A program made the translations under genes and the position numbers. A stretch of 37,349 nucleotides of DNA from assembly GCA_005888095.1 (NCBI GenBank), contig VBKF01000122.1, positions 1 to 37,349 on the forward strand. The letters run 5' to 3'. Source of the stretch: Deltaproteobacteria bacterium. GTDB taxonomy: Bacteria; Desulfobacterota; Binatia; DP-6. A model generated the notes under the pieces. That model was given only the letters and a program-made list of their open reading frames with translations. It did no database searches and was not told the DNA's origin. Below are positions 1-37,349 of the stretch, in pieces; positions within the stretch are counted from its first letter, which is position 1, and the number at the start of each line of letters is the position of its first letter.

Positions 1-82
1 CGGGACGGTTCTCGGGGCGGGCGCCGGTGCCGGGATCGCGGCCGCCGGCGACGCCCATCCGCCTTTGGATGGTCCCGGCAGG
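1..82. other. Window edge, no confident gene
   Basis: The plus strand is open in frame 2 from the edge and reads a short Gly/Ala-rich stretch (GTVLGAGAGAGIAAAGD). It resembles the glycine-zipper segments of outer-membrane lipoproteins and could be the tail of a gene cut by the window. The same frame runs on, antisense, across the next gene without a sensible stop, so it may be only a GC-rich shadow frame. I see no promoter, RNA gene or terminator here that I can defend. Confidence 0.15.
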
Positions 83-481
83 TCACGACACCGCGGAGAT
101 CATGTGTCGTGTCCCGCTCATCCGGCGGAAGGGGTAGCGAAGCACCGTCCTCGATTGACGCGGCTCCCGTCGCCTCGCGCTGCACCAGCGGTGCAAGCCT
201 GCCCGGATGAACGATGGGTCGAGCCCGAGAGCCTGGCAGATGCTCTCGAAATCGAGAGGCCGATCGGCGGCGGACGACCGGAACCACGCGTCCGCATCGG
301 CGAAGAGCCGCCTTCCACGCCCGCTCGACGCCGTTGCGTACTTCTGGAAGTCGCTGACGGCACCTTCCAGCACGGCGAGCATCAGGCGCTTCTCTGGTCG
401 GAGCGTGGCCCCGACACCGTCGAGAACCTCCGGGGGGAGGATCGAATTCACCGGCGGTCTGTCTAGCGAAGTCTCCATCAT
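83..481 (-). CDS. Conserved hypothetical protein, 132 aa
   Basis: This is a small soluble protein without a signal peptide or membrane segment. The start at 481 is the first of two adjacent ATG codons and is preceded by GGGAGG (plus-strand 490-495), so the longer reading to 517 is unlikely. The central part reads RRLFADADAWF, followed by FESICQALGLDPSFIRAGLHRW. This resembles, from memory, a family of short hypothetical proteins in deltaproteobacterial genomes that have a 'fE.iCe.LGLdP..iR.gL.RW' core, possibly a small helix-turn-helix-like fold. The C-terminal 40 residues are rich in Arg and Ser. It diverges from the sulfotransferase gene, with about 270 bp between them. The function is unknown; a DNA-binding role is only a guess from the helical core. 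Confidence 0.7.
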   Translation of the reverse strand: MMETSLDRPPVNSILPPEVLDGVGATLRPEKRLMLAVLEGAVSDFQKYATASSGRGRRLFADADAWFRSSAADRPLDFESICQALGLDPSFIRAGLHRWCSARRREPRQSRTVLRYPFRRMSGTRHMISAVS

Positions 482-754
482 GGCGGCATCCTCCCGTTGC
501 AACCTCGCGTACAGCAACGCGCATGCCGTGTCCGAACCGACGTAGGATCGAAGCGTGATCGGGCCGTATCGAGCTGCATGTTCTCACCGGTCGGAATCGG
601 CCGCCCAGTGATCGTCGATCCCGCAATCCGGCGGGGAAGCCGGAACCCGGCGTGGCACCGAACGGCAAGACGGGGCGCCGTGCGACCGCATATCGGTGTC
701 GATGCGGTGATGGACCGGCCTGCCGGTACTGGACGGGGTGGAACGCCGAATCCG

Positions 755-1978
755 ATGCCCTCGGCGGGCGTGAACCGCTGTTTTCAAAGCGGGGCGGGCG
801 GGATCGCGAGCGAGCTCTGGCCGCGGGTGCTCGACCTCGACGAGCGTGCCCTGTTCGCCGAGGCGCGACGGCGGACACGTCTCGAAGACTTCGCCGACGA
901 CGAGACCTTCCACCAGGCCCTCGGTCGTCTCATCTCCTCATACGAGACCGAGGCGCACCTGAAGCTCATCGGGCGCGTCACCGCACGACAGCGCACGATC
1001 CGGCTGCTCATGAACCGGCTGAGCCTGGTCGAGGACCGTGCGCGTCGCCCGGAGATCGCGGGCCAAGAGATACGGAGTCCTCTGTTTCTGACCGGCCTTC
1101 CGCGAAGCGGCACGACGCTTCTCCACGCACTTCTGGCGCAGGATCCCGAAAACCGGGCTCCTCTGCACTGGGAAGCGGTCCTTCCGTCGCCACCGCCCGA
1201 TCGGGACTCGCATGCCGCCGATCCGCGCATCGCCGCCGTCGAGCGGCAGCTGCTCTGGCTTCGGCGGCTGCAGCCGGGGATCCGGCGCATGCATCGGCTC
1301 GGGGCGCGGCTTCCCGCGGAGTGCGCCACCATCATGAGCCACTGCTTCGCGAGCTTCGAGTTCCAGGCGATCCACGACGTTCCGACCTATGAGGCCTGGC
1401 TGGAGACCCGAGACCTCGTTTGCTCCTACGCCTGGCACCGCCGCTTCCTGCAGCACCTCCAGTCGCGATGCCCGGGCGCCCGCCGGGTGCTGAGGGCGCC
1501 CGCACACCTCTTCGGGCTGGCCGCCCTCTTCGCGACGCATCCCGACGCGAGGGTCGTCTTCACGCACCGCGATCCCGTGGCCGCGAGCGAATCCCTCGCG
1601 AGGATCACCGTCGTTCTTCGCAGCGCATTCAGCGACGCGGTGGATCCGGTGGCCGTCGGACGCGAGATGACCGGGCGCTGGGCGACCGCGATGGAGCGGG
1701 CAAGCCGCTACCGCGACACGGGGGTGATCCCGGCAGGGCGGTTCCGCGACGTCCGCTACGTGGACCTGCTGCGCGATCCGATCGGCACGGTCCGACGTGT
1801 CTACGCGGACTGGCAGGTCCCGTTGACGGACGCCGCCGCGCAGCGAATTCGCCGATGCGTCGAGACCACCGCCACGGACGGGCAGCATCAATGCGGTGAT
1901 TCTGCGGCGGAATTCGGGCTCGAGGCCGAGTGGATCCGGGAGCGATATCGGTGGTACCGGGAGCGCTTCGCGGTGTAG
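755..1978 (+). CDS. Sulfotransferase family protein (PAPS-dependent)
   Basis: The protein is predicted to transfer a sulfuryl group from PAPS to an alcohol or amine; the acceptor is unknown. Counting from the ATG at 755 gives 407 aa. The 5'-phosphosulfate-binding loop is clear at residues 113-121 (TGLPRSGTT). The 3'-phosphate region is also recognisable (VVFTHRDPVAASESLARI), with Arg and Ser in the expected places. The layout matches the 'sulfotransferase_3' type common in actinobacteria and deltaproteobacteria, with about 100 helical residues before the P-loop and an ERYRWYRERF tail. The frame is open upstream to 497, but that extension is Arg-rich and low quality. A GTG at 770 is an alternative start, and no convincing ribosome site decides between them. 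It seems to be a single-gene unit. The family call is strong; the start is uncertain. Confidence 0.85.
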   Translation: MPSAGVNRCFQSGAGGIASELWPRVLDLDERALFAEARRRTRLEDFADDETFHQALGRLISSYETEAHLKLIGRVTARQRTIRLLMNRLSLVEDRARRPEIAGQEIRSPLFLTGLPRSGTTLLHALLAQDPENRAPLHWEAVLPSPPPDRDSHAADPRIAAVERQLLWLRRLQPGIRRMHRLGARLPAECATIMSHCFASFEFQAIHDVPTYEAWLETRDLVCSYAWHRRFLQHLQSRCPGARRVLRAPAHLFGLAALFATHPDARVVFTHRDPVAASESLARITVVLRSAFSDAVDPVAVGREMTGRWATAMERASRYRDTGVIPAGRFRDVRYVDLLRDPIGTVRRVYADWQVPLTDAAAQRIRRCVETTATDGQHQCGDSAAEFGLEAEWIRERYRWYRERFAV

Positions 1979-2044
1979 CTGGCGCCAGGTGGCACCGGCC
2001 AGCATCGACTCCGCCAACGGCATGGCGATTGCTGGATGCACCTT

Positions 2045-3341
2045 TCACGAAGGTGTCGAAAGTCCAGGAGGCCTCGAATGACAAAGCTCATCGGAACGGT
2101 GATGCTGCTCTGGCTGGTGTCGATGCCCGTCCGAGCGAGTGCTCACGACGCGTACGATGACTCCGAATCGAATCCGCTGCGGCTCGCTGCTTACGCGCTC
2201 TATCCCGTCGGCTTTGCTCTCGAGTGGCTCATGACGCGGCCGATTCACGTCGTGGTGTCCCAGCCCAAGCTCGAGCCGGTCTTCGGGCACGTGCCGCACG
2301 AGAGCCCCTTCGGGGACTACGAGCCGTATCAGCCGGAGCCACCGTGACGCGCCTCCTTGCAGCCGCGTGGATGCGAGACGGGTCGTCCCATTCCGCGCAG
2401 GTTGGATCGCCGAACTAGACACCGGCTGGCTTGGAGGCGCCGGCTTCTGCCTCCGTCTGCGGCGATATTCCCGGGGCGCGCAGCCTGCCCATCGCCGGAA
2501 GGCACGCGTGAAGTGTGCGTGATCCGAGTAGCCGAGGTCGAGTGCAATGTCGAGGATCTTGGTGTCGGTCTCCTCCAGCACGCCGGCCGCGGTCGCGAAC
2601 CGTGCCCGACCGACCAGCAACTCGTGGGTGACCCCAGCCGCGGCGAGGTAGCGCTGCAAGGTGCGAACGTTCATGCCCAGAAACTCCGCGGTCAGGTGGA
2701 TGTCCGGATAGCCTTCCCACGACAGCATCTCGACCGCCTGGACGATCGACGCGACGAAGTCTCGGGCCGGTGCTGACGCTCTCCATGTATCGACGCTCTC
2801 GCGCGGTGTCTGAAGGTCGCAACCGGGCTGCGGAAGCGGCTCGTCGAGCAGCGCGCGTGGAAGCGTGATGGCTGTTGCGGGTTGCCCGAACCTGAGGTGT
2901 GCAGCGGCCAGAGGCTCGGCGTCACGGGGCACGGCGGATTCGCCGGTCTGCAAATGTACCTCGGCGGGCCGCCAGGTCCCGTCACCTCCGAGGCGAACCA
3001 CCCCGAGCATGAGCATCAGGATGTAGTGATTCGCCTGTTGCCAGCCGTAGTCGAATTTGTCGAACTTGTTCGTGGATACCGAGGCTCTCGATGCGGGCCT
3101 CCTGTCCTGCGAGGAGTCCGAGGTTCTCGATCCCCTGGGTTCGCGCGCCCTCCGCGAGGAGACGCGCGCTGCTCGATGTCGGGATCAGCATCTCGGGGTC
3201 GGTGCGAGCCCAGACGGGTATGCCGGCTCTCGCCAGGACTCGGTCGACGCGTGCGCCGACGCGCTCGAGGACGGCCACGATCGGGGAAATGACGCTCGCT
3301 CGGGTGAGACCTACAGGGTCCATGGCGCGTGGCGAACTCAC
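2045..3341 (-). pseudogene. AraC-family transcriptional regulator, frameshifted
   Basis: Two minus-strand frames together make a damaged AraC regulator with an arabinose-binding-like N-terminal domain (PF12625 type). The first part (3341 or ATG 3323 down to about 3070) reads ISPIVAVLERVGARVDRVL and LGLLAGQEARIESLG. The second part, in another frame from about 3065 on, reads FDKFDYGWQQANHYILMLML and then the C-terminal DNA-binding domain. That domain has both helix-turn-helix units (LTAEFLGMNVRTLQRYLAAA; ILDIALDLGYSDHAHFTRAF, ending in PREYRRRRR near 2446). Family members normally have roughly 50-60 more residues at the junction, so a deletion as well as a frame change is likely. No stop follows the DNA-binding domain until 2045, so the frame runs antisense through the small secreted gene; the natural stop may also be lost. 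A sequencing error cannot be excluded, but two faults favour decay. Its former target is unknown. Confidence 0.7.
2078..2347 (+). CDS. Small secreted hypothetical protein, 89 aa
   Basis: An N-terminal signal peptide is visible (MTKLIGTVMLLWLVSMPVRA, with cleavage likely near ASAHD). The mature chain of about 65 residues has one moderately hydrophobic segment (LAAYALYPVGFALEWLM) followed by an acidic, Pro- and Tyr-rich tail. The start is supported by AGGAG at 2066-2070, seven bases upstream of the ATG; the longer frame from 2036 lacks this. The pattern 'ALYPVGFALEWLmtRPiHvvVsqp...fGh' resembles small hypothetical periplasmic or membrane-anchored proteins of deltaproteobacterial metagenomes, from memory only. 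It lies 99 bp after the sulfotransferase and is antisense to the overextended end of the decayed AraC gene. The function is unknown. Confidence 0.65.
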   Translation: MTKLIGTVMLLWLVSMPVRASAHDAYDDSESNPLRLAAYALYPVGFALEWLMTRPIHVVVSQPKLEPVFGHVPHESPFGDYEPYQPEPP

Positions 3342-3638
3342 GAATCATGCCGATGCCGCAGCGCCCGGCCGAACCCGAATAGGCTGAGATTGTCATGGAC
3401 TTAGCACGGACCGGCCGTTGTTGGCTTTCCCGGGGACGCCAATTCCGGAGGCTCGTGACTCCTAAAGGTAAGAATCCCCGGATCCCGTCATCGATATCGC
3501 TCACCCGGATCGGGAGGTATCACTTGAACCACAGCGTCATGCTCCCGGGACTCGCCAGCACATTCGCATCCACGGCGACCGCGTTCGCGCTGAGCCACCT
3601 ACTCGTCAAGTGAGGTATCCAATGAACCGACAATCGAC
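3342..3638 (+). other. Intergenic region with possible 29-aa ORF
   Basis: This gap of about 300 bp separates the decayed AraC gene from the aspA remnant. It holds a possible peptide gene at 3524-3613: a TTG start six bases after GGAGG (3513-3517), then 29 codons starting LNHSVMLPGLASTFASTATA and ending in a Lys before TGA. The peptide would be mildly hydrophobic. A very similar initiation context recurs about 100 bp later: GAGGTATC plus two bases plus TTGAACC at 3514-3530, and GAGGTATC plus two bases plus ATGAACC at 3612-3628. The repeat suggests a local duplication of a leader, or a small gene translationally linked to aspA. I do not recognise the peptide. No clear promoter or terminator is visible. 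Confidence 0.3.
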
Positions 3639-4222
3639 GTGCATCGCCTCCGCCTTCGCCCTCCGTTCCGCCTCGAGCAGGATCTGCTCGGCGAGAAGCA
3701 GGTGCCGGACGCCGCCTACTGTGGAGTCCAGACGGCTCGCGCGATAGAGAACTTCCAGATCTCCGGCGAGACGATCGCGCGGTACCCCGAGATGATCGAG
3801 GGCCTCGCGCTGGTGAAGATGGCGGCCGCGCGCGCCAACTACGACGTCGGCGCGATGCCGCACGGCGTCCGGGACGCGATCGACGAGGCGGGCCGGGCGA
3901 TCCTCTCCGGCCGCTACCACGACCAGTTCGTGCTGGTCTATACCAGGGCGGCGCCGGAACATCGACGAACATGAACGCCAACGAGGTCATGGCGAACGTC
4001 GCGCTCGAGCTGACCGGTCACTGGAAGGGCGAGTACGCGATCGTCGAGCCGCACGATCATCTCAACATGTCGCAGTCGACCAACGATGCGTATCCGACCG
4101 CGCTCAAGGTCGCGATCCTGCGCTCGAACGACGAGCTGGTCGCGGTCCTGACGGAGCTCGCTCAGCTAACCCGGCTCGATCGCTCGGTGTACAAACGCAA
4201 AGCGTCGAAGAGGAATCGCTAG
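3639..4222 (+). pseudogene. Aspartate ammonia-lyase, truncated and frameshifted
   Basis: The intact family enzyme (about 470 aa, fumarase/aspartase superfamily) deaminates aspartate to fumarate. The first segment (3639-3940) reads [20 protein letters not shown] and [20 protein letters not shown], typical of the aspartase N-terminus. The frame then breaks at the sequence GTCTATACCAG (3937-3947). Removing two bases (a repeated TA) restores [20 protein letters not shown], the next conserved block, which continues as [20 protein letters not shown]. Homology stops near residue 180 after LTELAQL (about 4170). The remaining 15-20 codons to the stop at 4222 are unrelated, so more than half of the enzyme is missing, including the C-terminal signature loop. 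The original start may be the ATG at 3622, which has GAGG upstream. This is a non-functional remnant. Confidence 0.85.
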
Positions 4223-4269
4223 GTGAGCATCGCGCGGCGAGCGTCGCGGCACTTGGCGGAACGCCGAAC

Positions 4270-5184
4270 GTGAGCCGCGAGATCGGCCTGCTCCCGCCTC
4301 GCGCGCGCGGCGTTCGTGGGACCGTTCCGTGCCTCCGGGCGCTGGCGATCGCGCTCCTCGCGGCGCTGCCGTCGTTTCCCGCCCCGTCGACCTTCGCCGA
4401 GGACGAGGAGCCCAAACGGAGTGCCGCCCAACTCGCAGAGGAGTTCTCCGATCCGCTGACGATCGTTCCGCAGCTCTTCATGCAGGATGCGTACACGCCG
4501 GCGAACTACGGCACGACGTCGCCGAGCAACCGGGTGATCATGCGCCTGATCGTGCCACGTGTGCCGAGGTATTCACTCTTTCCGTTCGTCCAGCTCATCC
4601 GCCCGACCTTCTCGCTCGTCACGGTGCCGAGCGGCGGAACCGGCACGCGAACCGGCTTCGGCGACATGCAGCTGTTCGACCTGGCCGTCATCCCGTGGCC
4701 CGGCAAGGAGAGCGGCCTCACGATGGGAGTGGGACCGGTGTTCGTCTTCCCGACCGCGACCGACCGGGTCGGCGGCCAGGGCGCCTGGCAGGTCGGTCCG
4801 GCCTTCGGCGCGGTCTACAAGGGCGTGCCGGAATGGCTCCTCGGCGGCCTGGTGCAGGACCCCATCTCATTCGCCTATACGTCTGGCGGCCGCCGGCCCG
4901 TCGGCACCCTGGCGCTCCAACCGGTCGTGCTCCGGCACCTCTGGCGGGGGCTGTACGCGAAATCGGCCGACGCCAGCTGGGCGATCGACTGGCGCAACGG
5001 CTCCTCGACGACGATACCGCTCAGCTTCGGGCTCGGGTACGTGTTCCTCCGTCCGGGGTCGCCGCCCTTGAACCTGTTCGTGAGCGGAGAGTGGATGGCG
5101 TATCGACGCGACGCCCCGCTGACCGCCCAGACCACCGTCCGGTTCGGCATGACGATCGGCTTTCCGGAGTGGAGACCGTGGTAG
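4270..5184 (+). CDS. Outer-membrane beta-barrel protein, transporter-like
   Basis: This 304-aa protein has a long N-terminal signal region (hydrophobic core ALAIALLAALPSFPAPSTFA, then EDEEPK). The body consists of alternating amphipathic strands rich in Gly, Pro and aromatic residues, for example GFGDMQLFDLAVIPW, GVGPVFVFPTAT and ALQPVVLRHLW, and it ends VRFGMTIGFPEWRPW. The pattern 'fGD.qlf.l...W.....GvGPvfvfPTAt....G.g.WqvGPa' is typical of secreted barrels that databases often label 'neuromedin U' or 'MetA-pathway of phenol degradation-like'. Those labels do not establish a substrate. The start is the GTG at 4270; no ATG precedes the signal region in frame. It is followed 44 bp later by a clear paralogue. 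Confidence 0.7.
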   Translation: MSREIGLLPPRARGVRGTVPCLRALAIALLAALPSFPAPSTFAEDEEPKRSAAQLAEEFSDPLTIVPQLFMQDAYTPANYGTTSPSNRVIMRLIVPRVPRYSLFPFVQLIRPTFSLVTVPSGGTGTRTGFGDMQLFDLAVIPWPGKESGLTMGVGPVFVFPTATDRVGGQGAWQVGPAFGAVYKGVPEWLLGGLVQDPISFAYTSGGRRPVGTLALQPVVLRHLWRGLYAKSADASWAIDWRNGSSTTIPLSFGLGYVFLRPGSPPLNLFVSGEWMAYRRDAPLTAQTTVRFGMTIGFPEWRPW

Positions 5185-5228
5185 CGCCGAGCTCGTCCTC
5201 TTCCCAAGCGTATCCTGCCTGCGGCGCG

Positions 5229-6065
5229 ATGCGACGCGGTGAATGCGCTCTGGCGGTGACGGGCCTTCTGCTCGCCTGCATGCTCGCGAGGACGGCACGA
5301 GGGGAGGAGGCGCCATCTGGACCGCCGTCGATGGAAACCGCGACGGCGCGGGAGCTGGCCAAGGACGCGCGGAATCCTTTCACCGAGTTCGTCGTCGTAC
5401 CGGTCGAGTCGGTGACCGGATTCCGGGTCGGCCCGCGCCGGAGGACCGCGGCGAGCGTGGACGTCCAGCCGCTCGTGCCGTTCTCCATCCATCCGGACTG
5501 GCACCTGATCGTCCGCCCCCTCGTGGCGGCGACGTACGTGCCCGCGCCGGATGCGGAGTTCGGTTTCGAGGACCTGCAGACGTCGGTGTTCCTGACCCCG
5601 GCGAAGAGCAGCCCGTGGGTCTGGGGAGTCGGGCCGGTCGTGCAGGTGCCGACGGCGACCAGCGATGCCCTCGGGACGGGCAAGTGGTCCGCGGGACCGA
5701 CGGGAGCCCTGATCTACTCCGAGGGACCGTGGCTGAACGGCGTCCTCGCGCACCATCTCGCGTCGTTCGCGGGCTCGCAGCATCGGGACCGCGTGAGCTC
5801 GACCTACCTGGAACCGCTGCTGAGCTACAATTTCGAGAGCGGCTGGTACGTCCAGTGCGATCCGGCGATCACGTACGACTGGAACGCGCCGTCGCGGGAC
5901 GCCTGGACGGTTCCGGTGGGCGCGGACATCGGGAAGGCGCTCAAGGTCCGGGCGGTCGCCTTGGCGTTGCAGCTCGGCGCGTACGACTTCGTGAAGCATC
6001 CCGACGGCGCCGCCGAATCGATCGTCCGCGCGCAGGTGACGTTCTTCTTTCCCGCCGGACGGTAG
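5229..6065 (+). CDS. Outer-membrane beta-barrel protein, paralogue of preceding gene
   Basis: This 278-aa protein has an N-terminal signal peptide (LAVTGLLLACMLARTARGEEA). The frame is open far upstream, but the ATG at 5229 gives a proper secretion signal and avoids overlap with the preceding gene. The mature part shares the neighbour's architecture and motifs: FEDLQTSVFLTPA, WGVGPVVQVPTATSDALGTG and KWSAGPTGALIYS, with a final strand AQVTFFFPAGR. Matching blocks in both proteins (GvGPv..vPTAT, W.vGP..a, LeP.l..nf..Gwy) indicate tandem duplication followed by divergence. It is probably an outer-membrane channel or structural barrel; the ligand is unknown. It is likely co-transcribed with the gene before it. 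Confidence 0.7.
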   Translation: MRRGECALAVTGLLLACMLARTARGEEAPSGPPSMETATARELAKDARNPFTEFVVVPVESVTGFRVGPRRRTAASVDVQPLVPFSIHPDWHLIVRPLVAATYVPAPDAEFGFEDLQTSVFLTPAKSSPWVWGVGPVVQVPTATSDALGTGKWSAGPTGALIYSEGPWLNGVLAHHLASFAGSQHRDRVSSTYLEPLLSYNFESGWYVQCDPAITYDWNAPSRDAWTVPVGADIGKALKVRAVALALQLGAYDFVKHPDGAAESIVRAQVTFFFPAGR

Positions 6066-6170
6066 CCGGATGGCGATGCCACGTTCGATGCTCCCCCGAC
6101 TTCGACTTCCCGGATGAAACCGGCGACACCGCGCCTTGACCTTCTCCCCCCGGGGGTTCAAAAGACCGGG

Positions 6171-6728
6171 ATGACCGTGGGCCGTGCCGGGCGCTTGCGA
6201 AGCATTCGCATCGTCGCCGCGGTCGTCCTCGCCACGCTTCTTGCAAGCTGTACAGGCCTAAAGCGAACCGTCGGCGGGTGGTTAAGGTTCAAGAAGCCGG
6301 CGCCCGAAACCACGGAGAGTTCGACACGCACGGCGCGCGTCTACTACGCGGCGGTCGACGGGTTGAAGGTGTACAGCGAGCCGTCCGCCTCCTCGAAGGT
6401 CGTCGGGACGCTCGCGTTGCACGAGAAGGTCACGCGCTCCAGGCTCAAACAGGGCTACGCGTACGTGGAGAGCTCCACGAGCGGTGTGAAAGGCTGGGTC
6501 AGTAACGCGCGGCTCATCTGGCACCTGCCGACGCCCGCCGCACGAGGCCCCGCCGAGGCGCAACCCGAAGCGCCCGAGGCCACGGAGCCGGAAGCCCCCG
6601 AGCCGACCGCGCCGGCGGAGGAGCCGCCGACGACGACCACGACGACGACCGCCCCCGCTCCACGCGCGCCCCGGAGGTCGACGACGACACTACCCGGCGT
6701 CCCGCCATCGATCTTCAATCCGTATTGA
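6171..6728 (+). CDS. SH3-domain lipoprotein
   Basis: The signal sequence ends in a lipobox (LLASC, Cys27 when started at ATG 6171), so this 185-aa protein should be lipidated and membrane-anchored. Residues about 55-115 form a bacterial SH3 (SH3b/SH3_3) domain: VYYAAVDGLKVYSEPSASSK, VVGTLALHEKV, YAYVESSTSGVKGWVSNARL. Such domains usually bind peptidoglycan peptides or other envelope ligands. The C-terminal 70 residues are a low-complexity linker of Pro, Ala, Glu and Thr with a run of Thr codons (about 6628-6652). It ends FNPY and could span the periplasm. The longer frame from 6114 would place the lipobox too deep. It ends 10 bp before the DUF389 gene, so the two may be transcribed together. 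Confidence 0.75.
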   Translation: MTVGRAGRLRSIRIVAAVVLATLLASCTGLKRTVGGWLRFKKPAPETTESSTRTARVYYAAVDGLKVYSEPSASSKVVGTLALHEKVTRSRLKQGYAYVESSTSGVKGWVSNARLIWHLPTPAARGPAEAQPEAPEATEPEAPEPTAPAEEPPTTTTTTTAPAPRAPRRSTTTLPGVPPSIFNPY

Positions 6729-6738
6729 ATCGCCGGCC

Positions 6739-8478
6739 ATGACCCAGGGCGCACGTGATGCGGGGGCTCGAGCACGACCACAGTCGTGGCCGGAGGCCTG
6801 GCTCCGGGCCGTGCTCGATCTCGCGTCGGTCACACCCGAGCGGCGCGCCGTCGTGCTCAGCGACATCGAGATCGGCTCGCAGGCGACGGCGACGTACTAC
6901 GTCTTGCTCGGCATCTCCGAGCTGATCGCCGGCTTCGCCCTGATCATCGGCAGCGATGCCACCCTGATCGGGGCAAACGTCGTGGCACCGTTGATGACCC
7001 CGATCATCGGCGTCTCCCTCGGCCTGATGCGCGGCGACCCCGGGCTGCTGCGCACCGCCATCATCGCGGAGTTCGGTGGCGCGCTCGTCGGTGTCGCGCT
7101 CACCTATCTGCTCGGTCTCGTGCCGTTCTGGGGCGATCCCACGCCGTCCCTGCTGGCACAGACCAACCCGACGTTGATCGACCTGCTGGTGGCCGCGCTC
7201 GCCGGCTTCGCCGGCGTGCTCGCGATGATCGACGAGCGCATCAGCCCTGCACTTCCCGGCGTCGCGATCGCGACCGCGCTCAATCCGCCGGTCGCGGCGA
7301 TCGGTCTCTGCCTCGCGTTCGGAGCCTACCAGGGCGCCTGGGGCGCATTCCTCCTCTTCTTCGCCAACGTGCTCGCCATCCTCGCCGTCGCCGCCGTCCT
7401 GTTCCTCATCGCCGGGTTCGTCACCCGGGCGGAGATCGGATCGGTCCGCGGCCTGGCGCGGCGCTTCGCCCCGGCGGCGATCGGGCTGCTCCTCGTCGGT
7501 GCGCTCCTCACCAAGTACCTCGTCGGGATGGTCGGAAACATCCATACCCGACGGGCCATCACCGCGGTACTCGACCAGGAGCTGTCTCACGAGCCCAGCA
7601 CCGCGCTCCACGGCGTCGAGTTCAGCCGCGGCAAGGGCGGCCTCGATGTGCTCGCGGAGGTGCGTACGCCGCATGTGCCCGCGCCCGGGCGCGTGAACGA
7701 GATCCAGGACGCGCTCGGGAACAGCCTCGGCGAACCCGTTCGCCTCTTCATGCGCTGCACGCTCACCAAGGACGTGACGGCGACGGGATCGACGACCCTC
7801 CGACCCTACCTGAGCCTCAACGGCAAGGTCGCGACGGCGCCGGTGTCGGCGGACATGCGGCTGCTGCAACAGGCGGAGCAGGTCGCCCGTGAAGTCGTGG
7901 CGACCCGGCCGAACATCGTCCTGAAGGACGTCGAGCTCGTGAATCTGCCGACTGGCCCCGTGCTCGTCGTGTCGATCGAAAGCCCGCGCGCCCCGAGCCC
8001 GGATCGCATCGCGCGGTTCGAAGCCCTGTTGCGGGAGCGCCTGGGGGAGGAGCGCGTGCGCGTCGTCATCCGGGTGGCCGAATCGGTCGACATCACGTCG
8101 AAGGGACGGATCCTCTTCGGCGAAGCCCACTTTCGCGCGATGTCCGAGGACGAGGCGCACCGACGGTCGACCGTCGAAGAGACCGCGCGGACGAACCTCG
8201 AGGGCCTGCCGAACACGTTCGTGACGGCGATCGATGCGGTGCCGGGGAAGGTGGGTTGGACGGTCCGCGCAGAGGTCGTCGGCCCGCACGTCCCGGCACC
8301 CCGGGACGTGCACGACGTGGAGGAACGCACCGCGAAGGCCATCGCGGAGCCGGTGGATCTGGCCGTGAGAGCCCGTACGGACGTCTTGGTGACGGGAAGA
8401 GAGTACCGGGTGGTGGGAGAGGCGCAGGTACGCGACGACGGCGACGCACCCTCCGCGCCGGAAGCCCGGTCACCCTGA
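6739..8478 (+). CDS. DUF389 (TIGR00341-type) membrane protein with C-terminal repeats
   Basis: This 579-aa protein is an inner-membrane protein of unknown function. Residues about 50-265 hold the DUF389 core, with several membrane spans and the hallmark segments ELIAGFALIIGSDATLIGAN, VVAPLMTPIIGVSLGLMRGD and GVAIATALNPPVAAIGLCLA. The C-terminal 310 residues are soluble and contain three copies of a module of about 80 residues at about 100-residue spacing (272-350, 374-455, 474-553). Each copy has a strand pair and then a loop of the form p(h/r)(v/a)P(a/s)P, a helix, (E)(P/R)V.L.(V/M)R and a final 'd(v/i)..(t)..G'. This tail is much longer than that of simple DUF389 proteins. The repeat fold looks like a small alpha/beta domain. 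The neighbouring gene is a VIT-like membrane protein. Confidence 0.8.
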   Translation: MTQGARDAGARARPQSWPEAWLRAVLDLASVTPERRAVVLSDIEIGSQATATYYVLLGISELIAGFALIIGSDATLIGANVVAPLMTPIIGVSLGLMRGDPGLLRTAIIAEFGGALVGVALTYLLGLVPFWGDPTPSLLAQTNPTLIDLLVAALAGFAGVLAMIDERISPALPGVAIATALNPPVAAIGLCLAFGAYQGAWGAFLLFFANVLAILAVAAVLFLIAGFVTRAEIGSVRGLARRFAPAAIGLLLVGALLTKYLVGMVGNIHTRRAITAVLDQELSHEPSTALHGVEFSRGKGGLDVLAEVRTPHVPAPGRVNEIQDALGNSLGEPVRLFMRCTLTKDVTATGSTTLRPYLSLNGKVATAPVSADMRLLQQAEQVAREVVATRPNIVLKDVELVNLPTGPVLVVSIESPRAPSPDRIARFEALLRERLGEERVRVVIRVAESVDITSKGRILFGEAHFRAMSEDEAHRRSTVEETARTNLEGLPNTFVTAIDAVPGKVGWTVRAEVVGPHVPAPRDVHDVEERTAKAIAEPVDLAVRARTDVLVTGREYRVVGEAQVRDDGDAPSAPEARSP

Positions 8479-8497
8479 GCGGCCCGCCGACACCCGG

Positions 8498-9175
8498 GTG
8501 ACTGGTCAGTCGAAAAGAGAACGGTTCGTCGAGCGATACCTCGATCCCGCCAGTCGGCTCGGCGAGGTCCTGTTCGGCCTCATCATGGTCCTCGGGGCCA
8601 CCCTCACCGCCGGGCTGGACGTGCCGGAGGGCAAAGCGGGCGTCCGACGACTTCTGTACGCGGCGTTCGGCTGCAACATCGCCTGGGGGATCATCGATGG
8701 CGTCATGTACGTCATGAACTGCATGACCGTGCGCGCGGAAAAGGCGCGCCTCATCGACGCGATTCAGCGTGCCCCCGACGCACGCGCCGCGCTCGACGTC
8801 ATCCGCGGTGAGATAGAGCCGCGATTCGAGACGCTGACCGAGCCGGAAAATCGCGACGCACTATCCCGCTCGATACTCCGATACCTCGCCCGCGGGGAGG
8901 CGCCGAAAGTACGAGTCACCAGAGACGACCTCTACGGGGCGCTCGCCTCCTTCTGGCTCGTCTTCCTCTCGTGCCTGCCGGTGACCGTGCCGTTCCTCGT
9001 CATTTCGGAGCCGATCCGGGCGCTTCGGGTGTCGAACGCACTTCTGATCGTGATGCTCTTCACGGTCGGGCGGAAGTGGGCGCAGTATGCGCACACGAAT
9101 CGCCTGCTCGGCGGTCTCATCATGGTGGCCATCGGGCTCGCGCTGGTCGGGATCGCCGTGTGTCTGGGTGGCTGA
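8498..9175 (+). CDS. VIT1/CCC1-like integral membrane protein
   Basis: This 225-aa protein has about five membrane segments: VLFGLIMVLGATLTAGLD, LLYAAFGCNIAWGIIDGVMY, LASFWLVFLSCLPVTVPFLV, LRVSNALLIVMLFTVG and LLGGLIMVAIGLALVGIAV. A charged cytosolic stretch of about 90 residues follows the second one. This layout, and the Gly- and Asn-containing first two helices, match short bacterial relatives of vacuolar iron/manganese transporters. The canonical metal-binding glutamates of the plant VIT1 cytoplasmic domain are not obvious, so transport of iron or manganese is only a family-based suggestion. The start is GTG 8498, 19 bp after the DUF389 gene, so the pair is probably one operon. A hairpin follows the stop. 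Confidence 0.6.
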   Translation: MTGQSKRERFVERYLDPASRLGEVLFGLIMVLGATLTAGLDVPEGKAGVRRLLYAAFGCNIAWGIIDGVMYVMNCMTVRAEKARLIDAIQRAPDARAALDVIRGEIEPRFETLTEPENRDALSRSILRYLARGEAPKVRVTRDDLYGALASFWLVFLSCLPVTVPFLVISEPIRALRVSNALLIVMLFTVGRKWAQYAHTNRLLGGLIMVAIGLALVGIAVCLGG

Positions 9176-9191
9176 CCTTCCTCTTCACCGC

Positions 9192-9224
9192 GCCGTCGCG
9201 GCCGTGGGACTTCAACGCGACGGC
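9192..9224. terminator. Inverted repeat between convergent genes, possible bidirectional terminator
   Basis: GCCGTCGCG at 9192-9200 is perfectly complementary to CGCGACGGC at 9216-9224, giving a 9-bp GC-rich stem with a 15-base loop. It sits in the 116-bp gap between the convergent stops of the VIT-like gene and arcC. The position favours transcription termination in both directions. No T-run follows on either strand, so intrinsic termination is unproven. Confidence 0.4.
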
Positions 9225-9291
9225 GTGGGGGCGCGTGGGCGGGTTCTTCGTGGCGTCGGGCGGCGTGGCTGACCGAGTCTTGCAGCCTGCT

Positions 9292-10230
9292 TCAGCCGCC
9301 GTAGACAACGCCGGACTCCTTCGCGCTTACCGTCGTGCCAGCCTCGCCCGCGATGATCTTGCCCAGGTCCCCTAGTGCGCCAATGGCCGCCCGTTTTCCG
9401 GTTGCAGCGGCGAACCGGCACGCGGCCTCCACCTTCGGGCCCATCGACCCAGCCGCGAACGACATAGCCGATAGGGCGGACGGAGATGCGCGCCGGATGG
9501 CCTTCTTCGTCGGTTTCCCCCAGTCGACGTAGACCGCGTCGGCATCGGTCAGCATGATGAAAAGGTCGGCGTCGAGGTCACGCGCCAGCAGTTCCGAGGC
9601 CAGGTCCTTGTCGATGACACACTCGGCGCCAGCCAGCGTGCGGTGTTTGCCCGGCTCGTACATCGTCGGGATGCCGCCGCCGCCAGCGGCGATCACGATG
9701 GTGTTGTGTTCGAGCAGCCACTTGATCGGGCGCAACTCGAAGATGCGCTTGGGCTCCGGTGACGGCACCACGCGACGCCATTTGTCGCCATCCGGCTTGA
9801 AGACCCATTTCTTGTCCGCGGCGATTCGATCGGCTTCCTCCTTGAAGTACACTGGCCCGATGAACTTCGTCGGGTCGTGGAACGCGGGATCGCCAGGATC
9901 GACCTCGATCATCGTCAGCATCGTGGCGAAGGGACGTTCGAAGGGCAGCAGGTTCCCGAGCTCCTGCTCGATCATGTAGCCGATCATGCCTTCGGTCTCC
10001 GCTCCCAACACGTCGAGCGGATACGTGTCCACGTTGGTGTACGCCGCGCCTTGCAAGGCGAGGAGTCCGACCTGAGGGCCGTTGCCGTGGCCGACGACGA
10101 GCTGGTGTTCGGCCGCAACGGGTGCGAGCGCCCGCGCGGCGATCCGTACATTTCGCCGTTGGTTCTCGGCGGTCATCGGCTCGCCGCGCCGGAGGAGCGC
10201 ATTGCCGCCCAGGGCTGTGACGACCAACAT
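9292..10230 (-). CDS. arcC: Carbamate kinase
   Basis: This enzyme makes ATP from carbamoyl phosphate and ADP, the last step of the arginine deiminase pathway, in the cytosol. The protein is 312 aa, the usual family length. Diagnostic segments are TALGGNALL at the N-terminus, the substrate loop [20 protein letters not shown], the conserved [17 protein letters not shown] helix and [15 protein letters not shown]. The C-terminal [13 protein letters not shown] block is intact. A TTG four codons' width upstream (10236) can be read as a start, but the ATG at 10230, with GGAG eight bases before it, gives the standard N-terminus MLVVTALGG. It starts 2 bases after the ornithine carbamoyltransferase stop, so translational coupling is likely. 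It is the last gene of the long minus-strand arginine operon. Confidence 0.95.
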
Positions 10231-10232
10231 CG

Positions 10233-11237
10233 TCAATCTCCAAGTGTGGCGACGAGAATCGCCTTGATTGTGTGCATGCGGTTTTCCGCCTGTTCAAACG
10301 CGATGTTGAGCTCGGATTCGAACACTTCGTCGGTCACCTCAAGGCCATTGCGCAGGCCATGGCTCTCCGCGATCTGTTTACCGACAGTAGTTTCGGTGTC
10401 GTGGAACGCCGGCAGGCAATGCATGAACTTCACCTGTGCATTGCCGCTGGTATTCATCAGCTCCATGCTCACCTGGTACTTCAGCAGAAGGTCGATCCGT
10501 TCCTTCCAGACCTCCTTCGGCTCGCCCATCGACACCCAGACGTCGGTGTGCACGAAATCGACGCCCTCGACCGCCTGCTTCGGGTCGTCCGTGATGGTGA
10601 GTTTGGCCCCAGACTGCTTCTGGAGCCGCTGCGCGATAGCGATGTACTCGTCGGCCGGCCAGAGCTTTTTGGGTCCGCAGATGCGCACGTCCATGCCCGT
10701 CAGGCACCCCACGATCATCAGCGAGTGCCCCATGTTGTTCCGGGTATCCCCAAGGAACGCATATTTGATCTCGTGGATCGGCCGGTCGCTGTGCTCGCGC
10801 ATCGTCATCACGTCGGCCAGCATCTGGGTCGGGTGGTACTCGGCGGTGAGGCCGTTGAAGACCGGCACGCCGGCGTACTTCGCCAGCTGTTCGACGCCCT
10901 CCTGGCTGGCGCCGCGATACTCGATCGCGTCGTACATCCGGCCGAGGACGCGCGCCGTGTCCTTGAACGACTCCTTGTGGCCGATCTGCGAACCGGCTGG
11001 ATCCAGATACGTGACGTGGGCACCCTGGTCGTAGCAAGCCACTTCGAAAGCGCATCGCGTGCGCGTCGAAGTCTTTTCGAAGATCAGGCAAATTTCCTTG
11101 CCGTCGAGGTGCTTCTGCTCGGTGCGCGCGTATTTGGCGCGTTTGAGGTCTCGAGCCAGATCGAGCAGATAGCGAAACTCGCGCGGGGTGTAATCCTGCA
11201 CCGTCAGTAGCGAGCGGTTGCGTAGATTGAAGCTCAT
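10233..11237 (-). CDS. arcB: Ornithine carbamoyltransferase, catabolic
   Basis: In this context the enzyme works in the catabolic direction: citrulline plus phosphate gives ornithine plus carbamoyl phosphate. The protein is 334 aa, with the carbamoyl-phosphate loop STRTR at residues 57-61, the HPTQMLAD motif and the ornithine-side motif [10 protein letters not shown]. The ATG at 11237 is preceded by AGGAGG with ideal spacing; the frame continues upstream into the arginine deiminase gene but lacks homology there. The sequence closely resembles proteobacterial ArcB/ArgF proteins. The position between arginine deiminase and carbamate kinase supports the catabolic ArcB role. An anabolic ArgF role cannot be excluded from sequence. 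Confidence 0.93.
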
Positions 11238-11266
11238 GATCGCCTCCTGGACTGATATGTTCGGCG

Positions 11267-12493
11267 TCAATACGCCGGATCGCGCGCGATCGGACAGGTC
11301 ATGCAGTGTCCGCCTCCGCGGCCACGGCCGAGCTCTGAACCGCGCACCGTAATCACCTCGATGCCGGCCTTGCGCAGTAGTGTGTTCGTGTGCGTGTTGC
11401 GGTCGTAGCCGACCACGACGCCGGGCGCGAGCGCGACGACATTGTTGCCGTCGTCCCACTGTTCGCGCTGTGCCTCCCACGCATTACCGCCTGTTTCGAC
11501 CACGCGTAGCGTCTTCAGGCCCAGCGCCTGCTTGACCACCTCGAAGAGATGCCCCTTGTCCTCGTGGACCTCGATTCCCCCTTTTCCGTCGGGCCGTGCG
11601 CTGTAGCAGCGGATCTGATCGGCCACTTCGCGAAACGAGGTGCACAAGTCGCGGTCGCAAAAGGTGAATACGGTGTCCAGGTGCATGGCCGCACGGCTCT
11701 TTGGCATCAAGCAGCCGATCACACGCGTCGCCGCCTGGTGTTTGAAGAGTTCGGCCGCGACCTGAAACACTGCCTGTCGGGTGCTGCGCTCGCCCATGCC
11801 AATCAGCACGACGCCCTTGCCCACGGGCATGACGTCACCGCCTTCGAGGCTTGCGCCTCCGAAGGAGGCGTCGCTGTCGCCCCACCAGATCGTGAAGTCC
11901 GCACCCTTGAAGCGCGGATGGAACTTGTAGACCGCCCGCTGGAGCAGCGTTTCCGGTTTGCGCGCGGGCCAGTACATCGGGTTGCACGTGACGCCGTTGT
12001 AGATCCAGCAGGAGGGGTCGCGCTGGAACAGCGCGTTGGGCACCGGTGGGATGACGAAGTCCGTACCACCCAGCGCATCGGTCAGCATCGTCATCTGCTC
12101 GGACTGCGGGAGGTCGAGAAGTGCGATGCCGCCCATGAGGTGCTCTGCGAGCTTGGCTGCCGGCAGCTCGTCGAGCCATGCGCGGAGAATCGGCGCCAGG
12201 CCGGGCCCGACGTCATTGGCCGTAATGCGCCGGTCGAGGACCCAGGCACGCGCTTGCTTCTCGGCGAACGCCTCGGCCAGCAGGTCGTGCAGCTCCAGCA
12301 CCTCGACACCGCGCTCCCGCATTTTCAGCACGAAGTCGTAGTGGTCCTTCTGGGCTTCCTGCACCCAGAGGACGTCGTCGAACAGCAGATCCGCGCGGTT
12401 GCCAGGCGTCAGCCGCTGATGCGCAAGCCCGGGCCGGCAGACGAGCACGGTCCTGAGCGTTCCGATTTCGCTGTGAACTCCACATTTCTGCAT
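11267..12493 (-). CDS. arcA: Arginine deiminase
   Basis: The enzyme hydrolyses arginine to citrulline and ammonia. The protein is 408 aa, standard for the family. Visible hallmarks are [13 protein letters not shown] near the N-terminus, the substrate block [10 protein letters not shown] (a variant of the usual FTRDP), MHLDTVFTF with the catalytic His and Asp, the GGN and [12 protein letters not shown] segments, and [11 protein letters not shown] with the nucleophile Cys397. All catalytic positions appear present. The ATG at 12493 follows GGAGG by six bases. It lies 29 bp upstream of arcB and 39 bp downstream of the ornithine decarboxylase. No arcD-type arginine/ornithine antiporter is adjacent; the two antiporters earlier in the operon may fill that role. 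Confidence 0.95.
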
Positions 12494-12532
12494 GGTTGCC
12501 TCCGCTCGTCGACGCTCTTCGCGGCCTGCTGC

Positions 12533-14800
12533 CTACGACGCGTGCCCCTCCAGCTCCCTCACCACATAGGTATAGAAACGGACGCCGTCCCCTTCCGGCT
12601 CCTGATACACGCCCTGCACTTCGTACGAGAAGCCTGGGAAGCGGTTGCAGCCCTCCTCGAACGCGAGGAAGTAGTCAATCATCGGCTGCGCTTTCTCGTC
12701 GTAGCGCTCGCCGGGGACCACGATCCCGATGCCCGGCGGGTAGATGAGCGCCAGCGTACCGGCGATCCGACCCCGGACATTCGCCATGGGCACATAGTCC
12801 ACTTCCCCCGCGACCGTCGCCTGCACCGCGTCGCGCGCGCTCATTGCCTGCTCGGGGAAGGACTCGTAGCGGAAGCTCTTGCGTTGCAGATCCTTCACGT
12901 TCTTCTCGAGGAAGAAGCGGTGCATCTCGTCGCAGAGCTGTCTCAGGCCGTAACCCTCGTAGCGTTTGGCGTAGCGCGCAGCGACGCCAGGCACGACGCG
13001 CGCGAGCGGAGCATCCGCCTCGTACAGCGTCTTGAATCGCTCGAGCTCCGCCAGCAGGAACGCGACCTTTCCTTCCCCCACCGCTGGCGTCATGAGGAAA
13101 AGGATGCTGTTGAGATCGTTCTTCTCCGGAATGATGTGGTTTTCCCGCAGGTAGTTGGCGAGGACGGTCGCCGGCACTCCGGTGCGCTGGTAGTCGCCGC
13201 TCGCGTGGTCGATCCCCGGCGTGGTGAGCATGAGTTTGGTCGGGTCGACCATGGCCAGGTCCGGCCCGACATTGCGGTAGCCGTGCCAGGCCGCGTTCGG
13301 GTCGAGCTTCCAGTACCGCTGGTCGCGCGCCAGCTCATCGGTCGGCACGTCCTCCCAGCGGACGCTCCGGCCTTCGAACTCGACCATGTCCGGCACGAAT
13401 GGATCCAGGAAGCCGCCAAAGCGCTTGCGCACCGCCTTCCGAGCTTCGATGCCGAGCTTGATCATGTCGTCCCACAGCGCGTGGCCCGCCTTGTCGCGAT
13501 GCATCTGGGCGTTGACGTCGAGGCTGGAGAACAGTGGGTAGAACGGCGAGGTGGATACTTGCAGCATCACCATCTCGTTGAACCGCTTGTGGTTGACCCG
13601 GTAGGGCCGCCCGCGAATGTGCGCGTCACGCACGTGGATCTGCGAGGCCTGCGAGAAGCCGGCCAGCTGCTTGTGGGTCGACTGGGTGGCGATGATGCCC
13701 GGGTCTCGCTCCGTGAGCCCGAGGCCCATCGAGAAGTGGTCCTTCAACAGCGGGTGGAAGGCCCCGAAGCCGGCCCAGGCCTCGTCGAAGTGGATGTACT
13801 CGCAGAGGTGGCCGATCTTCTCGACGATCTTGCGGGCGTTGTAGATGGTGCCGTCGTAGGTGCATTGCTCGATGATGGCCACGCGGATCGGACGCTCACG
13901 CTCGGCCGCACCGCTGCCCTTGAGGAGCGGGTGTGCCGCGATCTTCGCGCGGATGGCTTTCTCGTCGAGCGCCGCCCAGTCGATCGGCCCGACCATGCCG
14001 AAGCCGTTGCGATCGGTCTCGAGATAGATCGGGATCGCCCCCGCGATCATCAACGCGCCCTGGTGGTTCGATTTATGGTTGTTGCGGTCGAAGAGAACGA
14101 TGTCGCCGTCGCGGAGAAGGCCCGTGTTGACCGCCTTGTTCGAGCTCGAAGTGCCGTTGAGCATGAAATACGTTCGATCGGCGCCGAAGATCCTGGCCGC
14201 CTCCTGCTGTGCCGACAACGCTGGACCCTCGCGGATCAGGAGATCTCCGAGCGATACCATCGCGTTGCAGATGTCGTCCCGGAAGATGTTCTCGCCCATG
14301 TGCTCGAAGAAGAGCCTCCCCACCGGGTGGCGTTTGAACATCTGGCCGCCCTGGTGACCGGGACAGGCCCAGGAGCGGTTTCCGTCGTAGTCGTACTCCA
14401 GCAGCTTGCCGAAGAACGGGGTGAGCAGCCCCTGCACGTACTCCTCCACAGAAGTCAGGAATGTCTTCTTATAGAAGTCTCGGGACTCGAGGCCGGCCAC
14501 CAGTACCCCTCTCACGTCCTGAAGGTAGGGCGCGTGAAACACGTCCGCGCTGCGTTCGCTGACGAGAAATACGGGCATCTCGAACCCTCGTTCATGGCGC
14601 GCAGCAAGGACGAGGCTGGCGTCGCTCCGGCCTACCACGATGGCACATAGGTCCGCTCCGTTGTGAATGGCCTCGCTCGCCTGGTCCGCGCCGACGGTGA
14701 CGGCGCGGAATCCAAGCTCCTTTTCGATGATCTCGGCGACGGGAGCGTACTCCTCACCCACGACAAGGACCTGAAAGTAGCGTTGAATCGGAATCTGCAT
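12533..14800 (-). CDS. speF: Ornithine decarboxylase, inducible fold-type I
   Basis: This is a PLP enzyme that removes CO2 from ornithine to give putrescine, consuming a proton. The protein is 755 aa. An N-terminal wing domain (residues 1-115) precedes the PLP domain. That domain contains CPGHQGGQMFKRHPVG, YFMLNGTSSSNKAV, FDRNNHKSNH, FDEAWAGFGAFHP and the Schiff-base lysine K377 in STHKQLAGFSQASQIH. The 'NGTSSSNK', 'NNHKSNH' and 'HKQ.aGFSQ.SQIH' forms match E. coli SpeC/SpeF rather than lysine or arginine decarboxylases. A C-terminal domain of about 150 residues follows. The cluster arrangement (with PotE, downstream of arginine catabolism) favours the degradative SpeF role over biosynthetic SpeC. 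The start ATG 14800 has AGAGGA upstream, and the gene is separated from the antiporter gene by 16 bp. Confidence 0.88.
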   Translation of the reverse strand: MQIPIQRYFQVLVVGEEYAPVAEIIEKELGFRAVTVGADQASEAIHNGADLCAIVVGRSDASLVLAARHERGFEMPVFLVSERSADVFHAPYLQDVRGVLVAGLESRDFYKKTFLTSVEEYVQGLLTPFFGKLLEYDYDGNRSWACPGHQGGQMFKRHPVGRLFFEHMGENIFRDDICNAMVSLGDLLIREGPALSAQQEAARIFGADRTYFMLNGTSSSNKAVNTGLLRDGDIVLFDRNNHKSNHQGALMIAGAIPIYLETDRNGFGMVGPIDWAALDEKAIRAKIAAHPLLKGSGAAERERPIRVAIIEQCTYDGTIYNARKIVEKIGHLCEYIHFDEAWAGFGAFHPLLKDHFSMGLGLTERDPGIIATQSTHKQLAGFSQASQIHVRDAHIRGRPYRVNHKRFNEMVMLQVSTSPFYPLFSSLDVNAQMHRDKAGHALWDDMIKLGIEARKAVRKRFGGFLDPFVPDMVEFEGRSVRWEDVPTDELARDQRYWKLDPNAAWHGYRNVGPDLAMVDPTKLMLTTPGIDHASGDYQRTGVPATVLANYLRENHIIPEKNDLNSILFLMTPAVGEGKVAFLLAELERFKTLYEADAPLARVVPGVAARYAKRYEGYGLRQLCDEMHRFFLEKNVKDLQRKSFRYESFPEQAMSARDAVQATVAGEVDYVPMANVRGRIAGTLALIYPPGIGIVVPGERYDEKAQPMIDYFLAFEEGCNRFPGFSYEVQGVYQEPEGDGVRFYTYVVRELEGHAS

Positions 14801-14816
14801 TGATCGCGTCCTCTTC

Positions 14817-16193
14817 TCAGTTCGGATCTGCCTCGGAGAGCGTCCCGCCCGGAACCGAGGCCGCGCTGCGCAGGAAGACCCAGACCGGACCCGCCAGCAG
14901 GATCAGGATCAGCGACCACATGCCTGCTCCTGCCCCGGCGCCGTAGATCGTGCCCATCGAGAAGACGAACGCGACGATGGCGACGGGCATGAAGGGGCCG
15001 ATGCGCAACGCGCGCGAGACCGGCCGACGGTTGACGTACAGGACCGCCTCGACCACGGAGCAAAAGACGTAGGGGACCATGGCGGCGTCGGTCGATAGGT
15101 TGACGATCAGGTCGTAGAAGGCGACCAGGGCAGATGTCCCGGAGGTCGAGAGGAGAACGAGAAGCGTCGACAGACCCACCGAGATCAGAAGGCCGCGGGC
15201 GGGGACGCCCCGCGCCGAGAGGTGACCGAAGACCGGCGGCATGGCGCCTTCGCGTGCCGCCGCCATGGGGACCTGAGAGAGCATCAGCGTCCAGCCGTTG
15301 AGGGCGCCCAGGGACGAGACGATCGCCGCCAGCGCGATCACCGTGGCGGCCCAGCCGCCCCACATGACGCGCGCGGCGTCGGCGAACGGGGCGGAGGAGC
15401 GCATCAACGTCTCCCGCGGGATCACTCCCATCACGACGGAGGTGCCGAGGATGTAGATCAGCGCCGAGATGAAGGTGCCGAGCACCGTGGCGCGGGGAAT
15501 GGTGCGGCGCGGATCGATGACGTCGCCGGCCGGCACCGTCGCCGATTCGATCCCGAGGAAGGCGAACATCGTGAGAGGTGCCGTGGCGGCCAGCGCGCTG
15601 AAGAAGGGCTGGCCGCTCGGGTTGAGCGTCTCGAAGCTGTGCCAGTCCACCCAGAAGAGTCCGAGGACGGCGATCGATATGAACGGCACCAGCTTCGTGA
15701 AGGTCGTCGCCACCTGGAAGAGTCCGGCCTCCTTGACGCCGCGGAGATTCACGAGCGCAACCCCCCACATGGCGCCGAGCGCGATGCCGATGGCGAGGAT
15801 CCGGTGGTCCACCAGCCCGGGAACGAGCGCTGCGAGGTACCCCACGAGCGCCGCCGCCATGGCGGGTAGCGAGGCCCAGATGGAGATCCAGTAGCCCCAC
15901 GCGACGAGGAAGCCGGCGAAGCGACCAAAACCCATCCGCGTGTACGCATAGGGGCCGCCGGTGGCCGGTGCGATGCGCGCCAGGCGCGCGAAGACCATAC
16001 CGAGGCAGATCGCGCCAATCGCCATCACCGCCCACCCGATCAGCGCCGTCGTGCCGAAGCGCGCCAGCGCCGAGGGGGCGATGAAGAATCCCGAGCCGAC
16101 CATGTTGCCGATCACGAGAGCCGTACAGGTGGTGAGCCCGAGGCTCCGTTGCCCGGTCTCGTCGCCCGGCGCTGTCGGGGTCACGCCGTTCAT
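14817..16193 (-). CDS. AdiC-like APC-family amino acid antiporter
   Basis: This 458-aa inner-membrane protein of the APC superfamily has about twelve spans. It resembles the arginine/agmatine antiporter AdiC: GNMVGSGFFIAP in span 1, ATGGPYAYTRMGFG in span 3, FAFLGIESATVPAGDV in span 6, SSLGALNGWTLMLSQ in span 8, and GAGMWSLILILL near the end. By alignment by eye, the AdiC pH-sensor Glu208 and Trp293 are kept. The AdiC Trp202 position is Phe, so substrate preference may differ. The ATG at 16193 follows TAAGG; the frame runs on to 16367 but that part has no family similarity. Genes on both sides suggest exchange of arginine, agmatine, ornithine or putrescine. The exact substrate is unproven. 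Confidence 0.8.
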   Translation of the reverse strand: MNGVTPTAPGDETGQRSLGLTTCTALVIGNMVGSGFFIAPSALARFGTTALIGWAVMAIGAICLGMVFARLARIAPATGGPYAYTRMGFGRFAGFLVAWGYWISIWASLPAMAAALVGYLAALVPGLVDHRILAIGIALGAMWGVALVNLRGVKEAGLFQVATTFTKLVPFISIAVLGLFWVDWHSFETLNPSGQPFFSALAATAPLTMFAFLGIESATVPAGDVIDPRRTIPRATVLGTFISALIYILGTSVVMGVIPRETLMRSSAPFADAARVMWGGWAATVIALAAIVSSLGALNGWTLMLSQVPMAAAREGAMPPVFGHLSARGVPARGLLISVGLSTLLVLLSTSGTSALVAFYDLIVNLSTDAAMVPYVFCSVVEAVLYVNRRPVSRALRIGPFMPVAIVAFVFSMGTIYGAGAGAGMWSLILILLAGPVWVFLRSAASVPGGTLSEADPN

Positions 16194-16206
16194 GGCCTTA
16201 CGCGGG

Positions 16207-17148
16207 TCATTCCGGCAGCGCGACGAAGCGGAAGAACGCCAGGACGTCCGCGTCGGGCTCCCCAAAGAAGCTCTTGTAGATGTCCCCGATCTCGCCAGAG
16301 CGGTAGAGGCGGCTGAGGGTGCGATCCACGAGCAGGCGGAAATCCTCGTCGCCCCGCGCGAAGGCAAGGGCGAGAGGCTCGTAGGTGAACTCGCGTTCGA
16401 GGACGATCAGATCGTCCGCCGATGGACCCCGCGTCGCCGCGTCCAGAAGGATCGCCCGGTCTCCGAACAGCACGTCCGAGCGCCGCCCCAATACCCGGTC
16501 GATGCCTTCCCGGTAGCTCTGCACCGTGACGATCTCTGCGTTGACGTTGAGCTCCTCTCGCCTCTTGGCAAGCCAGGATTTCGTGGTTGTCCCCGCCAGG
16601 GCCGAGAGCACCCGCTTCTCGAGGATCTGTCCCAGCGATGCGCGCCAGCGCGGCCGGTACGGCGGCTCCCGTCCCTCCAGCACCGCCTTGAGGCGCTCGG
16701 GGCTGTCCTTTCGCAGGAGCGCCCCGATGCCGCTCGGGAAGGTCGGAATCGAGAAGTCGACTGTCCTTCTCTGCTCCAGCGTGGCCGTAGCGGCACCGCA
16801 GAGCAGGTCGATCCTCCCCTCCTTCACTGCGTCGAAACGATCGTCACTCCCGACCTTCACGTACTCGACCGCGATCTGGGCGAGACCCGGCTCGGCCTTC
16901 ACTGCGTCCGCGATCCTCTGGCAGAGCACCACGGAGTAGCCCGCGGCTTTCCCCGACTCCTCGTACGAGAAGGGTCGCGCGTCGATCCGATAGCCCAATT
17001 TCAGCTTGCCGAGGTCCAGAACCCGCTCCAAGGTACCCGCCCGCGCCGACTCGGCGGCCCCGAACAGGAAGAGCGCCACCGCGACCGGTATGGCGGCGGC
17101 CATCGTGAGGTCGCGCCGGCGAAGTAGCAGTGATCGTCGAAGCTGCAT
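16207..17148 (-). CDS. Amino-acid substrate-binding protein (SBP family 3)
   Basis: This 313-aa periplasmic protein has a signal peptide (AAAIPVAVALFLFGAAESARA). Family-3 solute-binding features are clear: KLKLGYRIDARPFSYEE, AGYSVVLCQRIADAVK, DRFDAVKEGRIDLLCGAATAT, RTVDFSIPTFPSGIGALL, and the C-terminal LVDRTLSRLYRSGEIGDIYKS. It resembles the GltI-type glutamate/aspartate binding proteins, but ligand contacts cannot be assigned by eye. GGAGG lies seven bases before the ATG at 17148. There are no ABC permease or ATPase genes nearby. Instead the gene lies between two antiporter genes with gaps of only 13 bp on each side. It may feed an unlinked ABC transporter, or act as a ligand collector or sensor for this operon. 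That role is inference. Confidence 0.85.
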   Translation of the reverse strand: MQLRRSLLLRRRDLTMAAAIPVAVALFLFGAAESARAGTLERVLDLGKLKLGYRIDARPFSYEESGKAAGYSVVLCQRIADAVKAEPGLAQIAVEYVKVGSDDRFDAVKEGRIDLLCGAATATLEQRRTVDFSIPTFPSGIGALLRKDSPERLKAVLEGREPPYRPRWRASLGQILEKRVLSALAGTTTKSWLAKRREELNVNAEIVTVQSYREGIDRVLGRRSDVLFGDRAILLDAATRGPSADDLIVLEREFTYEPLALAFARGDEDFRLLVDRTLSRLYRSGEIGDIYKSFFGEPDADVLAFFRFVALPE

Positions 17149-17161
17149 GATGCGTCCTCCG

Positions 17162-18508
17162 TCACGCGGCTCGGCCCGCTGCGGCCTGCACGGTCGTCGT
17201 CCCACTCACACCGAAGCGGGGAGCGAGGAAGCCGAAAATCACGAAGCCGATGCCCATCACCACCGTGCCGCCGAGCACCGCATCCGCACCCGACGCGTAG
17301 ATCGCATAGACGCTGTAGAGCATCGCGACCATCGCCACCACGACGTTCCGCCGATACGTCGACTCCGGCACGGCCGCTTTCCGCATCATCTCGATCAAGG
17401 CGGAGAGCGAGATGATGTACGGAATCACGTTGGTGACCACGGCCAGGTTGACCAGCGCACTGAATTGCTCGCTGAGCGTCGGCGAGATGGTCGAGAGTGC
17501 CATCAGGGACTGGACGCCTCCCATGACGATCATCCCGGTGATCGGCGCGCTGTTCTGGGTCACCTTCGCGAAGAACGCGGGGAACATGCGATCTTCGGCC
17601 GCCGATTTCGCGGTTTGGGCGATGGTGAACTGCCAGCCCAGCAGCGAGCCGAGACAGGCCATCGCCGCCAGGGCCATGATGATCGAGCCCACTGTCGGAT
17701 TGAACATCCGGGCGTAGACCAGACCGAACGGGCCCGTGGACTTCGCCAGGTCGGCGTTCGGCACGATTCCCTGAATTACCGTGGTCGAGAGGACGTAGAT
17801 CACGGCAGCCCCGAGCGTCCCGAACATACAGGCAAGAGGCACGTTCCGCTTCGGGTTCTCGACGGCGTCCGAGTTCTGCGCTGCCGACTCCATCCCTAGG
17901 AAGGCCCACAGCGTGAGCGCGATGCTCGAGCCCATCCCCTTCAGCAGACTGAGCCCTTGCGGATTCCAGGCGGCGGCGAAGGTGTCCCTGCTGAACCAGA
18001 GCCAGCCAACGACCGAGAGACCGGCGACCGGAATGATGACGCCCCACACGGTTATTGCGCCGATACGGCCGGTCACCTTGGGGCCCCCGAAGTTTGCGAC
18101 CGTGGTCAGCCAGATGAGCGCGATCACCCCGATGCAGGTGGCGATCGGCGTCGACGAGAGCCAGGGGGAGAACGTCGCCAGATAACCCACGGCGGAGATC
18201 GCGATCGCCACGTTCCCGATCGCCAGCGAGAAGAAGTAGAGGTAGAATACCATGAAGAAGCCCGATTTGCCGTAGGCTTCCTCGGCGTACGCCGACATCC
18301 CCCCCGGGCGCTGATTGAGGACACCGGCCTGAGCAAACCCGTAGGCGATGGCCATCGAGCCCACCGCGGTCACGACCCAGGAAAGGAGGGAGATCGCCCC
18401 GACCTGAGCCATGTTCGTCGGGAGCATGATGATCCCGGAACCCATCATGTTGACGGCGACGATGACCGTCAGCTGGATCAGGTTCATCTTCTTTCGGGGC
18501 TCGTCCAT
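17162..18508 (-). CDS. potE: Putrescine/ornithine antiporter
   Basis: This 448-aa APC-family antiporter should exchange external ornithine for internal putrescine across the inner membrane. Similarity to E. coli PotE is high along its length: VNMMGSGIIMLPTNMAQVGA, NVAIAISAVGYLATF, TVANFGGPKVTGRIGAITVW, SSIALTLWAFLGMESA and CLGSLLGWQFTIAQTAKSA. The residues equivalent to E. coli PotE Trp201, Glu207 and Trp292, known to be important for transport, are in place in LWAFLGMES and GWQF. The start at 18508 has GGGAGA upstream. The gene sits 29 bp after the arginine decarboxylase, not next to the ornithine decarboxylase as in E. coli speF-potE. The matching decarboxylase is two genes downstream in the same operon. 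Confidence 0.92.
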   Translation of the reverse strand: MDEPRKKMNLIQLTVIVAVNMMGSGIIMLPTNMAQVGAISLLSWVVTAVGSMAIAYGFAQAGVLNQRPGGMSAYAEEAYGKSGFFMVFYLYFFSLAIGNVAIAISAVGYLATFSPWLSSTPIATCIGVIALIWLTTVANFGGPKVTGRIGAITVWGVIIPVAGLSVVGWLWFSRDTFAAAWNPQGLSLLKGMGSSIALTLWAFLGMESAAQNSDAVENPKRNVPLACMFGTLGAAVIYVLSTTVIQGIVPNADLAKSTGPFGLVYARMFNPTVGSIIMALAAMACLGSLLGWQFTIAQTAKSAAEDRMFPAFFAKVTQNSAPITGMIVMGGVQSLMALSTISPTLSEQFSALVNLAVVTNVIPYIISLSALIEMMRKAAVPESTYRRNVVVAMVAMLYSVYAIYASGADAVLGGTVVMGIGFVIFGFLAPRFGVSGTTTVQAAAGRAA

Positions 18509-18537
18509 GGCGTCTCCCTGGTTCGTCGCCGCGACGT

Positions 18538-20847
18538 TCAGGTCTTCAAGCAGTAGAGGGCATAGTAGGGGCGGCCGTTCTCGTCGGTCTTCACTTCGAC
18601 ACCGTGGGTGTCGTGCCCGAAGCCGGGGAACCTCGCGTCGAAGGCCTCGAGGCCCAGCAGGAAGTCGCCGACGGCGCGGGTTGCCTCGCCGAAGCGTTCA
18701 CCCGGCATCAGCAGCGGGATTCCCGGCGGATAGGGAACGACCTGCACCGCGAGCACGCGGCCCTGGAGCTTCGCGGCGGGCACCTGCTCCACCTCGCGGT
18801 GGACGAGGCGCGCGAAGGTCTCCCGCGGTGTCAGCACGGGCTCGGGAAGGCTGCTGAAGGCGCCGTCGAGATTGCCGAGGATATTGTGCTCCCGGATGGC
18901 GGCATGCATCTCCGCGGCGAGCTCGCGGAGCCCGAGCCGGGCATACCGCTCGGGATGATCGGCGACGAGGCCGGAGAGTGCGTTGGCGAGCGGCGCGTTC
19001 GCGTCGTAGAGCTCTTTGAAGCGCATGAACGCGGCGACGAGCGAGCCCCACTTGCCCCTGGTGATGCCGATCGAGAAGAGGGTGAGGATCGAGTAGGGCT
19101 CGGTCTTCTCCACCACGATGCCCTGCGTGGCGAGGAACGCCGTCACGATGGCTGCGGGAATCCCTTTCTTCTCCAGGACGCCGTCCGGCCCGATGCCCGG
19201 AGTCAACGTGGTCACCTTGATCGGGTCGAGCATGCAGTAGCGGCGGCCCAGGTCGCCGAACCCGTGCCAGCCCTGCCCCGGCCGCAGGAGCCATGCGTCG
19301 CTCGAGGTCGCGAGCAGGTTGGGATCGGCCTCGAGGAAAGCCTCGCCTTCCACCTCGTCGGCCTGCCAGCTCTGGAACCACCAATCGCCCGACTTGCGAC
19401 GCTCGAGATCCCGGCCGATGCGCAGCATGGCCTTCCGGAAGTCGATTGCCTCGCGGATGCACTCGTCCGTGAGCGCCGGGCCCGCGTCGTCCATCATCTT
19501 CGCGGAGACGTCCGTGGACGCGATGATACTGTACTGCGGCGAGGTGGAGGTGTGCATCATGAACGCTTCGTTGAAGAGCGCGGGCTTGACCGGGATCCGA
19601 CCCGAACGGATGTGGATCATCGAGGCCTGGGAGAGTGCGGCGAGGAGCTTGTGCGTCGAGTGTGTCACCGTCACGGTCGCGTCGTCCGGCGACCGTTGGC
19701 CGCGGTGCATCCCGTAGCGGCCCTCGTAGATGGGATTGAACCGCGCGTACGCGTACCACGCCTCGTCGTAGTGGATGCGGTCGACGCTCTGGCTCAAGAG
19801 CCGCGTCGTGTGCTCGACGTCGTAGCAGAGGCCGTCGTAGGTGGAATTCGTGAGCACCGCGAGCATGGGCTTGCGCGGCGCGCCTTTCACGAGAGGGCTC
19901 TCTGCGAGCTTCCGTCGCAGCATCTCGGGCTCGATCTCGCTGGCAGGCACCGGACCGATCACGCCGCGCGCGTTGCGCCGTGGCTTCAGGTACACCGGGA
20001 TGGCGCCGCTCATGTTGAGCGCGTAGTTGAGGGACTTGTGACAGTTGCGGTCGACCAGGACGATGTCGTCGTCCGCCACCGCCGAGTGCAGGATGATCTC
20101 GTTGCTCGCCGAGCTCCCCCCCATCGAGAAGAATGTGTGGTCGGCGCCGAAAACGCGCGCGGCGTAGCGCTCGGCTTCGGCCACGGGCCCCGAGTGGTCG
20201 TTCAAGGAACCGAGCTCTCCCACCGAAACGGAGAGGTCGGATCGCAGCATCTGCTCGCCGTAGAAGCCGAGAAAGGCGCGGCCGACGGCCGTCTTCATGA
20301 AGGCCGTACCGCCCGTGTGCCCGGGCGTGTGCCACGAGTACTCATGGGTGTCGGCGAAGTTCGCGAGCTTCCCGAAGAAGGGCGGCAGCACGGTGTCGAG
20401 ATAGCGCCGCGCCGCCGCGTCGATGCGTCCGGCGATGAAAGCAGCGCTGTCCTCGGGCACCCAGATGTAGCCCTCGACCTGCTCCACGATCTCGAGCGGC
20501 ACCTGGCGGGTAGCCCCCCGACGCGCGCCGAGAAGCACGGGCAAGGATGCCGCCTGCTGCCGGATGCGCCCGAGGATCCGCTTCGTCTGCGCGAGGGTCT
20601 CGTCGCTCGCCGCCGCCATTCCCCAGCCGAGCACCACGCAGGAGAGCGCTGGGTGCGACTCGACGGCGGCCTCCGCATCGTCCAGCGAGTGGGCGAGCAC
20701 GACGGGGCGTCCGAGCGCCGCGAGCGCCGCCCTGATCTCCTTCACGCTGCGCCCGATCGCCGAGTCCTCGTCGACGCGGGCGCCAACGACGAGCACCGGA
20801 AAGCCGGAGGCGAGTGCGGCCGGCATCGGCGTGTCGCTGTACGACAT
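18538..20847 (-). CDS. adiA: Arginine decarboxylase, AdiA-type (Orn/Lys/Arg decarboxylase family)
   Basis: This 769-aa PLP enzyme is predicted to convert arginine to agmatine plus CO2, consuming a proton. The N-terminal wing domain (1-140) precedes SWHTPGHTGGTAFMKTAVGR, LGSLNDHSGPVAEAERYAAR, SMGGSSASN, VDRNCHKSLN, IHYDEAWYAYARFNP and the PLP lysine K400 in THSTHKLLAALSQASMIH. The 'LGSLNDHSG', 'DRNCHKS' and 'THKLLAA.SQASMIH' forms match AdiA better than SpeC/SpeF, although a lysine decarboxylase cannot be fully excluded by eye. The start at 20847 has GAGGAG upstream; the longer frame to 20922 is unlikely. No agmatinase or agmatine deiminase is visible, so agmatine is probably exported, which points to acid resistance. 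Confidence 0.85.
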   Translation of the reverse strand: MSYSDTPMPAALASGFPVLVVGARVDEDSAIGRSVKEIRAALAALGRPVVLAHSLDDAEAAVESHPALSCVVLGWGMAAASDETLAQTKRILGRIRQQAASLPVLLGARRGATRQVPLEIVEQVEGYIWVPEDSAAFIAGRIDAAARRYLDTVLPPFFGKLANFADTHEYSWHTPGHTGGTAFMKTAVGRAFLGFYGEQMLRSDLSVSVGELGSLNDHSGPVAEAERYAARVFGADHTFFSMGGSSASNEIILHSAVADDDIVLVDRNCHKSLNYALNMSGAIPVYLKPRRNARGVIGPVPASEIEPEMLRRKLAESPLVKGAPRKPMLAVLTNSTYDGLCYDVEHTTRLLSQSVDRIHYDEAWYAYARFNPIYEGRYGMHRGQRSPDDATVTVTHSTHKLLAALSQASMIHIRSGRIPVKPALFNEAFMMHTSTSPQYSIIASTDVSAKMMDDAGPALTDECIREAIDFRKAMLRIGRDLERRKSGDWWFQSWQADEVEGEAFLEADPNLLATSSDAWLLRPGQGWHGFGDLGRRYCMLDPIKVTTLTPGIGPDGVLEKKGIPAAIVTAFLATQGIVVEKTEPYSILTLFSIGITRGKWGSLVAAFMRFKELYDANAPLANALSGLVADHPERYARLGLRELAAEMHAAIREHNILGNLDGAFSSLPEPVLTPRETFARLVHREVEQVPAAKLQGRVLAVQVVPYPPGIPLLMPGERFGEATRAVGDFLLGLEAFDARFPGFGHDTHGVEVKTDENGRPYYALYCLKT

Positions 20848-20934
20848 GGCTGGCACTCCTCGGATCCGTCCTTCGACTTCAGCCCTCTGAGCGGCGTCGG
20901 CCGGCTCCGGCCCACGGGCCACCGGGGGCCGACA

Positions 20935-22725
20935 TCAGAAGGTGAAGCTCATGAACAGATAGCCGTTGATCCACGTCGATGATCCGTTCACGGCCTCGCG
21001 AAAGCCCTTGTTGGGATTCGCCATCGAACAGGCCGCGGTGACCGACCACCAGTTCGTCAGCGCAACATCGAAAATTAGGTTGACCTCATCCGCGAGGGAG
21101 CGATCCACGCGCGAGGGGGTGAGGCCGAAGTCCTGGTTCCGATTGTTGAGCAGGAACTTGTAGTAGATCAGGTTGATCGCCAGGATTTCGTTCGGCTTGA
21201 GCTGCAGACGCACCTGGTGGGAGTTCAGGTTGCTGTTGGAGAGGACGTACTCTCCCAGGAGCTCTCCCTGGAACCAGGAGCCCCACTCCGGGAGCCCGGT
21301 GAAGAGGGAGTCGAATCCCCGCGTCCCGCCGCCGCTGAACGACGCATACCGGTAGCTGAGCTGAGGCTTCCAGGGCAGGGGCGACAGCTGGTACGCCGGT
21401 GTGACGTACCAGCCGTTGGCCTCCGAGAGGCCGGACGACTTCGAGTTGTTCTCGTGGACGAAGGACGTCTTGTAGCTGAGGTCGGGAAGCGCCGGCAGCG
21501 GAGTCGCTTCGTGATAGACCTGGATGCCGTCCATGCCGTCGCGAGAAGGTGTGTCCGAGTGGTAGATGTCGAAGTACATGACGCCGACCCTCAGGTGCTT
21601 CATGATCAGGTCATCGATCGTGTAGTCGACCCGCCCCGCGCCGAGCCGGGTATTGGTATCCGGGTCGTCGTTGTACTTGAGGTGGACTCCCTCGACCGTG
21701 AGGCCCTTGTAGTTGAGCCTGACGATCCCCGTTTCGCGGAACGCCTTGCGCGGGGAGAGCCAGTTCGCGCCGCGGTGGGTGCTGTCCTGGCCTCCATCCC
21801 AGAAGAGCAGGCCGTCGAAGACCTGGTAGTTCTGGTTCCCGGCACTGATCTCGATGAAGTCGGAGCCGAGCTTCGGGAAGAGATCGCCGGATTTCCACGC
21901 GAGGTAGGCGCTCTCCAGCGTGTACTTGCTGACGGTGTCCTTCGAGCCGTTCGTCACCGGCCCATCGGGCCCGCTCGTCGTGAGAGAGTAGACGCCGCTG
22001 ACCCTCCCCTGCAGGGTTCCGTAGTCCCCGAGCGGGTAGCGGGCGTTGAGGCCCACCTCGTTCGAGTGCTCCAGCCAGCTGTCGGCCTTCTCCACGGGCC
22101 CGAACGACCACCGGCCGTTGAAGCCGGCGTTGTGCGAGGCGGCGGCATACATCTGGAGGTTCAGGGTGGGACGGAGAAAGAGCGGGCCGGTCTTCACCTC
22201 CCCGAAGCCGAGCGTCTTCGGAAGTCGAGCGCTCGCGTCGGCCGGCGGTCCGCCCATCTCGCCGACGCTGAGCGTGATCCCGCGCGGGCCGATGCCGACC
22301 CCGAAGCCCGCGGCCTTCGCGTCGATGACGATGCGCACGCCCTTGTCGTTGCGCATGACGATCGTCCCCGTGCCCTGGCCGAAGGCCGCTCCCGAGGCGA
22401 GGGCCGTGTAGTCGCCGCTCAGGTCCTCTATCTTGGCGAGGCCGAAGATCCGGCCGGTCCCTTCGAGCGAGCTGGTCCCGAGGCCGCCGAGCACGAAGCC
22501 GTCGACGCGTACGGGGTAGGTCCTGCCCTGGAACTCCACCGTCGATGCGCCCCACAAGAAGCCGATGCCGACTGAGGCCGACCGCCCGCGGAAGGTGATC
22601 GTCGCGTCGGCGGCAGCGTGCTCACCGTCGGGCGCGGAGCGTTCCGCAGCCGGCGCCGACGCGGCGACGAGGCAGATCGCGGCGGCAGCCGCGCAGAGCA
22701 CGGAGCGCGGCGAGGAGCCTCTCAT
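20935..22725 (-). CDS. Outer-membrane barrel protein with N-terminal EipA/DUF1134-like module
   Basis: This 596-aa protein has a signal peptide (SVLCAAAAAICLVAASAPAA). Residues about 38-145 form a small beta-rich module: SVGIGFLWGASTVEFQGRTY, GLGTSSLEGTGRIFGLAKIE, then DKGVRIVIDAKAAGFGVGIG. This pattern recalls single-domain secreted proteins of the EipA/DUF1134-like kind ('tl.fqGk.Ypf.v.Gl...vG.s...a.G.vynL'), an assignment made from memory. The remaining 430 residues look like a large outer-membrane barrel (AFRETGIVRLNYKGL, GAGRVDYTIDDLIMKHLRVG, NEILAINLIYYKFLLNN, ending NGYLFMSFTF with terminal Phe), perhaps an alginate-export/OprD-like channel. The start overlaps the stop of the upstream gene by 4 bases. 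Its place directly upstream of the decarboxylases suggests it could admit arginine or release polyamines, which is inference. Confidence 0.7.
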   Translation of the reverse strand: MRGSSPRSVLCAAAAAICLVAASAPAAERSAPDGEHAAADATITFRGRSASVGIGFLWGASTVEFQGRTYPVRVDGFVLGGLGTSSLEGTGRIFGLAKIEDLSGDYTALASGAAFGQGTGTIVMRNDKGVRIVIDAKAAGFGVGIGPRGITLSVGEMGGPPADASARLPKTLGFGEVKTGPLFLRPTLNLQMYAAASHNAGFNGRWSFGPVEKADSWLEHSNEVGLNARYPLGDYGTLQGRVSGVYSLTTSGPDGPVTNGSKDTVSKYTLESAYLAWKSGDLFPKLGSDFIEISAGNQNYQVFDGLLFWDGGQDSTHRGANWLSPRKAFRETGIVRLNYKGLTVEGVHLKYNDDPDTNTRLGAGRVDYTIDDLIMKHLRVGVMYFDIYHSDTPSRDGMDGIQVYHEATPLPALPDLSYKTSFVHENNSKSSGLSEANGWYVTPAYQLSPLPWKPQLSYRYASFSGGGTRGFDSLFTGLPEWGSWFQGELLGEYVLSNSNLNSHQVRLQLKPNEILAINLIYYKFLLNNRNQDFGLTPSRVDRSLADEVNLIFDVALTNWWSVTAACSMANPNKGFREAVNGSSTWINGYLFMSFTF

Positions 22726-23204
22726 TCGATCCCGGCCCCCGGCTGGCCGCCGGAAGACTTCGGACTCATCTGCCTCGACACCTCGATCTCGAGCCGACCC
22801 GCCACGAGCGGGAGCGGTGGTTCGAAGCGAATCGTCACACCGGAGGCGTTTCGCAGGGCCCTGTCGGAGGGCCGGAAGGTGCCCTCGATGTCGCCCGGGC
22901 GCAGGAGTCCACCGACGGACCCCACCGTGTTTACCGGCTCCGCGACGCCGCGTAGCGTCAGGAGATAGTCCTGACCCCGAAAGCTCATCACGCCCTCGAC
23001 GAGGCGACCGCCGAGGCTCGAGCCTGACGTCGAGGACGAGACTGTGATCGTCGCCACGGGCGCTTCGTCCGCGCGTGCGGCTGTGGTCAGCACGAGCGCG
23101 AGGAGAACGGCACTCGCAACAAATCGTCCTCGATCTCGGCAAACAAACGCCTTCACGCGCGACCTGACGTGGGACGGAGCATCAGGGTTTCGACTGGTAG
23201 GCAT
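22722..23204 (-). CDS. Small secreted protein related to the barrel protein's N-terminal module
   Basis: Counting from ATG 23204 gives 160 aa with a signal peptide (FVASAVLLALVLTTAARADE). The mature part begins ATITVSSSTSGSSLGGRLVE and continues VMSFRGQDYLLTLRG, GSVGGLLRPGDIEGTF and NASGVTIRFEPPLPL. The arrangement (ATIT, a Gly-rich strand, f.F(R/Q)G(Q/R).Y..t(L/V).G, then a 'G.i.g.' turn and a VTI/VRI strand) parallels the N-terminal module of the next gene, so the two are probably paralogous domains. Its stop overlaps the barrel gene start by 4 bases (22722-22725), showing translational coupling. The longer frame to 23399 is Arg-rich and has no homology; ATG 23222 is another possible start. 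It looks like the first gene of the arginine operon. The function is unknown. Confidence 0.65.
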   Translation of the reverse strand: MPTSRNPDAPSHVRSRVKAFVCRDRGRFVASAVLLALVLTTAARADEAPVATITVSSSTSGSSLGGRLVEGVMSFRGQDYLLTLRGVAEPVNTVGSVGGLLRPGDIEGTFRPSDRALRNASGVTIRFEPPLPLVAGRLEIEVSRQMSPKSSGGQPGAGIE

Positions 23205-23482
23205 TGTCCTCGATGACGCCATCAAACTTCGGGGGCGACGATGAACCTCGAAGCATTGAAGTCCTCCCGGCTCCCCTGTCCTCGGATACGTCGCCATTCC
23301 CGAAATGTCTTGCCTTTTTGCGCCAACGCGACTTCGGCAGATCCGGGACGTCTGTCGTCGAGGACCGTCAGGTACATCTGCCCGCTTACTCACCAGCATG
23401 GTGGACCGTTTCGTCGCGCGGCTGATGAGCCTCTACTCGCAGCAGCGGAACGACTGAGCGGACCTTCGCTGGCATCACGACC
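23205..23482 (-). other. Intergenic region between RND pump gene and arginine operon
   Basis: This 278-bp gap between two minus-strand operons must hold the promoter of the arginine operon if it is transcribed separately. On the minus strand a TTGGCGC-AAAAA-GGCAAGA sequence (near 23310-23325) looks superficially like a sigma-54 element, but the GG-to-GC spacing is one base short. I see no convincing ArgR box, leader peptide or riboswitch. A 19-codon plus-strand ORF (23399-23458) is present, but nothing supports its translation. Confidence 0.3.
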
Positions 23483-26400
23483 TCAGGACACCTCGGCGCG
23501 CGGCGCGTGCGGCTCGGGCTCGTGCCCCACCGGTGCCGCCGGGGCGGGCCGCCGCGTCGCCCGCCGGTCGGTCCAGCCACGGATGACCTCGTAGAAGACG
23601 GGTGTGAAGAAGATGCCGAACAAGGTGACCCCGACCATGCCCGAGAAGACGGCGATGCCGAGCGCGAACCGCATCTCGGCGCCGGCACCGGCGGTGCGCA
23701 CGAGCGGCAGCACGCCGAGGATGAATGCGAACGAGGTCATGAGTATCGGCCGCAGCCGCGTCTTCGAGGCCTCGACGATCGCCTCGAAGCGTGGCTTGCC
23801 CTCGTCCTGGAGCTGCTTCGCGAACTCGACGATCAGGATCGCGTTCTTGGCGGCGAGGCCGATCAGGACGACGAGGCCGACCTGCGTGAAGATGTTGTTG
23901 TCGGATCCGACCAGCCAGACGCCGGTGATGGCCGCGAGGAGACACATGGGCACGATCAGGATGATCGCGCCCGGGAGCGACCAGCTCTCGTACTGGGCCG
24001 AGAGGACCATGAAGACCAGCACCGCGCCCAGAACGAAGACGAACACCGCCGTGTTGCCAGCGAGGATCTGCTGCAGGGTGAGCTCCGTCCACTCGAAGCT
24101 CATGGTCGTGGGTAGCTCCTTCGCCGCCAGCGCCTCCATGGTGGCGATCGCCTGGCCGGAGCTGACGCCCGGAGCCGTGCCGCCGGCGATCTCCGCCGAC
24201 GCGAACATGTTGTAACGGTTCACGATCGCCGGGCCGGTGGTGTCGCGGACGGTCACCAGCGTCGAGAGCGGCACCATGCCGCCGTTGCGGTTGCGGACCT
24301 TGAGCTGGCCGATGTCGTCCGGGTTGACGCGGTATGCCGCGTCCGCCTGCAGGTTCACCTGCCAGTTCCGTCCGAAGCGGGTGAAGTCGTTGGCGTACGC
24401 CGACCCGAGATAGATCTGGAGGGTGGCGAAGACGTCGTCCAGCGAGACCCCCAGCGCCTTCGCCTTCGCCCGATCGACCTCGAGGTAGAGCTGCGGCTGC
24501 GCCGCCCGGAAGCTGCTGAAGAGGCCGACCAGCCCGGGCTGCGCCGTGCCGGCGCGGATCATGGTCTCGACCGCGCCCTGGAGCGCCCCGGGGCCGGCGT
24601 CGGCCCGATCCTGCACCTGCATCTTGAAGCCCGCGGTGTTGCCGAGCCCGTCGACCGGCGGCGCGCCGAACGCGACGACGATCGCGTCCTGGACCTGCCG
24701 GAACTGCGCGCGGAGGCTCGCGGCGACGGCCGTGGCGGGCAGGCGCTCGCGCACCCGGTCCTCGAACGGCGCCAGGATCACGAACATGCCGCCCGCGTTC
24801 GAGATGTTGTTGCTCGTGAGGATGGAGTACCCGGGCAGGCGGATCGTATGCGCGACGCCGGGCGTGGCGCGCACCATCTCGTCGAGCCGCGACATCACCT
24901 CCTCGGTCCGCTCGAGGCTGGCGCCGTCCGGCAGCATCGCGTTCACCACGAGGTAGCCCTTGTCCTGCTCCGGGATGAAGCCAACCGGCACGGTCCGGAA
25001 GCCGATCCAGGTGAGCACCATGAGCCCGGCGTACACGGCGAGAAGAACCCCGGTCACGCGCACGAGTCCCGCGACGATGCGGCCGTAGCCGTCGGTGAGC
25101 CACTCGAAGACGCGATTGAACCCCTTGAAGAAGGCGAGCAGGCCGCGGTTCACCCGCTCGTTCAGCCGATAGCCGACGAAAGCGCCCGCGCCGACGACGG
25201 CGAGCCGGACCGCCCACAGCGCCGCGGGGCTCCCGTGCGCCTCGTGGCCGTGCCCGCCGGCCGAGAGACCGAGCAGGCCCTGGACGCGTCCCGTGAGGAA
25301 GAAGTCGGCGACCAGGGCCCCCAGCAGCACCACCGCGGTCAGCGGCAGCGCCTCGCGACGCTCCTCGCCGTGTGCGTGCGGCTTGATCAGGGTGACGGCT
25401 CGCGCCGGCGCCATCGTCATCGCGTTGATCGCCGAGATGATGGTCGAGGCCGCGATGGTGAGTGCGAACTGCCGGTAGAACTGGCCACTGATCCCCGCGA
25501 TGAACGCCGTCGGGATGAAGACCGAGCTCAGCACGAGGGTGATCGCGATCACCGGGCCCGTGATCTCCTCGAGCGCCTTGATCGTCGCCTCGCGCGGCGG
25601 CAGGCCCTTCGCCATCCAGCGCTCGACGTTCTCGACCACGACGATCGCGTCGTCGACGACGATGCCGATGGCGAGCACCAGGCCGAAGAGCGACAGGTTG
25701 TTCAGCGAGAAGCCCAGCAAGGCCATGACGAAGAAGGTCCCGATCAGCGAGACCGGGACGTCGATCATGGGCAGCAGCGTGGCGCGCCAGTCCTGCAGGA
25801 ACACCAGCACCACGATGAAGACGAGGACGAACGCCTCGAACAACGTCTTGTAGACCTCGTGGATCGACTCGTCGACGAAGACCGTCGTGTCGTAGACGAT
25901 CTTGTACTCCATGCCCTCCGGGAAGCGGGCCTTCAGCCGCTCCATCTCGCCGCGGATGCTCTCCGCGGTGGCGAGCGCGTTGGCGCCGGGCAGCTGGAAG
26001 ACCGCCATCGTGACCGATTCCCGCCCGTCGAGGTAGCTGCCGACGTCGTAGTTCTTCGCGCCGAGCTCGACGCGGCCCACGTCCGCGAGACGCGTGATGT
26101 CCCCGCGCTCGCCGGTCTTCACGACGATGTCAGCGAACTGGTCCGGGTCGAGGAGCCGGCCGAGCGTGTTGACGGTGTACTGGAAGTCGACGCCGACCGG
26201 GGCCGGAGGCTGACCGATGCGTCCGGCCGCGACCTGCACGTTCTGCTCGCGGAGCGCCTTCAGGACGTCGGAGGCGGTCATGCTGCGCGAGGCGAGCGCG
26301 GTCGGGTCGAGCCAGATCCGCATGCTGTAGTCGCGCGCGCCGAGGAAGCTGACGTCGCCCACCCCCGGCAGCCGGGCGAGCGCGTCCTTCACCTGGATGG

Positions 26401-26878
26401 TGGCGTAGTTGCTGAGGTAGAGCTGGTCGTAGCGCCCGTCGGGAGAGAGGAGATTCACGCAAAGGAGGATCATCGGCGACTTCTTCTTCACCGTGACGCC
26501 CTGGCGCTTCACCTCCTCCGGCAGCTTCGCCTCGGCGATCGAGACCCGGTTCTGGGTGAGCACCTGCGCGAAGTCGAGGTTCGTCCCGACGCGGAAGGTG
26601 ACGTCGAGGTTCATCTGCCCGTCGTTGGTGCTCTTCGAGAGCATGTAGAGCATGTTCTCGACGCCGTTCACCTCCTGCTCGATGGGGGCGGCGACGGTGT
26701 CGGCGACCACCTTCGCGCTGGCGCCGGGATAAGTCGCCGACACGTTCACCGTCGGCGGGACGACCTCCGGGTACTGCGCGATGGGCAGGCTCTGGAGGGC
26801 CACGCCGCCGATGATGACGATGACGAGCGACAGCACCGTCGCGAAAACCGGCCGATCGACGAAGAAGCGCGCGAACAT
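23483..26878 (-). CDS. RND multidrug efflux pump, inner-membrane transporter (AcrB/MexB-like)
   Basis: This 1131-aa proton-driven pump of the HAE1 family exports hydrophobic compounds through a periplasmic adaptor and outer-membrane channel. Family landmarks are RFFVDRPVFATVLSLVIV at the N-terminus, the GQMNLDVTF and TQNRVSIAEAKLP pore segments, and VLAIGIVVDDAIVVVENVER with the proton-relay pair D409/D410. GLAAKNAILIVEFAKQL carries the conserved Lys of the relay. At about residues 501-577, where AcrB has only a short loop, there is an extra stretch. It holds two hydrophobic segments (ALPLTAVVLLGALVADFF; ALWAVRLAVVGAGAFVGY) separated by a His-rich loop (GGHGHEAHGS). This explains the length above the usual 1030-1050 aa. 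The gene starts 9 bp after the adaptor. Substrates are unknown. Confidence 0.95.
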   Translation of the reverse strand: MFARFFVDRPVFATVLSLVIVIIGGVALQSLPIAQYPEVVPPTVNVSATYPGASAKVVADTVAAPIEQEVNGVENMLYMLSKSTNDGQMNLDVTFRVGTNLDFAQVLTQNRVSIAEAKLPEEVKRQGVTVKKKSPMILLCVNLLSPDGRYDQLYLSNYATIQVKDALARLPGVGDVSFLGARDYSMRIWLDPTALASRSMTASDVLKALREQNVQVAAGRIGQPPAPVGVDFQYTVNTLGRLLDPDQFADIVVKTGERGDITRLADVGRVELGAKNYDVGSYLDGRESVTMAVFQLPGANALATAESIRGEMERLKARFPEGMEYKIVYDTTVFVDESIHEVYKTLFEAFVLVFIVVLVFLQDWRATLLPMIDVPVSLIGTFFVMALLGFSLNNLSLFGLVLAIGIVVDDAIVVVENVERWMAKGLPPREATIKALEEITGPVIAITLVLSSVFIPTAFIAGISGQFYRQFALTIAASTIISAINAMTMAPARAVTLIKPHAHGEERREALPLTAVVLLGALVADFFLTGRVQGLLGLSAGGHGHEAHGSPAALWAVRLAVVGAGAFVGYRLNERVNRGLLAFFKGFNRVFEWLTDGYGRIVAGLVRVTGVLLAVYAGLMVLTWIGFRTVPVGFIPEQDKGYLVVNAMLPDGASLERTEEVMSRLDEMVRATPGVAHTIRLPGYSILTSNNISNAGGMFVILAPFEDRVRERLPATAVAASLRAQFRQVQDAIVVAFGAPPVDGLGNTAGFKMQVQDRADAGPGALQGAVETMIRAGTAQPGLVGLFSSFRAAQPQLYLEVDRAKAKALGVSLDDVFATLQIYLGSAYANDFTRFGRNWQVNLQADAAYRVNPDDIGQLKVRNRNGGMVPLSTLVTVRDTTGPAIVNRYNMFASAEIAGGTAPGVSSGQAIATMEALAAKELPTTMSFEWTELTLQQILAGNTAVFVFVLGAVLVFMVLSAQYESWSLPGAIILIVPMCLLAAITGVWLVGSDNNIFTQVGLVVLIGLAAKNAILIVEFAKQLQDEGKPRFEAIVEASKTRLRPILMTSFAFILGVLPLVRTAGAGAEMRFALGIAVFSGMVGVTLFGIFFTPVFYEVIRGWTDRRATRRPAPAAPVGHEPEPHAPRAEVS

Positions 26879-26887
26879 GGCCCGATC

Positions 26888-28114
26888 CTACGAGGCCGCC
26901 TTCGGGGGCGCTGCGGCGGCCGGCGGGCCCGGGCGCATGCTCACCTTCTGCGGCGTCACGGTCGCACCCGGGCGCGCGCGCTGGATCCCGTTCACGATCA
27001 CCCACTCGCCGGGCGCGAGGCCTTCGGCGACGGCGCGAAGCGCGCCCTGGAGGGGGCCGAGCTTCACCGGCCGGTACTCGACGACGTTCTTCTCGTTGAC
27101 GACCAGGACGTACTTCCGGTCCTGGTCGGTCCCGATCGCGCGGTCGGTCACCAGGATGCCGGGCCGCGGCTCGCCGACGGGCACGCGCACGCGCACGAAG
27201 AGCCCCGGCGCCAGCAGCCGGTCCGGATTGGGCAGCACCGCCCGCACGTGAATCGTGCCGGTGGACGGGTCGATCTGGTTGTCGACGAAGTCGATCGTAC
27301 CCTGGTGGCGGAAGTCGTTCTCGTCAGCGAGCGCGACGAGGACGGGCGCCGCGGCCGCGCGGGCGTTCTCGGGCGCGGCGGCGCCGTCGCGCGCGATGGC
27401 GCCCCTCCGGAGGCGAATGAGCGCGCGCTCATCGGCGTCGAAGTTCACGTAGATCGGATCGAGGCTCACCACGGTCGTGAGCAGCGGCCCGCCGGACGCG
27501 CCCACCACCACCAGGTTACCCGCCGTGATCTCCGCCCGGCTGACGCGTCCGGCAACCGGCGCCTTCACCTGCGTGAACTCGACGTCGAGCCGCGCCAGCT
27601 CGAGCTGCGCGAGCTTGGCCTTGAGCTCGCCCTCGGCCGCTCCCTTCTCGGCCACCGAGCGCTCGAGCTCGCGGGCGCTGGCCGCGCCGGACGGGCGCAG
27701 CGCCTGGTTGCGGGCCACCTCGGACTCCGTGCGGGCGAGCTGCGCACGCAGCCGGGCGACCTCCCCCTCGGCGCGGAGGACCGCCGCCTGGTATTCGCGC
27801 GGGTCGATCTCGAAGAGGAGGTCACCCGCCTGGACGAGCGCGCCGTCGGTGAACGCGACCTTCGTGATGTAGCCGGTCACGCGCGCCCGTACCTCGACGC
27901 TGTCGACGGCGCTGATCCGGCCTGTGAATTCGAGCGTCTCCTGGACCGGCTCCTCGATCGGCTGGCTCACCGAAACCTCGGGCGGGGGCGGCGCGACCAC
28001 CTTCGTCTCGCCGCGGCATCCGGGGCCGGCAGCCGCGACCGCAAGCAAACACGGCCCGAGCATCAGGGCCGCCGTCGCCCTCCGTCCGTTGGCTACCACT
28101 GTGGCCTCCACCAT
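26888..28114 (-). CDS. RND periplasmic adaptor subunit (membrane fusion protein)
   Basis: This 408-aa protein links the pump and the outer-membrane factor. The N-terminus is hydrophobic and ends in GPGC (Cys33), a plausible lipobox. The mature part has the lipoyl/barrel-sandwich halves (EVRARVTGYITKVAFTDGAL, VQAGDLLFEIDPREYQAAV; later VKAPVAGRVSRAEITAGNLV), with an alpha-helical hairpin between them (residues about 105-170, with repeated Ala, Glu and Arg heptads). Beta-barrel and membrane-proximal domains follow (LDPIYVNFDADERALI; RVRVPVGEPRPGILVTDRAI; VRPGATVTPQKV-like end). The start at 28114 overlaps the outer-membrane factor gene by 22 bp. A longer open frame continues to 29980 only as an antisense-independent shadow of the channel gene. 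Confidence 0.93.
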   Translation of the reverse strand: MVEATVVANGRRATAALMLGPCLLAVAAAGPGCRGETKVVAPPPPEVSVSQPIEEPVQETLEFTGRISAVDSVEVRARVTGYITKVAFTDGALVQAGDLLFEIDPREYQAAVLRAEGEVARLRAQLARTESEVARNQALRPSGAASARELERSVAEKGAAEGELKAKLAQLELARLDVEFTQVKAPVAGRVSRAEITAGNLVVVGASGGPLLTTVVSLDPIYVNFDADERALIRLRRGAIARDGAAAPENARAAAAPVLVALADENDFRHQGTIDFVDNQIDPSTGTIHVRAVLPNPDRLLAPGLFVRVRVPVGEPRPGILVTDRAIGTDQDRKYVLVVNEKNVVEYRPVKLGPLQGALRAVAEGLAPGEWVIVNGIQRARPGATVTPQKVSMRPGPPAAAAPPKAAS

Positions 28115-29715
28115 CGCCAGCGCCACCAGCCGCGGTCGTGCTCGGTGCCGGTGCTGGCCGCCTGCGCGATGTTGCGTTGTTCGTTCTCCGCCAGCAGGTC
28201 GCCCCAGCGGGTCCGGGCGCTCATCTGGCTCGCGGTCTCGTCGGAGATCACGCTGCGATTCATCCACGGCTCCCAGCCGCCGCCGAGGCTCTTGTAGAGC
28301 GTCACGAGGGTGAGCGCCTCCTGCCCACGACTGGCGGCGAGCTGGTCCTGCTGCTGCACGAGGAACTGCTGGGCGAGCAGCACCGTCGTGAAGTCGACGG
28401 CCCCCTCGCCGTACTGGCGGCCGACGAGATCGACGACCTTCTCGGCGGCCACGACGCTCTCGCGCAGCGACGCCGTGCGAAGCAGCGCCCCGCGGTGCGC
28501 CGCAACGGCGCTCTCGACGTCCGCCTGGGCGCGGAGCACCGAGGTCGTGTAATCGTTGACGAGCGCCTGGTAGGCGGCGTCCTGCACGCGCACGTTGTTC
28601 GTGATGCGCCCGTAGTTGAGGATGGCCCAGCTGAACGTCGGGCCGCCGAACGCTTCGAAGCTCCGGCCCTCGAAGAACTTGGCCGCGTCCTTCGCATCCA
28701 GGTTGATCGATCCGACGAGCGACAGATGGGGCAGCAGATCGGCCTTGGCGATGCCGATGCGGGCGCTCTGCGCGGCGAGCAGTCGCTCCGTCCGTCGCAC
28801 GTCGGGTCGACGCCGGAGCAGGTCGGCGGGGATGCCGATCGCGATCCGGTCGGGAGGGCTCGGGATATCCGCCGGCGCGTCCCCGACGATGTCCTCCACC
28901 CGGCGCGGCGGGATGCCCAGCAAGGCGGAGAGGGTGCTCGCCTGCTCGTCGATCTGGGCCTCGAAGATGGGTATCTGCGCCTCGGTGGCATGCAGCAGGG
29001 TCGCCGACTGCGCCGGATCGACGTCGGTCACCGCACCCTCGCGGGCCCGGCGGGTCGCGATGTCGAAGCTCTTCCGTTGCAGCTCGGCGTTCCGGCGCGC
29101 CACGCCGAGCTCCTCCTGGGCGGTGCGGATCCCGATGTAGTTCGCGGCCACCTCCGCCAGCAGGGACACGAGCACGTCGTCGTAGTCGGCGATGGCGGCG
29201 AGCAGCTCGGCGTCCGACGACTCGATGCCGCGGCGGAACGCGCCCCAGAGGTCGAGCTCCCAGGCGACGTCGAAGCCGGCGAGGAACTGGTCGAAGCTGC
29301 GTTCGGGGGGCACCACGACGACGTTCTCGCTCGCCACCGTCCGGCGGTAGCCGCCGACGGCGTTCTGGGTCTGGGGGAAGAGCGTCCCGATCGCGATCCC
29401 CCGCCGTGCCTGCCCCTCGAGCACCCGGACGCCGGCTGCCTGGAGCGAGGGGTTCTGCCGGTAGGCCTCGACGATCAGGTCGGTCAGGACCGGGTCGCCG
29501 AACGACTCCCACCACGGACCGATCGGCTCGGCGGAGGGGGCGATGCTGTCCGGGTCCCGGGCGATCCAGTCGGGCGCGACCGGTGCGGGTGGACGCCGGT
29601 AGTCGGGTCCGACCATCATGCATCCGCTCACGACGAAGATCGCGAAGATCGGGACGCCCGCGCCTCCGGCACGCTTCGCTTTCTCCGTGCGCGTCGTGAA
29701 GTCGTGGCCGACCAT
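28093..29715 (-). CDS. RND outer-membrane factor lipoprotein (OprM/NodT family)
   Basis: This 540-aa TolC-type channel completes the tripartite efflux system. A lipobox (VVSGC, Cys32) precedes MVGPDYRRPPAP, the typical start of OprM/NodT proteins. The conserved WWESFGDPVLTDLI block, the two helical barrel repeats (QNPSLQAAGVRVLEGQARRG; AELDAV-type region read as VARRNAELQRKS), the LLGIPPRR turn, IPADLLRRRPDVRRTERLL and the second repeat WAILNYGRITNNVR are all present. The C-terminal tail is longer than usual and ends in a run of Trp and Arg (GWWRWRWWRPQW) that overlaps the adaptor start. The start ATG 29715 gives a proper signal; the frame upstream to 29952 is not homologous. It is the first gene of the efflux operon. 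Confidence 0.93.
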   Translation of the reverse strand: MVGHDFTTRTEKAKRAGGAGVPIFAIFVVSGCMMVGPDYRRPPAPVAPDWIARDPDSIAPSAEPIGPWWESFGDPVLTDLIVEAYRQNPSLQAAGVRVLEGQARRGIAIGTLFPQTQNAVGGYRRTVASENVVVVPPERSFDQFLAGFDVAWELDLWGAFRRGIESSDAELLAAIADYDDVLVSLLAEVAANYIGIRTAQEELGVARRNAELQRKSFDIATRRAREGAVTDVDPAQSATLLHATEAQIPIFEAQIDEQASTLSALLGIPPRRVEDIVGDAPADIPSPPDRIAIGIPADLLRRRPDVRRTERLLAAQSARIGIAKADLLPHLSLVGSINLDAKDAAKFFEGRSFEAFGGPTFSWAILNYGRITNNVRVQDAAYQALVNDYTTSVLRAQADVESAVAAHRGALLRTASLRESVVAAEKVVDLVGRQYGEGAVDFTTVLLAQQFLVQQQDQLAASRGQEALTLVTLYKSLGGGWEPWMNRSVISDETASQMSARTRWGDLLAENEQRNIAQAASTGTEHDRGWWRWRWWRPQW

Positions 29716-30175
29716 CGTTCCCGGACCCCTCGTCAGTCGAAGATCGAATAGACCAGGCCGAGGGTGAACCGAAACACGTCGCCCTGAAGGCCCGGGCGCG
29801 TCCTCGCCCCCCTTCCCGGGCGGCCGGCCGGGCCCGTCCGCAGCACCGGCCCGCGCCCGGCGAGCGCGTGCGGTACGCGACCGCCGGCGAAGCTTCTGGA
29901 GGGTCCCGGTTCGGGCGCGTGGGATCCGGATTCGATCCCGAGCTCGTCGCATCCGGCGAGTTGTGCCCTTCGACTTTCAACCCGCTGGGGCATGGGCATG
30001 GCTCCTCTTAACGACGAGCCGGGCCCGGCGTCTTGCCTTTTCACGCCCACGAAGACCGGCACGTCGCCCGCGGCCCGCGCACCACCCCGATCGCCGGGCA
30101 GCGGGCACCGCCCGCCAGTCGGGTCAGCCGCGTTCGACTACGATCTCGCTCAGCGCTTCGGCTGCGCCCACCGAG
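29716..30175. other. Intergenic region upstream of the efflux operon
   Basis: These 460 bp lie between the efflux operon start and the Cys-rich gene end, both on the minus strand, so the efflux promoter should be here. I cannot pick a defensible -35/-10 pair or operator, and no TetR or MarR regulator is present. A minus-strand frame (29733-30062) ends in VFRFTLGLVYSIFD, which looks like the last strand of an outer-membrane barrel. Its upstream part is Arg- and Gly-rich with no barrel pattern, so at most it is a remnant. A perfect CCGGGCCCGG palindrome lies near 30021-30032. Confidence 0.3.
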
Positions 30176-30493
30176 CTACCGACACCAGACCGAGGCCTCC
30201 CCATAGCAGCGGTAGAGGAGGCCTCCTCCGCCCTGGTCCTGCATCCACTCGGCGCTGCACGTTCCGCGTTGGGAAGCACCGGCGAATGGTCTTGGAACGC
30301 CGCCGGCGGCGACACAGGCCTGCGCGCTGTACTGGGCGGCGAGGTCGATCGCCGCGTTGCAGCAGTCGCGCTTGCTCGCGTAGACCCAGCCCGTGTCGCC
30401 CCATCCGGGATACTGCGCCGCTCGGGCGGCCGCCCCGGCGAGAAGGAGGCCCACCGCGGCGACGAGCGCCACCGTCCGTCCACTCAGCCGCAT
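30176..30493 (-). CDS. Small Cys-rich secreted protein, 105 aa
   Basis: A clear signal peptide (TVALVAAVGLLLAGAAARA, cleavage near ARA-AQ) is followed by a mature chain of about 80 residues. It has six cysteines (RDCC, QAC, GTC, YRC, VWC), enough for three disulfide bonds, and several Trp, Tyr and Gly residues. The Cys pattern and short length suggest a compact periplasmic or exported domain. I do not recognise a family. It is transcribed away from the DUF3313-type lipoprotein, with 75 bp between the two start codons, so the promoters face each other back to back. The function is unknown. Confidence 0.65.
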   Translation of the reverse strand: MRLSGRTVALVAAVGLLLAGAAARAAQYPGWGDTGWVYASKRDCCNAAIDLAAQYSAQACVAAGGVPRPFAGASQRGTCSAEWMQDQGGGGLLYRCYGEASVWCR

Positions 30494-30523
30494 GCGCGCT
30501 CTTCTAGCAGGCGCGCGTGCGCC

Positions 30524-30552
30524 TTGACCATGATCCGCGCAGACGATAGGGT
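30524..30552 (+). promoter_or_regulatory. Possible sigma-70-type promoter for the DUF3313-type lipoprotein gene
   Basis: TTGACC at 30524-30529 matches the -35 consensus at five of six positions. At 17-bp spacing lies TAGGGT (30547-30552), which keeps the T, A and final T of a -10 box but is otherwise poor. The ATG follows at 30569. The position in the 75-bp divergent gap fits, but the -10 match is weak. Confidence 0.25.
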
Positions 30553-30568
30553 TCCGGCCCCGACAGCC

Positions 30569-31228
30569 ATGAGACGGTCACGCGTGCTCGCGGTCACGCT
30601 GCTCCTCGTCGCGGCGTGTGCGCGGAGGACGCGCCAGCCGGCCGCTCTTTCCGGATTCCTCGACGACTACTCGCTCCTCCGCAAGGGGGGGCCCGGCGAC
30701 GTGGCGCTCGTCTACCGCGACCCCGACGCCCACTGGACGTCCTACGACAAAGTCCTCTTCGAGCCGGTGACGCTCTGGCGAAGCGGCCGGAAGTCGCTCG
30801 ACCCCGTGCCGGAGGGCGACCTCCTTCGCCTCATCGCCGACCTCGAAGGCGCCGTCCGCCGGCACCTCGGCGACGGCTTCGAGCTGGTCGAGGAGCCGCA
30901 ACCCGGCGCCATGCGGATCCGGCTCGCGATCACCGAGGCGCGCGCCTCGGATCCCGTCCTCGACGTGCTGCGTGCCCGCGGCGACGGTGACGTGACGGCC
31001 GGCAGCGGCCCGCTGCATCCCGAGACGCGCCGGTTCATCGAGAGCGCGGAGATCGAGGGTGAGATCCGCGACGCCCGTACCAACCAGCTCCTGGCAGCGG
31101 GTGTCGACCGGCGGCGGCCCGAGGGGGCACTGCCGATCGACACGTGGGCCGACGTGCACCGCGCGCTCGATTTCTGGGCCGCGCGGGTGTGCGCCCGGCT
31201 CGAGGCGCGCACGGGACGACCGCCCTGA
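30569..31228 (+). CDS. DUF3313-type lipoprotein
   Basis: This 219-aa protein has a lipoprotein signal (VLAVTLLLVAAC, Cys about 17, then ARRTRQP). The mature part reads LSGFLDDYSLLRKGGPGDVA, WTSYDKVLFEPVTLW, a helix with LLRLIADLEGAVRRHLGD, then AMRIRLAITEARASDPVLDV, followed by IEGEIRDARTNQLLAAGVDR. This is the usual order of DUF3313 (GNA1162-like outer-membrane lipoprotein) proteins: a Y..v...PV..W strand, a DUF-specific helix and a final beta sheet with a (D/E)..TNq.LaA motif. Members are common in proteobacteria and of unknown function, and are thought to lie at the outer membrane. The start ATG 30569 is chosen because it begins the signal peptide. A weak hairpin and T-run follow the stop. 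Confidence 0.75.
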   Translation: MRRSRVLAVTLLLVAACARRTRQPAALSGFLDDYSLLRKGGPGDVALVYRDPDAHWTSYDKVLFEPVTLWRSGRKSLDPVPEGDLLRLIADLEGAVRRHLGDGFELVEEPQPGAMRIRLAITEARASDPVLDVLRARGDGDVTAGSGPLHPETRRFIESAEIEGEIRDARTNQLLAAGVDRRRPEGALPIDTWADVHRALDFWAARVCARLEARTGRPP

Positions 31229-31250
31229 CGGCAGCCGGCTCGGTCTTTTT
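31218..31250 (+). terminator. Weak intrinsic terminator candidate
   Basis: GACCG at 31218-31222 can pair with CGGTC at 31241-31245, and five T bases follow (31246-31250). The stem is short, with only partial pairing inside, and its left arm includes the last codons of the DUF3313 gene. The position at the end of that gene, facing a convergent gene, is appropriate. The structure is marginal. Confidence 0.25.
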
Positions 31251-31314
31251 GGAGCGGACACGCTGACGTTCCCCGCAACGCGCACCCCCGGGCTCATGGG
31301 CAGTCGCATGCCCG

Positions 31315-32403
31315 TCACCGCACCGACAGCGGCGGCGCTTGCCGCTCGTGTGGACCACCTTCGGACACCCAGTCGACCAGGAGCGTATACGCGACCGCGA
31401 GCACCACCGGCCCGATAAAGAGCCCGATGACCCCGAAGGCGATCAACCCACCGATCACGCCGGCGAATATCAGCAGCAACGGCAGGTCGGCACCCCGCTT
31501 GATCAAGAAGGGCCGCAAGAAGTTGTCGAACGTGCCGCAGACGATCGACCACACGAGAAGCGCGGTCCCCCAGACGGCGCCATTCCTCGCGTAGACCCAG
31601 ATCGTCGCAGGGAGGAGCACCGGCCCGGGCCCGACCTGCGCGACCGCGAGCATGAAGATCAGTGCCGTCAGGATGGTCGCAAACGGCACGCCGGCGAGCG
31701 CGAGCGCGATTCCGGCGAGCATCGTCTGAAGCACCGCTGTCACGATGACACCGAGAGCTACGGCTCGGATCGCCCGCGCGGCGAGATGCACCGCGTTCTC
31801 GCCCTGTGTCCCGGCAAGGCGTCGGGCGAAGCGGTCCGCCGCCTGGGCCACGGTCTCGCCGTTCGAGTACAGGATCGCGACGACGATCACGGTGAGCAGG
31901 AACTGGACGAGCAGCAAGCCGAGACTGCCCACCTGGCTGACGAACCAGAGTACGATCCCGCGGGCGAAGGGCGAGAGGCGAGCGGACACCTCTTCCGGAC
32001 TGGCCGCCGCAAGATGTTGCCAACGTTCCGCGAGCCTGGAACCGATCGCTGGGACGCCGGCCAGCCACGCGGGGGGCTGCGGGAGGACGACGGTTCCGAG
32101 CGACTTCGACCAGTCCGCGATCTGCCTGGCGTTCTCCACGATCGCCGTGAGGCCGAAGTAGAACGGCACCAGCAGGACCAGGAGCAGCGCGATCGTCATG
32201 ACCGCGACGGCAAGCGAACGCCTGCCGCCGAGCCACGCCTGCGCGTGCAACAAGAGCGGCCACGTCGAGACCGCGATCATGACCGCCCACGTCAACGCCA
32301 CCAGGAACGGGCGCACGATCCAGAAGCTGCTGAGCATGAGCGCGCCGAGTGCGATGAGCTGGAGGGTCGTGCGGACGAGGTCCTGCGGCCGGTTGGGTTG
32401 CAT
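31315..32403 (-). CDS. AI-2E/YdiK-type permease (UPF0118, DUF20)
   Basis: This 362-aa inner-membrane protein has about seven to eight spans. The layout is that of the AI-2E exporter family: an N-terminal pair of spans (LIALGALMLSSFWIVRPFLV; ALTWAVMIAVSTWPLLL), a long soluble section with PPAWLAGVPAIGSRLAERWQ, then VSQVGSLGLLLVQFLLTVIV. A closing set of spans follows, including WSIVCGTFDNFLRPFLIKRG and FAGVIGGLIAFGVIGLFIGP. The 'DNFLRPflI..G..LPllliF.GViGGl.aFG.iGlfiGPv' signature is strong and closest to E. coli YdiK. Family members have been proposed to move signals or ions; the substrate here is unknown. The ATG at 32403 opens the first hydrophobic region properly, so the extension to 32562 is discounted. 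Confidence 0.88.
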   Translation of the reverse strand: MQPNRPQDLVRTTLQLIALGALMLSSFWIVRPFLVALTWAVMIAVSTWPLLLHAQAWLGGRRSLAVAVMTIALLLVLLVPFYFGLTAIVENARQIADWSKSLGTVVLPQPPAWLAGVPAIGSRLAERWQHLAAASPEEVSARLSPFARGIVLWFVSQVGSLGLLLVQFLLTVIVVAILYSNGETVAQAADRFARRLAGTQGENAVHLAARAIRAVALGVIVTAVLQTMLAGIALALAGVPFATILTALIFMLAVAQVGPGPVLLPATIWVYARNGAVWGTALLVWSIVCGTFDNFLRPFLIKRGADLPLLLIFAGVIGGLIAFGVIGLFIGPVVLAVAYTLLVDWVSEGGPHERQAPPLSVR

Positions 32404-32654
32404 GCTGTGCGCCGTCCACCGCGCGATGGCGGAATGGCGTCTTCGTACCGGGGTCCGGGCCGCGAATCTTGCCATTCGACGCCAGACTTCATGCCCGCCG
32501 GTTAGTGTTCGAGTTGGCGGTGAGCCGTCATTCGCCGGGCGATTCTCACCGCTGCAAAACATGCGGGATTCGGCGAGCGGCAGGCCGACGTGCGGCGTCT
32601 GCCCGACGCCGTCGGATCGACGCCGATCTGGGTCCGCGACGGTAGACCGACTAT

Positions 32655-33287
32655 TTAGCGTCCCACCTTCTCGCGCCCCGCCTTCTCGACCGCGATCGCG
32701 AGCGCCTCCGTGTACGTGATGTCGACCACGTCACCGACCCCGACAGCGCCGAGCTTGCTCGGATCCTTCGCCTTCACCACGGTGACGTCTCCATGCGGGC
32801 CCCGGAGGGTCGCCTCGGACGCCGCCTGGTCGATGGCGGTGATCGTCATCCTGACGCTGACCGTGTTGGTCACGGTGCCCCCGGGTTTCTCCCCGAGCGG
32901 CGCGCGGGTCACATCCGTGGTCCTCGCCACCCCGGGTCGCGCCTGGTCGGATTTCTTCACCTCGTAGGCGATCGACTCGCGGTAGGTGACGCGCACCACG
33001 TCGCCCTTCTTGACCTGCGGGAGGTTATGCACCTCGGGATCGACGACGATCGTGAACTTCGTGCCGTCGGGACGTCTCAGGGTGACGTGCCGCGTCTTCT
33101 GATCGATCCTCTGCACGGTCGCGGTTCTGGTCACGGTCTGCTCGTCGAGCGTCCCGGACGGGACCGGGGGAGCGACCGTGGCGGCCCGCGCGGCCGGCGG
33201 CGGCTCCGGCACCGAAGCCGGCTTCTTCGCAGAGCAGCCCGCGAGGGCGCCCGCCCACAGGGCGAGACCGAGGGTCAGGATCTTCAT
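32655..33287 (-). CDS. Lipoprotein with duplicated beta-rich module
   Basis: This 210-aa protein has a lipobox (LAGC, Cys18) and GGAGG five bases before the ATG at 33287. The mature chain has a Pro/Ala-rich linker and then two related modules. Module 1 (about residues 52-112) reads TRTATVQRIDQKTRHVTLRR, then VKKGDVVRVTYRESIAYEVK. Module 2 (about residues 142-205) reads VRMTITAIDQAASEATLRGP, then VGVGDVVDITYTEALAIAVE. Both share 't..i...d.....tLr.P.G....v......l..v..GDvV.(i/v)tY.E(s/a)(i/l)A..V'. Single-module secreted proteins of this kind are common in proteobacteria and uncharacterised. Two modules in one chain are less usual. It is likely an envelope protein of unknown role. The downstream neighbour is the AI-2E family gene, about 250 bp away. 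Confidence 0.7.
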   Translation of the reverse strand: MKILTLGLALWAGALAGCSAKKPASVPEPPPAARAATVAPPVPSGTLDEQTVTRTATVQRIDQKTRHVTLRRPDGTKFTIVVDPEVHNLPQVKKGDVVRVTYRESIAYEVKKSDQARPGVARTTDVTRAPLGEKPGGTVTNTVSVRMTITAIDQAASEATLRGPHGDVTVVKAKDPSKLGAVGVGDVVDITYTEALAIAVEKAGREKVGR

Positions 33288-33402
33288 GAGTGCCTCCTCG
33301 TCGTTCGTCCGCCGGATACCCGGCGTCGCGCGCGGTGTCTTGCCATACGGTGCCACGCCGTGCGAGGGGCCGCGCGGCTGACCCGGACGCCGCCGATCGA
33401 GT

Positions 33403-35097
33403 TCAGCGAGTAGTGACCTCGGACGACGACGCCAGGTACCGCGCAACCGCCCGCTCCAGATTGAAGAACATCCTCTCGCGGCCGAGGGTCTCGCCCAGCG
33501 GTGAACGCTGGACCATCGCCAGCACTCCGGGGCTCAGGCCGACGAGCCAGAGGAGGACGCCGGTCGCGCGCTGTCTCTCCTCGGCTTCGGTCAACATCTT
33601 GAGCGCGGTGTACTCGAGGTCGAACACGCCGCTCAGGTCGAGCGCCACGACCTTCGGCTTCGCCTCGGCGACCAGCGGCCGAATCTTCTCGCCGAGGCGC
33701 TCCGCGTTCGCGAAGAAAATCCGGCCCTCGGGGCGGAGCAAGAGCAAACCGGGAAAGGTCTCGTCCTCGAGATGCTCCTTCGAACGAGGTCGGAAGACGT
33801 TGGTGCCCGGCTTCCGGCCGAGGACATGGAGTGGCGGGTCGGCAACCTGGTAGGCGAGAGCAGCGAGCGACACGACGATCGCAACGAGAATCCCCTGCAG
33901 CGTCCCGAGCAGCACGACGCCTGCCAGGGCGGTCAGACCCCACACGAACTCCGTTCGCCGAACCTTGCGAATCGTGCGGAATTCGTCCGGGTTGATCAGG
34001 CCGATCGAATACACGACGACGACGGCGGCAAGGGTCGCTTCGGGCATCAGCCCGATGAAGGGAGCCAGCAGCAGCATCGTCGCCAGCGTGACCCCGGCGG
34101 TCACCAGTCCCGCCAGCTGTGTGCGTGCACCCGCCAGCCGGTTCACGGCAGTCTGTGTGGTCCCGCCACCGCCCGGCATGGCGCCCAGAAAAGCGCCTCC
34201 CGCATTGGCAAGCCCTGTCGCAAGGAGTTCCCGGTTCGCCTTCGGTGCCGGCTCGCCGCTCTCGGCAAATGCGCGCCCGGCCGCGATCGTCTCGGCAAAG
34301 CTCATCAGCGCGATGCCCAACGCTGCCGGCCACAGCGGGACGATCAGCGAAGCCGCGGGCACGGTGAGGACAGGCAATCCACTCGGGACGAGGCCGACGG
34401 TTCCGACTCCGTAAGCCCGTAAGCCGAGCAGGCTCGTCCCGGCGACCCCGCTTGCGACGGCGATCAAGGGTGCTGGCGCGCGCGGAGCGAAGCGCTCGAA
34501 CGCGACCAGTATCCCCACCATGACGGCCCCGACGGCGAGCGTTGCCATCGAGGTGTCCGAGACTCCTCGAGCGATGGCGAGGACGTTGTGGAAGAAGGAG
34601 CCCTTCTGAAAGTGGATGCCCAGCAGCTTCGGAACCTGATCCAGCACGATGACGAGCCCGATCCCCGCCTTGAATCCGATCAGCACGGGTTCCGAGATGA
34701 AGTTCGCCACGAAGCCCAATTGCAGCAAGGCTGCCACGAGAAGGATGACGCCCACGAGCAACGCGAGCGTCGCGGACGCACCCACGAGGAACCCCGCATC
34801 GCCTCCGGGAGCCGCCCGGCCGAGGGCCGCCGCCGTCAGAATGGCGAGCGTCGTCGTCGTGCTCACGCTGAGTGGCCGGGAGGTCCCGACCACGGCGTAG
34901 ATCACCATGGGCAGGAACGCGGTGTAGAGCCCGACCTGCACCGGAAGTCCGGCGATCGTGGCGTAAGCCATCGCCTTCGGAATCACCACTGCCGCCGCCG
35001 TCAGCCCGGCGACGACATCGAGCTTGATCCAGTCGTTGCGGTAGTCGCGTATCCACTCCGGCACGAGGCTGCGGAACGTTCTCGCGTTCGTCGCCAT
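33403..35097 (-). CDS. SulP-family anion transporter with C-terminal STAS domain
   Basis: This 564-aa inner-membrane transporter is likely for sulfate, bicarbonate or another anion. The SulP core spans residues about 20-430: LDVVAGLTAAAVVIPKAMAY, GLYTAFLPMVIYAVVGTSRP, LGFVANFISEPVLIGFKAGI, ALMSFAETIAAGRAFA and PGGGGTTQTAVNRLAGARTQ. The C-terminal 115 residues form a STAS regulatory domain (LLLLRPEGRIFFANAERLGE, KVVALDLSGVFDLEYTALKM). The STAS Asp-Leu-Ser-Gly loop is kept. The start at 35097 gives the usual short N-terminal tail (VPEWIRDYRNDWIKLD); the frame to 35361 runs antisense-style into ppk2. It follows ppk2 by 74 bp and may be co-transcribed. Substrate specificity cannot be read from sequence. 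Confidence 0.92.
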   Translation of the reverse strand: MATNARTFRSLVPEWIRDYRNDWIKLDVVAGLTAAAVVIPKAMAYATIAGLPVQVGLYTAFLPMVIYAVVGTSRPLSVSTTTTLAILTAAALGRAAPGGDAGFLVGASATLALLVGVILLVAALLQLGFVANFISEPVLIGFKAGIGLVIVLDQVPKLLGIHFQKGSFFHNVLAIARGVSDTSMATLAVGAVMVGILVAFERFAPRAPAPLIAVASGVAGTSLLGLRAYGVGTVGLVPSGLPVLTVPAASLIVPLWPAALGIALMSFAETIAAGRAFAESGEPAPKANRELLATGLANAGGAFLGAMPGGGGTTQTAVNRLAGARTQLAGLVTAGVTLATMLLLAPFIGLMPEATLAAVVVVYSIGLINPDEFRTIRKVRRTEFVWGLTALAGVVLLGTLQGILVAIVVSLAALAYQVADPPLHVLGRKPGTNVFRPRSKEHLEDETFPGLLLLRPEGRIFFANAERLGEKIRPLVAEAKPKVVALDLSGVFDLEYTALKMLTEAEERQRATGVLLWLVGLSPGVLAMVQRSPLGETLGRERMFFNLERAVARYLASSSEVTTR

Positions 35098-35171
35098 TGG
35101 CTCATCTCGCGTCCGCTGAGGACGCAGAACGGGAGTTCCGCGACTCGCCGGTCCCACCCGGTGTTCCGTCC

Positions 35172-35996
35172 TCAAAACTTCTCGGGAACGAACTTGAACG
35201 GGTAGTCCGCCTCCCGATAGCCATGCGCCTTCTGCCGCTTCGGCAACTTCACTGCGTCGCGGCGCACCTTCTTGTACGGAATCCTGCTCAGCAGATGGCT
35301 GATGGTGTTGAGCCGCGCACGCCTCTTGTCGTCCGACCTCACCACGTACCACGGCGCCCACGCCGTATCGGTCGCCTGGAACATCTCATCGCGCGCGCGC
35401 GAATAGTCGTACCAGCGGCTATACGACTCGACGTCCATCGGCGAAAGCTTCCATATCTTGCGCCCGTCGTTGATGCGCGCCTGGAGCCGGCGCGTCTGCT
35501 CTTCCATGCCCACCTCCAGCCAGTACTTGAGGAGGACGATGCCGGACTCCACCACCATCTTTTCGAAGGCCGGCGCCAGCTGGAGGAAGCGCTTCACCGC
35601 TTCCTCGGAGCAGAAGTTCATCACGCGCTCGACGCCCGCGCGGTTGTACCAGCTGCGGTCCCAGATCACGACTTCGCCGGCCGCTGGCAGGTGCGGCAGA
35701 TGACGCTGAACGTACATCTGGCTCTTCTCGCGGTCCGTGGGCGCGGGCAGCGCGACGACCCGAAATACGCGCGGGCTCACGCGCTCGGTGATCGCCTTGA
35801 TCGTCCCGCCCTTGCCCGCACCGTCGCGGCCCTCGAAGACGACGCAGACCTTGAGCCCCTTGTGCTTGACCCACTCCTGCAGCTTGACCAGCTCGACGTG
35901 CAGTTTCGCCAATTGTTTTTCGTACGCCTTCCGCTTCAGTTTGCCGCTCTGCTTGGCGTTGCTGTCCTTCGATGCCCTGCCGGTGTCAGCCATCAT
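35172..35996 (-). CDS. ppk2: Polyphosphate kinase 2, class I
   Basis: This 274-aa enzyme is expected to transfer phosphate between polyphosphate and nucleoside diphosphates, usually forming ATP or GTP. A single PPK2 domain is present: KVCVVFEGRDGAGKGGTIKA (Walker A at residues 56-64), VVIWDRSWYNRAGVERVM (Walker B region), the lid helix with VGMEEQTRRLQARI, and WKLSPMDVESYSRWYDYSRA. The C-terminal WAPWYVVRSDDKRRARLN block is also typical. Length and single-domain form fit class I. Two ATG codons (35996, 35993) follow GGAG and either could be used. It is 81 bp downstream of atpC in the same direction. That placement ties it to energy metabolism and may allow co-expression with ATP synthase, which is inference. 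Confidence 0.93.
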   Translation of the reverse strand: MMADTGRASKDSNAKQSGKLKRKAYEKQLAKLHVELVKLQEWVKHKGLKVCVVFEGRDGAGKGGTIKAITERVSPRVFRVVALPAPTDREKSQMYVQRHLPHLPAAGEVVIWDRSWYNRAGVERVMNFCSEEAVKRFLQLAPAFEKMVVESGIVLLKYWLEVGMEEQTRRLQARINDGRKIWKLSPMDVESYSRWYDYSRARDEMFQATDTAWAPWYVVRSDDKRRARLNTISHLLSRIPYKKVRRDAVKLPKRQKAHGYREADYPFKFVPEKF

Positions 35997-36077
35997 TGCG
36001 TCTCCTTGAACCTGCTCGGCGCAAGATGCCAGGCCTGGTGTCCCGGGACCTCGGCCGCGCACACGCCGGAATCAGGA

Positions 36078-36491
36078 TCAGGCTCCGCGATGCCTTCGCT
36101 TGACACGCAATTGAGCCAGCGAGCGCGCGAGCGAGGCGTTGACGGTCGCCACTTCCTCGTCGGAGATCTTGTCGCGCAAGCGAGCCGCTGCACGCTGGCG
36201 CGCCTCCTCCGCTCGCGCTTCGTCGATGTCCTTCGCCGCCACCGCCATATCCGTGACGATCGCGACGCGCTCGCCCGTGATCTCGACGAGCCCCTCCCCG
36301 ATCGCCAGGAATTCCTTTTCTTCGTTCGTGCGCACGATGATCTCGCCGGGGACGAGTCGCGTCAGGACGGGGACGTGACGCGGGAGGATCCCGATCTGCC
36401 CCTCGATCGCCGGCAAGGTGACCATTTGCACGTCTTTCGAATACACGATCGCGTCCGGCGTGACGATCTCGAGCTTCAACGTAGCCGCCAT
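36078..36491 (-). CDS. atpC: F-type ATP synthase epsilon subunit
   Basis: This 137-aa epsilon subunit belongs to the central stalk of F1 and inhibits ATP hydrolysis. The N-terminal beta-sandwich is standard (LKLEIVTPDAIVYSKDVQMV, LPAIEGQIGILPRHVPVLTR, LAIGEGLVEITGERVAIVTD). The C-terminal helical hairpin follows from about residue 90 (IDEARAEEARQRAAARLRDK). The sequence is of the conventional F1 type, not the sodium-pumping alternate N-ATPase type. It starts 3 bases after the atpD stop, so translation is coupled. It is the last atp gene of the operon; ppk2 follows after 81 bp. Confidence 0.95.
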   Translation of the reverse strand: MAATLKLEIVTPDAIVYSKDVQMVTLPAIEGQIGILPRHVPVLTRLVPGEIIVRTNEEKEFLAIGEGLVEITGERVAIVTDMAVAAKDIDEARAEEARQRAAARLRDKISDEEVATVNASLARSLAQLRVKRRHRGA

Positions 36492-36494
36492 GCT

Positions 36495-37349
<855 letters not shown>

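Follow-up and report, generated by a model that had tools for sequence, protein, structure and literature searches.

What might a bacterium gain from holding the arginine deiminase route, two amino acid decarboxylases, two permeases, a periplasmic binding protein and envelope proteins in a single row of genes? The question is raised by a run of ten minus-strand open reading frames at positions 9292-23204 of contig VBKF01000122.1 from a deltaproteobacterium of the Binatia, a stretch of 37,349 nucleotides that we analysed whole and refer to as the window. All ten frames reported in an earlier note were recovered, and nine of them match protein families, the exception being the small leading gene SEC. 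We favour, at a probability of roughly 0.6, the reading that the run is a horizontally acquired, operon-like cluster that would serve to break down arginine along with other basic amino acids and include an exchange route.

Gene content and layout of the run

The arginine deiminase pathway is represented by three proteins, each above its curated cut-off: the arginine deiminase ArcA (408 aa, 11267..12493, minus strand like every gene of the run; Pfam ADI 443.7 bits, TIGR01078 498.8 against 489.1), the ornithine carbamoyltransferase ArcB (334 aa, 10233..11237; NCBIfam PRK01713 566.7 bits, cut-off 545) and the carbamate kinase ArcC (312 aa, 9292..10230; NCBIfam TIGR00746 393.1 bits, cut-off 358.25). 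The C-terminus of ArcA carries GGGHCMTC, which we take to be the motif holding the catalytic Cys. The window shares its ArcA-ArcB-ArcC order with the arginine deiminase operon arcABC(D), but adds decarboxylases and PotE and holds no protein above the ArcD cut-off of 591 (TIGR03810; the AdiC-like permease reaches 192.6 and PotE 143.2), so that another permease may stand in for ArcD. Next to ArcA lies a SpeF-type ornithine decarboxylase (755 aa, 12533..14800), which passes PRK13578 (870.6 bits, cut-off 794), misses the narrower SpeF model TIGR04301 (849.9 vs 1310) and finds its best solved structures in ornithine decarboxylase 1ord/1c4k.

The run is headed by SEC (22722..23204, start and length following the chosen start), a small protein whose N terminus looks signal-like by eye and which has no Pfam or NCBIfam match, and by OMP (596 aa, 20935..22725), an alginate-export-family outer-membrane barrel that carries an additional stretch at its N terminus (PF13372 32.1 bits, cut-off 25.2), for which the AF2 model is of low confidence (mean pLDDT 54.8). 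SEC and the N-terminal stretch of OMP look alike by eye, a likeness we discarded at a BLASTP E of 0.30. SEC adjoins OMP in four other genomes (G002, G006, G100 and G135), and because the parts of G100 and G135 that were read show the pair without any other cluster gene, SEC and OMP may be separate from the arginine/polyamine system.

With the starts chosen here, SEC and OMP overlap by 4 bp, and the gaps that follow measure 87 bp (OMP to AdcL), 29 bp (AdcL to PotE), 13 bp (PotE to the binding protein), 13 bp (binding protein to AdiC-like permease), 16 bp (permease to SpeF), 39 bp (SpeF to ArcA), 29 bp (ArcA to ArcB) and 2 bp (ArcB to ArcC). The gaps of 2-90 bp described earlier are thus borne out (2-87 bp), while the several overlaps reduce to one. 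The run is bounded downstream by a convergent plus-strand gene (8498-9175) and upstream by a same-strand gene for an AcrB-family pump (PF00873), whose stop lies 260-278 bp before the SEC start, depending on which start is chosen. A promoter would be expected in the 278 bp between that stop and SEC (23205..23482, minus strand), a region in which neither a sigma-70-like nor a FixK/FNR-like site was found. Across the window, FixK/FNR boxes gave eight two-mismatch matches where 3.5 would be expected, with 4 out of 100 shuffles reaching eight, and the sigma-70 and terminator scans of 9100-23600 returned counts below the shuffled mean. We infer that the ten genes form an operon-like cluster read as one transcript.

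The second decarboxylase and the transport genes

AdcL (769 aa, 18538..20847; OKR_DC_1 487.8 bits) is a basic amino acid decarboxylase of the AdiA/LdcA type. The earlier note had arginine converted directly to agmatine, a step that is only tentative because AdcL, at 801.6 bits, falls under the cut-off of 1167 of the AdiA model PRK15029, and that is weakened further by a Glu at the position of CadA Glu526, where three solved Adc enzymes (2vyc, 5xx1, 7p9b) carry Thr. The competing view, that AdcL acts on lysine to give cadaverine and that arginine is used by the deiminase route alone, has in our judgement only slightly less than an even chance. Among the reference enzymes compared, AdcL is most alike to 6q6i (47%, vs 44% to AdiA and 40% to CadA), which we take to be the P. 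aeruginosa lysine decarboxylase LdcA; its title in the PDB list reads 'biodegradative arginine decarboxylase'. The Glu residue also speaks for lysine, CadA Glu526 being a lysine contact predicted by docking (PMC5607190). Against lysine, the AdiA model outscores LdcC (801.6 vs 628.5), and the tree places AdcL on the AdiA side, short of full support (84/97). The same Glu is moreover present in AdiA-side relatives, including one from P. caribensis that is 51% identical to AdcL and scores higher for the AdiA model (974.7 vs 621 for LdcC), which weakens the Glu526 argument. If agmatine is made, its export, proposed earlier from the lack of an agmatinase, is a weak deduction: the whole genome indeed contains no PF00491 match, but on another contig (C90) an agmatine deiminase-like gene adjoins an N-carbamoylputrescine amidase-like gene, an AguA/AguB-like pair in which both members score under strict cut-offs.

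The AdiC-like APC permease (458 aa, 14817..16193) has AdiC as its best NCBIfam model but fails it (PRK10644, 309.3 bits vs 574), with Leu in place of Asn101 and Phe in place of Trp202 at positions presumed to line the substrate in AdiC. It is 52-53% identical to the permeases of Sinorhizobium meliloti and Rhizobium leguminosarum and 58% to that of the relative G1161 described below, a residue signature being shared as well. PotE (448 aa, 17162..18508) is a putrescine/ornithine antiporter by both models (PRK10655 688.2, cut-off 409; TIGR04299 572, cut-off 560), and at the AdiC-lining positions its residues are identical to those of E. coli PotE in 16 of 16 cases.

Between the two permease genes lies an orphan periplasmic binding protein (SBP; SBP_bac_3, PF00497 81.3 bits; 313 aa, 16207..17148) with one N-terminal hydrophobic segment. 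Binding proteins are well-known partners of ABC and TRAP transporters, and no amino-acid ABC permease or ATPase was detected among the 31 window frames scanned with Pfam or among the eight frames flanking SBP in three relatives, nor is an ABC permease or ATPase annotated beside SBP in S. meliloti ml28 or R. leguminosarum. A sugar ABC set lies ~21 kb from SBP in S. meliloti, a TRAP DctM permease ~3.5 kb from it in a Rhodospirillum MAG, and in G005 an MlaE-type permease adjoins it directly, with no PotE at that place. SBP adjoins PotE in all ten loci with a close PotE, and the same adjacency is found, among the matches listed, in 51 of the 51 plasmid records common to both lists. In three Paraburkholderia plasmids the two are encoded in one open frame, although a signal-like segment, which might be cleaved, is retained in the joint protein. 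Where the ancestral SBP 5t0w has the Arg that presumably binds an alpha-carboxylate, the window SBP has Gln, one joint protein Gly and five relatives Arg; an Arg next to this position is invariant in all seven proteins compared.

Because of the adjacency in 10 of 10 loci and the joint frame, SBP and this PotE subfamily could form a binding-protein-coupled antiporter, a receptor permanently paired with an APC-type exchanger and co-translated in Paraburkholderia, which together with the barrel would make a complete route across the envelope that admits basic amino acids and releases polyamines. The possibly cleavable signal-like segment and the MlaE-type neighbour in G005 lower its probability, and we regard such coupling as speculative and rather improbable.

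Relatives of the cluster and signs of transfer

The premise that known systems usually keep adiA-adiC, speF-potE and arcABC apart was found to fit E. coli K-12, where homologous decarboxylases and antiporters form AdiA-AdiC, SpeF-PotE and CadBA pairs, each at its own locus, and the surrounding stretches that were read contain neither arcABC nor a binding protein. It does not fit the rhizobia. All eight enzyme and transport parts (ArcA, ArcB, ArcC, the permease, an AdiA/LdcA-type decarboxylase, an ornithine decarboxylase, PotE and the orphan SBP) lie within 17.2 kb on plasmid pSymA of S. meliloti 1021 (SMa0680-SMa0697, numbers that we assigned by gene kind and the names used in papers, the record itself being unannotated) and within 13.6 kb on pRL1 of R. 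leguminosarum, and the window holds them within 20 kb in the same way (9292-20847). The Rhodospirillum MAG has the same eight within 13.4 kb, its permease being more distant (41%). In all 47 plasmid records common to both best-60 lists, ArcA lies no more than 13.1 kb from PotE. The rhizobial clusters also share PPK2 and AI-2E as neighbours, but differ from the window in that both decarboxylases belong to other subclades and no barrel or SEC match appears in the stretches read. Their genes, like those of the MAG, are spread over both strands, whereas the run in the window reads in one direction, so a single operon is not the general rule.

A second one-direction run was found in G1161, a genome from the class of Dyella, with nine genes in the order OMP-AdcL-SpeF-PotE-SBP-ArcA-ArcB-ArcC-permease. 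Identity to the window is high in ArcA (84%), ArcB (84%), ArcC (79%) and PotE (70%), and lower in the permease (58%), SpeF (53%) and AdcL (45%). The OMP homologue at its head (BLASTP 6e-50) is without the N-terminal stretch, no SEC match is present, and the places of SpeF and the permease are changed. Ornithine decarboxylase and PotE genes are adjacent in G1161 and in the rhizobial plasmids read; in the window, SBP and the AdiC-like permease come between them. Neighbourhoods were read in 2 of 20 genomes with a match in one survey (G1161 and G432) and in 3 of 19 in another (G431, G472 and G775); among 385 genomes sampled from the class to which G431 belongs, nine bore ArcA, and of these the centre genome G431 was alone in having decarboxylases ~10 kb or less from arcABC, which counts against the favoured reading. 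Since the same parts recur side by side in other genomes, the grouping appears to be more than chance, and the joint arrangement first described, with three enzyme sets, PotE, the AdiC-like permease, SBP and the barrel in one row, is upheld.

No SSU 16S match was found in the genome, and RpoB was used for the host phylum. The window RpoB is 59-62% identical to those of two alphaproteobacterial genomes, and the corresponding values rise to 82-85% for ArcB (five nearest alphaproteobacterial loci) and 76-83% for PotE. In the RpoB tree, the window row, which is a single locus, stands apart from the four rows of Pseudomonadota. Two rows of this tree, those of G151 and G431, were pieced together from hits that overlap, which makes them overlong (2186 and 2102 letters); columns with little filling were removed. 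By RpoB, the host would thus belong to a phylum other than Pseudomonadota, non-grouping with these four rows being all that the tree displays. The window ArcA is sister to its G1161 counterpart (100/99), in a clade of seven rows that, the window aside, consists of Pseudomonadota, and because RpoB falls outside Pseudomonadota while ArcA nests within such a clade, there are signs that the module was horizontally acquired. ArcA was detected in one of 297 sampled genomes of the host phylum, the window's own. GC content is neutral, as cluster (0.60-0.69) and flanks (0.64-0.71) are indistinct.

Physiological role

From the gene content, we propose that basic amino acids would enter via the outer-membrane barrel and be bound by SBP in the periplasm, with PotE and the AdiC-like permease acting as the exchangers. 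ArcA and ArcB would convert arginine to ornithine, ammonia and carbamoyl phosphate, from which ArcC would make one ATP; SpeF would turn ornithine into putrescine, which PotE would export as ornithine comes in, and AdcL would yield agmatine or cadaverine. The net outcome would be ATP, ammonia and proton consumption, of use under acid or low oxygen. This acid and energy idea has already been put forward for the S. meliloti cluster (PMC10385936, PMC7268258).

The chief role might instead be low-oxygen energy and nitrogen metabolism, with ATP from carbamate kinase, rather than acid resistance, a view that we consider plausible but hold at well below even odds. In S. meliloti, arcA1BC is reported to be activated by FixJ, as are the two decarboxylase genes SMa0680 and SMa0682 (PMC13327599), arcABC and SMa0684 are reported to be essential for symbiosis by TnSeq (PMC7268258), and an odc1 mutant behaves like the wild type at pH 5.5, which argues against the acid idea (PMC10385936). 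On the other side, E. coli relies on decarboxylase-exchanger pairs for acid resistance (PMC8503589, PMC10385936), acid tolerance is what the papers on S. meliloti suggest, and the head of the window cluster has no FixK/FNR-like site.

It is unlikely, in our estimate, that the locus is instead an accreted stress island, in which arcABC, decarboxylases and envelope genes were collected for low-oxygen, acid or phosphate stress and form no single pathway. Ornithine connects ArcB to SpeF and PotE by known chemistry, the tight one-direction packing occurs in two phyla, and the PotE-SBP adjacency is constant in the listed plasmid records. The FixJ-dependent activation of arcA1BC together with both decarboxylase genes also counts against accretion (PMC13327599). 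Accretion would fit the PPK2, AI-2E, VIT1 or SulP homologues that neighbour the S. meliloti and R. leguminosarum clusters, the reordering and inversion of modules between genomes, and the different subclades of the window decarboxylases. An assembly or binning artefact is highly improbable: the window spans an entire 37 kb draft-genome contig, and the cluster interior (~9650-19250) was not seen in the same-genus genome G002 and, within the genus, was seen in the window's own assembly alone, but both cluster edges are found in G002 at 91-97% identity (MexB 91% over 664 residues, SEC 94%, OMP 97% and AdcL 95% in the same order at one contig end, the last 117 residues of ArcC, 91%, at another) and the gene junctions recur in other genomes.

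As a horizontally acquired cluster for basic amino acid catabolism, the run would represent the transfer of an entire module for catabolism and transport to a phylum in which ArcA is otherwise missing from the genomes sampled. The comparison hints that the PotE-SBP pairing is the new element here, the combination of three systems itself not being unique. A stable pairing or joint polypeptide of a binding protein with a PotE-type antiporter would, if true, amount to another kind of transporter architecture. The orphan SBP gene would also gain a function, within a region of a symbiotic plasmid where arcABC and antiporter genes are reported to be essential for symbiosis (PMC7268258).

Composition and distribution of the cluster

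The source genome is a 5.46-Mb draft (100% complete, 2.37% contaminated), of which the window is one entire contig, C122 (37,349 bases). Ten minus-strand genes occupy 9292-23204 with a spacing of 2-87 bp and a single 4-bp overlap, so that the earlier note was sound in seeing all ten together in one tight run, although the several overlaps it described reduce to one. ArcC, ArcB, ArcA, the SpeF-type ornithine decarboxylase, and PotE pass curated Pfam and NCBIfam cut-offs; the AdiC-like permease and AdcL (the AdiA/LdcA-type decarboxylase) are clear family members, yet fall below every NCBIfam cut-off shown. Pfam assigns the periplasmic binding protein (SBP) to the SBP_bac_3 family and the outer-membrane protein (OMP) to the alginate-export barrels. 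The small signal-like protein SEC has no match in Pfam or NCBIfam, and a Pfam scan of 31 window ORFs found no ABC permease or ATPase model.

This combination of parts is already known: the window carries a variant of a cluster described in rhizobia. All eight enzyme and transport parts (ArcA, ArcB, ArcC, AdiC-like permease, AdcL, SpeF, PotE, and SBP) span 17.2 kb on pSymA of S. meliloti 1021, 13.6 kb on pRL1 of R. leguminosarum, and 13.4 kb in a Rhodospirillum MAG, whose permease is more distant (~41% identity); two Paraburkholderia plasmids carry seven of the eight and a third carries six. In the plasmid collection, ArcA lies at most 13.1 kb from PotE in 47/47 records common to the best 60 of 401 ArcA records and the best 60 of 79 PotE records, most of them Sinorhizobium and Rhizobium strains and hence non-independent. 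Thirteen of the best 60 ArcA records are absent from the best-60 PotE list: at least one (NZ_CP141214) does carry PotE and SBP, and in at least one, from Azospirillum brasilense, the 29 kb read contain arcDABC but no PotE. On an A. brasilense plasmid (L056:18919-20142), too, an outer-membrane gene lies close to arginine deiminase genes: arcDABC and an NhaC-type antiporter are followed by an annotated porin.

From the class of Dyella, 369 genomes were sampled; the PotE-SBP query matched 20, and two neighbourhoods were read. One of the two, in G1161 and so outside the window's phylum, is a close match: a single-direction run, OMP-AdcL-SpeF-PotE-SBP-ArcA-ArcB-ArcC-permease, whose gaps do not exceed ~50 bp by the listed ORF starts. 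The search for the same gene order in relatives, proposed earlier, recovered clustered parts in rhizobia, the MAG, and G1161, in one direction in the last, but the order in G1161 differs.

The downstream flank (6114-9175, opposite strand) holds SH3-domain, DUF389, and VIT1-like genes. Upstream lie the genes of an AcrB-type pump and of its membrane-fusion and outer-membrane partners, then a DUF3313 gene and, toward the contig end, an AI-2E transporter, SulP, PPK2, and atpC and atpD of an F-type ATP synthase, the last truncated by that end; within 35172-37349, PPK2 directly follows atpD-atpC, with SulP and AI-2E next. Homologues of PPK2, AI-2E, VIT1, or SulP also occur near the clusters of the rhizobial plasmids read. 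In the same-genus genome G002 (contig C98, L034), the ArcC end adjoins distant homologues (30-36%) of DUF3313, SulP, and PPK2, not VIT1, and the downstream flank differs.

Transfer across phyla and the decarboxylase lineages

The window's variant of the rhizobial cluster has crossed between phyla and taken on a compact, one-direction form. The RpoB tree sets the window's phylum apart from four Pseudomonadota rows (support 100/100), and RpoB is 59-62% identical to that of the two alphaproteobacterial genomes compared; ArcB reaches 82-85% identity to the five nearest alphaproteobacterial loci, against 56-70% for the others read, and PotE 76-83% to S. meliloti, R. leguminosarum, and the MAG. ArcA was found in 1/297 genomes of the window's phylum, the window's own (E 1e-60), and SpeF matched in 2/145 relatives; in the second of these, G002, the matching gene is AdcL. 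In the ArcA tree, the window is sister to G1161 (100/99) inside a seven-member clade whose remaining members are named Pseudomonadota or genomes from Pseudomonadota classes; the same seven form a clade in the ArcB tree (100/100), with unresolved internal branching. GC content is uninformative on transfer.

Across the compared clusters, PotE, SBP, and ArcABC look orthologous. The AdiC-like permease carries a common residue signature in the window, G1161, S. meliloti, and R. leguminosarum (4/4; one position Met or Ile), from which the MAG permease departs. The decarboxylases do not follow this orthology: the nearest group of the window SpeF comprises enzymes of the Rhodospirillum MAG, of Dyella, and of one Rhizobiales member, the ornithine decarboxylases of S. 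meliloti, R. leguminosarum, and P. caribensis form a different subclade, and AdcL of the two rhizobia and the MAG falls with the reference structure 6q6i, with window AdcL outside. The functions have therefore been kept with different enzyme lineages filling them, which suggests selection for the combination, not for one frozen operon. Window AdcL may make either agmatine or cadaverine: it shares 47% identity with 6q6i, against 44% with E. coli AdiA and 40% with CadA, and its place in the tree has support of 84/97, short of decisive. At the position of CadA Glu526, it has Glu, like the compared lysine/ornithine enzymes, with Thr taking this place in the three Adc structures shown; Glu also occurs there in AdiA-side relatives, one of which scores 974.7 on the AdiA model.

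Agmatine, the outer-membrane barrel, and physiological role

The genome has no match to the arginase/agmatinase family, from which agmatine export had been proposed. Export is not implied, because on contig C90 an agmatine deiminase-like gene adjoins an N-carbamoylputrescine amidase-like gene, both under strict cut-offs.

The G1161 run contains a barrel homologous to that of the window (32% identity across 391 residues, E 6e-50), which argues for the barrel as a part of the system. Counting against membership, SEC-OMP occurs without any other cluster genes in the stretches read of G100 and G135, both from the window's class, and in G100 it adjoins SH3-DUF389-VIT1 homologues; we read this barrel type as used in more than one setting. 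SEC (22722-23204 in the window) precedes the barrel in four further genomes of the class: G002, G006, G100, and G135 (loci L033, L035, L104:9543-9923, and L105:2481-2717). G009 has a 30% identical barrel without SEC. The OMP query matched 21/145 genomes, in 15 of these only over an N-terminal stretch (about residues 2-180).

SMa numbers were assigned to the S. meliloti 1021 stretch by gene kind and by names in papers, the collection's record being without annotation. According to an introductory passage, FixJ activates arcA1BC, SMa0680, and SMa0682 (PMC13327599); excerpts of other papers report arcABC and the antiporter SMa0684 as essential for symbiosis (PMC7268258), higher expression of SMa0680 and SMa0682 on loss of tolC in a mutant (PMC2912261), and no significant change of either in a putrescine-accumulating tme mutant (PMC4960864). 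An excerpt of PMC10385936 proposes an acid-resistance role and describes an odc1 mutant as unaffected at pH 5.5. By analogy with these relatives, an acid and energy role for the window cluster is plausible.

The PotE-SBP pair

SBP adjoins PotE in 10/10 loci read in which PotE shares 70% identity or more with the window protein (the window, G431, S. meliloti 1021 and ml28, R. leguminosarum, P. caribensis MWAP64 and 852011, P. phymatum, G1161, and G432). At 53-54% identity, it does so in 1/6 (G472 yes; L008, L010, L011, L018, and G775 no). On plasmids, the two starts lie <2 kb apart in 51/51 records common to the best 60 of 79 for each protein. In Rhizobium sp. Root1334, the neighbour of an SBP_bac_3 protein is instead an AdiC-like permease, 41% identical to AdiC of E. 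coli.

In P. caribensis MWAP64 and 852011 and P. phymatum STM815, a single open frame of 748-750 residues comprises PotE and SBP, matches both Pfam families, and has a signal-like segment between the parts (plasmid loci L059:16370-18616, L131:8989-11250, and L132:8965-11253). The joint proteins of 852011 and STM815 are ~69% identical to that of MWAP64; the frame has therefore been kept through divergence and is no single sequencing error. In R. leguminosarum, the two open stretches are in frame, split by one stop codon. The hydrophobic segment of the MWAP64 protein (residues 443-461) matches the signal segment of separate SBPs (14-32 in the window SBP) and terminates, by eye, in a signal-peptidase-like AHA, so the joint product may be cut after export. 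APC transporters have a 12-segment topology; if the product stayed uncut, a thirteenth membrane segment would hold SBP in the periplasm.

Against exclusive pairing, a 67% identical SBP in G005 (L036:9016-9975) has an MlaE-type permease and PPK2 as neighbours, the 12.6 kb read there giving no match to PotE or a decarboxylase, and a TRAP DctM permease lies ~3.5 kb from SBP in the MAG. We nevertheless consider it likely that PotE and SBP work together, and hypothesize that SBP feeds or gates the PotE exchanger. This pairing of an exchanger with a binding protein is the part of the cluster most worth experiment.
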